Virus record (IMG/VR): IMGVR_UViG_3300029258_002161
Location: 1 to 36,993 of that record
Reading direction: 5' to 3' (one strand)
Length of the DNA stretch: 36,993 bases
Origin: a virus
The translations under genes were made by a program, and so were the position numbers. Positions 1-36,993 of the stretch are shown here, in pieces. Positions within the stretch are counted from its first letter, which is position 1. Each line of letters begins with the position of its first letter. The notes below the pieces were generated by a model. The model did not search any database. It saw only the letters and a program-made list of their open reading frames with translations, and was not told where the DNA came from.

Positions 1-323
1 AAAACGTTTATTTAGTGGATTCACATCCGCCTGTACCTCGTTCTAGGAAGGAGCGGAAGCAAAAAAAGCCCGCTATCACTTACAGAACTATTGTGATTGA
101 CCCTCTCAGGAAACAAGCGAAACGAGAGGCGGTGGGAACTAAAAACACATCCGTAAAACAAGCTTTGCATATAGTGCGAGGTCACTTCAAAGATTTCAGG
201 GATGGCAAGGGGTTGTTTGGCAAGTACAAAGACATCTATTGGTGGGATATGCAGGTTCGAGGAGATGCGCAATTTGGCCGAGTTGAAAAGGATTACAAAG
301 TTAAAGGTAAGGGGGCAAGATGA
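1..323 (+). CDS. C-terminal part of an origin-spanning phage protein of unknown function
   Basis: The frame is open from base 1 (codons from base 3) to the TGA at 321-323. It matches the frame of the gene that leaves the right end at 36993: the last base G plus bases 1-2 form GAA. The joined protein would be 294 residues, with this part its last ~107. The tail carries a pattern I recall from many phage and plasmid hypothetical proteins: VRGHFKDF, then GKGLFGKYKDIYWW, then RGD and a KDY near the end. A GTG at 15 could be an internal start but has no Shine-Dalgarno sequence, so I read this as a continuation. The region is AT-rich compared with the structural genes. Function is unknown. Confidence 0.75.
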   Translation, partial: NVYLVDSHPPVPRSRKERKQKKPAITYRTIVIDPLRKQAKREAVGTKNTSVKQALHIVRGHFKDFRDGKGLFGKYKDIYWWDMQVRGDAQFGRVEKDYKVKGKGAR

Positions 324-547
324 ACAAGACAGAACAAGTAGATTATCTGGCACGAGCTGTGGACAGTGCTCAATATCTATGTGACCTTGAGGAAATGGGG
401 AACTCGAATGAAATATCTGAAGCTGCGCCATTTGCAATCTCAGAGGCACTGATCGCCATTGGCTACGAGTTGCGGAAGCTCAACGAGCGGCTGGAGCAGT
501 GGTCTTATAGAGATGCTCTATTCGTTAGGACAATGAAGGAGGATTAG
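320..547 (+). CDS. Small hypothetical early protein (75 aa)
   Basis: The start overlaps the previous stop as ATGA, which indicates translational coupling, and AAGGGGG lies just upstream. The protein is acidic and probably helical, with an EISEAAPFAISEALIAIGYELRKLNERLEQW segment that could form a short coiled coil (written here only as a segment spanning residues 31-61). I recognise no domain. It sits in a run of short rightward genes leading to the primase, so an early or replication-accessory role is an inference from position. Confidence 0.65.
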   Translation: MNKTEQVDYLARAVDSAQYLCDLEEMGNSNEISEAAPFAISEALIAIGYELRKLNERLEQWSYRDALFVRTMKED

Positions 548-551
548 AGCA

Positions 552-818
552 ATGGATCGCAGACGAGGAGCGGCTTATGCGGTGATCGTCGTCTTTATGG
601 TCGTCACGGTGGGCCACGTGGCGGCGTTCACTGGCTCGATGGAGCCGGAGGGGTGGTGGGTGGGTGGGCTGGGGGAGGTGGTTTACCACCTTCTTTTAGC
701 CTGTGGGGTGGGGTGGGGTGGAGGAGATTATGAACGCGAGAGAATTGATTCAGGCGCTCAAGCCGTTGCGAGGCTTTCGGATTGCGGTCCGTTCGCCATC
801 GGGCAACTGGACATTTGA
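552..818 (+). CDS. Possible small membrane protein
   Basis: AAGGAGG lies about 10 nt before the ATG at 552, which is a good initiation site. Residues 8-26 are strongly hydrophobic (VIVVFMVVTVGHVAAF) after a positive MDRRRG start, fitting an N-in single-pass membrane protein. The second half is encoded by a G-run tract and overlaps the well-supported gene at 730 by 89 bp, and a terminator-like hairpin lies inside it. The reading frame may therefore be degenerating downstream of the membrane segment. Function is unknown. Confidence 0.4.
   Translation: MDRRRGAAYAVIVVFMVVTVGHVAAFTGSMEPEGWWVGGLGEVVYHLLLACGVGWGGGDYERERIDSGAQAVARLSDCGPFAIGQLDI
674..699 (+). terminator. Terminator-like hairpin in a G-rich tract
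   Basis: A perfect AGGTGG-TTTA-CCACCT hairpin (676-691), extendable by a G-U and a G-C pair, is followed by a T-rich tail (TTCTTTTAG). It sits between two G-run tracts (651-675 and 704-721). It could attenuate transcription between the genes at 552 and 730. The tail is interrupted, so efficiency is uncertain. Confidence 0.4.
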
Positions 819-1038
819 TTGTTACGACGTGATGCACCTTCCTCCAGACGAGCGGAGGGATGATGCTGGTAACGTGATTTTGTGGACGGGCACTCGTGAC
901 GAAAAGGGTCGACCAGAGGGGCCGACGATGTGGGCGCGAAATGTGTGGAAGGTGGAGCGGTTGTCGCCGTCGCGGATCTACATCCTGGGGATGAACGGCA
1001 AACGTGTACGAGTGCTGATGATGGGGAAGATTGAGTGA
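730..1038 (+). CDS. Hypothetical protein (102 aa)
   Basis: I place the start at ATG 730 because GAGGAG is 7 nt upstream. An ATG at 703 in the same frame lies in repetitive GGGGT sequence and would add only Gly/Trp-rich residues. The protein begins MNARELIQALKPLRGF and is probably a compact alpha/beta protein with several Trp and Arg residues. No domain is recognised. Its stop overlaps the next start (TGATG), which places it in the early operon leading to the primase. Confidence 0.65.
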   Translation: MNARELIQALKPLRGFRIAVRSPSGNWTFDCYDVMHLPPDERRDDAGNVILWTGTRDEKGRPEGPTMWARNVWKVERLSPSRIYILGMNGKRVRVLMMGKIE

Positions 1039-1349
1039 TGCAAGCGATTGTCAGACCACACGGTGGGAGACACTACAAACGTCGCCCCAAGGAGCGCAAG
1101 AAAACGCACACCTACCAGCAACTCCAGGAGTGGCGTGGAATGGACTTGAAATTCCCCAACAACCATTTCTCGATTATGCGCCGCACGCATCCCAAGGCGT
1201 GGAATGTTGTGATGAGGCGCAAGGGTCTGGGTAAGGTGCTGTGGCGTCTGCGCTGGGCGATGGATCAGCATCAACTCGATATGTTCGAGCAGACGATGGA
1301 CTTGGACGAGTATCTGGACACGTTTCCGTGTGCATTTGACCGGATTTAA
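1038..1349 (+). CDS. Basic hypothetical protein (103 aa)
   Basis: The ATG at 1038 shares its A with the TGA of the gene before, so it is probably translated by coupling. The N-terminal 30 residues are very basic (RPHGGRHYKRRPKERKK), and the remainder is Trp/Arg-rich, which suggests nucleic-acid binding. That is inference from composition only. It lies immediately upstream of the primase-helicase. Confidence 0.6.
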   Translation: MQAIVRPHGGRHYKRRPKERKKTHTYQQLQEWRGMDLKFPNNHFSIMRRTHPKAWNVVMRRKGLGKVLWRLRWAMDQHQLDMFEQTMDLDEYLDTFPCAFDRI

Positions 1350-1366
1350 TTCGGCGAGGAGGGTAT

Positions 1367-4300
1367 TTGCCTTACATTGAGGACGTCAAAGACCGTTTGG
1401 ACATCGTCGAGGTGGTGGGATCGTATCTGACCCTCGACCGCAAGGGCCGTATCTACAAGTGTTCCTGCCCGTTTCATCACGAAACGGCTCCGTCGTTCAT
1501 CGTTTTTCCCGATAGCCAGCGTTGGCAGTGCTTTGGATCGTGCAACGAGGGCGGGGACGTTTTCGATTTCGTCCAAAAGCTCCATTCCTGGGACTTTGGC
1601 ACAGCGCTGAAGGAGCTTTGCCGCAAGGCAGGGCTGGAGTTGCCACAGTGGAGCGATGAGGAGATAGGCCAGCGCCAGGCAGCTCGCAATTACGGAGCGG
1701 AACTGGAAGTCGTGGCCGGGTTTTTCCGGCAGCAGATCGCGGGGGAAAACGAGGGCCGGGCCTATGCTCGCAAGCGTGGCTTTTCTGACGAGACGATTGA
1801 CGGCGGCCTGCTGGGGTACGCTCCGCCCGATGCCCGCGACTCGCTCAAGGGGCACATTTCGATGCACGAGATGGCGCTGGATGGCCGGGCCGCATTGGTG
1901 GCGCTGAAAATCCAGGGCTATGCGTACCACAAAGGGGGCGCGCTAGTTTACATCCACCAGGAGCGGGGGCGGGTGGTCTATCTGTCGGCGCGCGCGGTCC
2001 GGCCTGACGTCGAGCCACACGAGACGAAATACAACCCGCCGATCAACCGCCTGGCAGACGATGGGCGGACGGTGTTGGGGCTGATCGCCGGTCCCAAGCG
2101 GCCTTTAGTGGTGGGAAAGCCGGTCAAGCGGGCAGAGACGATTCTGATTGTGGAAGGGCAGGCGTGCGCGCTCACGGCGGTTGCAGAGTGGGGGGCGGTG
2201 GACACGGCGTTCGCCATCGCTGGGGCTGATCTGGACGATCAGAGGATAATCGACGATATGGCCAAGGCGCGCCAAATCTACGTCGGTCTGGATTACGACG
2301 CGACCGGCCTGGCCAGGCGAGGCGAGCTGGCCGAACGGCTGGGCGCGTTGGTCCGCGTGGTCTCCTGGCCGCAGAAAGACGCTAACGATCTCCAACGAAT
2401 CGCAGCGGGCAGGATGGACGCGCCGGAGGGCTTTGACGTCCCAGAGGACGTACCGCGATTTGTGCGAGATATGCTGCGCGATTCTCCGACCTGGTTGGAT
2501 CTAACGCTCGCCGAGTACCAGGAGATTGACAACCTGCAGGACCGGGCCGAGGCGTCCGAGCAGATCGCGGAATTGTACGGCGATCTGCCCCGGCCTATCC
2601 GTATGCAGTTCACGGATCAGGTGTGCGAGGGATTGAAAATCGGCAAGCGCGAGCTTAACGGCCTGGTGCGGATGGTGATGGAGCGCAGACTCAGCGCAGC
2701 GCCCTATGCCACGCGCTGGGGGATGATTTGCCGCCAGAATGGTCTCGACGAGGATGGCGCGCCCAAGTGGACGCCGCTCGCTCCGCTCGATGCTCGTGTC
2801 ACCGAGGAGGTCGTGCACGACAACGGCGTCCAGCGAGAGATCCATTTCCAGATCAAGGGCACGCTCTCAGACGGGTACAATTTGCCGACGATCACCGTCA
2901 ACGCTGAAGATTACAACCGGATGAACTGGTTGACCGGTCGGTGGGGAGCGAAGGCGTATGCAATGGAGGCGAGTCCGCATCATCTGCGCCGGGCCATCCT
3001 GGAGCTTTCGGAGCCAGAGCGCAAGGTCTGTTACACGCACATCGGCTGGCGCGAGATCGGGGCGAATCGCGTTTTCCTGTTTAACGGCGGCGGAGTGGGG
3101 AGCAACGGCGTAGAGGTGGACGTTGAGGTGGATGATTCGATGCTCGCGGGATACGTTCTGCCAGAGAAGCCGCAGCACGTAGAGGATGCGATGCGGGCGA
3201 GTTTGCGGTTTCTCAATTTGACGGACCTGCACATCACTGGGCCATTGTGGGCGGCGATGTACCTCGCGCCGCTCTCGGAGATTGTGGAGCCGGACTTTGT
3301 GATTTTCTTCTATGGCAAAACGGGCACGATGAAATCGACGATCACGGCGTTGGCGCTGAATCATTACGGCAGCGGGTGGAGTTACAATCGGATGCCAGCC
3401 AGTTGGAATGACACACGCACAGCATTGGAGATGAAGGCGTTTTTGATTAAGGACGCGCCGCTCGTGGTGGATGACTATGCTCGTGATGTGCGCCTGGCGC
3501 GGGATCACGACCGCAAGGCTGAATACCTCATCCGTCAGTGGGCGAATCGGACTGGACGGGCGCGTCGGCGGAGCAATTTGACAGCTCAGCAGAATTTCCC
3601 ACCCAGGGGCTTGATTATCTCCAGCGGGGAGCAGTTGCCAAGCGGTCAGTCCATCATCGGGCGCTCGTTCCCTGTGGAGATTGTGCCAGCCGATCTGGTG
3701 GACAATGCGTCTGCAAAGGAGCGTCTCAATCAGTGCCAGGCGGAGAGCCATCTTTACCCTCACGCGCTGGCCGAATACCTCCTCTGGTTGCGGGATAATT
3801 GGGACGTGCTGAGACGCGAGCTACCTGCTCAGTGGGCTGATTTGCGCGATAATGAGCACATCGCCGGGATGCAGCACCAGCGGATCCCAGCGGCGCTGGC
3901 CAAGTTGTACATTGGGTTCGACCTGGCGATGCAGTTTTACACGCAGCGCGAGATCATCACCGGCGACGAGGCGCAGGATTGGCGCAACCTCTTCTTTGAG
4001 GCGATGAAGAAAGATGCACTTGCTCACTCCATCCTGGTCGAGGAGGAGGATCCGATTGACCGCTTCGTCCGCATTATGACCGATTCGTTTGCCCAGGGGA
4101 GGATCTGGTGTGCGGGGGCACAGGGTATCCAGGATCTACCGCACGAGGTTTATGCCGAAAAGATCGGCTTTGTGGACCAGGACTGGCTCTATCTTCTCGG
4201 CGAGGCGATGCTGACGTATGTTCAGCAGTATTGCAGATCTGCTGGCGACCCGTTTCCGCTCAATCGCAATGCTCTGTACAGTGGCTTGGTGGAGGCGGGG

Positions 4301-4486
4301 ATCGCCATCCCCGGCACGTCGTACACCACGATTCAGTACAAAGTCGCTGGGAACAAGTACAACGTTCTCAAGGTGGACGCTCGACGGTTTGGATTGGAGC
4401 CAAAGAAGAAAGAGGAGCTAGATCTCAATGGTCATGGTCCTCAACCAGAGCCGCCAGTTGAGGCTCAAGGAGAGATCGAGTTCTGA
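1367..4486 (+). CDS. Primase-helicase with CHC2 zinc finger, TOPRIM and P-loop ATPase domains
   Basis: This 1039-residue replication protein opens with a DnaG-type zinc-binding module: Cys34-Pro-Phe-His37 and Cys55-Phe-Gly-Ser-Cys59, plus the usual PSF and FDFV blocks. A TOPRIM-like domain follows: ETILIVEGQ at about 257-265 gives the catalytic Glu, and GLDYDATG at about 307-314 gives the acidic metal-binding pair. The C-terminal half carries a Walker A, YGKTGTMKST (about 649-658), and a Walker B-like PLVVDDYARD (about 697), so it should prime and unwind phage DNA. The start is TTG 1367, behind AGGAGG with a short 4-nt gap; no better in-frame ATG precedes the zinc finger. The acidic tail after residue ~1020 is probably disordered. 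Assignment to a combined primase/helicase is firm, the exact family less so. Confidence 0.93.
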   Translation: MPYIEDVKDRLDIVEVVGSYLTLDRKGRIYKCSCPFHHETAPSFIVFPDSQRWQCFGSCNEGGDVFDFVQKLHSWDFGTALKELCRKAGLELPQWSDEEIGQRQAARNYGAELEVVAGFFRQQIAGENEGRAYARKRGFSDETIDGGLLGYAPPDARDSLKGHISMHEMALDGRAALVALKIQGYAYHKGGALVYIHQERGRVVYLSARAVRPDVEPHETKYNPPINRLADDGRTVLGLIAGPKRPLVVGKPVKRAETILIVEGQACALTAVAEWGAVDTAFAIAGADLDDQRIIDDMAKARQIYVGLDYDATGLARRGELAERLGALVRVVSWPQKDANDLQRIAAGRMDAPEGFDVPEDVPRFVRDMLRDSPTWLDLTLAEYQEIDNLQDRAEASEQIAELYGDLPRPIRMQFTDQVCEGLKIGKRELNGLVRMVMERRLSAAPYATRWGMICRQNGLDEDGAPKWTPLAPLDARVTEEVVHDNGVQREIHFQIKGTLSDGYNLPTITVNAEDYNRMNWLTGRWGAKAYAMEASPHHLRRAILELSEPERKVCYTHIGWREIGANRVFLFNGGGVGSNGVEVDVEVDDSMLAGYVLPEKPQHVEDAMRASLRFLNLTDLHITGPLWAAMYLAPLSEIVEPDFVIFFYGKTGTMKSTITALALNHYGSGWSYNRMPASWNDTRTALEMKAFLIKDAPLVVDDYARDVRLARDHDRKAEYLIRQWANRTGRARRRSNLTAQQNFPPRGLIISSGEQLPSGQSIIGRSFPVEIVPADLVDNASAKERLNQCQAESHLYPHALAEYLLWLRDNWDVLRRELPAQWADLRDNEHIAGMQHQRIPAALAKLYIGFDLAMQFYTQREIITGDEAQDWRNLFFEAMKKDALAHSILVEEEDPIDRFVRIMTDSFAQGRIWCAGAQGIQDLPHEVYAEKIGFVDQDWLYLLGEAMLTYVQQYCRSAGDPFPLNRNALYSGLVEAGIAIPGTSYTTIQYKVAGNKYNVLKVDARRFGLEPKKKEELDLNGHGPQPEPPVEAQGEIEF

Positions 4487-4848
4487 TGGATTATCAGATC
4501 GGGCTACCTGACCAGCTACAGCATGGCGGTGAGGAGATATACGTCATCCTCATGATTCCGCCAGAGTCCACTTTGCCTGCTGTTGACGAGCAATGGGAAA
4601 AGCATGAGGATGGCATGGTCGAGGCATCGTACACACGAGCGCAGTTGAGAGAGGCAGTGTGGGCAGGTCTTGCCATCAAGATAGGTCAGGTTGAGGAGCG
4701 ATTGAATCAAGGCGAGAGGCTCATTGCTGAGGCTCGGAAGCGTGGCGATGATGCCGAGGCTGGGCGATTGGAACAGCATTGGCTGGCTTTGTTGGGGCAG
4801 ATCACCTCGTTGCTCAATGCGCAGGTTGCGGCGCGGGCTACTTCGTAG
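4486..4848 (+). CDS. Hypothetical protein coupled to the primase (120 aa)
   Basis: The ATG overlaps the primase TGA by one base. The sequence is acidic and helical. A likely coiled coil covers about residues 66-110 (IGQVEERLNQGERLIAEARK and following), so it may be an oligomeric replication accessory. It is more AT-rich than the primase. I recognise no family. Confidence 0.6.
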   Translation: MDYQIGLPDQLQHGGEEIYVILMIPPESTLPAVDEQWEKHEDGMVEASYTRAQLREAVWAGLAIKIGQVEERLNQGERLIAEARKRGDDAEAGRLEQHWLALLGQITSLLNAQVAARATS

Positions 4849-4927
4849 AAACCAGGAAAAGATGATTCCCTTATTTCGTTTTTATGTAGCAAAATGGCGC
4901 TTGGGGGAACCTCTCTCTACACAACTA

Positions 4928-4990
4928 GTACCTCTAGTACCTCTCGTACTACTAGTACAAATAGTACTGTTAGTACTAGTAGTACCAGTG
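4928..4990. repeat. Seven GTAC units at exact 9-bp spacing
   Basis: GTAC occurs at 4928, 4937, 4946, 4955, 4964, 4973 and 4982, every 9 bp without exception. The five bases between are variable but mostly end in TA (CTCTA, CTCTC, TACTA, AAATA, TGTTA, TAGTA, CAGTG). The conserved part is self-complementary, so each unit is its own small palindrome and some neighbours form TAGTACTA-like dyads. Possible roles are initiator binding sites (iterons), recombinase sites or a slipped-strand repeat. Confidence 0.85.
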
Positions 4991-5051
4991 TGGGGAATAG
5001 AGAGAGAGTGCGGGGAGTATATTAGTAATGATTTGCGGAATTATCAGCACT

Positions 5052-5101
5052 GGGTTGGGCGGTGGGTGTTGCCCAGTGAGTGGGTGGGGGGTGGGAGTGG
5101 G
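5052..5101 (+). other. G-run tract with quadruplex-forming potential
   Basis: Two groups of closely spaced GGG runs lie on the + strand. The first is GGGTTGGGCGGTGGG (5052-5066). The second has four GGG runs separated by 1-3 bases (5082-5101). The second group meets the usual four-run, short-loop quadruplex rule. Position beside the GTAC array suggests a replication or transcription role, which is inference. Confidence 0.55.
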
Positions 5102-5193
5102 TGTACCCTCCCCCCAACAAATTTCGTGGCCTGGCGGGGCGCGGGGGACGGCCTCGAAAAATCGTAGCAGTTGTGGAACCAAGGGGGTGTGAC

Positions 5194-5355
5194 GTGGAGT
5201 TTTGTAGCGAGTGTGGGTTGGTGCTGGCTGACGATGGGGTGTGCTGTGGCTGCGGGCGGTGGGAGCGGCTGGAGGTGCTGCCGGAGGAGGTCCCGAGCTG
5301 GCTGTGGCGGCTGGCGGCGTGGCTTGATGGACTGGTGGCGCGCTTTGCAAAATGA
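5194..5355 (+). CDS. Small zinc-ribbon protein (53 aa)
   Basis: The start is GTG 5194 behind AAGGGGG. The frame is open further upstream but there it runs through G-rich origin-like DNA. Two CxxC-type knuckles, Cys-Ser-Glu-Cys and Cys-Cys-Gly-Cys, lie within the first 20 residues and form a zinc ribbon, followed by an amphipathic Trp-rich helix. The end overlaps the recombinase start as ATGA, so the two are translationally coupled. It could be a recombination or transcription accessory factor; the role is inferred from context only. Confidence 0.65.
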   Translation: MEFCSECGLVLADDGVCCGCGRWERLEVLPEEVPSWLWRLAAWLDGLVARFAK

Positions 5356-6443
5356 CGGCGCTGGGCGAGGCAGTGGGGCGGTATCTCAAAGTGCGGGCGG
5401 CGGGGGTGAGCCGGACGACTATGCGGACTGACCGAAGTCATTTGGAGCAGTTTGTGGAGTGGCAGGGGGCGGAGGTGGATGTGGCCGCGATTGCGCTGGA
5501 TGATGTGGCGGAGTATGTGACGGAGCAGCGGGAGCGAGGGTTGTCGCCGCACACGATACAGAGGCAGCACGCGGCGTTGAGTGCGTTGTGGACGTGGTTC
5601 ACGACGCCGGAGATTGGGCTGGCGGATGTGAATGTGGTGAAGGCGGTCCCGACGCCGGATCTGCCGAAGCGGCTGGTGGAGACGCTGACGCGGGGGCAGT
5701 TCGCCGAGTTGTTGCGGGCCGCAGGCGAGACCGGGAACCCGTTGCGCGACCGGGCGATTCTCGTATTTTTGCTCGATACGGCGGCGAGGGCGAGTGAGTT
5801 GTGCGGGGTGATGGTGGGGGACGTGGATTTCGATACGGGGCGGTGCCGGGTGATCGGGAAGCGTGACAAGCAGCGCCAGGTGTATGTGCAGGTGCGGTCG
5901 CTGATGGCGCTACAATTGTACTTGGACAAAGAGAGGCCGCAAAATTTCGCCCCGAATCTCTTCTTGACGAAGAAGGGGCGAGCGATGACGCGGTACACGT
6001 TGACGGGGATCCTGACGCGCTTGGAGGAGCGGACGGGCATCCACTGCAATCCTCATTTATTCCGGCATACGTCGGCGATTGAACACTTGCGCGGTGGAAT
6101 GAGTGTGGTAGAATTGCAAAAGATGCTGGGCCACGAAGACCTCGATACAACACGCAAGTATCTCACCGCACTTAAAGATGAAGACGTAGAAGTACAGGCG
6201 ATGCGCTCCTCGCCGGTGGAGCATTGGGTGGGCGGCGGGCCAGGGCTGATCGGAAAGACGCCCGAGGCCGACGCCGTGACCTGGTGTGCGGAGCACAGCG
6301 CGGCGGTGACGTTTTCGCGGGTGAATGGGAGCGGGCGGGTGACGGTGTGCGTGGGGGGATTCCTGACGGAGGAAGGGGAATCGTTGGCCAAGGCCGTGGA
6401 TGGTGCACGGCGGAAGATCGAGAGATTTATGGAGGCAAGATGA
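5352..6443 (+). CDS. Tyrosine recombinase 1 with C-terminal extension
   Basis: A 363-residue XerC/D-like site-specific recombinase. Residues 1-100 form a SAM-like core-binding domain. The catalytic set is complete: Arg146 (ARASELCG), Lys170 (IGKRDKQR), His235-x-x-Arg238 (HLFRHT), His261 (LGHEDLDTT) and Tyr270 as nucleophile. It is a clear paralogue of the leftward integrase at 31898-32791; catalytic Arg and Lys have the same residue numbers and the region TTRKYLTAL is identical. After the catalytic domain it has an extra ~75 residues (about 290-363) absent from that paralogue, with a beta-rich VTFSRVNGSGRVTVCVGG segment. Having no att-like DNA next to it, it may resolve or invert phage DNA rather than integrate it. 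Confidence 0.93.
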   Translation: MTALGEAVGRYLKVRAAGVSRTTMRTDRSHLEQFVEWQGAEVDVAAIALDDVAEYVTEQRERGLSPHTIQRQHAALSALWTWFTTPEIGLADVNVVKAVPTPDLPKRLVETLTRGQFAELLRAAGETGNPLRDRAILVFLLDTAARASELCGVMVGDVDFDTGRCRVIGKRDKQRQVYVQVRSLMALQLYLDKERPQNFAPNLFLTKKGRAMTRYTLTGILTRLEERTGIHCNPHLFRHTSAIEHLRGGMSVVELQKMLGHEDLDTTRKYLTALKDEDVEVQAMRSSPVEHWVGGGPGLIGKTPEADAVTWCAEHSAAVTFSRVNGSGRVTVCVGGFLTEEGESLAKAVDGARRKIERFMEAR

Positions 6444-6529
6444 CAGATAGATACTATGCGCTGACGGTTTTGTTGGACGAGGATATTAGAGATGATGATG
6501 CCGAGGCGATCATCAATGCAATTGTGTAG
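6440..6529 (+). CDS. Very short protein, apparently truncated (29 aa)
   Basis: The ATG overlaps the recombinase TGA, with TGGAGG about 5 nt upstream, so translation is plausible. The sequence MTDRYYALTVLLDEDIRDDD, then AEAIINAIV, resembles the N-terminus of a small phage protein family I remember as about 65-75 residues, in which INAI is followed by a hydrophobic GV-type second half. Here TAG follows immediately, so I read it as a shortened remnant. The family recall is from memory and unverified. Confidence 0.45.
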   Translation: MTDRYYALTVLLDEDIRDDDAEAIINAIV

Positions 6530-6550
6530 TTATGTGTCTAAAGGAGAAAA

Positions 6551-6820
6551 ATGTCATCTTATCGTAGCTACTATAATTTGCTGGAAATGGCGCTGAACCT
6601 TATAAGCCATCTGCAAAACCAACCGCCATCATTACCAACGGATTACAACCCTCACATTAGAACAAATACACACCTGGGCCACTCACCGAACCTGCCGCCT
6701 GCCCAAAGCCCGACTGATGCCTGGGAGCCGTGTGGCCATCCGTGTGATGAGTATATGGGGCTTGGCCCAGAGTTGGCAAATTGTGAGTGTGTCCGGCGCA
6801 ATAGGGAGATGGAGGTGTGA
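6551..6820 (+). CDS. Hypothetical Cys-containing protein (89 aa)
   Basis: AAAGGAG lies 5 nt before the ATG. The N-terminal third is helical, the middle is Pro/Asn-rich and probably flexible, and the end carries CGHPC and CEC, possibly a small metal site. AT-rich compared with the recombinase upstream. No family is recognised. Confidence 0.6.
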   Translation: MSSYRSYYNLLEMALNLISHLQNQPPSLPTDYNPHIRTNTHLGHSPNLPPAQSPTDAWEPCGHPCDEYMGLGPELANCECVRRNREMEV

Positions 6821-7113
6821 TGTACCTTGTTAACGTGATGATGGTCGATGTTAGGCAAGTTGAGATTGCTGGTGTGTCGGATTCGGAGGTTGGCGAGGTT
6901 GCGTTGCGGGAAGCGCAGCGCCTATATGGGAACTATGACTCAGTGGACGTTTTCAGTATTGAGCATCGACCTGATAGTAAGGCAGCCCCCACCCCGTCGA
7001 GGAACGAGGCAGGGGCCGAGCGAAGAGGGGCTAGACTCGATGTTGAGGACGGATTTCGATGTACGGGGGGCCGTATTCGTAGAGGGCGTGGGCGGCGATG
7101 GCTATTGCGCTGA
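6820..7113 (+). CDS. Hypothetical protein whose 3' end runs into cassette copy 1
   Basis: The ATG shares its A with the preceding TGA, and GGAGG is just upstream. The first ~54 residues look like a natural small phage protein ending around FSIEHRPDS (about base 6978). From about base 6981 the frame is encoded by the inserted cassette and reads Ala/Arg/Gly-rich sequence (APTPSRNEAGAE and onward) until a chance stop. The second cassette at 14192 also extends the gene it follows and yields the matching APTPSGNGAGA tail. I infer that the native C-terminus was lost. Confidence 0.55.
   Translation: MYLVNVMMVDVRQVEIAGVSDSEVGEVALREAQRLYGNYDSVDVFSIEHRPDSKAAPTPSRNEAGAERRGARLDVEDGFRCTGGRIRRGRGRRWLLR
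6985..7016. terminator. GC-rich hairpin ending cassette copy 1
   Basis: An inverted repeat with a 13-bp stem and a 6-nt loop lies just past the stop of the leftward cassette gene. Three positions are G-U wobbles where copy 2 is fully paired, so pairing is conserved despite base changes. There is no T-run on either side, so it may stabilise RNA 3' ends or only weakly terminate. Confidence 0.5.
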
Positions 7114-7276
7114 AGGCGGCGGCCAGCGTGTCGGCCCGCGTGTCGGCCCGCTGGATGTCCGTCTCGCGGTCCTGGGAGGCGACGCGCCAGGTGTCGAGGA
7201 CTTCGGCCAGCAGGGTGCAGTCGTCCACCGTGAGGCGCACATCTGCCAGGTAGGGGAGGATAGTCTTGAGTTGCAT
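7031..7276 (-). CDS. Cassette protein, copy 1 (81 aa, unknown function)
   Basis: Translation starts at the ATG at 7276, 7 nt after AGGAG. The N-terminal ~46 residues are strongly conserved with copy 2 (MQLK, PYLADVRLTVDDCTLLAEVL, DIQRADT), as is AAHALYEYG near the end. Divergence in between includes an in-frame 12-bp duplication in copy 1 giving RADTRADT. The protein is probably all-helical, soluble and acidic, with no signal peptide or membrane segment, which argues against a TisB/Hok-like membrane toxin. I do not recognise the family. Conservation of the protein while DNA drifts indicates selection. It has its own promoter and an RNA leader predicted to gate its ribosome-binding site. Confidence 0.75.
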   Translation of the reverse strand: MQLKTILPYLADVRLTVDDCTLLAEVLDTWRVASQDRETDIQRADTRADTLAAAFSAIAIAAHALYEYGPPYIEIRPQHRV

Positions 7277-7432
7277 TTAGAGGCTCCTTTATTCGATAGC
7301 GCAAGCCCGCAGCAGTTTGCGCTTCCGGGAGCCTCTAACTCGACGGGGCGTTAGCCGCTGCGGGCTTACAATCATATTTTATCAGAATGTGTGGGAAACG
7401 CAACACCCAAAATGTCAACGAGTTAGAGGCTC
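7277..7432 (-). ncRNA. 156-nt structured leader RNA of cassette copy 1 (candidate RNA switch)
   Basis: From the predicted +1 (G at 7432), element A, GAGCCTCTAACTCG (7432 to 7419), is the exact 5' end. Anti-element A' (7342 to 7329) is its perfect 14-nt complement. The ribosome-binding region A'', GGAGCCTCTAA (7287 to 7277), repeats A, so A' can pair with either the 5' end or the translation start but not both. A second helix, GCCCGCAGCGG (7365 to 7355) with 7315 to 7305, encloses A'. A competing GCGCAA/TTGCGC hairpin overlaps its 3' strand. In copy 2 all three A-type elements changed together. Bases are given as DNA. Confidence 0.75.
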
Positions 7433-7438
7433 AAGATC

Positions 7439-7482
7439 AGTATACCACAACGCGGGGTGGATTTCAATAGAACAGGCGTTCT
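7439..7482 (-). promoter_or_regulatory. Leftward sigma70 promoter with SOS-like operator (cassette copy 1)
   Basis: On the minus strand TTGAAA (7467 to 7462), a 17-bp spacer and TATACT (7444 to 7439) place +1 near 7432. Immediately upstream of the -35 is a perfect dyad AGAAC-GCCT-GTTCT (7482 to 7469). GAAC-N4-GTTC is the LexA (DinR) box type known from Gram-positive bacteria. Copy 2 keeps the same promoter and both arms while the four central bases differ. Confidence 0.7.
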
Positions 7483-7500
7483 CAGAATAGGTTTGGGCGC

Positions 7501-7543
7501 TTGACACCACCCCAAAAATCGAGTATAATCAGCACATCTGTTC
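7501..7543 (+). promoter_or_regulatory. Near-consensus rightward promoter upstream of the lysis and morphogenesis genes
   Basis: TTGACA (7501-7506), a 17-bp spacer and TATAAT (7524-7529) form a perfect sigma70 promoter with +1 near 7536. A one-mismatch version of the SOS-like box, GCAC-ATCT-GTTC (7532-7543), straddles +1. It is divergent from the cassette promoter, with 33 bp between the two -35 elements. It should drive the gene at 7562 and, past the terminator at 7877, the lysis and head genes. Confidence 0.75.
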
Positions 7544-7561
7544 TAATTTGCGGGGGCTATC

Positions 7562-7759
7562 GTGCTGACAATCCTGGATGATGACAAGAAAAGGGTTACA
7601 GTAGACGGGCGAATTGCCGCCATTGTGCGCTGGCTGATTCGTTGTCGCAACAAGATCGAGTCCCTCGACAAGATACATTTGACGATTAGTTGCGCCGGTC
7701 CAAAGGTGAACGTGGAGACGATAGAGCGGGAACAATTGGATACGGCGCATTTGCGTTGA
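7562..7759 (+). CDS. Small hypothetical protein first behind the strong promoter (65 aa)
   Basis: It begins with GTG 7562, preceded by GCGGGGG, 26 nt after the predicted +1. The sequence is a compact basic alpha/beta-type protein (ILDDDKKRVTVDGRIAAIVRW near the start). It is the only gene between the promoter at 7501 and the terminator at 7877. A regulatory role such as antitermination would suit that position, but nothing in the sequence shows it. Confidence 0.6.
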   Translation: MLTILDDDKKRVTVDGRIAAIVRWLIRCRNKIESLDKIHLTISCAGPKVNVETIEREQLDTAHLR

Positions 7760-7845
7760 TACCCAAATTTAGGTTGGCGTGGGTGGGCCGTGAGTGAAAG
7801 GCTACCTCGGATGTAACCACGCTATCATCTGAGGAAAATTGAATA

Positions 7846-7916
7846 GACCCGGAAGGGTCCGGCGTAAGCGTATGAAGCGCGTCGTTCAGGGGAAACCCTG
7901 GGCGGCGCGCTTTTTT
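7846..7916 (+). terminator. Strong intrinsic terminator, preceded by a small hairpin
   Basis: The terminator is a 15-bp stem (7877-7891 with 7896-7910, three G-U pairs, no mismatch) closed by a GAAA tetraloop and followed by six T (7911-7916). Upstream lies a 5-bp GACCC-GGAA-GGGTC hairpin (7846-7859). Since it stands between a strong promoter and the lysis genes, late transcription must either pass it by antitermination or start elsewhere. Both hairpins may form one regulated leader. Confidence 0.85.
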
Positions 7917-7940
7917 GGTTTGTGGACAAGGAGGTCTGAA

Positions 7941-8435
7941 ATGAAGAGGCTGTTTTTGCTGATTTCGCTGGTTGTGCTCGGGTTGTCGCTGCTGCTGGTC
8001 GGATGCGCGGAGGCGGGTCCGCCCGTCTCGCCGTTGCCGACGCCGATTTCGCCGTTGCCCGCTCCAGGTGGTGGGGGTGGCGGTATGGGCGAGGCGGAGG
8101 TCGCTATCGTCCAAAATCTGCTGATGGTTGTGATCCAGGTGGGGGTCCCGCTACTCTTGACGTGGGTGCTGGCGGAGGTAAAGCGGTATCTGGAACAGTT
8201 GCGGACGAGCGCCAAGTGGAGGGATATTGAGGCTATCGTCTACGCGGCAGTGAATGCCGCCGAGCAATTGGGACTCTCTGAACAACTATCTGAGTATGGG
8301 GAGGACAAGTTGCAGGTGGCGATACGGTTCGTCGAGGCGCAGCTCGCGGCAGCGGGGATTCCGCTCGACCTGGATGAATATGCCGACGCGATCCGCGCGA
8401 TGATTGAGGCGGAGGTCAAGGGTCAGTTCGGCTAA
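7941..8435 (+). CDS. Lipoprotein-type LLH-family holin-like protein
   Basis: AAGGAGG precedes the ATG by 7 nt. Residues 1-22 form a lipoprotein signal (MKRLFLLISLVVLGLSLLLV followed by GC), with the lipobox Cys at about residue 22. A Pro/Gly linker follows, then a membrane helix (about 56-75) and a helical C-terminus (AAVNAAEQLGL, AIRFVEAQL, IEAEVK) that matches my recollection of the phage LLH holin family. It probably helps form the membrane lesion that releases the M23 peptidase two genes on. A lipobox on such a protein is unusual. Confidence 0.7.
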   Translation: MKRLFLLISLVVLGLSLLLVGCAEAGPPVSPLPTPISPLPAPGGGGGGMGEAEVAIVQNLLMVVIQVGVPLLLTWVLAEVKRYLEQLRTSAKWRDIEAIVYAAVNAAEQLGLSEQLSEYGEDKLQVAIRFVEAQLAAAGIPLDLDEYADAIRAMIEAEVKGQFG

Positions 8436-8635
8436 TGGAGCCAGTGACTCTCAAGGACATCATCGACCTGGCGAACACGCTCGGCGTGACGGCGTTGGCG
8501 CTGTGGGCGTTGATGCTGTTTTATCGCGGCGATATTCTCTCGCGGAAGGTATACGAGGAGCTGACCAAGCTGTTGATTCCCGACCTGGCCGAGCAGATCA
8601 GCGAGCGGATCGCCGAGAGGATGAAGCAGAAATGA
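8435..8635 (+). CDS. Small single-pass membrane protein, second holin-like gene
   Basis: The ATG overlaps the previous stop (TAATG). The 66 residues contain one membrane helix (about residues 12-31, ANTLGVTALALWALMLFYRG) and a charged amphipathic C-terminal helix. Size and place between a holin-like lipoprotein and a peptidase suggest a holin or antiholin. The family is not certain. Confidence 0.6.
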   Translation: MEPVTLKDIIDLANTLGVTALALWALMLFYRGDILSRKVYEELTKLLIPDLAEQISERIAERMKQK

Positions 8636-9246
8636 GCAACTCCTGGGCGGTGGAGAAGGTGATGGAGGTCGCCGAGGATCTACGCCGTCGCTCTGGCGAG
8701 CTGGTGGAGGCGGCGGAGGCGCTGCGCGATAGGATGGGCCTGGGCTGGTATCTGCCGGTGGGAACGGAGGAGTATCCGCCGGAGGATTGGTACGTGGCGA
8801 CGGTGCACGACCCAACGGGTCGGTTGAACGGGGGATATCGTCACACGGGGCTGGACATCAACCTGGATAAAGCGCCGTGGGGAGACGTGGAGCGGGGCTT
8901 TCCTATCTGGGCGGTGGCGGATGGGGTGGTGGACCAGGTGGGCCGGAGCAAGGGCTGGCTGGGCGTGGTGGTGGTGGCGCACAGCCACGTGGGTCGGGTG
9001 CTCTATGTGCGGTACGCTCATCTGGGCGAGATTCTGGTGGACAAGGGGGAGGAGGTGCTGGCCGGGGACCTGCTGGGTCGATTGGGGAATTGGGAGACCG
9101 GCGATCATCTCCATTTCGATATGGCGGCGGAGCGGTTTCGGTGGAATGCGTGGCTGTCGCCAGGGATCGAATGGCTCGACCCGGTCCCGGTCCTCAAGGA
9201 GCACGTTGATCCGACATTGGTGGAGGCGATGATCCAGCGGGCGTGA
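8632..9246 (+). CDS. M23 (LytM-type) peptidase endolysin
   Basis: I start it at ATG 8632, overlapping the previous stop; the frame is open upstream only as a shadow. The 204 residues have a helical N-terminus (1-35) and an M23 metallopeptidase domain (about 60-175). His71 and Asp75 (RHTGLDIN) plus His161 of the HLHF motif form the zinc site, with His159 and His130 (YAHL) in catalytic positions. It should cleave peptidoglycan cross-bridges at lysis. No signal peptide is seen, so release needs the holins just upstream. Confidence 0.88.
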   Translation: MSNSWAVEKVMEVAEDLRRRSGELVEAAEALRDRMGLGWYLPVGTEEYPPEDWYVATVHDPTGRLNGGYRHTGLDINLDKAPWGDVERGFPIWAVADGVVDQVGRSKGWLGVVVVAHSHVGRVLYVRYAHLGEILVDKGEEVLAGDLLGRLGNWETGDHLHFDMAAERFRWNAWLSPGIEWLDPVPVLKEHVDPTLVEAMIQRA

Positions 9247-10145
9247 AATTATTCCGCCGTCTCTTGGGAGGGAGCGGCCCGGGCCTGGCGATCGAGGGCG
9301 TGCTGGCCGGGGAGTCGGTCGACGAGGAGGCGGTGTACGGCCGGGCGGTGCGGGAGTGGGAACGGTCGCGGGCGCTCCAGCAACGTCGAGCGGCTCAGAG
9401 ATTGCACTTTGACAAGGGGCCGGTTGGATTGGCCTGGATTGCGGATCTCCATTTTGGCGGCGCGGGCGTCAACTATCCGCGCGCTTTCGAGGAAGCGCGC
9501 ATCATCCGCGAGACGGAGGGGATGTGGGCGGCGACGGTGGGCGACCTGGTCGACCAGTTTATCCTCGACCGGATGAAGGCGGAGCGGTTCGAGACGCGAC
9601 TGACGATCCCGGACGAGTGGGCGCTATTGCGGCGGTATCTGCGTATCCTGGGGCCGAAATTGGTAGTGTGCGTGCGGGGAAATCACGATGCGTGGATCTG
9701 GAAGCTGGGCGGGGTGGACTATTTCCGCGAGGTAGTGGCGTCGGTGACGCCGCGAGTGCTGTACGATGAGGCGGATTGCCGCTTTAGGCTCCAGGTGGGA
9801 GAGGCGGCCTGGCGGGTGCGGGTGCGGCACAAGTGGAAGGGAAGCTCGATTTACAACCCCAGCCACGGCATCGAGCGGGCGGCCAAGTGGGATCAGGATT
9901 TCGACCTGGGCGTGGGGGCGCACACGCATCGAGGCGGGTTTGCGCGAGGGTTTAGCGCGGGCGGGCGGGATTGTATGGCGGTGATGTGCGGCGCGTACAA
10001 GGAGCACGACCGGTACGCCGACGAGCAGGGATTTGCCAAGGCGCGGCGCTCGACAGCGGTGGGCGTCATTTTCGCCAGTGGCCAGATGGTGGGGGTGGAG
10101 TATTTGCCGCTGGCGGCGGAGATTATGCGAGGGTTATACAAGTAG
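9243..10145 (+). CDS. Calcineurin-like metallophosphoesterase
   Basis: GTG 9243 overlaps the endolysin stop. The 300-residue protein has the full metal-site signature: Asp68-Leu-His70 (ADLHFG), Gly100-Asp101, Gly-Asn-His148-Asp149 (RGNHDA), a His near 197 and GAHTHRGG near 228-235. Residues 1-60 are an Arg-rich helical extension. Substrate is unknown; phage members can be nucleases or phosphatases. Its place between endolysin and terminase makes a DNA-processing role possible, as inference. Confidence 0.88.
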   Translation: MKLFRRLLGGSGPGLAIEGVLAGESVDEEAVYGRAVREWERSRALQQRRAAQRLHFDKGPVGLAWIADLHFGGAGVNYPRAFEEARIIRETEGMWAATVGDLVDQFILDRMKAERFETRLTIPDEWALLRRYLRILGPKLVVCVRGNHDAWIWKLGGVDYFREVVASVTPRVLYDEADCRFRLQVGEAAWRVRVRHKWKGSSIYNPSHGIERAAKWDQDFDLGVGAHTHRGGFARGFSAGGRDCMAVMCGAYKEHDRYADEQGFAKARRSTAVGVIFASGQMVGVEYLPLAAEIMRGLYK

Positions 10146-10159
10146 GTCGGGTAGGTTGG

Positions 10160-10190
10160 GTAGGTTGGGTTAAGGAACGCAACCCAACAC
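10160..10190. repeat. REP-like palindrome R1 (one arm incomplete)
   Basis: GTAGGTTGGGTTAAGGAACG followed by the complementary arm CAACCCAACAC. The last two bases differ from the full CTAC end. Just upstream, GGTAGGTTG-like fragments are tandemly repeated (10142-10162). It fills the junction between the phosphoesterase and the small terminase. Confidence 0.8.
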
Positions 10191-10199
10191 GGGGAGATT

Positions 10200-10904
10200 A
10201 TGAGCAGCGATTGGATGGACATTTTAGAAGAAGATTCGCAGTTTGCGGCAGGGCTGGATGTGGGTGTGGGAATTTCGCCCCCCCCCACCCCTCCATCCCT
10301 GCCGCAACTTGCCAATCCCCTCACGCTTCCGGGGATGGAGGGGGCGCTCGACCCGCTTTCGGAAGCGCAGCTCAAGAGCGCAGAGGCGCGGGCGATTTTC
10401 GAGGCGACGGAGGAGAGCGGGCCGTGGATGGACGATTACTGGACGCTGCTCGACGAGGGCTGGACCTGGCGCCAGGCGGTCTATATGCTGTGGGAGGCGC
10501 AGCCGCCTCGCAAACGCATCCCGCACACGCAGCACGAGCTGGCGACGCGGGTTTTGGGGCTGACGTCGGACCGGGTCATCAGTATGTGGAAGCAAGAGAA
10601 TCCCGCGCTGGTGACGCGGTTGCGCACGTTGACCGTCTCGGTGCTGGAAAAGGCGCGCAGCCGGATGCTGGCGGCGCTGGTCGAGAGCGCGAGCAAGGTG
10701 GATGGCCGCCACAGCCACGCCGACCGCAAGCTGGCCTTGGAGATGACGGGGGATTACGTCCGCCGTCAAAAAGTGGGCGTGGGACTCATCGAGGACCTGG
10801 AGGGGGCGAGCACGGAGGATCTGGCCTCGATGGCGCAGTTGCCGGATTGGGAGGTGGTCGATGAGCAGGGGGGCAAGGGGGCGGAGGGGCAGGGCGATGT
10901 TTAA
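10200..10904 (+). CDS. terS: Probable small terminase subunit
   Basis: GGGGAG lies 4 nt before the ATG. The 234-residue protein is encoded just upstream of the large terminase. It has a Pro-rich N-terminus, a helix-turn-helix-like segment at about 109-132 (HELATRVLGLTSDRVISMWK), then a long helical region suited to ring assembly. Small terminases recognise phage DNA for packaging. The call rests on position, size and the HTH-like segment. Confidence 0.65.
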   Translation: MSSDWMDILEEDSQFAAGLDVGVGISPPPTPPSLPQLANPLTLPGMEGALDPLSEAQLKSAEARAIFEATEESGPWMDDYWTLLDEGWTWRQAVYMLWEAQPPRKRIPHTQHELATRVLGLTSDRVISMWKQENPALVTRLRTLTVSVLEKARSRMLAALVESASKVDGRHSHADRKLALEMTGDYVRRQKVGVGLIEDLEGASTEDLASMAQLPDWEVVDEQGGKGAEGQGDV

Positions 10905-11055
10905 GGGGCTGGCGTGCTGGATCGCGTACCGGCTGCCGGTCGAGGTGGTCTATTTTGCGGTGATGCGGGCGTTGCTTGGGGCCGCGTTCGGCGATTGGCC
11001 GGATGAGGGGCAGCGGGAAGAGCTGCGCTCGATTTTTGGTCTCGACGATGAGTAG
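10897..11055 (+). CDS. Small hypothetical protein (52 aa) between terminase genes
   Basis: Starts at ATG 10897 behind GGAGGGG and overlaps the end of the small terminase by 8 bases. It has a hydrophobic stretch (LACWIAYRLPVEVVYFAVM) and an acidic tail. Its stop TAG is the TAG of the GTAG that begins REP-like palindrome R2. Function is unknown; it could be membrane-associated. Confidence 0.55.
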   Translation: MFKGLACWIAYRLPVEVVYFAVMRALLGAAFGDWPDEGQREELRSIFGLDDE

Positions 11056-11119
11056 GTTGGGTTAAGGAACGCAACCCCGGAGTGGCGGCGGCCTCTCCGG
11101 GACGACGCCCAACCTTACA
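11052..11119. repeat. REP-like palindrome R2, apparently split
   Basis: The left part reads GTAGGTTGGGTTAAGGAACG then CAACCCC (11052-11078). The expected right end, CCCAACCTTAC, reappears at 11108-11119 after a short GC-rich segment that itself folds (CCGGAG/CTCCGG). I interpret this as a palindrome interrupted by an insertion. GTAG at the left edge contains the stop codon of the upstream gene. Confidence 0.65.
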
Positions 11120-11130
11120 CGAGGAGTGAG

Positions 11131-12669
11131 ATGACGAGCAACCGGGTGGAGGGAGCGAGACAAGAGATGGCGCGGCGCGAGTTGGCGCGGCGACAACTGA
11201 TTCCCTTTGCCTGGTACACGTTCCGGCAGTACCAGGCGGAGGCGGTGCACAAGTTGCTCGCTTGGCATCTGGAACAGGTCGAGCTGTACGTGCGCAGCGG
11301 CGGCGTGCAGGGGATCGGGCGGTTGATGGTCTTTATGCCGCCCCGGCACGGCAAGAGCGAGCTGGTCTCGGTCCGCTTTCCGGCCTGGTTTATGGGCCGC
11401 AACCCGGACTTGCGGGTGATGCTGGCCTCGTGCACGGGCAGCCTGGCGATGACGTTTTCGCGCCAGGTGCGCTCGATTGTGGTCGACGACCCGTTCCAGG
11501 CAGTCTTTGGGCTGAAAAGCGGGATTCGGGAGCCGGTGGCGCTCTCGCAAGAGAGCCGCGCGGTCGACGCCTGGGAGTTGGAGGGGCGGCGGGGCGGGCT
11601 GGTGGCGGCGGGCGTGGGCGGCTCGTTGATTGGGCGCGGGGCGAATCTGGGGATCATTGACGATCCGTTCAAGAACCGGAACGAGGCGCAGAGCCAATCG
11701 ACGCGCGACCGGGTGGATGATTGGTATCGGTCGACGTTTTACACGCGGCTGGAAAAGGGCGGCGCGGTGGTGCTGATGCACCAGCGCTGGCACGAGGACG
11801 ACCTGGCGGGTCGCTTGCTCAAGCGAATGGTCGACGAGTCGCCAGACGCGGATGCGGACATCGCCGACCAGTGGGTGGTGCTCTCTCTCCCGGCCATCGC
11901 CGAGCCGTGGGCGGGTAGGGTGTCGCGGGCTGACCAGCTCCGGGCGATGAAGGAGGGTTGGTACAAGGGCGACGATGAACTGGGCCGCGCGCCGGGCGAG
12001 CCTCTGTGGGCGGGCAAATATGGCCGGGAGGCGCTGGCGCGCATCAAGACGGCGGTGGGCGGGTACGAGTGGGACGCGCTCTACCAGCAGCGACCGCGCA
12101 ACCTGGAGGGCGCGCTCATCAAGGCGCACGACATCCAGGTGATCGGCGAGCATCAGTTGCCCGAAACGCTCGAGACGGCCCGTTATTGGGACCTGGCCGT
12201 CAGTGGCCGGGAGGGGGCGGATTACATCGTCGGGGGGAAGGTGGCGCGCCACCGGGACGGGCGGCTGTTCATCCTCGACGTGAAGCGCATCGCCGGACCC
12301 TGGGCGGCGGCGCGCGGGCAGATGGTGAAGGTGATGAACCGGGACAATGGCGTGACGCAGGGCATCGAGATCAGCGGCCAGCAGGGGGGGTACTATCAGG
12401 AGATGGCGCGGGACCCGAAGCTGGCCGGGGTGGCTGTTACGCCGGTCAACCCGCAAAAGGTGGGCAACAAGCAGGTGCGGGCGAACGTTTGGGCGAGCCG
12501 CATCGAGGACGGGCTGGTCTTTATGCTGCGCGCGCCGTGGAACGACGATTTTGTGAGCGAGGCGCTCGCCTTTCCGCGCGGCGCGCACGACGACCAGGTG
12601 GACGCGGTGAGCGGGGCGGTGCAGATGCTCACGCGGCGGAATGTAGAGGCGCGGAGTTATCAAGGGTAA
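11131..12669 (+). CDS. terL: Terminase large subunit
   Basis: GAGGAG is 5 nt before the ATG. The 512-residue packaging motor has the ATPase signature PPRHGKSE (residues 70-77, Walker A), LGIIDDPF (173-180, Walker B with catalytic acid) and LMHQRWHEDDL (215-225). The C-terminal RNase H-like nuclease starts at YWDLAVS (about 352-358, first metal-binding Asp) and ends with AHDDQVDA (about 485), the usual last acidic pair. It cuts and translocates DNA into the prohead with the portal encoded next. Confidence 0.95.
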   Translation: MTSNRVEGARQEMARRELARRQLIPFAWYTFRQYQAEAVHKLLAWHLEQVELYVRSGGVQGIGRLMVFMPPRHGKSELVSVRFPAWFMGRNPDLRVMLASCTGSLAMTFSRQVRSIVVDDPFQAVFGLKSGIREPVALSQESRAVDAWELEGRRGGLVAAGVGGSLIGRGANLGIIDDPFKNRNEAQSQSTRDRVDDWYRSTFYTRLEKGGAVVLMHQRWHEDDLAGRLLKRMVDESPDADADIADQWVVLSLPAIAEPWAGRVSRADQLRAMKEGWYKGDDELGRAPGEPLWAGKYGREALARIKTAVGGYEWDALYQQRPRNLEGALIKAHDIQVIGEHQLPETLETARYWDLAVSGREGADYIVGGKVARHRDGRLFILDVKRIAGPWAAARGQMVKVMNRDNGVTQGIEISGQQGGYYQEMARDPKLAGVAVTPVNPQKVGNKQVRANVWASRIEDGLVFMLRAPWNDDFVSEALAFPRGAHDDQVDAVSGAVQMLTRRNVEARSYQG

Positions 12670-12689
12670 GTTGGGTCAGGAGTGAGGGT

Positions 12690-14060
12690 ATGGCGACGGA
12701 TCTCGAACAGGCAGTCCAGGCGCTCAAGGCGAAGAACAGACCGCTGACCAAGCTGTGGCAGTATTACGACGGCGACCAGCCGTTGCGCTATTCGACGCAG
12801 CGGTTGCAGTCGGTGTTTAATATGATCGACGTGCGCTTTTGTATGAACTGGTGCGAGGTGGTGGTCAACGCGGTCCTCGACAAGCTGGTGTTAAAGCGGT
12901 TTGTCGTCTCGGGCAATAAAGGGCTGACGCAAAAGCTCAACGACCTCTGGCTGGCGACGGAGATGAAGCTGTCGGACGACGATGTGCACCTGGCGATGCT
13001 CGTCACGGGCGAGGCGTTTGTCATCGTCTGGGACGACCTGGTCGTGGGGCTGGAGGCGTACTATAACGATCCGTTGCTTTGCCATCTGTTCTACGAGCCG
13101 GATCATCCCATCGTCAAGCGGCTGGGGACAAAGTGGTGGGCGGGGGACGACGGATATATGTACCTCAATCTCTACTATGCCGACAAGATCGAGTATTACA
13201 AAACACGGAGCCAGACGGAGCGGGTCGAGGAGGCGAAAGCGTTCGTGTTGCAGGATACGGCCAAGCACAATTTTGGCGAGGTGCCGATCTATCACTTTCG
13301 GCGCGAGCGGCGGGCGATCAAGAGCGAGCTGTCGTCGAGCGTGCTCTCGCTCCAGGACGCGGTCAACAAGCTGCTGGCGGATATGATGGTCTCGGCAGAG
13401 TTTGCCGCGTTCCGCCAGCGGTACATTATCAGCAATATGGACGTAAAAGGGCAGCTCAAGAACGCGCCGAACGAGATCTGGAACATTCCGGGCGGCGACG
13501 GGTACGGCCAGGGGACGAGCGTGGGCGAGTTTTCGGCGACGGATCTGGCGAATTTTATGGCGCCCATCGAAAAGCTGGCGACGGCGGTGGCGCTCATCAC
13601 GCGCACACCGCGACACTACTTTTTCGAGAAAGCGGGGAGCAATCCCAGCGGTGAGGCGTTGATGGCGCTGGAGGCGGCGCTCAACGCCAAGGCGGAGCGG
13701 TACGTGGAGCGGCTCCAGGCGGATTGGGGGCGGGTGGCGCAGGCGCTCTTGCGGCTGGAGGGCGCAGAGGTGGACCGGCGCAAGATCTCGACCGTGTTCA
13801 AGGACCCGAGGACGCTCCAGCCGATGACGCAGGCGCAGGCGCGCCAGACGAATGTGAACGCAGGCGTGCCGCTGGCGACGGTGTTGCGGCGCGAGGGCTG
13901 GAGCGAGGAGGACATTGCGCAGATGGCGGCGGATAAGCAGGAGGAACAGGCGGCGGCGCAGTCGAGTTTGGCGAGCGCGCTTTTGGAGCAGCAGAGAAGG
14001 TTTGACCAGGAGCAGGGGCAAGGGGGCGCGGAGGGGCAGAGGAGCAAGGGCGATGACTGA
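12690..14060 (+). CDS. Portal protein (SPP1 gp6-like)
   Basis: The start is ATG 12690, with AGGAG 9 nt upstream; the frame is open further upstream only as a shadow of the terminase. The 456-residue protein starts with a helical segment (LTKLWQYYDGDQPLRY) and has the wing/stem layout typical of SPP1-type portals, including a TRTPRHYFF motif at about 306-314. The C-terminus is Gln/Glu-rich and low-complexity. It forms the ring at the capsid vertex through which DNA enters and leaves. Its last codons overlap the next small gene. Confidence 0.88.
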   Translation: MATDLEQAVQALKAKNRPLTKLWQYYDGDQPLRYSTQRLQSVFNMIDVRFCMNWCEVVVNAVLDKLVLKRFVVSGNKGLTQKLNDLWLATEMKLSDDDVHLAMLVTGEAFVIVWDDLVVGLEAYYNDPLLCHLFYEPDHPIVKRLGTKWWAGDDGYMYLNLYYADKIEYYKTRSQTERVEEAKAFVLQDTAKHNFGEVPIYHFRRERRAIKSELSSSVLSLQDAVNKLLADMMVSAEFAAFRQRYIISNMDVKGQLKNAPNEIWNIPGGDGYGQGTSVGEFSATDLANFMAPIEKLATAVALITRTPRHYFFEKAGSNPSGEALMALEAALNAKAERYVERLQADWGRVAQALLRLEGAEVDRRKISTVFKDPRTLQPMTQAQARQTNVNAGVPLATVLRREGWSEEDIAQMAADKQEEQAAAQSSLASALLEQQRRFDQEQGQGGAEGQRSKGDD

Positions 14061-14241
14061 GGAGCGAAAGGTCCCTTGCGAGGTTTATTCTCGCGTCGTG
14101 GGGTATATGAGGCCGACCAGCCAATGGTCCGAGGCCAAGCGGCTGGAATTTGAGGAGCGGGCCACGTTTGACCGGTCGGTGAGGCGTGATGAGGCCCCTA
14201 CCCCGTCGGGGAACGGGGCAGGGGCCGGAGAGGGAGGCTAG
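14053..14241 (+). CDS. NrdD C-terminal-like mini-protein, tail extended by cassette copy 2
   Basis: ATG 14053 overlaps the portal end by 8 bases. Residues 9-40 contain CEVYSRVVGYMRP, a Trp, and EFEERATFD. This resembles the C-terminal region of anaerobic ribonucleotide reductase NrdD, where CxxxxRVxGYxRP-W-GK-EF-R motifs surround the glycyl radical and zinc site. Here it stands alone in 62 residues, with no catalytic domain. It lies between portal and MuF genes. From about residue 48 the frame runs into the cassette (APTPSGNGAGAGEGG) and stops at GGCTAG, so the natural end is probably lost. The resemblance is from memory of the motif. Confidence 0.6.
   Translation: MTEERKVPCEVYSRVVGYMRPTSQWSEAKRLEFEERATFDRSVRRDEAPTPSGNGAGAGEGG
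14193..14226. terminator. GC-rich hairpin ending cassette copy 2
   Basis: A 14-bp stem (GGCCCCTACCCCGT with its complement, allowing for one mismatched or wobble position) closes a short loop. It is the counterpart of 6985-7016 and is better paired. No T-run follows on either strand, so a terminator or RNA-stabilising role is tentative. Confidence 0.5.
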
Positions 14242-14459
14242 AAGCTGAGATGGGTGGACGCGGGACCGTATTCGTAGAGGGCGTGGGCGGCGACGGCGAG
14301 GGCGCGAAAGGCGGCGCCCAGCGTGTCGGCGCGTTGGATGTCCATCTCGCGGGCGGGGGAGGCGGCTGGCCAGTCGTCGAGGACCTCGGCCAGGAGGGTG
14401 CAGTCGTCCACCGTGAGGCGCACGTCTGCCAGGTAGGGGCGGATGTGTTTCAGTTGCAT
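14238..14459 (-). CDS. Cassette protein, copy 2 (73 aa, unknown function)
   Basis: I choose ATG 14459 because it matches the copy 1 start exactly in distance from AGGAG and from the promoter. An in-frame ATG at 14492 would lie in the leader. Roughly four-fifths of the first 46 residues are identical to copy 1, and LYEYG is shared near the end. It lacks the RADT duplication of copy 1. It is small, soluble and helical. The stop overlaps the plus-strand stop region of the NrdD-like gene, so the two genes converge. Confidence 0.75.
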   Translation of the reverse strand: MQLKHIRPYLADVRLTVDDCTLLAEVLDDWPAASPAREMDIQRADTLGAAFRALAVAAHALYEYGPASTHLSF

Positions 14460-14615
14460 CGTGAGCTCCTTTACTCGATAGCACAAGCCCACAGCGGTCT
14501 GCGCTTCCGGGAGCTCACGACTCGACGGGGCGTTTTCCGCTGCGGGCCTGTGACCACAATTTTATCAGATTGTGTGAGAAACGCAACGCCCAGGATGCTG
14601 GCGAGTCGTGAGCTC
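14460..14615 (-). ncRNA. 156-nt structured leader RNA of cassette copy 2
   Basis: The layout and length are identical to copy 1. Element A is GAGCTCACGACTCG at the predicted 5' end (14615 to 14602), A' its full complement (14524 to 14511), and A'' GGAGCTCACG (14469 to 14460) abuts the ATG. The enclosing helix pairs 14547-14537 with 14497-14487, with one G-U. Compared with copy 1, CCTCTAA became CTCACGA in A and A'' and A' changed to match. A short CACAAT/ATTGTG hairpin lies between A and A'. Confidence 0.75.
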
Positions 14616-14621
14616 AACGCC

Positions 14622-14665
14622 AGTATACCACAACGCGGGGCGGATTTCAATAGAACGGATGTTCT
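14622..14665 (-). promoter_or_regulatory. Leftward promoter with SOS-like operator (cassette copy 2)
   Basis: TTGAAA (14650 to 14645), a 17-bp spacer and TATACT (14627 to 14622) are followed by +1 near 14615. The dyad AGAAC-ATCC-GTTCT (14665 to 14652) abuts the -35, exactly as in copy 1. The arms are invariant and the centre is variable, as expected for a dimeric repressor site. Confidence 0.7.
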
Positions 14666-14670
14666 CAGTA

Positions 14671-14703
14671 GTAGGTTGGGTTGCGTTCCTTAACCCAACC
14701 TAC
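14671..14703. repeat. REP-like palindrome R3
   Basis: A complete 33-bp copy, GTAGGTTGGGTT, core GCGTTCCTT, AACCCAACCTAC, in the reverse orientation to R1, R2 and R6. It sits between cassette copy 2 and the MuF gene, whose Shine-Dalgarno (AGGAGAG) begins right after it. Confidence 0.9.
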
Positions 14704-14714
14704 AGGAGAGAGGG

Positions 14715-16568
14715 ATGCCGGAACCAGTAGTCGTGACGGCGATGCGTGAGTTCAAGGCCGGTTTGCTCCAGCGGGAGGCGGGGCAGATGCGGGAGATGGC
14801 CGGGCGCTGGCTGGGCGTGGAGCGGGCGCTCGAGGCGCAGGTCGACGCGCTGGCCTACGATTTCGCGCAGCGGCGCGAGAATGGCAAGGCGATCACGCCG
14901 GGGGCGCTCTACCGGATGACGCGCTACAAGAGTTTGTTAGCGCAGACAAAAGAGCAATTCGCCGAGTACGCGGGCTGGGCGGAGGGGCGGGTGCGCGAGG
15001 GGCAGGAGCGCGAGGGGCGAGTTAGTTTGACCGAGGCGGCGCAGGCGATCCAGTTGAGCTACGAGGGGCGGGTGGGGCCGCAGTTCGACCGGCTGCCGGT
15101 CGAGGCGATTGAGAGTATGGTCGGCGTCGCGGGGGACGGGCGGCCGCTGGGCGATTTGTTGAGGGAGCGCATCGCGCCCGGTTATTCCGGCGACCAGCGG
15201 GCGAGTGTGTGGGCGCAACTGACGCAGGCGCTGGTGGATAGCACGGCGCTGGGGCGGAACCCACGCGATACGGCGCGCAAGATGCGGGACTCGCTGGCGG
15301 GGGGGCTGACCAAGGCGCTGACTATCGCCCGGTCCGAGCAGATGCGGGTCTACCGCCAGGCGGGCCTGGACCAGTACAAGGCAAGCGGGGTGGTGCAGGG
15401 GCAAAAGCGGCTGGCGGCGCACGACAGCCGGGTCTGCGCGGCCTGCATCGCGGACGAGGGGACGTTGTACTCGCTGGAGGCGACGATCTCGGACCATCCG
15501 CAGGGGCGTTGCACGGCGGTCCCGTTGGTGGATGGGATGCCGGAGATCCACTGGTTGAGCGGCGAGGCGTGGTTCAGGACGCAGCCGGAGGGCGTGCAGC
15601 GGTCGATTCTGGGGCCGGGCAAGTTTGACGCCTGGCGGGATGGGCAGTTTGAGTTTGGGGCGCTGGCGACGCCGACGTTTGACGAGACGTGGGGGGCGGG
15701 GTTGAGGCCGACGTCGTTGGCGGATTTGCTGGCTGGGCGGGGCGGGGAGACGGGGGCGGCTCGGTTGTCGCCGCCAGAGCCGGAGCCAGAGCCGGACCGG
15801 GGCGGGCGTCCGGGCCGTGTCATCCCGGCGCAAGAGCGGCAGGCGGCGGCGGAATTGGCGGAGGCGCGCGAGGCTTACGAGGCGATGCTGGCGGCGGGGG
15901 ACGAGTTTGGCGCGGAGGGCGTCAAGGGGTATATGGACGCGCTCGACCAGTCGCTACAGCAGGAGCAGCGGCTCAACACCGAATTGTGGAACGTGCTGGG
16001 CGTTTCGCCGGACGAGGCGACGGTGGAGGACTGGAAGGTGGTGGCGCAGGCGGCGGAGCGCGAGGGGTACGAGCTGTATAAAAAGTACAGCAGAGAGGGC
16101 ATCCGGGTCCACGTCGCCGAGCGGCGCGGCGCGCAGGATTCCCACTATCAGAATGTGGGCAAGGAGGTCGTGCTCGTCCGGCAGGGGCGCTTTAGCAGGC
16201 GCGAGGCCCAGCGGATGGAGGGCGAGCTGTGGGCAAGCGCCAAAAAGGAGATGGAGCGAGAGGCAGGCGTGCTATTGAGGCAGATGGGGTACAGCGCGCG
16301 GGATATTGGCCGGGCGAATTACGAACAGCGGATGCGGTTGATCGAAGAGTTGGGCCGCAAGCGCGTGGCGCGGACAAAGGCGGGCCGCATCAGCAAGATT
16401 GATCAGGTGCCTGCCGAAAGCCGAGAGCGCGCGACCTCGGCGCTCGATTACGACGCGGCGGCGGTCTGCGCGGGGGTCCAGGGCGACCCGTTGAATCTGC
16501 CCACGTTGGACGCCTGGGGCAAGATGGAGCTGGCGGACATTATTAGGACGACGAGGATAGGGGAATGA
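14715..16568 (+). CDS. MuF-type minor head protein with long C-terminal extension
   Basis: AGGAGAG lies 5 nt before the ATG. The N-terminal ~180 residues are helical. A MuF-like domain follows at about 195-270, recognised by ARSEQMRVYRQA, AAHDSRVCAACIADEG and HPQGRCTAVP; the Cys/His residues may bind metal. After a Pro/Glu linker (about 345-375) there are about 240 more residues of alpha-helical, charged sequence, which I cannot assign. Usual MuF-type head proteins stop near residue 300-350. Known polymorphic MuF toxins carry C-terminal effector domains, so an injected effector is possible but unproven; it could also be structural. Confidence 0.8.
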   Translation: MPEPVVVTAMREFKAGLLQREAGQMREMAGRWLGVERALEAQVDALAYDFAQRRENGKAITPGALYRMTRYKSLLAQTKEQFAEYAGWAEGRVREGQEREGRVSLTEAAQAIQLSYEGRVGPQFDRLPVEAIESMVGVAGDGRPLGDLLRERIAPGYSGDQRASVWAQLTQALVDSTALGRNPRDTARKMRDSLAGGLTKALTIARSEQMRVYRQAGLDQYKASGVVQGQKRLAAHDSRVCAACIADEGTLYSLEATISDHPQGRCTAVPLVDGMPEIHWLSGEAWFRTQPEGVQRSILGPGKFDAWRDGQFEFGALATPTFDETWGAGLRPTSLADLLAGRGGETGAARLSPPEPEPEPDRGGRPGRVIPAQERQAAAELAEAREAYEAMLAAGDEFGAEGVKGYMDALDQSLQQEQRLNTELWNVLGVSPDEATVEDWKVVAQAAEREGYELYKKYSREGIRVHVAERRGAQDSHYQNVGKEVVLVRQGRFSRREAQRMEGELWASAKKEMEREAGVLLRQMGYSARDIGRANYEQRMRLIEELGRKRVARTKAGRISKIDQVPAESRERATSALDYDAAAVCAGVQGDPLNLPTLDAWGKMELADIIRTTRIGE

Positions 16569-16714
16569 AAGCGGACGAGGTGATTCAAAAGGTGGTCGAG
16601 ATACTATATCAGGAACAGGCATCAGACTGGTCTGTCCAGGACAAGGGCGCTTTGTTGGCGGCGATCAAGCTGCAACTTCAGGAAACCGAGGAACGGGTCA
16701 AGGCGAGTCAGTAG
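16565..16714 (+). CDS. Small hypothetical protein (49 aa)
   Basis: ATG 16565 overlaps the MuF gene stop. It is a short helical peptide (MKADEVIQKVVEILYQEQAS and onward) of unknown function. Its stop codon TAG (16712-16714) lies within the GTAG of palindrome R4. Confidence 0.6.
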   Translation: MKADEVIQKVVEILYQEQASDWSVQDKGALLAAIKLQLQETEERVKASQ

Positions 16715-16743
16715 GTTGGGTTGCGTTCCTTAACCCAACCTAC
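16711..16743. repeat. REP-like palindrome R4, identical to R3
   Basis: The 33 bases are identical to R3 in the same orientation. The first four bases contain the stop codon of the upstream small gene. It separates the MuF operon segment from the scaffold gene. Confidence 0.9.
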
Positions 16744-16850
16744 AGGATTGGCAAGGGCTATTAAAGTAGTAATGAGTGGAGGCGCGATGCCAAGCTCATC
16801 AATAAGGGCGCGATGCCCGGCTTTGGAGTGATTCCGAAGGAAGGAGAGCA
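16744..16850 (+). other. Leader of scaffold gene with repeated start-like blocks
   Basis: GGCGCGATGCC occurs at about 16781, 16808 and again inside the scaffold gene at about 16903. The upstream copies give MPSS- and MPGF-like starts similar to the MPSFDEW of the real protein, but the frames are broken. It looks like a partial duplication of the scaffold 5' region. The true start has GAAGGAGAG just upstream. Confidence 0.5.
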
Positions 16851-17390
16851 ATGTCTGAGCAAGAGAACAGTGGGGAAAATCAGAACACAAGTCAAGATGG
16901 GGGCGCGATGCCGAGTTTTGACGAGTGGCTGCAATCTGCTGACGAGGGCGTGCAGAATCTGGTAGCGGAGCGATTCCGTGTATTGGAGGGTGCATTGACT
17001 GGTGAGCGGGAGCAGCGGACTGATTTGGCGCGCCAGTTGCGGGAAGCAACCGGGGCGCTCGAGGAGGGCAGTACGGCGAGGCAACAGTTGGAGGGTCTGA
17101 GTGATGAGTTGGAATCGGCGAATCGCCGAGCGGACTTTTTCGCGGAAGCGGCGCGGCCCGAGACGGGCTGCACGAATCCGCGGCTGGCCTGGCTGACCGC
17201 GCAGGACATCGAGGCGTTCGACCGGCGCGGTAACGTGGATTGGGAGGCGGTCAAAAAGGCCGCCCCGGAACTGTTTCAGAAAGCCGGTTCCCCTCCTGGC
17301 AATGCCGGGACGGGGACGGGGAGCGGGGGCGCGCCAGCAGGCGGGGACGTGATGGACGACATCATCCGCCGGAAGGCGGGCGCTCGCTAG
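16851..17390 (+). CDS. Probable capsid scaffolding protein
   Basis: The 179-residue, acidic, helical protein precedes the major capsid gene, the standard place for a scaffold. A coiled coil covers about residues 35-100 (REQRTDLARQLREATGALEE and following). A short globular segment, then a Gly/Ala linker and a basic tail (IIRRKAGAR), fit the capsid-binding end of scaffolds. The assignment rests on position and composition. No separate prohead protease gene is seen, so it may leave the prohead intact. Confidence 0.75.
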   Translation: MSEQENSGENQNTSQDGGAMPSFDEWLQSADEGVQNLVAERFRVLEGALTGEREQRTDLARQLREATGALEEGSTARQQLEGLSDELESANRRADFFAEAARPETGCTNPRLAWLTAQDIEAFDRRGNVDWEAVKKAAPELFQKAGSPPGNAGTGTGSGGAPAGGDVMDDIIRRKAGAR

Positions 17391-17412
17391 ACATTAGACA
17401 AGGAGGCCAAGA

Positions 17413-18351
17413 ATGGCTTTTACAAACGTAATCAGTCGGGCTGACGTGGCCGGGATCATCCCGGTCGAGTACAGCACAGAATTTGTGAACGCGGTCCCAG
17501 AGGCGTCGCACGTGATGCGGATGGCGCGGCGGCTGCGGGATATGAGCGTGTATGAGAAAAAGATGCCGGTGCTGAGCGCGCTGGCGACCGCCTACTTTCC
17601 CGGCGCCGACACGGGGCTGGTCGAGACGAGCGAGGTCAACTGGGCTGACGTTTCTATCTACGCCGAGGACCTGGCCGTGCTCGTTCCCATTCCGCGCAAC
17701 GTGTTGAACGACGCCAGCATCCCGATCTGGAGCGAGGTCCGGCCAGAGATGGTGACCGCGCTGGGTGTGGCGGTCGACAACGCGGTGCTCTATGGCACGA
17801 ACAAGCCGAGCACGTGGTGCACGGCGATCCAGACGGCGGCGGCCACGGCGGTTCACAACGTATCTATCGCGGCCTGCACGGATCTCTACGAGGCGATCCT
17901 GGGCGACGGCAAGTTGTTCAGTCTGGTCGAGCAGGATGGCTATGCCGTCACCGGTGGCATCGCGCACCTGGAGATGAAGGGCAAGCTGCGCGACACTCGG
18001 GACGCGAACGGGATCCCGATTTTCAACACGGACCCCAGCGCGCCGGGCAGGTACGTGCTCGATGGTTCGCCGCTCTACTTTCCGACGAGCGGCATCGCCA
18101 GTTCGACCTACAAGATGATCGTGGGCGACTGGCAGCAGTTGGTCTACTCGATGCGCCAGGATATGGAGTTCGAGGTCTATACCGAGGGCATCATCCAGGA
18201 TTCGGCTGGAAACATCGTCTATAACCTGATGCAGCAGCGGATGGCGGCCATTATGGTCGTGATGCGGCTGGGGTTCCAGGTTCCGAACCCGATCAATCGG
18301 GTGAACACGACCGCCGCGACCCGCTATCCGTTCGCCTATCTGACGACCTAG
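17413..18351 (+). CDS. Major capsid protein, HK97 fold
   Basis: AAGGAGG is about 7 nt before the ATG. The 312-residue sequence shows the order of HK97-fold capsid proteins: a short N-arm, VVETS-type E-loop region (GLVETSEVNWADVSIYAEDLAVLVPIP around 73-99 here), spine-helix SEVRPEMVTALGVAVDNAVLYG (about 106-128) and a C-terminal MRLGFQVPNPINR block. Absence of a long N-terminal delta domain agrees with a separate scaffold gene. Confidence 0.9.
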   Translation: MAFTNVISRADVAGIIPVEYSTEFVNAVPEASHVMRMARRLRDMSVYEKKMPVLSALATAYFPGADTGLVETSEVNWADVSIYAEDLAVLVPIPRNVLNDASIPIWSEVRPEMVTALGVAVDNAVLYGTNKPSTWCTAIQTAAATAVHNVSIAACTDLYEAILGDGKLFSLVEQDGYAVTGGIAHLEMKGKLRDTRDANGIPIFNTDPSAPGRYVLDGSPLYFPTSGIASSTYKMIVGDWQQLVYSMRQDMEFEVYTEGIIQDSAGNIVYNLMQQRMAAIMVVMRLGFQVPNPINRVNTTAATRYPFAYLTT

Positions 18352-18363
18352 AGGGGGTGTGAT

Positions 18364-19311
18364 ATGTCTCTATTTCCAAAGGAAATCAAGGAGTATATCG
18401 CGCTCCAGGGGATTCCGCGCGGGTTGAACTCGAATATCTACGTGGTTGACCCGGCGAACGGGAGCGACTCGAATCCGGGCGACCGCTGGAACAAGCCGCT
18501 TGCCTCCATCGAGGCGGCAGAGGCGCTGTGCACGGCGAACCAGCACGACGTCGTGCTCTACCTGGCCGGGTCGAGCGGGAACAACCTGGCAGCGGCGCTG
18601 ACGTGGGACAAGAACTATACGCATCTCCTGGGGATGTGCGCGCCGACGCGGATCGCGCAGCGCTCGCGCATCTTTCAGACCGCGACGCTGACGGGCGCGT
18701 CGCCGCTGCTCAACATTACGGCGACGGGGTGTATGTTCAAGAATTTTTACATCTTCCAGGGCGTGGACGACGCGACGAGTCTCATCAACGTCCAGGTCAC
18801 GGGAGGGCGTAACTATTTCGAGAATGTGCACTTTGCCGGTGGCGGGCACGCGACGCAGGCGGTTGACGGCGGCGCTTCGCTCAAGCTGAACGCGGCGGAG
18901 GAGAATACGTTCGTCAACTGCACCATCGGCGTGGATACCATCGACGCTGCGACGGGGATGATGGGCATTCTGTTCGACGGGGAGGCGCATCGGAACATCT
19001 TTGAGCGGTGCACGGTGCGGATGCGGGCCGGGAACGCTGGCGCGGGGTTCGTCGAGGTGATCGACGCGACGGGGATCGACCGGGACAATACGTTCATCGA
19101 GTGTCTGTTCTTGAACAATTCGGGCACGGCGATGACGAGCGGTTTCGTGATTCCAGCGGGGATGGGCGCGCCGAGGAAGATTTTCCTCAAGGATTGTATG
19201 ATCTATGGCGCGAGCAAGTTGGACGCGAACGACCGGGGTGTGTTGTTCGGGAATATGGACGCCGTGACGGGCGCGGATGGCAGCGGCGTGGCGGTGGAGT
19301 TGATTACGTAG
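18364..19311 (+). CDS. Beta-helix-like protein following the capsid gene
   Basis: The 315 residues begin with IYVVDPANGSDSNPGDRWNKPL, the opening seen in parallel beta-helix (pectate-lyase-like) phage proteins, followed by repeated short strands (NYFENVHFAGG, ENTFVNCTIG, HRNIFERCTV, NTFIECLFLNN). Such folds are usual in tailspikes; here the gene stands directly behind the capsid gene, so a capsid decoration or head fibre is more likely than a tailspike. No catalytic residues are identified. Its stop TAG overlaps REP R5. Confidence 0.7.
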   Translation: MSLFPKEIKEYIALQGIPRGLNSNIYVVDPANGSDSNPGDRWNKPLASIEAAEALCTANQHDVVLYLAGSSGNNLAAALTWDKNYTHLLGMCAPTRIAQRSRIFQTATLTGASPLLNITATGCMFKNFYIFQGVDDATSLINVQVTGGRNYFENVHFAGGGHATQAVDGGASLKLNAAEENTFVNCTIGVDTIDAATGMMGILFDGEAHRNIFERCTVRMRAGNAGAGFVEVIDATGIDRDNTFIECLFLNNSGTAMTSGFVIPAGMGAPRKIFLKDCMIYGASKLDANDRGVLFGNMDAVTGADGSGVAVELIT

Positions 19312-19339
19312 TTGGGTTTCGTTCCTCAACCCAACCTAC
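19308..19339. repeat. REP-like palindrome R5 (variant core)
   Basis: GTAGTTGGGTTTCGTTCCTCAA with arm CCCAACCTAC. One G is missing from the left arm and the core is the GAGGAACGAA type on the other strand, distinct from the TAAGGAACGC core of R1-R4 and R6. The stop codon of the beta-helix gene lies in its GTAG. Confidence 0.85.
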
Positions 19340-19359
19340 TATATCGGAGGAGGTAAACG

Positions 19360-19740
19360 ATGGCACAAGGAAAAGGCTGTTTGTACGGCAACTTGACGGC
19401 TGCGACGACCACGACCGGCGGCGATGCGCTCAACCTGGCGAACCCAGAGGGCGCTGATCTGCTCATCACGCGCTTTATCATCAATGTCACGACGCAGGCG
19501 ACGGGCGCGGCGACGGTGGACGCGGGTGTGGCCGCATCGCTGACGAGCAACGACGAGTTGCTCGACGGTGTAGACGTCGGCTCTGCCGCGATTCTGGTGG
19601 ACAACGTGGAGCAGTGTGTGGATACAGCCGTGGCTGCGGCGGTCGTGTTGTGGGGGTCCGCCGAGTACGTGACGGTGACGCCAAGCGCGACGCTGGCGGG
19701 GTTGGTGGGCACGTATTACATCGAGTATGTCCACGCATAG
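19360..19740 (+). CDS. Probable capsid decoration or head fibre protein (126 aa)
   Basis: GGAGGAGGT precedes the ATG by about 5 nt. The sequence is small, Thr/Ala-rich and beta-dominated (LITRFIINVTTQATGAATVD, YVTVTPSATL), suited to an outer-shell or head-surface protein. It sits between palindromes R5 and R6 in the head region. No named family is recognised. Confidence 0.6.
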   Translation: MAQGKGCLYGNLTAATTTTGGDALNLANPEGADLLITRFIINVTTQATGAATVDAGVAASLTSNDELLDGVDVGSAAILVDNVEQCVDTAVAAAVVLWGSAEYVTVTPSATLAGLVGTYYIEYVHA

Positions 19741-19743
19741 TTT

Positions 19744-19776
19744 GTAGGTTGGGTTAAGGAACGCAACCCAACCTAC
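19744..19776. repeat. REP-like palindrome R6
   Basis: A full 33-bp palindrome, reverse complement of R3 and R4, four bases after the upstream stop. The Shine-Dalgarno of the next gene (CGGAGGTG) follows directly. Confidence 0.9.
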
Positions 19777-19790
19777 ATCGGAGGTGAAGG

Positions 19791-20213
19791 ATGGCGGCGA
19801 CGGCGGCACAGATCGAACGACTGCGGAGGATGGTTGACGAGCCGGATGATACGACCTACGACGATGATGCTCTCACCGACTATATCGAGCGGTATCCATT
19901 GGTGGACGAACTCGGCGAGGAAGCCTACACCTGGGATACGTCGACGCAGCCGCCCACGCAGGAGGAGAACGACGATTGGATCGCTACCTACGATCTGAAC
20001 GCCGCCGCCGCCGACATCTGGGAGGAAAAGGCGGCGACCGTGGCGGAGGATTTCGATTTCTCTGCCGATGGAGGCCGTTACAGCCGGAGCCAGGCTTATG
20101 AGCATTATATGAAGATGGCGGCGCGCTACCGCAGCAAGCGGGCGATGGGGACGATTTCGGCGGTAAAGTGGCCGAAGGAGACCGGCGCGGATACGCGATG
20201 GGCGCAAGGCTAG
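19791..20213 (+). CDS. Head-tail connector (adaptor) protein
   Basis: The 140-residue helical protein has a typical connector order: an N-terminal IERLRRMVDEPDDTTYDDDAL motif (residues 7-27), a middle LNAAAADIWEEKA helix and a basic C-terminal segment with YYMKMAARYRSKR-like residues. It probably binds the portal to extend the head channel. The match is to the general pattern of gp6/gp15-type adaptors. Confidence 0.75.
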   Translation: MAATAAQIERLRRMVDEPDDTTYDDDALTDYIERYPLVDELGEEAYTWDTSTQPPTQEENDDWIATYDLNAAAADIWEEKAATVAEDFDFSADGGRYSRSQAYEHYMKMAARYRSKRAMGTISAVKWPKETGADTRWAQG

Positions 20214-20217
20214 AGGA

Positions 20218-20249
20218 TTAGTTGGGTTGAGGAACGAAACCCAACCTAC
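20218..20249. repeat. REP-like palindrome R7 (variant core)
   Basis: TTAGTTGGGTTGAGGAACGA with the arm AACCCAACCTAC. It has the same GAGGAACGAA core as R5 but in opposite orientation. It lies between the adaptor and the next head gene, whose Shine-Dalgarno AGGAGGA follows. Confidence 0.85.
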
Positions 20250-20266
20250 TCGTAGGAGGATTGACG

Positions 20267-20596
20267 ATGGCGACAGAGGCATTGACGCGACAGAGCGCGA
20301 ATCGGACGGGCGCGGAGGCGAATTTGCAGAGTGTGACGAGCGCGGATGGGTTCACCTTCCCGAACGATGGGCACACGCTGCTCTATGTGGAGAACGACGC
20401 GGGCGCGCTGGCGCTGGTGTTCACGATTCAAAAGACGCTCGATGGGCAGAGCGCGACGCGGACGGTGACGGTGACGGCGTCGGAGAATTGGTTCGTCGGG
20501 CCGTTCCAGACGGAGCTGTACAACGACGCGGACGACCTGGTGACGTGCACGCCAGACGCGGATCTGGCGAGCGGCGTGGCCGTGCTGAGTGTGTAG
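20267..20596 (+). CDS. Small beta-rich head-surface protein (109 aa)
   Basis: ATG 20267 lies 6 nt after AGGAGGA. The FPNDGHTLLYVENDAG block (about residues 31-46) and the later VTVTASENWFVGPF resemble a group of small phage head proteins of unknown exact role that I recall near capsid genes. Probably an immunoglobulin-like or decoration fold. Confidence 0.6.
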   Translation: MATEALTRQSANRTGAEANLQSVTSADGFTFPNDGHTLLYVENDAGALALVFTIQKTLDGQSATRTVTVTASENWFVGPFQTELYNDADDLVTCTPDADLASGVAVLSV

Positions 20597-20693
20597 GACG
20601 CGCCCAGAGAACGTTTGTGCTAAACTGTGGCAGAAATTGGCCTAAAATGGCAGGCTTCTGCGCTCTGGGGGCATTCTGGAGAGTGAATCGGGT

Positions 20694-21080
20694 ATGAGGG
20701 CATTCACGACGACCGAATTGAGCCGGATGCAGGCGACGCAGGAGGAGGCGATGCAGGATACGTGTCGCATCGGCGCGTACCGGAGCACAGAGGATGGGTA
20801 CAATAACCCGACGCGGGAGTACGTCTATGGCGAGCTGACCGAGTGCGGCGTGGAGCACGTCCAGGTCGACGAGGTGCAGGGAACGGGCGCGGTCCCGGCG
20901 ATTGACGCGCGGATCCGGCTGCCGATTGCGACGACGATCGACGAGCGTGACCGGGTGATGGTGACGCATCGTTACGGCGTGGAGATTACGGATCCGGCGA
21001 TTTACGAGATCGAGGGACCGGTCAAGTGCGGGCCGAGCGGTCTGGTGCTGGAGTGTAGAGAGGTAGGAGGAGAGATATGA
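20694..21080 (+). CDS. Probable head-closure protein (128 aa)
   Basis: The 128-residue protein follows the adaptor at the place of a stopper. After an N-terminal helix (SRMQATQEEAMQDTC) it is beta-rich with CRIGAYRSTEDGYNNP and ends in KCGPSGLVLECREV, the pattern of small phage head-closure proteins. Upstream 97 bp hold a long-range CCCAGAG/CTCTGGG inverted repeat but no clear promoter. Its stop overlaps the next start. Confidence 0.65.
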   Translation: MRAFTTTELSRMQATQEEAMQDTCRIGAYRSTEDGYNNPTREYVYGELTECGVEHVQVDEVQGTGAVPAIDARIRLPIATTIDERDRVMVTHRYGVEITDPAIYEIEGPVKCGPSGLVLECREVGGEI

Positions 21081-21691
21081 GCCTGAGCGCGACTTTTATC
21101 GGGGTAGACTCGTTTTCTGTGGTGGGCAATTATGCCGATTATCTGATCGCGGACCGGGCGGTGTTGTGCGACTGTGGCGCGGATGGGATCAAGAAGAGGA
21201 TCTGCGTCAGTTCGTCCTACGCGGCGGGCACGACGACGGTGACGCTGAAAACGGACGGGACGCGGAATCTGACGAGCAACCTGGCGACGATTGAGTGGAG
21301 CGTGGTTAAAGCGGGGAGCGAGGGGAATATTCCGCTCCACGATCACACGGACGACGATGATGGGGGAGTGATCACGCCGACGCCAGCCGCACACAAAGAT
21401 ACGCACGATCCGGAGGATGGCTCCGATCCGCTCGATTGCGCAGCAGCGGGGGAGATCGTTGGGGTGGCGGCGGCTGCTGAGGGCAGCGCGCACTCGTTCG
21501 CGCGGAGCGATCACACGCACCAGGTGCAGCACGGCATCGCGGACAATCACATCGTCACGGTAGACGGTTCGCCAAGCGATGATGAGTACGCCAGGTGGAC
21601 GGTGAATGGGTTGGAGGGGCGGACGACGGCGCAGGTTGCCAGCGATATTGGCGCGGTCACTGTCGCAGAGGCGATGGTTTACGGGATTTGA
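21077..21691 (+). CDS. Fibre-like protein with DHTH repeats (204 aa)
   Basis: ATGA overlap with the gene before. The first ~75 residues are beta-rich. The rest looks like a trimeric fibre shaft: LHDHTDDDDGG, HKDTHDPEDGSDPL and SFARSDHTHQ resemble metal-binding HxH knots seen in phage fibres. The end has a GLEGRTTAQVASDIGA motif common in tail-fibre tips. A receptor-contact or neck fibre role is inferred. Confidence 0.65.
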   Translation: MSLSATFIGVDSFSVVGNYADYLIADRAVLCDCGADGIKKRICVSSSYAAGTTTVTLKTDGTRNLTSNLATIEWSVVKAGSEGNIPLHDHTDDDDGGVITPTPAAHKDTHDPEDGSDPLDCAAAGEIVGVAAAAEGSAHSFARSDHTHQVQHGIADNHIVTVDGSPSDDEYARWTVNGLEGRTTAQVASDIGAVTVAEAMVYGI

Positions 21692-21699
21692 GGTGAATT

Positions 21700-22113
21700 A
21701 TGGCAAAAGTGTTTCGATTATCGGACGCGGTGGGAACAGACGACTGGAGTAAAATTCAGGTGTTGACTCTGCCGAGCAATGCTAAAGATGACACCCCCGT
21801 TACGTTCCACGATTCAGGTGGTAGCGACTATCAGGTTCCTGCCAATACCCTATTCATCAGCATCTCCGCATTGATGACAATTCCGTCAGGAGAAGATGGT
21901 CGTGTTGGAGAGTCAGATGCAGGGGATGGGGCGCTGACGAGGGAAGTGCTATATATCAAGGATGCAACGGGTGGTCAGCTTGAGATGTTTGGTGACGCAC
22001 AAATGATCGGGGTTTTTCGTGCTGGTAAGTACGTCACTGCGGAAAGCACACATAGCATCACCGGTATAGCATCGGGAGCGGTGCTTATTGGCGTTGAAGT
22101 CTCAACGGCGTAG
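21700..22113 (+). CDS. Virion-associated protein, tandem paralogue 1 (137 aa)
   Basis: AGGTG precedes the ATG. It shares LPSNAKDD, P(V/I)TFHD, DYQVPA and a GESxxGDGA block with the next gene, so the two arose by duplication. The fold is probably a beta-sandwich. Base composition is clearly lower in GC than the flanking genes, suggesting recent acquisition. A surface or fibre-associated role is inferred from neighbours. Confidence 0.65.
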   Translation: MAKVFRLSDAVGTDDWSKIQVLTLPSNAKDDTPVTFHDSGGSDYQVPANTLFISISALMTIPSGEDGRVGESDAGDGALTREVLYIKDATGGQLEMFGDAQMIGVFRAGKYVTAESTHSITGIASGAVLIGVEVSTA

Positions 22114-22121
22114 GAGGAAAA

Positions 22122-22556
22122 ATGACTCACGGGATAAGATTGCGGGGCAATGCGATAACAAACGCCGGCAGTGATTTGAAAATATTGGTGTTGCCCTCGA
22201 ATGCGAAGGACGACGTACCAATCACGTTTCACGATGAGGATGGAAACGACTACCAAGTTCCAGCCGACACTGTGTTTGTACCAATCCTCATTCGCCCTTG
22301 CGCAGAATTTACGGCTAATATAAATATACGAATAGGTGAATCTGCATCTGGTGACGGTGCCATTGCGACAGAGCGTGTCTATGTAGATTCGGATGCAATC
22401 AGCAACACCGCGCAATACCCGTATACATTGGAGGATCTGCCGTTTCTCTATTTTGCAGCCTCAACGTATATTACGGCAGAGACGACTAGCACAAATGTTG
22501 CGTACGAGTTGATCGCTGGATCGTTGATCGTGGGATTGGAGTTTTCTACCAGCTAG
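22122..22556 (+). CDS. Virion-associated protein, tandem paralogue 2 (144 aa)
   Basis: AGGAGG lies 5 nt before the ATG. It has the same core blocks as the gene just upstream, with diverged N-terminus and loops. The GC content is again low relative to the structural cassette. Both end in a V(G)(V/L)E(F/V)S strand. Function is unknown, with a probable role in host binding or decoration. Confidence 0.65.
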   Translation: MTHGIRLRGNAITNAGSDLKILVLPSNAKDDVPITFHDEDGNDYQVPADTVFVPILIRPCAEFTANINIRIGESASGDGAIATERVYVDSDAISNTAQYPYTLEDLPFLYFAASTYITAETTSTNVAYELIAGSLIVGLEFSTS

Positions 22557-22563
22557 GGGGAAT

Positions 22564-23013
22564 ATGCCTACAGAAGCAGAGATCAATCAAATTTATTTGG
22601 ATGCCATCACTATGGCACAGGCGCAGATGGACGCTGAAGAAATCACACACGGCGAATATCACACAACGCTGAAATCGGCGCACGCCACGTGCGTTGCGGA
22701 TATGTGGACCCACGGCTACATCAAGCCGACCGTAACGCGATTGGAGATCGACGCCGAGCAGATCGAGGCGGACGGCGTGGATACCGCGACGCTGACCGTG
22801 CAGGGGACGAATGGCAAATCTATCGACCTGGCTGTGTATTTCCTGGCTACTCCAGAGGAGGGAGATGTGCTGGAGCTTGATCTGGATGAGAATGGAGATG
22901 CGACAGCGATAATCGGGCCATTCGGGGCTGGAGCGACGGGCACGTTGCGCGTAGAGCCGGGCGAGGATACTTGGGGTGACTTTTATGCAGAGGTGGAGGT
23001 GATCGATGCCTGA
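22564..23013 (+). CDS. Hypothetical structural protein (149 aa)
   Basis: The N-terminal ~45 residues are helical (AEINQIYLDAITMAQAQMDA). The rest is a probable immunoglobulin-like domain (TVTRLEIDAEQIEADGVDTA at about 55-74, then further strands), where ADGVDTATLTV matches a bacterial Ig-like pattern. It overlaps the next gene by 8 bases. It may attach to the neck or to a fibre. Confidence 0.6.
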   Translation: MPTEAEINQIYLDAITMAQAQMDAEEITHGEYHTTLKSAHATCVADMWTHGYIKPTVTRLEIDAEQIEADGVDTATLTVQGTNGKSIDLAVYFLATPEEGDVLELDLDENGDATAIIGPFGAGATGTLRVEPGEDTWGDFYAEVEVIDA

Positions 23014-23305
23014 GATTGTCATCAGACCAGACGGTAGTGTGGGAGCAAATCTGATAGATGCGGATGTGACGGCCTCGCCCCACTGGGCGGTGGTCGACGC
23101 ATTCAATCCAGGGCAGGAGAAGCCGCTCAACGCCACTCGCAATTGGCACGGGCACCAGATCACGCTCGATTGCTACGTCACGCAGGTCGTCGTGGACGAT
23201 TTCCTGGCCAGCAACCTGGATGTTGGCGATTTCGTGCTGGTCGATTTCGTGGATGGCGATCTGGACAAGCCCGTCGCCGTCACCAAGATTTACAAGAGCT
23301 GGTGA
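23006..23305 (+). CDS. Small hypothetical neck or tail protein (99 aa)
   Basis: GGAGGTG precedes the ATG. Beta-rich with VVVDDFLASNLDVGDFVLVD in the second half. It is coupled to genes on both sides, between the Ig-like protein and the gp10-like protein, which suggests head-tail joining. No family is recognised. Confidence 0.55.
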   Translation: MPEIVIRPDGSVGANLIDADVTASPHWAVVDAFNPGQEKPLNATRNWHGHQITLDCYVTQVVVDDFLASNLDVGDFVLVDFVDGDLDKPVAVTKIYKSW

Positions 23306-23673
23306 TGGCCGACAGTCAGGTGAACTGGTACGAAAACGACGTGCTCCTGGTCGTGGACGAGGCGAAGGACGAGTTGCTGACGCGGCTTGCCTTCCAGGGG
23401 GAGGGGTACGCCAAGCGCGACGCGCCGGTGGATACGGGCTTTATGCGCAACGCCATTTATGGCTTCGGTCCCAGTGGCTCGCATCGGGCAGAGGGGCAAG
23501 AGATGGCGGACCCGCCGAAATTGGGGCCGGGTGAGGCGGCCATCCACGGGGCGGCGAATTATACCATCTATCAGGAGGAGCGGGTGGGCTTTATGTACAA
23601 GGCGCTGGAGCAGCTCAAGCGGATCGCGGGCGGCGTGATCCGCGAGGTGGGCAAGGAGCATTTTGGTGGTTGA
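23305..23673 (+). CDS. HK97 gp10-like tail completion protein
   Basis: ATG 23305 overlaps the previous TGA. The 122-residue protein contains the signature of HK97 gp10-type proteins: RDAPVDTGFMRNAIY (about residues 38-52), then AAIHGAANYTIYQEE with FMYKALE near the C-terminus. These proteins sit at the head-tail interface. Family is clear, exact contact is inferred. Confidence 0.8.
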   Translation: MADSQVNWYENDVLLVVDEAKDELLTRLAFQGEGYAKRDAPVDTGFMRNAIYGFGPSGSHRAEGQEMADPPKLGPGEAAIHGAANYTIYQEERVGFMYKALEQLKRIAGGVIREVGKEHFGG

Positions 23674-24058
23674 CGTGCACGCGGTCCTACTCGCTTTCTT
23701 GGAGAGCGAGTTATCGGACGTAGAGATCTATGCCGGCCGCTCGGAGCCGCCGAGCGGATACCGGCTGACGGATGGGGATTGCATCGTCTTCCGGGCGCGG
23801 GGCGGCGGGCCGGATTACGATGACGCGCTGTTGATTCCGAGCGTGCAGTTCAAGTGCTACGGGGTCGACGGAAACAAGGAATCGAGCGAGATTGAGTCGT
23901 TCGAGCTGTATCGCTCGTTGTATGATGCGCTTCACAACGGCCACAATTCGGGCATTCTCTACGCAGAGAGCGAGACGTTGGGGCAGTTGTTGGATGAACC
24001 GGAGACGGGGTGGCACTATGTGCTGGCTCACTTCCGGGTGATGATCAGGCAGTCATAA
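23666..24058 (+). CDS. Tail terminator-like protein (130 aa)
   Basis: I choose GTG 23666, 7 nt after GGAG; a TTG at 23663 is possible. The sequence AVLLAFLESELSDVEIYAGR, then GDCIVFRARGG and LIPSVQFKCYG, matches the order of small tail-terminator/neck proteins that cap the tail tube. It lies directly before the tube gene, as usual. Confidence 0.7.
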   Translation: MVDVHAVLLAFLESELSDVEIYAGRSEPPSGYRLTDGDCIVFRARGGGPDYDDALLIPSVQFKCYGVDGNKESSEIESFELYRSLYDALHNGHNSGILYAESETLGQLLDEPETGWHYVLAHFRVMIRQS

Positions 24059-24078
24059 GGGAGATGTAAGGAGGCAAT

Positions 24079-24696
24079 ATGGGTACACCAAGTGTTACAA
24101 ATCTGGTCAAGACGGGCGCGGTCTTGTGGGAGGCGCCGGTCGGTGAGAGCAAGCCCGACGCGACGACCGTCGATTTCGGCGACTCGTGGGGCGGCAACTG
24201 GGAGCGCGCGGGCTACACCAAGGCACCGTTCACTGCCGCCTACGAGAGCGAGGAGGCAGACATCACCGTCGAGGAGGTGCTGGCCGCGGTCAAGCGCTTC
24301 CGCATCGGCGAATCGCTCGTCTGTGAGACGGTGCTGGCAGAGTTGACGGCAGAATATCTCCAGCTCGCGGCCAGTAACCAGGATACGGTCAGTGAGGTCG
24401 CAGCCGGGGCCAGCCAGGATGGGTACGAGGAGACCGGTCTGGGCGGCGAGGTGGTGCTGACCGAGCGGGCCTGGGGCGTCGAGGGGATGTTCATCGAGAG
24501 CGATGGCACCGAGCAGCCGATCCGTATCTTTATTCACAAGGGGACGGCGGTGCTCAACGGCGCGCTCGAATTCTCGAAAAAGGGCGACGACTATCCCGGC
24601 ATCCCGATCCAGATCAAGGCGCTCGCCGACACGTCCCAGAGTCGCGGGCAAGAGCTGATGCTCTGGCAGCGGGTGACGGCGGAGAAAACGAGCTGA
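24079..24696 (+). CDS. Major tail tube protein
   Basis: AAGGAGG precedes the ATG. The 205-residue protein lies between the terminator-like and chaperone genes. It has a beta-sandwich-type sequence with a DSWGGNWERAGYTKAPFTAAY motif divided over residues 34-54, typical of siphovirus tube subunits of this group. Stacked hexamers of it would form the tube whose length the tape measure sets. Confidence 0.8.
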   Translation: MGTPSVTNLVKTGAVLWEAPVGESKPDATTVDFGDSWGGNWERAGYTKAPFTAAYESEEADITVEEVLAAVKRFRIGESLVCETVLAELTAEYLQLAASNQDTVSEVAAGASQDGYEETGLGGEVVLTERAWGVEGMFIESDGTEQPIRIFIHKGTAVLNGALEFSKKGDDYPGIPIQIKALADTSQSRGQELMLWQRVTAEKTS

Positions 24697-25082
24697 TGCG
24701 CACGGTGAAGGTTACGCTCGGAGGGACGACGCACACCGTCCAGGAGTTGCGCAGCCGCGAAAACGCGGCCTGGCGGCAGGAGTTGGAGAGCCATTTCGAG
24801 GATTTGGCGCAGCTCCTGGACGACGCGCCGGGTCTGGACCTGACGGACGGCCAGGCATTGGCGGGGTTGGTGCGGTCGGTCTCGGGGAAGCTGTTGCGTA
24901 GCGTGGATGTGATTCGCGAGCTGGTGCTGGCCTACGCGCCCGATCTGGAGGGCGCGCTCGATGAGGCGTATGACAGCGAGATGCTCGACGCATTTACCAA
25001 GATCCTGGGGCTGGCGTACCCTTTTGGCTCGGTGCTGGAGAGCCTGCTCAAAGTGGCGGAGCTTGGCTCTCCAGGGGCATAG
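24696..25082 (+). CDS. Tail assembly chaperone (gpG-like)
   Basis: The 128-residue acidic helical protein begins at the tube stop (ATG overlapping TGA). Such genes before the tape measure encode chaperones that coat it before tube polymerisation. The downstream open frame in -1 phase suggests a longer frameshift product. Confidence 0.75.
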   Translation: MRTVKVTLGGTTHTVQELRSRENAAWRQELESHFEDLAQLLDDAPGLDLTDGQALAGLVRSVSGKLLRSVDVIRELVLAYAPDLEGALDEAYDSEMLDAFTKILGLAYPFGSVLESLLKVAELGSPGA

Positions 25083-25327
25083 ACCACGCGGAGCTGGCGC
25101 TGAGCCAGTGGGGGATCTGGGACGACGAGCTGGAGCCGGTGCTGCTGGCAGAGCTGGAGGCGGCCTATCTGCGCCGTCTCCATTTCGAGGCGCAAGTGAT
25201 GGCTTCGGCCTTCCTTGGGCCGGTGGCGGGCAGCGTGGGATCGAGCGGTGTGGTCGTGGGGGCCACCGGGAAGCGGTATCAACAGATCTCGCCGCAGGCG
25301 ATGCTGGCGCAAATAGCGGGGCGATGA
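25052..25327 (+). CDS. Frameshift extension of the tail chaperone (gpT-like)
   Basis: The -1 frame is open from at least 25052, across the gpG stop at 25080-25082, to 25327. It encodes SQWGIWDDELEPVLLAELE and an alpha-helical stretch, with no ribosome-binding site for its own early start. This is the lambda G/GT arrangement. I cannot fix the slip site; the AGGGGCA at 25073-25079 is a weak candidate. A GTG at 25139 could give a separate short protein. Confidence 0.6.
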   Translation, partial: SGGAWLSRGIDHAELALSQWGIWDDELEPVLLAELEAAYLRRLHFEAQVMASAFLGPVAGSVGSSGVVVGATGKRYQQISPQAMLAQIAGR

Positions 25328-25343
25328 TTCGGGGATAGATAGT

Positions 25344-26930
25344 ATGGCAATAACACTTGGCGACGCGATTGTCTATCTGAGGGGTAATTCGGAGGCGCTC
25401 GACCGCGCGCTGGGGCAGGCGGAAAAGCAGACACGGGGGACGGTCGGGCGTCTCGGCGGGGTGCTGAAAAAGGGGATCGGCGTGGCCGCGGCGGGCGCGG
25501 CCACGGCTGTCGTGGGCATCGGCGCGGCTGCGGTTGGGATGGGCGTCAAGGCGTTTTCCGAGTTCGAGACAACGAGAGCGACGTTGAATGAATTGCGGGC
25601 ATCGTTTACCGACACGGCAGATGATTGGATTAGGTGGTCGAAGCGGATGCAGCGCGAGACGACATTCAGCGACGAATCGTTTCAGAGCGCGGCCAGCGGG
25701 ATGAGGACGCTGGTGGAGAGCTATGGGATGGGTGAGGACCAGGTGCGCGGCCTGATCACGGCGAGCGCGGATCTGGCGGCGCTGAAAAAGATCGACCTGG
25801 CGGAGGCATCGGAACGGGTCCAGGCAGCGATGCGCGGCGAGGCGGAGAGCGCCGAGTTCCTGGGGCTGACGCTAAACGACACCTATATGAAGAATATGGC
25901 CTTTGATGGGTCGTTGTCGGAGACGTGGGAGACGCTATCGGATGCGGAAAAGGCACAATACAGGTATCAGGAAGCATTGAATCAGATGGCCTATGCTCAG
26001 GGCGAGGCGGGCAAGCAGGCGGCGACGTTTTCGGGGTCGGTGGCGCGGATTAAGAACGTCGCTCAAGATGCGTGGGCTACGGTGGGCGGGGCGTTGGCTC
26101 CGGTGTTGGATACTCTGGGGACAAATCTAGCGAATGACGTGATCCCGATCATCGAGACGGGCGCGGACGTGTTTCAACGGTTTACCAGCGGCCTCCAGGA
26201 GGGCAAAGAGCCAATCGACGCTTTCAGAGATTCAATTGAGGGCGTATTCCCACCTGAAACAGTCGCGCGTTTGGTTGCCTTTGCCGAACAGGTGAAACAA
26301 TGGGGTGAGCAATTCCGGGCGGGCTTTCGGCCCTTTCAGGAGCAGATCGCGCCTCGATTGCGTGAGTTTAGAGACGAGATCCAGCCGAAACTGGTCGAGC
26401 TGGGCGAGAAACTCAAAGAGGTGTGGGGGAAATTGACGGACGCGCTGGCGCCGCTGGCCGAAAAGCTGGGCATCAGCACGGAGGAGGGAGGCGGATTCGC
26501 CGAGTTTCTCGGCCAATTGGCGGGCCTGGCAGTGTGGAACACGCTCGATTTTTACTTAACCGCATTGATTGGCTTGATCGACCTATTCATCGCCGGGCTG
26601 GAAGGCATCGGTAACATCATCGACGCGACCGTGCAGGGGGTGGAGAAACTAACGGGCGTTTTTGATAGCTTGACGCAAAACATCGAATTGCCCGAATGGT
26701 TGCAGCCAGGCAGCGCGACGCCATTCGAGGAGGGGCTGCGTGGCATCGCGGACGCGATCAATCAGATGCCCAGCCTATCGGAGAAACTGAGCGCGTCGGG
26801 CCTGGGCGGTGCGGGCAGCGGGCAGAGCGTCACGGACAACCGGCAGAGCGTGACGATGTACGGCCCACAATTCACTGGCGTCCAGGACGCGGGCGGGTTA
26901 CTCGAGCAGCTCGCGGCGCTGGCGGCATAG
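25344..26930 (+). CDS. Tape measure protein
   Basis: The 528-residue protein has an Ala/Gly-rich membrane-type segment at about 45-70 (GIGVAAAGAATAVVGIGAAA). The TMP-like region has the blocks FSEFETTRATLNELRASFTD and MRTLVESYGMGEDQVRGLI, then coiled helices (FQEQIAPRLREF, KLVELGEKLKEVW) and a second hydrophobic stretch near 395-425. With about 1.5 A of tail per residue, the tail would be roughly 80 nm. No peptidoglycan hydrolase domain is apparent. It is short for the family. Confidence 0.88.
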   Translation: MAITLGDAIVYLRGNSEALDRALGQAEKQTRGTVGRLGGVLKKGIGVAAAGAATAVVGIGAAAVGMGVKAFSEFETTRATLNELRASFTDTADDWIRWSKRMQRETTFSDESFQSAASGMRTLVESYGMGEDQVRGLITASADLAALKKIDLAEASERVQAAMRGEAESAEFLGLTLNDTYMKNMAFDGSLSETWETLSDAEKAQYRYQEALNQMAYAQGEAGKQAATFSGSVARIKNVAQDAWATVGGALAPVLDTLGTNLANDVIPIIETGADVFQRFTSGLQEGKEPIDAFRDSIEGVFPPETVARLVAFAEQVKQWGEQFRAGFRPFQEQIAPRLREFRDEIQPKLVELGEKLKEVWGKLTDALAPLAEKLGISTEEGGGFAEFLGQLAGLAVWNTLDFYLTALIGLIDLFIAGLEGIGNIIDATVQGVEKLTGVFDSLTQNIELPEWLQPGSATPFEEGLRGIADAINQMPSLSEKLSASGLGGAGSGQSVTDNRQSVTMYGPQFTGVQDAGGLLEQLAALAA

Positions 26931-26937
26931 GAGGGGT

Positions 26938-29900
26938 ATGGCATTACGACCATTTGCGATTGACGGTCTCGTCATCAGCGAGGGGGTGGACTATTCCGAC
27001 GCGAGCGTCGTCTCGTTGCTGGTCGAGGCGACGGGGCTGGGCCAGGTGCAGCCGCAGTATGCCAGGCGGCACGGTCGGAGGCCGGTCATCTCTGGCGTGG
27101 AGCTGCCCGCGCGGCGCCTTTTCCTGGAGAGTTGGTTCGTCGACAATTACTGGAAGGCGAACAAGCGGCTGCTCTACCAGTACCTCAACGCAGAGCGGGG
27201 CGAGACGCGGCGGCTGCTGGCCGGGGATTCTGTCCCGCCTGGCCTGGCGATGCAGGATGGTCTCTTGGCGATGGGGCCGTGGGACGTCTATGTGGACGAC
27301 GACGCGGCCTGGCACGTGCGCGACTTGCTCCAGCCGGACGATGTGGAGGCGGATCTCAGCGGGGCGGTCCATTTCATTGGCACCGACCAGACCTCGGCGA
27401 CGGTGGTGGACGAGGCGACGATCAACTATCTCCACAACCCGGTCGCCGGTGGGAGCAGCGGGTACAACGACTATGGGACCGGCACGGTCTCGCGCACGTC
27501 GAGCTACGACCTGTACTCGGATTGCGACGAGTACGCTTATCAGATCGACTGCCTGGCTGAAAACGACGGCGGGCAATGGACGCTCGACACGCTCGCCAAT
27601 GAGATCCACGTCGTCTCTTTCTGGCGGCGGGACAGTGAGGCACTCACGCTCCAGGTATCGCTCGATGGGACGAACTGGCACACGGTAGCGCAGGGCCAGA
27701 GCAGTGGCCTGTGGACGCGCTACGAGGCGGAGATCCCCGCAGCGCAGGCGAACGGCTCGACGACGTTGACCATCCGCACGACGGGCGGGGCGTACACGGC
27801 GGAGCCGGGCGTCTGGACGACGTCGGACTCGGATGCCTGGTCGGATGACGCGGCGGACGCGGATGCCTGGACCTCGTTTGAATTTGCAGTGACGATCATC
27901 CTTGACGGCCTCCAGGTGGAGAAATCTTCGACTGTGAGCACGCTGGTCTGGGGCGGCCTGGCCGGGTATTCCTGGGAGGGGACGGCGCACAACAGCGCGA
28001 CCCAGCAGGATTGGCACGTGGACGCGGGCGACGAGTACGACGACCAGACGCGGGCCATCGTCATCGAGGAGGCGACGACGAACCTGGTCAAGAACCCGGT
28101 GGCGGGCGCGGCGGGGAATTTCGGGAATGTAGCGAGCGGCACGGTGGCGCGCTCGCAGGATGTGTATCTGTTCGACCAGCAGAACCTCTACAGCTTCAAA
28201 ATCACGACGACGGCGAGCGGCGACGGCGGCTCGTGGACAATAGCGGCGGCGGCGAACGCGATCCATTTCGTCACCTTCTGGCAGTACGGCCAGGCTCCGA
28301 ACGACATCCAGGTCTCGCTCGATAACTCGAACTGGCACGACGTGGCGGAGACGGTCGCGGATGGCGACTGGACGCGGTACGGCGCGCAGATTCCAGCGGC
28401 GCAGGCGAACGGCTCGACCACACTGTACATCAAACAGAACGGGGCCGGGGCGGGCAGTTTCTACGTGGACGGCCTCCAGGTCGAGCAGAAACTCTACCCG
28501 ACCTCGCTCTGTCACGGGGCGATGGGCGAGGAGTATGCCTGGGACAGCACGGAGCACGGGAGCAAATCGACGCGCACAGTGACAAAGGTGGACCTGAGCG
28601 ATGAGGTGACGTTGATTTCAGCCAACAGCTCGCTGACGTTTCACCTGGTCGTGCAGATGCCGTATGCCGCCGATGACGACTGGCCAGACGAGGCGATCTT
28701 GTGCGACGCGCGCGGGGCGAGCGACAACGCGCGGATCTATTTGGAGTATGAGGACAGCGACGACAAGTTCCACGTTTATATCAACGGCTCGGACCGGTTT
28801 CAATCAAGCGCGCAGACATTCAGCGCGGGCGATTGGTTGCATTTGACGTTGGTGGTGGATTTTGCTGGAGAAGCGCGATTGTACGTGGATGGCTCGCGGG
28901 ATGGTTGCACGAGTATCACGGGCCTGGACGCGCCCACACTGACGGACTGGATGCTGGGGAGTGATTACAACGGCGCAAACCAGGCGAACATCGCCATCGC
29001 CGAGTTCCTGGTGGCCGCTTGCGCACTCAACTGCTCGGAAGCGGCCTGGCTGTACGCACAGGATCCGTGGCGCGCTCGCTGGCTCGATGTACTGGCCGAG
29101 CATCCCCAGCCGAGGAGCGAGGGCGGGCGTCGGCTGGCCTTTGCGACGGTGACACCGCTCGACATCGACGGCGACATCCGCTGGCGCAGCCGGGACGGTG
29201 ATGTGGCATTCTGGCGCGTCCACGCAACAGGTGAGGATCTGCGGGTAACAGTGACAAGCGAGGATGAGGTGTACCCGGAGCTGCGCATCACGCCGACAGC
29301 GGCCAAAAGCGGCGGATTCGATTACAAGCGTTTCTCGCCGGTGGTGTGGAACAGTGACAGCAGCGCGGGCGCTCATCCGATCTGCATCGAGCCAGCCGAC
29401 CTGACCGGCAAGGCACAGGCGGATGGAGACGACGTGCGGGTGTACGTGGACGGCGTGGAAGTGGACCGCTGGCTGGGCGGCACGGTCCCCAGCGCGATGA
29501 AGATCTGGTGCTATATGGATTTCGAGCCAGCCGCAAGTGCGACGCTGGGCGTGGCCATTGGGTCGGGCGACACGATCACGACTATCACAGCGAGCACAAG
29601 TATCTCCGACTTTCCATCATCTGGGCTATTGTTCATTGATAGTGAGGTATTCATCTACACGGCCAAGAATTCGACGACCTCGACCTTTTCTGGCGTGACC
29701 CGGGCAGCTCGTGGCACGTCGGCGGCGGCGCACACGACGTCTGACACCATCTACTGGATACAGCACGACGTCTGGGTCTACTATGGCGATTCGACGTTGA
29801 GTGCGCCTGATGTGGATGATGATTATAAACCAGCGTTCGACCTCGACAACAGTGATAATGGCTCGTGGGATTACAACAATTTCGGTGAGGATGATGAGCT

Positions 29901-30657
29901 GCGTGGGATGCAGTGGGCGAAACAGGTTATTCAGTATGACTCGCGCCGCCCGAACTGGGATTTCTACACCGCCAATCACAAGACTGATGCCGATCCGTGG
30001 GAGGAAATTGGGATTTTTGAAGACACGTGGGAATACGGGGTGGGTTCATTCTGCGTCTATTCCCCATTGCCCATTTCTAATGTGAATTTTGCTAACGGCG
30101 AACGGTATACGTCATTTTCATCCGGTTGCGATATAGGATACGTGGAATCGAGCATTGATGGAAGTACGTGGACTACCGAGTACACAATCACGACCGTTAA
30201 TCCGACTACTTGGGAGAACTGGAGCTATAATAGCGCCATCACGTCGGGGACCCATTATGTCAGACTGCGAAACAGAAGCGTAAACTCTGCGGTTTCGCAG
30301 TGGCGGATAGAATGTGCTGATGTGACGCTGACGTTAGATTCGAGCTATACTCCAGACGTGACGGTCGGTGACGAGCAGAACAATTACCCACTTAATTGCA
30401 CGATCATCAATTCGACGACAGGAGAGGCCATTACGCTGGAAGTGAATATCGAGGTAGACACGGTATTGATCGTGAACACCGACACCAAGACGGTGAGCCT
30501 GGTGGACGGGACGAAACTCCAGTACGCACTGACGCCGGATAGCACGCGGCGGGACTGGCTGCGGCTCACGCCAGGCGTCAACGATCTCGACTTTGCCGAG
30601 ACGGGAGCGAACGAGCTAGAGATCGAAATTATATGGGATCGGAGGTATTTCGAGTGA
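26938..30657 (+). CDS. Giant distal-tail protein with inserted carbohydrate-binding-like domains
   Basis: The 1239 residues appear to be a Dit protein split by insertions. Residues 1-150 resemble the Dit N-terminus, and 1149-1239 the C-terminal half (NYPLNCTIINSTTGEAI, VNTDTKTVSLVDGT, LRLTPGVNDLDF, ending WDRRYFE). Between them are two tandem homologous modules (about 160-325 and 378-520; shared NPVAG, DGGxWT, IHxVxFW, SLDxxNWH and AEIPAAQANGSTTL-type blocks), a LamG/concanavalin-like module (about 560-715) and a further beta-rich part (about 760-1140). Ordinary Dit proteins are about 250-300 residues. The modules probably bind surface glycans of the host. Confidence 0.75.
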   Translation: MALRPFAIDGLVISEGVDYSDASVVSLLVEATGLGQVQPQYARRHGRRPVISGVELPARRLFLESWFVDNYWKANKRLLYQYLNAERGETRRLLAGDSVPPGLAMQDGLLAMGPWDVYVDDDAAWHVRDLLQPDDVEADLSGAVHFIGTDQTSATVVDEATINYLHNPVAGGSSGYNDYGTGTVSRTSSYDLYSDCDEYAYQIDCLAENDGGQWTLDTLANEIHVVSFWRRDSEALTLQVSLDGTNWHTVAQGQSSGLWTRYEAEIPAAQANGSTTLTIRTTGGAYTAEPGVWTTSDSDAWSDDAADADAWTSFEFAVTIILDGLQVEKSSTVSTLVWGGLAGYSWEGTAHNSATQQDWHVDAGDEYDDQTRAIVIEEATTNLVKNPVAGAAGNFGNVASGTVARSQDVYLFDQQNLYSFKITTTASGDGGSWTIAAAANAIHFVTFWQYGQAPNDIQVSLDNSNWHDVAETVADGDWTRYGAQIPAAQANGSTTLYIKQNGAGAGSFYVDGLQVEQKLYPTSLCHGAMGEEYAWDSTEHGSKSTRTVTKVDLSDEVTLISANSSLTFHLVVQMPYAADDDWPDEAILCDARGASDNARIYLEYEDSDDKFHVYINGSDRFQSSAQTFSAGDWLHLTLVVDFAGEARLYVDGSRDGCTSITGLDAPTLTDWMLGSDYNGANQANIAIAEFLVAACALNCSEAAWLYAQDPWRARWLDVLAEHPQPRSEGGRRLAFATVTPLDIDGDIRWRSRDGDVAFWRVHATGEDLRVTVTSEDEVYPELRITPTAAKSGGFDYKRFSPVVWNSDSSAGAHPICIEPADLTGKAQADGDDVRVYVDGVEVDRWLGGTVPSAMKIWCYMDFEPAASATLGVAIGSGDTITTITASTSISDFPSSGLLFIDSEVFIYTAKNSTTSTFSGVTRAARGTSAAAHTTSDTIYWIQHDVWVYYGDSTLSAPDVDDDYKPAFDLDNSDNGSWDYNNFGEDDELRGMQWAKQVIQYDSRRPNWDFYTANHKTDADPWEEIGIFEDTWEYGVGSFCVYSPLPISNVNFANGERYTSFSSGCDIGYVESSIDGSTWTTEYTITTVNPTTWENWSYNSAITSGTHYVRLRNRSVNSAVSQWRIECADVTLTLDSSYTPDVTVGDEQNNYPLNCTIINSTTGEAITLEVNIEVDTVLIVNTDTKTVSLVDGTKLQYALTPDSTRRDWLRLTPGVNDLDFAETGANELEIEIIWDRRYFE

Positions 30658-31679
30658 ACGACACGGCCATCGAGGCGATGGTATTCAGTTCAGGCGGATC
30701 GAAGCTCGACGATCTGAGTGTGGATATCCAGAGTTGTCTCTGGCGGTTGGGTCAGACCGGGCGGGCTACGTTCAATATTGCCTATGCTGACGACAAGGCG
30801 GCGGCGGAAAACATCCGGGCGGGCAACTATTTGCTGTTGCAATTTGGGAGTGGCCTGCCGGATTGGGGCGGCGTGATCGATTTTCCGCTCAGCCGCCGCC
30901 CGTATGGGCTGACGGCCGTGGCCTACGAAAGCGACCGGATGCTCGACTGGCGCATCTCTGGCGCAGACGTGAGTTATAGCAGTACAGCATCGGGGGCGAT
31001 TGCGCAAGCGCTCGTCGAGAGTGCAAAGGCGAGCTATCCGCTCGCCATCTCTATTGGCGACGTGTACGCGGGCGGCTCGAGGACGCAAGAATATCATTAC
31101 GATGGATTGCTCACAGAGATCCGCAGCCTGGCGACGGGTTACGACTATGCGGTTGTACCGTCGTATCAGGATGGGCGCCTTTCGTTCTATCTCCATTTTT
31201 ATGAGCGGCGGGGCGCGGACCGGCGCAACTCGGTCCATCTCGTCGAGGGCCACAACGTCGGCGAGGTCAATCTCGACGAACAGGGGCCGATTTACAACCG
31301 CATCATCGCCATAGGCAGCGGCGTGACGTGGGCGGATCGCCCGACCGTGATCTCGGAGGATCTGGATAGCAAATATCGGTACGGGCTGCGAGAGCAGGCG
31401 AAAATATATCCCAGTATTACCGACGAGACCACGCTCCAGGAGTTGGCGGACGCGCTGCTCGACGAGTGGAAAGAGCCGCGCGCGCGGGGCACACTGACAA
31501 ACGTATCGAACGAGGATCCGGCAACGTTCGATGAGTACCATGTCGGCGACATTGTGACGCTCCAGGCGTTCCTGGATGCGGGGGAGGATTGGGAGTTCAA
31601 CGGGCCGGTGCGCATTCTCTCGCGCGAGTGGACGCCAGCGGGCCATTGCACGCTGGAGGTAGAAGAGTGGCGAGATTGA
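30654..31679 (+). CDS. Tail hub / baseplate protein (Gp37-like)
   Basis: I choose GTG 30654, overlapping the previous TGA, behind GGAGG. The 341-residue protein starts beta-rich (DLSVDIQSCLWRLGQTGRATFNIAY), has DYAVVPSYQDGRLSFYLHFYERRG in the middle and an RGTLTNVS region near the end. The order agrees with ReqiPepy6 Gp37-type siphovirus tail proteins that form the hub below Dit. The family name is from pattern memory. Confidence 0.65.
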   Translation: MNDTAIEAMVFSSGGSKLDDLSVDIQSCLWRLGQTGRATFNIAYADDKAAAENIRAGNYLLLQFGSGLPDWGGVIDFPLSRRPYGLTAVAYESDRMLDWRISGADVSYSSTASGAIAQALVESAKASYPLAISIGDVYAGGSRTQEYHYDGLLTEIRSLATGYDYAVVPSYQDGRLSFYLHFYERRGADRRNSVHLVEGHNVGEVNLDEQGPIYNRIIAIGSGVTWADRPTVISEDLDSKYRYGLREQAKIYPSITDETTLQELADALLDEWKEPRARGTLTNVSNEDPATFDEYHVGDIVTLQAFLDAGEDWEFNGPVRILSREWTPAGHCTLEVEEWRD

Positions 31680-31897
31680 TTGGTCGCGATCATTACGTCA
31701 ACGATCCGCTCGACCGCATCGAGGAGCTGGAGGCGAAGGTAGCGAAACTGGAGCGGATCCTCGCGGGCCGGCTTGATACGCCGACCGAGGCGCTGGCGAT
31801 CATCGACGCGGGCAGCACTGGCGCGACCGAGCAGGGCTGGATCGAGGTCACGGTCGGCGACGTGACGGGTTATATTCGCATATTCGCGGCCACGTGA
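31667..31897 (+). CDS. Small coiled-coil tail-end protein (76 aa)
   Basis: GTG 31667 is 7 nt after GGAGG and overlaps the hub gene by 13 bases. A coiled coil (residues 14-33, LDRIEELEAKVAKLERILAG) is followed by a small beta domain (TEQGWIEVTVGDVTGYIRIF). It may trimerise as a short fibre or plug. It ends flush with the convergent integrase gene, with no gap for a terminator. Confidence 0.6.
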   Translation: MARLIGRDHYVNDPLDRIEELEAKVAKLERILAGRLDTPTEALAIIDAGSTGATEQGWIEVTVGDVTGYIRIFAAT

Positions 31898-32791
31898 TCA
31901 CAGCCGCCAATTGTCGGCGGGCGACGTGCGTTGGGCCTGTTTCTCCACATCCTCATCGGCCAGGGCGGTCAGATATTTCCGCGTCGTGGCTATGTCGTTG
32001 TGACCAAGCAAATGCTGGAGGCTCACCAGGTCCATCCCGTTGCGCAGATGTTGGATCGCGCCGGTGTGCCGGAAGGCGTGCGGGGTGGCCCTGACGCCAG
32101 CGCGCTTGGCCAGGCGGACGATGATATTGCGCAGCGAATAGCGGTTGAGCGGGTAGCCCTGCTTGGTCAGAAACAGGTGGTCATCGCGGACGCGGCTCGG
32201 TTCTGGCCGCTCGTCGCTGGCATAGAGCCACACGGCGGACTGAGCTTGGCGGCCCAGGTAGACGAAGCGCTCTTTTGATCGCTTTCCCAAAACGAGCGTC
32301 CGACCCGTTTTGAGATTCACGTCCGAGACCTGGACACGGCAGGTCTCGGATGCACGGGCGCAGGTATCCACCAAGAAGAGCACAATCGCTCGGTCACGGC
32401 GATGGTTCTGACAGCCAGACGTCGCACCCAGCAAAGCGTCGATGGTCCGCTTATCCAGCGCCTTTGGTTGGAGATCGGGCAGTTGGGGCGCAGGCACGGG
32501 GGCGGCTGGGTTGTGTCCCCTCGGGACCAGAGCGACGTCGACCTCTCCGAGCCAGCGGTACAGCGCCGAGATGATGGAGAGCTGGCGGCGCTTTGTAAAG
32601 GCGGACAGACCGCGCTCGTCGCTATGGCGGAGGTATTTGACGACGTCGGTAGTGGTGAGGTCGAGCACATCGCGGTCGCCATACCAGGCGACAAACTGCT
32701 CGAATTGGGTGCGGTCGATTTTGATGGTTTCGGGAGTACAGCGGGTGGCCTTGAAAAGCAGGTATCCGTTGACGGCTTGTAGCAATCTCAT
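31898..32791 (-). CDS. int: Phage integrase, tyrosine recombinase 2
   Basis: A 297-residue recombinase. Its ATG at 32791 is preceded by GGAG 11 nt away. The catalytic residues are Arg146 (ARASETC), Lys170 (LGKRSKER), His238-x-x-Arg241 (HAFRHT), His264 (LGHNDIATT) and Tyr273. Among three such enzymes it alone adjoins att-like DNA: a tRNA 5' half at 32883-32921 and repeated ATGTAGY motifs. I therefore take it as the enzyme that integrates the phage into a host tRNA-Val gene. It is closely related to recombinase 1 at 5352 but lacks its C-terminal extension. Confidence 0.93.
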   Translation of the reverse strand: MRLLQAVNGYLLFKATRCTPETIKIDRTQFEQFVAWYGDRDVLDLTTTDVVKYLRHSDERGLSAFTKRRQLSIISALYRWLGEVDVALVPRGHNPAAPVPAPQLPDLQPKALDKRTIDALLGATSGCQNHRRDRAIVLFLVDTCARASETCRVQVSDVNLKTGRTLVLGKRSKERFVYLGRQAQSAVWLYASDERPEPSRVRDDHLFLTKQGYPLNRYSLRNIIVRLAKRAGVRATPHAFRHTGAIQHLRNGMDLVSLQHLLGHNDIATTRKYLTALADEDVEKQAQRTSPADNWRL

Positions 32792-32882
32792 AATGTAGCG
32801 ATCTCCTTTTGTCTAGGAGTATGCTACATACCGTCTGGGGCGGGATGTTGTGATCAAAAGCACCTTAAAAAAACAATCAAAA

Positions 32883-32921
32883 ATGTGAGTGTAGCGCTCT
32901 GACCGTCTGAGCTACGCGCCC
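32883..32921 (-). other. 5' half of tRNA-Val(CAC), candidate att core
   Basis: Read leftward from 32921: a seven-base acceptor strand GGGCGCG, TA, a perfect four-pair D stem GCTC/GAGC around AGACGGTCA, then anticodon stem CTACA and loop CTCACAT with anticodon CAC. After the loop the sequence departs from a tRNA. It is therefore an identity segment for integration at the anticodon loop, not a functional tRNA by itself. Confidence 0.75.
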
Positions 32922-32956
32922 GTTTTGTCCACTACATCACGCTGTGGACCGTATGT

Positions 32957-32984
32957 AGTATACTCTAAACCCTAAAAATTGCAA
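32957..32984 (-). promoter_or_regulatory. Leftward promoter ahead of the tRNA fragment and integrase
   Basis: TTGCAA (32984 to 32979), a 16-bp spacer and TATACT (32962 to 32957) put +1 near 32950, 29 bases before the tRNA 5' end. On the circle it would transcribe the tRNA fragment and the integrase. In an integrated prophage it could instead drive the rebuilt tRNA gene. Confidence 0.55.
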
Positions 32985-33006
32985 CTTTCTCAGAATGGTT
33001 GTAGCA

Positions 33007-33483
33007 TCACTTCTTTCCTAGTTTCACTTTCCATTCGCGGAATTGTTGGCGTTTGGATCGTAGATCCTTGCGGGAGGAACCTAGCTTGATCATCTGATCA
33101 GCCATAGTGATGAACTGATCGCACACTCGGATAGCCTGATCATATCGCTTTTGCTTGCTGTAGATGATGCGAAGACGAGTGTAAGGATGGGAACCGTCAA
33201 ACACATCGGCTATCATAGACTCGTAGATTTTGATGGCCTTATCAAGTTTGCCAGCCTTTTCCAGTTGACTTGCACTTGCACTTCGTTTCGCGAAGTCGTT
33301 ATCAATTCGATTGGCTTCTGTGGTATAGGCTGCCATCGTTTCCGTTGGCATTTCCTGTGATATGGCTTGACGCAGCAGATAAGAACGCAGACCTAGAGGC
33401 TTGTTAGCGTAAGCACGCTTATGAGAAGACCACTTGGTTCTGCGTTGGGGTTTCTTGCGTTTCTTCCGTCCGAATATGTTCAA
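33007..33483 (-). CDS. TPR-like protein of the lysogeny operon (158 aa)
   Basis: I start at TTG 33483, behind AAGGA with a 6-nt gap; upstream frame overlaps the previous gene. Residues 1-40 are strongly basic (FGRKKRKKPQRRTKW). The central part reads as one or two tetratricopeptide-type helix pairs (LEKAGKLDKAIKIYESMI and IIYSKQKRYDQAIRVCDQFI). TPRs bind proteins, so it may modify the repressor or a host factor. It could serve superinfection exclusion together with the membrane protein next door. Confidence 0.65.
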   Translation of the reverse strand: MNIFGRKKRKKPQRRTKWSSHKRAYANKPLGLRSYLLRQAISQEMPTETMAAYTTEANRIDNDFAKRSASASQLEKAGKLDKAIKIYESMIADVFDGSHPYTRLRIIYSKQKRYDQAIRVCDQFITMADQMIKLGSSRKDLRSKRQQFREWKVKLGKK

Positions 33484-33500
33484 TCTTTTTCCTTGAGCAC

Positions 33501-33785
33501 CTATAACAACATTGCGAGGATGTAACCGACTCCCGCTATAGTACCTGAAAATGCTGCAAAGATGCCCAAGAGCATAAGTGGGCAACACGCACAACCCGAA
33601 CGGCCTTTGCGCGTGCTGACCGTGCCGTGTTTGGTGCGTACACTAGCGCTGACTCCCTTGCTGCTGATGTTCACGCCAGCCTTTCCACCAATTCGAGCGG
33701 AGGGCTTGGTTACTTTGACACCTTTGGAGGTGATGCGTAGTTTAGGCTTCCGAATACTGATTAACTTTTTCTTTCGACGTGCCAT
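33501..33785 (-). CDS. DUF4236-like small membrane protein (94 aa)
   Basis: Starts directly after the repressor stop. The N-terminal half has paired basic beta strands with ITSKGVKVTKPSARIGG and VNISSKGVSASVRTKHGTVS, the repeated SKxG pattern of DUF4236 proteins as I recall it. It is followed by CACC and a membrane helix (about 70-92). A prophage-encoded exclusion or envelope protein is plausible. Confidence 0.6.
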   Translation of the reverse strand: MARRKKKLISIRKPKLRITSKGVKVTKPSARIGGKAGVNISSKGVSASVRTKHGTVSTRKGRSGCACCPLMLLGIFAAFSGTIAGVGYILAMLL

Positions 33786-34160
33786 TTAGTCCTCGCTTTT
33801 TTTCTTGTTGACCATATACTCTGCTCGCTGATCATAGAGCGTTTGGACAATGAGACGGACAGTATCTCGGTCCTCTTTTTTGAGATATTGAAAATGATCT
33901 AGTAAGTCTTGTTTCTCTTTCTCAATGTCATTTCCAATGATGATGGGAGGCAAAATACCTACTAGTCGAAAGACGCGCTCAGGTGCAATACCAAAGGCGC
34001 GTGCTATCCCTACACACGTTTCTGGGCTTGGTTCTTTCTCTTGAGTGAGAATCATTGAGACGGTAGATGGGACAACATTTGCACGGCGGGCAAGTTCACT
34101 GTTACTCCATCCTCGTCTATTGAGTTCATCGTTTAGCCAGGTGACAAATTCATTTTTCAT
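33786..34160 (-). CDS. XRE-family repressor
   Basis: The 124-residue protein has an N-terminal helix-turn-helix (residues 19-40, SNSELARRANVVPSTVSMIL) and a helical, charged C-terminus. It is transcribed leftward, divergent to the early promoter at 34215, the standard place of a lysogeny repressor. No Shine-Dalgarno precedes ATG 34160; the -10 lies 7 bases upstream, so the mRNA should start at the AUG itself, as lambda cI does from PRM. It lacks an S24 LexA-like protease domain, so induction by self-cleavage is not expected. Confidence 0.85.
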   Translation of the reverse strand: MKNEFVTWLNDELNRRGWSNSELARRANVVPSTVSMILTQEKEPSPETCVGIARAFGIAPERVFRLVGILPPIIIGNDIEKEKQDLLDHFQYLKKEDRDTVRLIVQTLYDQRAEYMVNKKKSED

Positions 34161-34166
34161 AATGAT

Positions 34167-34195
34167 AGTATAGCATACTCGTTATTTTTTGAGGC
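34167..34195 (-). promoter_or_regulatory. Leaderless repressor promoter with overlapping palindrome
   Basis: TATACT (34172 to 34167) has a poor -35 (GCCTCA at 34195 to 34190) and a predicted +1 at 34160, the A of the repressor ATG. The dyad AGTAT-AGC-ATACT (34167-34179) covers the -10. A weak -35 suggests dependence on activation, as at lambda PRM. Confidence 0.55.
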
Positions 34196-34214
34196 GATAA
34201 AATCTATTTCCCTA

Positions 34215-34243
34215 TTGACAACGGTTGCAACTTGGTGTATAAT
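34215..34243 (+). promoter_or_regulatory. Early rightward promoter
   Basis: TTGACA (34215-34220), a 17-bp spacer and TATAAT (34238-34243) are full consensus. The spacer contains the perfect palindrome GTTGCAAC (34224-34231). It should drive the early operon from 34289 through the origin junction and on to the primase. A nine-base string TTGCAACTT is shared with the promoter at 32979. Confidence 0.8.
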
Positions 34244-34288
34244 GTCACTATGGAACAAGAAATTTTTTCCACGGAAACAGGAGGCAAA

Positions 34289-34531
34289 ATGAACACCTTG
34301 ACGAGAACAAAAAGAGAACGAGTGATCGGACAGTGGCAGGAGCACATCAACGCAATGAGAAACTACCTGGGCGATTTTGAGGCGGCGTTACCCGACATCA
34401 CCACAGATGAGGAGTTTATGTCGGCGTACCAGGAGCTGTCGCGCCACTGTGGTGATGTGCTAGACGATATCTGCCTCCCCAGCGGCACGATTGACGATCT
34501 GCGGACGGCGGTGACTGGCAGTCCAGCATAG
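34289..34531 (+). CDS. First early gene, hypothetical helical protein (80 aa)
   Basis: ATG 34289 has AGGAGG just upstream; an earlier in-frame ATG at 34250 has none. The 80 residues are helical with a basic start (MNTLTRTKRERVIGQWQEHI) and an acidic middle. No family is seen. As the first gene of the early operon it is a candidate regulator (Cro-like in position only; no HTH motif is apparent). Confidence 0.65.
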   Translation: MNTLTRTKRERVIGQWQEHINAMRNYLGDFEAALPDITTDEEFMSAYQELSRHCGDVLDDICLPSGTIDDLRTAVTGSPA

Positions 34532-34540
34532 GAGGATGAG

Positions 34541-34819
34541 ATGAGCAAAACACAGTACAGAACGAACGGTATAGCGATGCTCCCGGAGGATTGGGCCATC
34601 GTGAACAGCATCGCCGAGGAGAACGGCCAGAGCCGGTCGGCGGCGATGCGAGAGATCACGCGCCAGCATCCGGTGGCGTCGCGGTTGATTTTGCTGGGGC
34701 AGGCATATCTACTATCCCTCCTCACGCCGCAGGAGGCGTTGGAGCGGTTGGCAGACGTGGCGCTCGATGTACCGCTGCCTATTGCGCTCACGGAAAAGGC
34801 CGAGGCGGCGCTGAAATGA
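34541..34819 (+). CDS. Ribbon-helix-helix-like early protein (92 aa)
   Basis: AGGAGG precedes the ATG. The N-terminus TQYRTNGIAMLPEDWAIVNSIAEENG reads as a beta strand followed by two helices in the MetJ/Arc pattern (residues 4-40, with SRSAAMREI as second helix). The C-terminal part is helical. DNA binding is expected; it could act as early transcription regulator. Confidence 0.6.
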   Translation: MSKTQYRTNGIAMLPEDWAIVNSIAEENGQSRSAAMREITRQHPVASRLILLGQAYLLSLLTPQEALERLADVALDVPLPIALTEKAEAALK

Positions 34820-34920
34820 TGACGGAGCTGGGTAGGCCGAGGGCATCGGCGGCGAAGTGTGGTGGGCGTGAACGGGGGTACACGCCGGTTGAGGCCGCCT
34901 GGAGCTGCGACCACTGCTGA
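34819..34920 (+). CDS. Possible very small Cys-containing protein (33 aa)
   Basis: ATG 34819 overlaps the stop of the preceding gene. The 33 residues end with KCGGRERGYTPVEAAW then SCDHC, giving three cysteines and a His that could bind zinc. No good ribosome-binding site is seen, so it depends on coupling. It may not be real. Confidence 0.35.
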   Translation: MTELGRPRASAAKCGGRERGYTPVEAAWSCDHC

Positions 34921-35059
34921 AGGCTCCCAAGGGGTTCGACTCCCCGCCCGGCTATTTTTAATGTGCGCTCCCGCAGGTTTTGGGCCTGCGGGAGAGGAGG
35001 CAAGTCACGGGGGCTACCGTTATCGCCTCGATTCTATTATACCACAGGGCGGTGGCGAG
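34921..35059 (+). other. Non-coding structured stretch in the early operon
   Basis: It holds a T-arm-like GGGGTTCGACTCCCC (34931-34945) followed by an acceptor-like CCGGCTA, then a perfect 10-bp hairpin CTCCCGCAGG/CCTGCGGGAG with a 7-base loop (34968-34994) that lacks a T-run. No tRNA can be folded upstream of the T-arm. The hairpin may process or attenuate the transcript before the membrane-protein gene. Confidence 0.5.
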
Positions 35060-35524
35060 ATGGAGATTTTGGCAGATTGGTCGCTGATTGGTCGTTGTTT
35101 TCTGGCGTTGTTGTGGGGGGGATTGTGGGCGCTTTTTTTGCAGTATCATCGAATGGGGCTTTTTCTGGTCAAGGAGCGGACGTGGATCACGGTCGTCGTG
35201 GGGGTGGGGGTGGATCTGTTGATCGCGTTTGGCGGCGATTGGTGGACGTGCGCGGCGGTGATCGTGTTCAGTTCTATCGGCATCATCGCCCGGTCGTTGA
35301 TCAACGAGCAACGGCCCCGATTGCCGAGCGGGTACAAGGTGCTGTGGGGTCTCGAGGACGCGATGGCCTGCTCGCTGGAGTTGGTCGGTATCCTGGAGGG
35401 CCTGGTCGAGGGGGAGCAGGACGGCAAGCGGGTGGTGGGAATGTCGCAGGCGCTGAGGTTGGCGCATAGGCTCAACGAGTTGGCGCGGGATGCACGCCGG
35501 GGTGAGTATCAAAGGAGGAAGTAA
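35060..35524 (+). CDS. Early membrane protein with three hydrophobic helices
   Basis: The 154-residue protein has three membrane segments at about 8-28, 41-58 and 60-80, and a helical, basic soluble tail (about 95-154). GGTGG is a weak ribosome-binding site upstream of ATG 35060. An upstream -10-like TATTATACC lies at about 35036 but I see no good -35. A role in superinfection exclusion or membrane anchoring of replication is possible but inferred. Confidence 0.65.
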   Translation: MEILADWSLIGRCFLALLWGGLWALFLQYHRMGLFLVKERTWITVVVGVGVDLLIAFGGDWWTCAAVIVFSSIGIIARSLINEQRPRLPSGYKVLWGLEDAMACSLELVGILEGLVEGEQDGKRVVGMSQALRLAHRLNELARDARRGEYQRRK

Positions 35525-35525
35525 G

Positions 35526-36422
35526 GTGGATATTTTGGGGCGATTTGAGCAGTTTGTGAGTCGGCGCTGTGCGCGGGGGAATCCCTCGCCGCACACGGTG
35601 CGCAGTTATCGGACGCAGGCGCGGATGTGGTTGGGGTGGTGCGCCGGTCGCGGCCTGGATCCGCTGGTGGCGACGGAGGAGGACGTAGTGAGTTACCGGG
35701 CCGAGTTGGTGGGGCGGTACGCTGAGGCGACGGTGGCGCTCAAGCTCCAGGTGGTCGCCACGCTGTACGAGGCGCTGGGGGTGGAGCCGAATCCAGCCGA
35801 GAAGGTGAGGCCGCCACGGGATGGGACACCGCCAGAGGAGCGCATCGAGTATCTGACGGTCGACCAGGTGCGGGCGATCTTTGCGGCGGTCGGGGCGCTG
35901 GAGGATCCGGTGCGGCGCGCGCGGGACCGGGCGATGGTGGGGTTGCTCGTCACGTTCGGCCTGCGGGCGCAGGAGTTGCGCGGGCTGGAGTTGTGCGACG
36001 TGATTCTGCTCAAGCGCAAGCCGGGCCGGTTGGTGATCCGGTCCGGGAAGGGGCGGAAGCGTCGCACGTTGCATTTGACGGTCGAGACGGCGGCGATGGT
36101 GCGGGATTGGCTGGCGGTGCGGCCGGTCGGTGGGCGGTCGCTGTTCGTGGGGCTGACGGGGCGGGGGGCGCTATCGGACAGTGGATTGCGAAAGGTGGTC
36201 AAGGCCCATTTGCGGGCGGCGGGCGTGGACGTGGATGGGCAGGCGTGTCACGTTTTCCGGCACACGGCGATCACGCTCGCGGTCGCCTTTGGCGCCGCGC
36301 GGGCGCACGTGCAGCGGATGGCGGGCCACGCGGACCCGCGCACGACGGATCTGTACGTGCATCTGGTGGAGGCGGAGCGGGAGAATCCTGCTCTGATAGT
36401 TGAGGCGGCTTTGGCTGCCTGA
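35526..36422 (+). CDS. Tyrosine recombinase 3 (XerC/D-like)
   Basis: The start is GTG 35526 behind AAAGGAGG. The 298-residue enzyme has a core-binding domain (1-95) and complete catalytic residues: Arg147 (GLRAQELRG), Lys175 (SGKGRKRR), His242-x-x-Arg245 (HVFRHT), His268 (AGHADPRTT) and Tyr277. It is not closely similar to the other two. Placed in the early operon without att-like DNA beside it, it might resolve genome multimers or act in recombination-dependent replication. Confidence 0.92.
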   Translation: MDILGRFEQFVSRRCARGNPSPHTVRSYRTQARMWLGWCAGRGLDPLVATEEDVVSYRAELVGRYAEATVALKLQVVATLYEALGVEPNPAEKVRPPRDGTPPEERIEYLTVDQVRAIFAAVGALEDPVRRARDRAMVGLLVTFGLRAQELRGLELCDVILLKRKPGRLVIRSGKGRKRRTLHLTVETAAMVRDWLAVRPVGGRSLFVGLTGRGALSDSGLRKVVKAHLRAAGVDVDGQACHVFRHTAITLAVAFGAARAHVQRMAGHADPRTTDLYVHLVEAERENPALIVEAALAA

Positions 36423-36431
36423 AGGAAGCAA

Positions 36432-36993
36432 ATGAGCGTAAGAAAAGGAATGCTAAGGCGACATTATAAAAGAATATGCAAACCAGGGGACTTGAGAACG
36501 CTTAACAAGATTTTCTTTCAGAATCAAGTTTCCTTTCCTCCTATATGTTGTGACATTACTGGTGCCACAAGATGGTTTTGTGAGGAAAGTGGAAAAGACT
36601 ATTGGTATTATGAGAAAGATTTCCCGAATTGTGTTTCACCGTGGCCTGTGGCTTGGTATGAATCTTCATTAGCTAATGGAATCTCTTTTCCTGGTCATCC
36701 AGAGTACAATATTCCACCAAAAACTAGCAGGGCAGATGGGTTTCTGGTATTCACCGAAAAAATTCCTGATGATATGAGACAAGAAGCATTTGACTTGGAT
36801 TTATTAGTGCACTTTTATCATCACCTTGTGATAGAAGTACCTCATAAAGACGAATTGCTCTTGGCGCGTAATAGAATCATCCAAGAATATCAAAAGGTTG
36901 GAAGGACTCCAAAATGGATAAGCTTAATATTCAAATCAGTTGAATCTTGGAATAAACTCTTAACTAATTCTGAAGTCATATTTTGCTATTTAG
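36432..36993 (+). CDS. N-terminal part of the origin-spanning protein
   Basis: AAGGAAG precedes ATG 36432. 187 codons are open to the end of the window, with one base left over that completes a GAA codon with bases 1-2. Residues include CCDITGATRWFCEESGKD, a Pro/Trp-rich SPWPVAWYES and PPKTSRADGFLVFTE. The AT-rich composition equals that of bases 1-320, supporting one gene. It lies behind recombinase 3. No named domain is recognised. Confidence 0.75.
   Translation, partial: MSVRKGMLRRHYKRICKPGDLRTLNKIFFQNQVSFPPICCDITGATRWFCEESGKDYWYYEKDFPNCVSPWPVAWYESSLANGISFPGHPEYNIPPKTSRADGFLVFTEKIPDDMRQEAFDLDLLVHFYHHLVIEVPHKDELLLARNRIIQEYQKVGRTPKWISLIFKSVESWNKLLTNSEVIFCYL

Follow-up and report, generated by a model that had tools for sequence, protein, structure and literature searches.

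Two small genes of a phage are preceded by leader RNAs that are, with high confidence, selected switches. An internal anti-element, A', can pair either with element A at the predicted 5' end of the transcript or with the ribosome-binding site, A'', and the two pairings exclude each other. The best overall explanation, which we hold with somewhat better than even confidence, is a bistable leader RNA that controls translation of the downstream gene. Its fold may be set by the transcription start, either at the upstream promoter P1 or at a promoter-like element P2 inside the leader.

The window, i.e. the whole stretch of DNA analysed, is a virus record of 36,993 bases with genes for terminase, head, tail and a repressor-like protein. 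Three different tyrosine recombinases are encoded in this single 37-kb phage record (5352-6443, 31898-32791 and 35490-36422). Both cassettes are small, lie on the minus strand and are flanked by plus-strand genes. Their features are as follows, with the supporting evidence in brackets.

7432-7277, minus strand: leader of cassette 1, 156 nt
7031-7276, minus strand: gene of cassette 1, an orphan of 81 aa (no family match; proteins 27-32% identical between phage groups)
7419-7432, minus strand: element A, predicted 5' end of the P1 transcript, GAG-CCTCTAA-CTCG, GAGCCTCTAACTCG (sequence, covariation)
7328-7342, minus strand: anti-element A', CGAGTTAGAGGCTCC (sequence, covariation)
7277-7287, minus strand: element A'', ribosome-binding site GGAG plus key, GGAGCCTCTAA (immediately 5' of the ATG at 7276)
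7355-7370, minus strand: 5' strand of helix P (covariation)
7300-7315, minus strand: 3' strand of helix P (covariation)
7319-7351, minus strand: stem-loop inside P whose 7-nt loop displays the A' key; sequence CGC-C-CCG-UC-GAG-N7-CUC-C-CGG-AA-GCG (stems invariant, -7.4 to -9.5 kcal/mol)
7402-7408, minus strand: 5' strand of helix Q, GGGTGTT, which pairs with 7346-7352 and lengthens the A:A' hairpin (7/7 or 6/7 pairs in all leaders)
7294-7327, minus strand: alternative hairpin R, 7317-7327 with 7294-7304 (8-9 pairs in all leaders)
7439-7467, minus strand: promoter P1, TTGAAA-17-TATACT with extended -10, TGGTATACT, predicted +1 at or adjoining A (promoter scan)
7470-7481, plus strand: LexA-like palindrome GAAC-N4-GTTC just upstream of the P1 -35 (pattern search)
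7376-7403, minus strand: P2, promoter-like element inside the leader, TTGCGT-16-TAAAAT, predicted +1 at about 7369, the base of helix P (conservation, matrix)
14460-14615, minus strand: leader of cassette 2, also 156 nt
14238-14459, minus strand: gene of cassette 2, an orphan of 73 aa (74-79% identity to the cassette 1 gene)
14602-14615, 14510-14524 and 14459-14469, minus strand: A, A' and A'' of cassette 2 (sequence, covariation)
14537-14552 and 14482-14497, minus strand: strands of helix P of cassette 2 (covariation)
14622-14650, minus strand: promoter P1 of cassette 2, TTGAAA-17-TATACT with extended -10 (promoter scan, sigma70 matrix)
14653-14664: LexA-like palindrome of cassette 2 (pattern search)
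14559-14586, minus strand: P2 of cassette 2, predicted +1 near 14551 (conservation)

All three elements proposed for cassette 1 by a sequence-only reading, which gave no strand, are present on the minus strand, and the pairings claimed there, 14 bp for A:A' and 11 bp for A':A'', are perfect. The same reading described a second cassette with a different key, changed consistently in all three elements, behind a leader of again 156 nt; this is what we see, with A'' of cassette 2 taking in the first base of the ATG. Neither window key recurs elsewhere in the window at up to 1 mismatch.

Relatives were sought with a DNA pattern made from two conserved stretches around A', which was scanned over the viral collection and matched 6 places in 4 viral contigs. 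The near-identical record UViG_3300017987_000488 holds both cassettes. Four further distinct leaders occur in three records: L008 and L010 in UViG_3300037826_000095, L009 in UViG_3300037504_000613 and L011 in UViG_3300037796_000048. These make up the second phage group, while the leaders of the window are referred to as W1 and W2. The second group is kin to the window phage, with 65-68% identity in the terminase and 68 and 72% in two other head-region proteins, and its cassettes occupy other genome sites, beside the terminase gene and beside the tape-measure gene. Leader identity across the two groups is 67-69%, compared to 49-52% for the ORF and 25-35% for the upstream DNA, which makes the leader RNA the best-conserved part of the cassette. 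Scanning the viral collection with further patterns, whose cores were looser or different, returned only chance matches beyond the known loci, and a covariance model search of the four records gave no further copies. The phages and plasmids collections contained no relative, and a profile search with the cassette protein recovered only the near-identical record. An archaeal protein match (L005) was rejected, as it lies in the interior of an unrelated 289-aa reading frame without a leader. The terminase gene at L010:2009-4249 (minus strand) in UViG_3300037826_000095 carries an apparent intein or homing-endonuclease-like insertion, ending ...VGRNFIPTHN before SELVSKRFPAWF, which the window terminase and the L009 and L011 matches do not show.

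The six leaders contain five keys, CCTCTAA and CTCACGA in the window and ATACCAA (twice, shared by L008 and L009), CTAGCAA and CAACCAA in the second group, each matched at three sites. In the second group the leader measures 155 nt and A:A' comprises only 13 bp, because position 14 is an A opposite a C; in L010 and L011 the last pair of A'' is G-U. An ordered triple of a 9-nt word, its reverse complement and the word again was present at least once in every real leader and in none of 1000 dinucleotide shuffles per leader. One more exact copy of the L008 key (GAGATACCAA) was noted in UViG_3300037826_000095 (L010:881-890, minus strand) within a coding frame; with about 0.07 copies expected in 35 kb it is probably due to chance.

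Covariation was scored for the A:A' and A':A'' structures, each counted together with helix P. Six of the 14 A:A' pairs are changed on both sides over the six leaders and five keys, with no broken pair inside the key; the second group has the only broken one, the outermost (columns 14 and 92). For A':A'', 6/11 pairs have both partners changed and no cell is unpaired; helix P (columns 64-79 with 119-134) has 3 pairs changed on both sides and 7 on one side. The covariation scores of 0.378 and 0.440 exceed the shuffled means of 0.184 and 0.226, were reached by 0/500 shuffles and were lost when the partners were slid by 1-3 columns; the independent events behind them are few, because there are just two groups, mutually related, and L008 and L009 share a key. 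At the level of sequence comparison A:A', A':A'' and P each prove to be a selected pairing. Independent variation of A, A' and A'', which would speak against a switch, was looked for in the six leaders and not found. The claim of a selected, mutually exclusive RNA switch is thus strongly supported by the three-way covariation in five keys together with the independently covarying helix P. Few signals in a sequence alone point as cleanly to a dynamic RNA as coupled triple covariation of this kind, and a naturally variable key within it is unusual. Helix P, the internal promoter-like element, the LexA-like box at P1 and the better conservation of the leader than of the protein go beyond the earlier reading.

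Around the three elements the leader can adopt two competing conserved folds, because one set of invariant bases is used by Q, by R and by the stem inside P. Hairpin R is compatible with A:A' and incompatible with P. In the ON fold, A at the 5' end would pair with A' (13-14 bp, lengthened by helix Q) and leave the ribosome-binding site A'' free. Without A, helix P would form and display A' in its apical loop, from where A' would pair with A'' across the Shine-Dalgarno sequence as far as the start codon, giving the OFF fold.

The computed energies bear on the direction of the switch. A:A' exceeds A':A'' in duplex stability by 6-7 kcal/mol in every leader, and in prefix folding A:A' appears first, as soon as A' is complete. 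Forced-helix ensembles of the full-length leaders place A:A' within 0.5 kcal/mol of the best fold in 5/6 cases; for full-length W2 with pseudoknots barred, P is favoured over A:A' by 3.6 kcal/mol (-72.3 vs -68.7). When columns 1-14 were deleted, A':A'' became the best structure or came within 0.3 kcal/mol of the best in L008, L009, L010 and L011, even without pseudoknots. In the equally shortened W1 and W2, P is best, and the programs used give no score to the pseudoknot that the closed form requires. The direction predicted in the sequence-only reading, full-length open and A-less closed, therefore stands as far as these folding energies go, with the exception of full-length W2, which prefers P when pseudoknots are barred. 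From the models we consider it probable that A-bearing transcripts are open and A-less transcripts closed.

The first reading had further placed A at the predicted 5' end of the transcript; the predicted P1 start lies 0-3 nt from A in all copies. With a sigma70 matrix whose values were entered from general knowledge, P1 is the top-ranked site on its strand of the window. The two groups share no conserved P1 sequence upstream of the -10. The sequence GAAC-N4-GTTC is the known LexA box of Gram-positive bacteria. It occurs at 2 sites in the whole window, one before each cassette, against a mean of 0.52 in shuffles, so the count is weak and the placement is the evidence. Because both sites adjoin a P1 -35, P1 of the window phage is probably inducible by DNA damage, if the LexA of the host recognises this consensus. 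The box is absent upstream of the second-group cassettes. At the corresponding position these have an ACC(A/G/C)AA(T/C)TGGT palindrome upstream of P1 (L008 ~8540-8560, L010 ~1540-1560, L011 ~5975-5995), which is possibly the operator of another repressor.

A second start is suggested inside the leader. In the linker between A and P, the consensus TTGCGT-16-TA(A/C)AAT is kept in 6/6 leaders, and the sigma70 matrix ranks it among the top 0.02-0.11% of positions of each record; the predicted start falls on a purine at the base of P in all six. No conserved RNA fold was found in this linker. Since P2 is conserved and high-scoring, with its predicted start at the base of P and a linker without a conserved fold, we propose that P1 would make an A-bearing, translatable mRNA and P2 an A-less, silent RNA. 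The -35 of P2 is poor (3/6 match), P2 was not among the promoters listed by the promoter scan, and the purpose of a silent RNA from P2 is not obvious. Start-site choice via P2 is accordingly our preferred trigger in a tentative sense only, held at less than even confidence. If P1 and P2 are indeed the alternatives that set the switch, translation would be tied in a simple manner to the promoter that fired.

The sequence-only reading had suggested processing, a protein or a small RNA as the trigger. Removal of A by a nuclease would have the same effect as a start at P2, and the conserved internal stretch could be a processing or protein site instead of a promoter. The primary transcript would then come from P1 alone, and translation would be shut over time by loss of at least the first 14 nt or by binding of a protein to the 5' end. 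The predicted closure of 5'-deleted RNA agrees with such a course, as does the linker 7376-7403, which is conserved yet unstructured, and processing-dependent leaders are common among type I toxin mRNAs (PMC11295053). In the known cases, however, processing opens the ribosome site, whereas here it would close it, and the linker shows -35/-10 hexamer spacing in 6/6 leaders. We judge this course unlikely, at roughly one chance in four.

Start-site choice, our preferred trigger, also has to be set against sensing of a ligand or protein by the invariant core around A' (CGCCCCGUCGAG...CUCCCGGAAGCGC), which would bind in one of the folds and use A, A' and A'' as expression platform. A pseudoknotted layout and sequestration of the ribosome-binding site are typical of riboswitches, and the core nucleotides do not differ from group to group, in contrast to the covarying P and key. 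The invariance may, however, stem from the alternative stems (Q, R and the stem-loop) that share these bases. The regulated gene is an orphan and not a metabolic one. Rfam searches of the leader region and the window yielded nothing at the gathering score and, at E up to 5, no riboswitch but only a chance SNORD44 match outside the leader. This possibility appears doubtful to us.

Of about the same doubtful standing is an action of the key in trans, which is compatible with a bistable leader set by its start site and not an exclusive alternative to it. The A and A' loops, or pieces of the RNA, would act on other copies in the manner of incompatibility RNAs, and a fast-evolving key would block cross-reaction between paralogues. 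A and A' both read GAG-N7-CUC, and GAG/CUC is invariant also on the side without a counterpart in A'', which A':A'' pairing alone leaves unexplained; it would fit small hairpins with 7-nt loops, as expected for kissing. In both groups the paralogues of a single phage differ in key (W1/W2 and L008/L010). The keys appear to diverge faster than the rest of the leader: L008 and L011 differ at 7/21 key positions compared to 1/134 others (p = 2e-6), W1 and W2 at 15/21 compared to 22/135 (p = 6e-7). With the three coupled sites counted once, the excess shrinks to p = 0.006 for L008/L011 and 0.003 for W1/W2, and to p = 0.05-0.07 for the two remaining second-group pairs; within groups the range is p = 0.003-0.065. 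The key pattern fits selection for non-crossing keys and hence trans action, but orthologues (L010/L011) also differ in key, and a separate antisense or sRNA gene was not found. In its strictest form, which we likewise rate as improbable, a diversified 7-nt key would be private, each cassette copy answering only to RNA with the same key, such as 5' ends or leader fragments in trans. Phages would then possess a matched-code RNA regulator, an RNA identity code like that of plasmid incompatibility but acting on translation. Complementary 7-nt kissing loops whose sequence varies in a matched way are found in the ColE1-type RNAI/RNAII pair, two antisense RNAs that control replication; the phage loops resemble them in size and matched variation and differ in that both partners lie within one mRNA.

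Very improbable is a role of A/A' and A'/A'' purely as inverted repeats in the DNA, for a recombinase or as an operator, with RNA pairing as a by-product: the window does encode three tyrosine recombinases and the segment from A to A' contains a promoter-like element, but helix P covaries though its strands lie in two different segments, A'' sits exactly on the ribosome site and P1 starts at A. A DNA inversion switch was rejected given the same orientation in 6/6 leaders, and transcription attenuation given that no U-run follows either hairpin. An open frame runs through the W1 and W2 leaders by eye; a leader peptide with translational attenuation was rejected because a single-base indel shifts the frame in the second group. 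An HDV-like ribozyme, considered because of the nested pseudoknot layout, was dismissed since its first helix would measure 13-14 bp instead of 7 and no such model matched.

The product of the cassette gene is a weakly conserved protein of 73-82 aa with no match in Pfam, PHROGs or PADLOC, nor in PDB by profile. Structure prediction gave helical models of poor quality (mean pLDDT 56 and 67), and a fold search with the low-confidence model gave nothing below E 1.9. No conserved membrane segment was recognised by eye on the alignment. As a guess, the product could be a stress-induced phage effector such as an antirepressor. Directly 3' of each ORF in the window lie strong G+C-rich inverted repeats without a T-run (6973-7020 and 14190-14225, minus strand), which are probably transcript ends; the second phage group has other hairpins at the position just after the ORF.

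Among known systems, the leader would work like the bistable leaders of the hok/tisB type, in which the 5' region decides whether the ribosome site opens. It shares with type I toxin-antitoxin loci the alternative folds that hide or open this site, as seen by comparison and computation, and the cassette proteins do not look like short hydrophobic toxins of the membrane type. A scan for sigma70-like sites found no opposite-strand promoter pointing into the window leaders. Since a membrane toxin is lacking, an antisense RNA was not found and the predicted sign is opposite, the cassette is not classed as a bistable toxin mRNA.

The likeness to hok/Sok lies in mutually exclusive, complementary mRNA elements inferred from coupled covariation and in a 5' end that steers the fold at the ribosome site; the coupled nucleotide covariations of the hok family were described in 1997 by Gultyaev, Franch and Gerdes (cited in PMC6733600). 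Unlike in hok, the phage elements all lie within 156 nt, with no 3' fold-back element, antisense RNA (none found) or small membrane toxin, and A is predicted to open the ribosome site, not to close it.

A different comparison is offered by the leader of tisB, an SOS-induced gene. With tisB, zorO and timP the phage leader has in common a structured leader with a pseudoknot, and with tisB and zorO the dependence of translation on the presence of the 5' region (PMC11295053). In tisB and zorO it is the processed RNA that is active, the full-length one being silent (PMC11295053), whereas the reverse is predicted for the phage leader, for which no antitoxin RNA was found and whose protein is larger. 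Finally, in aapA3/IsoA3 of Helicobacter, as in the phage leader, the Shine-Dalgarno sequence is contested by several sequences, one after another, as transcription proceeds (PMC6733600). There, successive anti-SD hairpins and a 3' long-distance pair are used, while in the phage leader a single anti-SD would be caught by a copy of the SD region that lies upstream.

Follow-up and report, generated by a model that had tools for sequence, protein, structure and literature searches.

Homologues of the gene that is central to this paper, members of the protein family phrog_20769 and its kin, are found in Gordonia phage BritBrat (gp54), Mycobacterium phage Mutaforma13 (gp50) and Corynebacterium phage phi16 (ORF44). 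These three are actinophages of 55–61 kb, compared to ~37 kb for the phage described here, and in all of them the gene lies downstream of the immunity region, as it does in our phage. On the level of gene order, two IMG/VR records can be compared: IMGVR_UViG_3300010411_000008 (G002; 32,819 bp), in which the integrase, repressor, primase, terminase and tail genes are ordered as in our phage, and IMGVR_UViG_3300033153_009133 (G004; 37,573 bp), in which the integrase, repressor, primase and terminase genes are so ordered. Unlike our record, both are cut elsewhere on the map and lack the gene in question, and only a handful of 50 tested proteins of our phage find a match in them.

The DNA analyzed here, referred to as the window, is the complete IMG/VR record IMGVR_UViG_3300029258_002161 with a length of 36,993 bases. 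A further record, IMGVR_UViG_3300017987_000488 (L004; 18,006 bp), is 100% identical to window positions 4348–22353 and is therefore the same virus, yet it is a partial record that stops short of the place where the window's two ends would meet (the seam). For positions 25000–36993 no near relative was found among phage records. Based on our analysis, the record very probably represents the circular or circularly permuted, whole or nearly whole, map of a temperate tailed phage.

Reading frame across the joined ends

An ORF that begins with the ATG at 36432 on the plus strand stays open to base 36992 and leaves the right end of the window. At the left end, the plus-strand frame 3–323 is open from the first base; frames 1 and 2 contain stops. 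By joining the ends, base 36993 and bases 1–2 form one split codon, and the joined frame of 187 codons, the split codon and 106 codons encodes 294 amino acids with no internal stop, just as the earlier note had read it. The features at the seam are:

36432–36993, plus strand, right piece of the seam gene: N-terminal 187 codons and the first base of the split codon; phrog_20769-like (ORF; family HMM 10.0 bits)
1–323, plus strand, left piece of the seam gene: last two bases of the split codon, C-terminal 106 codons and stop (phrog_20769, E 1.5e-22; family HMM 105.0 bits)
320–547, plus strand, small ORF from the ORF list, whose ATG overlaps the seam-gene stop at 321–323 (ATGA)

Both pieces are AT-rich, with a GC content of 37.0% (right) and 44.6% (left) in a window of 60.1% GC, but given the difference between the two the composition cannot be called uniform, as had been claimed. 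Similarly, the frame is indeed open at both edges, but the left piece is not without a start of its own, as an internal GTG at position 15 allows a 102-amino-acid ORF to be read by itself.

An open frame can also arise by chance. We therefore built an empirical null from 30 complete phage contig sequences, in which the right end of each was cross-joined to the left end of every other (n = 870). An ORF of at least 60 amino acids, with at least 30 codons on each side of the join, was found in 343 of the 870 joins; for ORFs of at least 294 amino acids the count was 119, about 1 in 7. The one-in-three odds quoted previously concern the frame alone. Since so many unrelated joins give an ORF of this length, the open frame alone is weak evidence for a circle. 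Comparison of the window ends gave no terminal repeat or overlap, and no shared words or inverted repeats that count were seen between the right and left ends. These two results, the missing common repeat and the frequency of equally long chance ORFs, are what would be expected if the window were a linear fragment of a longer genome, with ends that are in frame by chance and are not neighbours. We consider such a fragment highly improbable, because the two pieces complement each other within one family and because the genes flanking the seam are adjacent in all three informative relatives, which are 32.8–39.0 kb in size; both points are described below.

Family of the seam gene

The left piece matches the phrog_20769 profile only at positions 223–316 of 318, which makes it a C-terminal fragment, the last third of the family protein, and it carries the RGHF (VRGHF) and YWW motifs of the family's conserved C-terminal domain. 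According to this profile ~220 residues are absent upstream of the left piece, and the right piece provides 187. When taken alone, the right piece, which would supply the family's N-terminal domain of about 200 residues, has no match in PHROGs at E 1 and reaches only E 0.89 with Mutaforma13 gp50. In a search of the phage collection with the joined protein, BritBrat gp54 (321 amino acids) covers residues 38–288 with 25% identity and E 3e-12, in an alignment that passes through the seam; a homologue aligned across the junction is what had been suggested as a check, and it was found. Viral contigs were also scanned by pattern for proteins close to the joined one, which gave five matches, none of them confirmed.

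A search with BritBrat gp54, Mutaforma13 gp50 and the joined protein, aligned with one another, gave 19 viral and 5 genomic loci, 24 in total. A family HMM of 307 profile positions was built from 20 of these, excluding the window as well as L054, L063, L062 and L049, which are duplicates, near-duplicates or fragments. The left piece scores 105.0 bits against this HMM, the right piece 10.0 bits (E 0.016 in 629 sequences) and the joined protein 113.9 bits, while 3.9 bits is the next highest score among the 326 ORF pieces of the window and 4.6 bits the highest among 300 shuffles. The two matches do not overlap: the right piece aligns to positions 50–99, in the N-terminal part, and the left piece to 204–305, so that ~100 residues of the right piece remain for positions 100–203, which is a fitting length. 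In the joined protein, 119 residues separate the P(Y/F)xxxWxE motif from the invariant NV; this falls within the range of 98–182 (upper median 125) seen in 16 relatives with the motif pattern, counted after the removal of two duplicates. Taken by itself, the membership of the right piece in phrog_20769, as judged from these scores, is weak; the seam gene as a whole is a predicted member of this uncharacterised phage family.

The known kin of the seam gene come from actinophages and actinobacterial genomes, and among 14 control genomes the phrog_20769 profile found a match in one (Methanosarcina acetivorans). The AT-rich composition of the gene in a 60% GC genome, its absence from the three nearest relatives of the window and its actinobacterial and actinophage kin suggest that it was gained by transfer. 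A structure model of one relative (L067) is of low confidence, with a mean pLDDT of 60.8. It has no significant match in the PDB, and among viral structures two unnamed matches fall below E 0.001 with a low TM-score; because of this, a function cannot be read from the model.

Gene content

Between the two ends the window carries the hallmark set of a tailed phage, namely primase, integrases, holin, peptidase, terminase large subunit (TerL), portal, head, tape measure, tail and repressor genes. This agrees with the earlier description of a complete phage gene set, with the terminase small subunit (TerS) weakly matched (E 0.005). The main features are:

1367–4486, plus strand, DNA primase-like gene, left synteny marker (phrog_6444, E 2.6e-34; PF01807, E 4.4e-27)
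5352–6443, plus strand, tyrosine integrase 1 (profile matches, recombinase motifs)
11131–12669, plus strand, TerL, zero point of the circular map (phrog_38, E 2.3e-101)
12006–14060, plus strand, frame with the portal protein, match from residue 232 (phrog_104, E 8.6e-74)
17413–18351, plus strand, major head protein (phrog_10, E 7.9e-36)
25344–26930, plus strand, tape measure protein (phrog_991, E 2.6e-17)
31898–32791, minus strand, tyrosine integrase 2 (PF00589, E 1e-31)
33786–34160, minus strand, HTH repressor-like gene (phrog_8, E 5.8e-08)
35490–36422, plus strand, tyrosine integrase 3, right synteny marker, 9 bp upstream of the seam gene (phrog_1, E 8.4e-38; PF00589, E 1.4e-21)

With its three integrases and a repressor the phage is marked as temperate, and one could ask whether the record is a prophage that was cut from a host contig at predicted boundaries. 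We find this scarcely credible, since such boundaries would be expected at att sites or host genes and not in the middle of a gene whose halves lie at opposite ends.

That a phage of 37 kb has three tyrosine recombinase genes, each of which keeps the HxxR and GH...Y motifs, is an observation in its own right; integrases 1 and 2 are 46% identical to each other. Two tRNA-like fragments were also detected, at 32837–32921 (minus strand; tRNA, 19.6 bits) and at 34865–34948 (plus strand; tRNA-Sec, 17.6 bits), both with scores below the Rfam gathering score. One adjoins integrase 2 and the other is upstream of integrase 3, and they are candidate attP cores, which would fit the previous placement of attP inside the window. 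We assign a rather low probability to a wider proposal, in which a complete circular phage with three intact-looking recombinases, two of them beside tRNA-like fragments, could use tRNA sites of different kinds for its integration, the AT-rich seam gene being a recent actinophage import that its own relatives lack.

Repeats are found elsewhere in the window. A 29-nt palindrome-like element, GTAGGTTGGGTTAAGGAACGCAACCCAAC, occurs in both orientations at about seven places within 10160–20250, and its exact 26-base form is in no viral contig besides the identical L004. A direct repeat of ~500 bp (6985–7496 and 14194–14680) is 78% identical between its copies, which are 7.2 kb apart.

Gene order in relatives

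A TerL search gave 43 viral loci, and gene order was read in six long records. Three of these, G002, G004 and G008, are long and have a TerL that is at least 60% identical to that of the window (66–67% for G002 and G004, 66–68% for all three); the others, G010, G012 and G013, have only TerL in common with the window and are uninformative on order. In all three informative relatives the genes that flank the seam (repressor/integrase, then primase) are adjacent on unbroken sequence. The order of genes, with distances in kb from the TerL start for the joined window, is:

Joined window: tail 15.8, integrase 2 (minus) 20.8, repressor (minus) 22.7, integrase 3 (plus) 24.4, seam 25.9, primase (plus) 27.2, TerS 36.1
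G002: tail, integrase (minus), repressor (minus), integrase (plus), primase (plus), TerS
G004: integrase (minus), repressor (minus), primase (plus), TerS
G008: tape measure, tail, repressor (minus), integrase (plus), primase (plus), TerS

The corresponding circles would measure 37.0 kb (window), 32.8 kb (G002), 37.6 kb (G004) and 39.0 kb (G008). Exact terminal repeats are present in G002 (99 bp) and G004 (47 bp) and not in G008. The CheckV authors trace direct terminal repeats with certain fixed lengths, 99 bp being one of them, to the k-mers of assemblers working on circular templates (PMC8116208). From these repeats and the gene order it follows that the relatives are circular in the assembler-repeat sense and that the window ends are neighbours on a common map. 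The window itself has no terminal overlap, whereas two of the three relatives have exact repeats, and this counts against a circle.

The seam gene was not found in the records of 13 relatives when the joined protein was used as query, nor in G002, G004 and G008 by a PHROG profile search. Because it is absent from these three, synteny tells us that the window ends are neighbours and not that they touch; for the same reason, contact between the ends has to be read from the seam protein alone.

Another option is that the ends are the physical termini of packaged linear DNA, with a fixed cos-like terminus lying within the gene, which would account for the lack of a terminal repeat. A fixed end should recur among relatives, yet the cut falls at a different point of the map in each of the four records (25.9 kb downstream of the TerL start in the window, 28.5 kb in G002, 27.5 kb in G004 and 2.8 kb in G008), and the seam, which interrupts a reading frame, precedes the terminase by 11 kb. 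Such a terminus is therefore extremely improbable.

A circle, in which frame continuity, the complementary halves of one family, and the gene order and terminal repeats of relatives are brought together, is well supported at the level of sequence comparison. The most fitting course of events is that a circular map was opened at an arbitrary point within an early gene, one that has the lysogeny module (repressor and integrases) before it and the replication module (primase) after it. In the sample the DNA would have been circular, circularly permuted or concatemeric, and the assembly would have put out a linear contig that was left without the usual terminal overlap. Since this overlap is missing, the record was not recognised as closed by end repeats.

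Is the seam exact to the base?

In all 24 relatives the invariant NV is directly preceded by [NTH][CS][RK]. The joined protein reads YLE-NV at this site, where YLE comes from the right end and the split codon, so the motif is absent exactly at the seam, and it is also there that the alignment to the family HMM leaves three profile positions empty. Moreover, the last seven bases of the window (36987–36993) recur in the same frame at 9–15, and these are the only two plus-strand occurrences in the window; when the first 30 bases were shuffled 20,000 times, the same 7-mer turned up in 87 of the shuffles. Together with the missing assembler overlap, these observations fit a real circle with an inexact seam, in which a short stretch, probably of whole codons, would be missing or repeated and the true genome slightly longer or shorter. 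This is a refinement of the circular reading and is compatible with it.

Yet the reading frame is intact, and the N-terminal half is divergent throughout, with 3 of 11 well conserved family columns kept before the seam and 23 of 34 after it, so that simple drift could account for the missing motif. In the structure model of the relative L067, which is of low confidence, the end of a predicted long helix coincides with the end of the right piece, which would also argue against an inexact seam. Scans of viral contigs, which may omit the window's own record, found neither the exact seam, nor the seam with a variable gap, nor either of the ends. In our view, a seam that closes exactly is about as likely as one with a small loss or repeat: a few bases at the seam may have been lost or duplicated. 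Of the earlier claim of a full circular or circularly permuted genome of 36,993 bp, the circle is thus borne out by homology and synteny, while the exact length is not supported, given the broken motif and the scans that gave no second contig across the seam, and 36,993 bp is the approximate genome length.

Significance

A record without an end overlap escapes the terminal-repeat flag for completeness, though it is probably a whole genome. Comparing both ends with one protein family, together with gene order across the seam, can rescue such unflagged genomes. Biologically, the window phage is an ordinary temperate tailed phage of ~37 kb, and it adds one more temperate phage genome; the finding is useful for correcting the status of the record.
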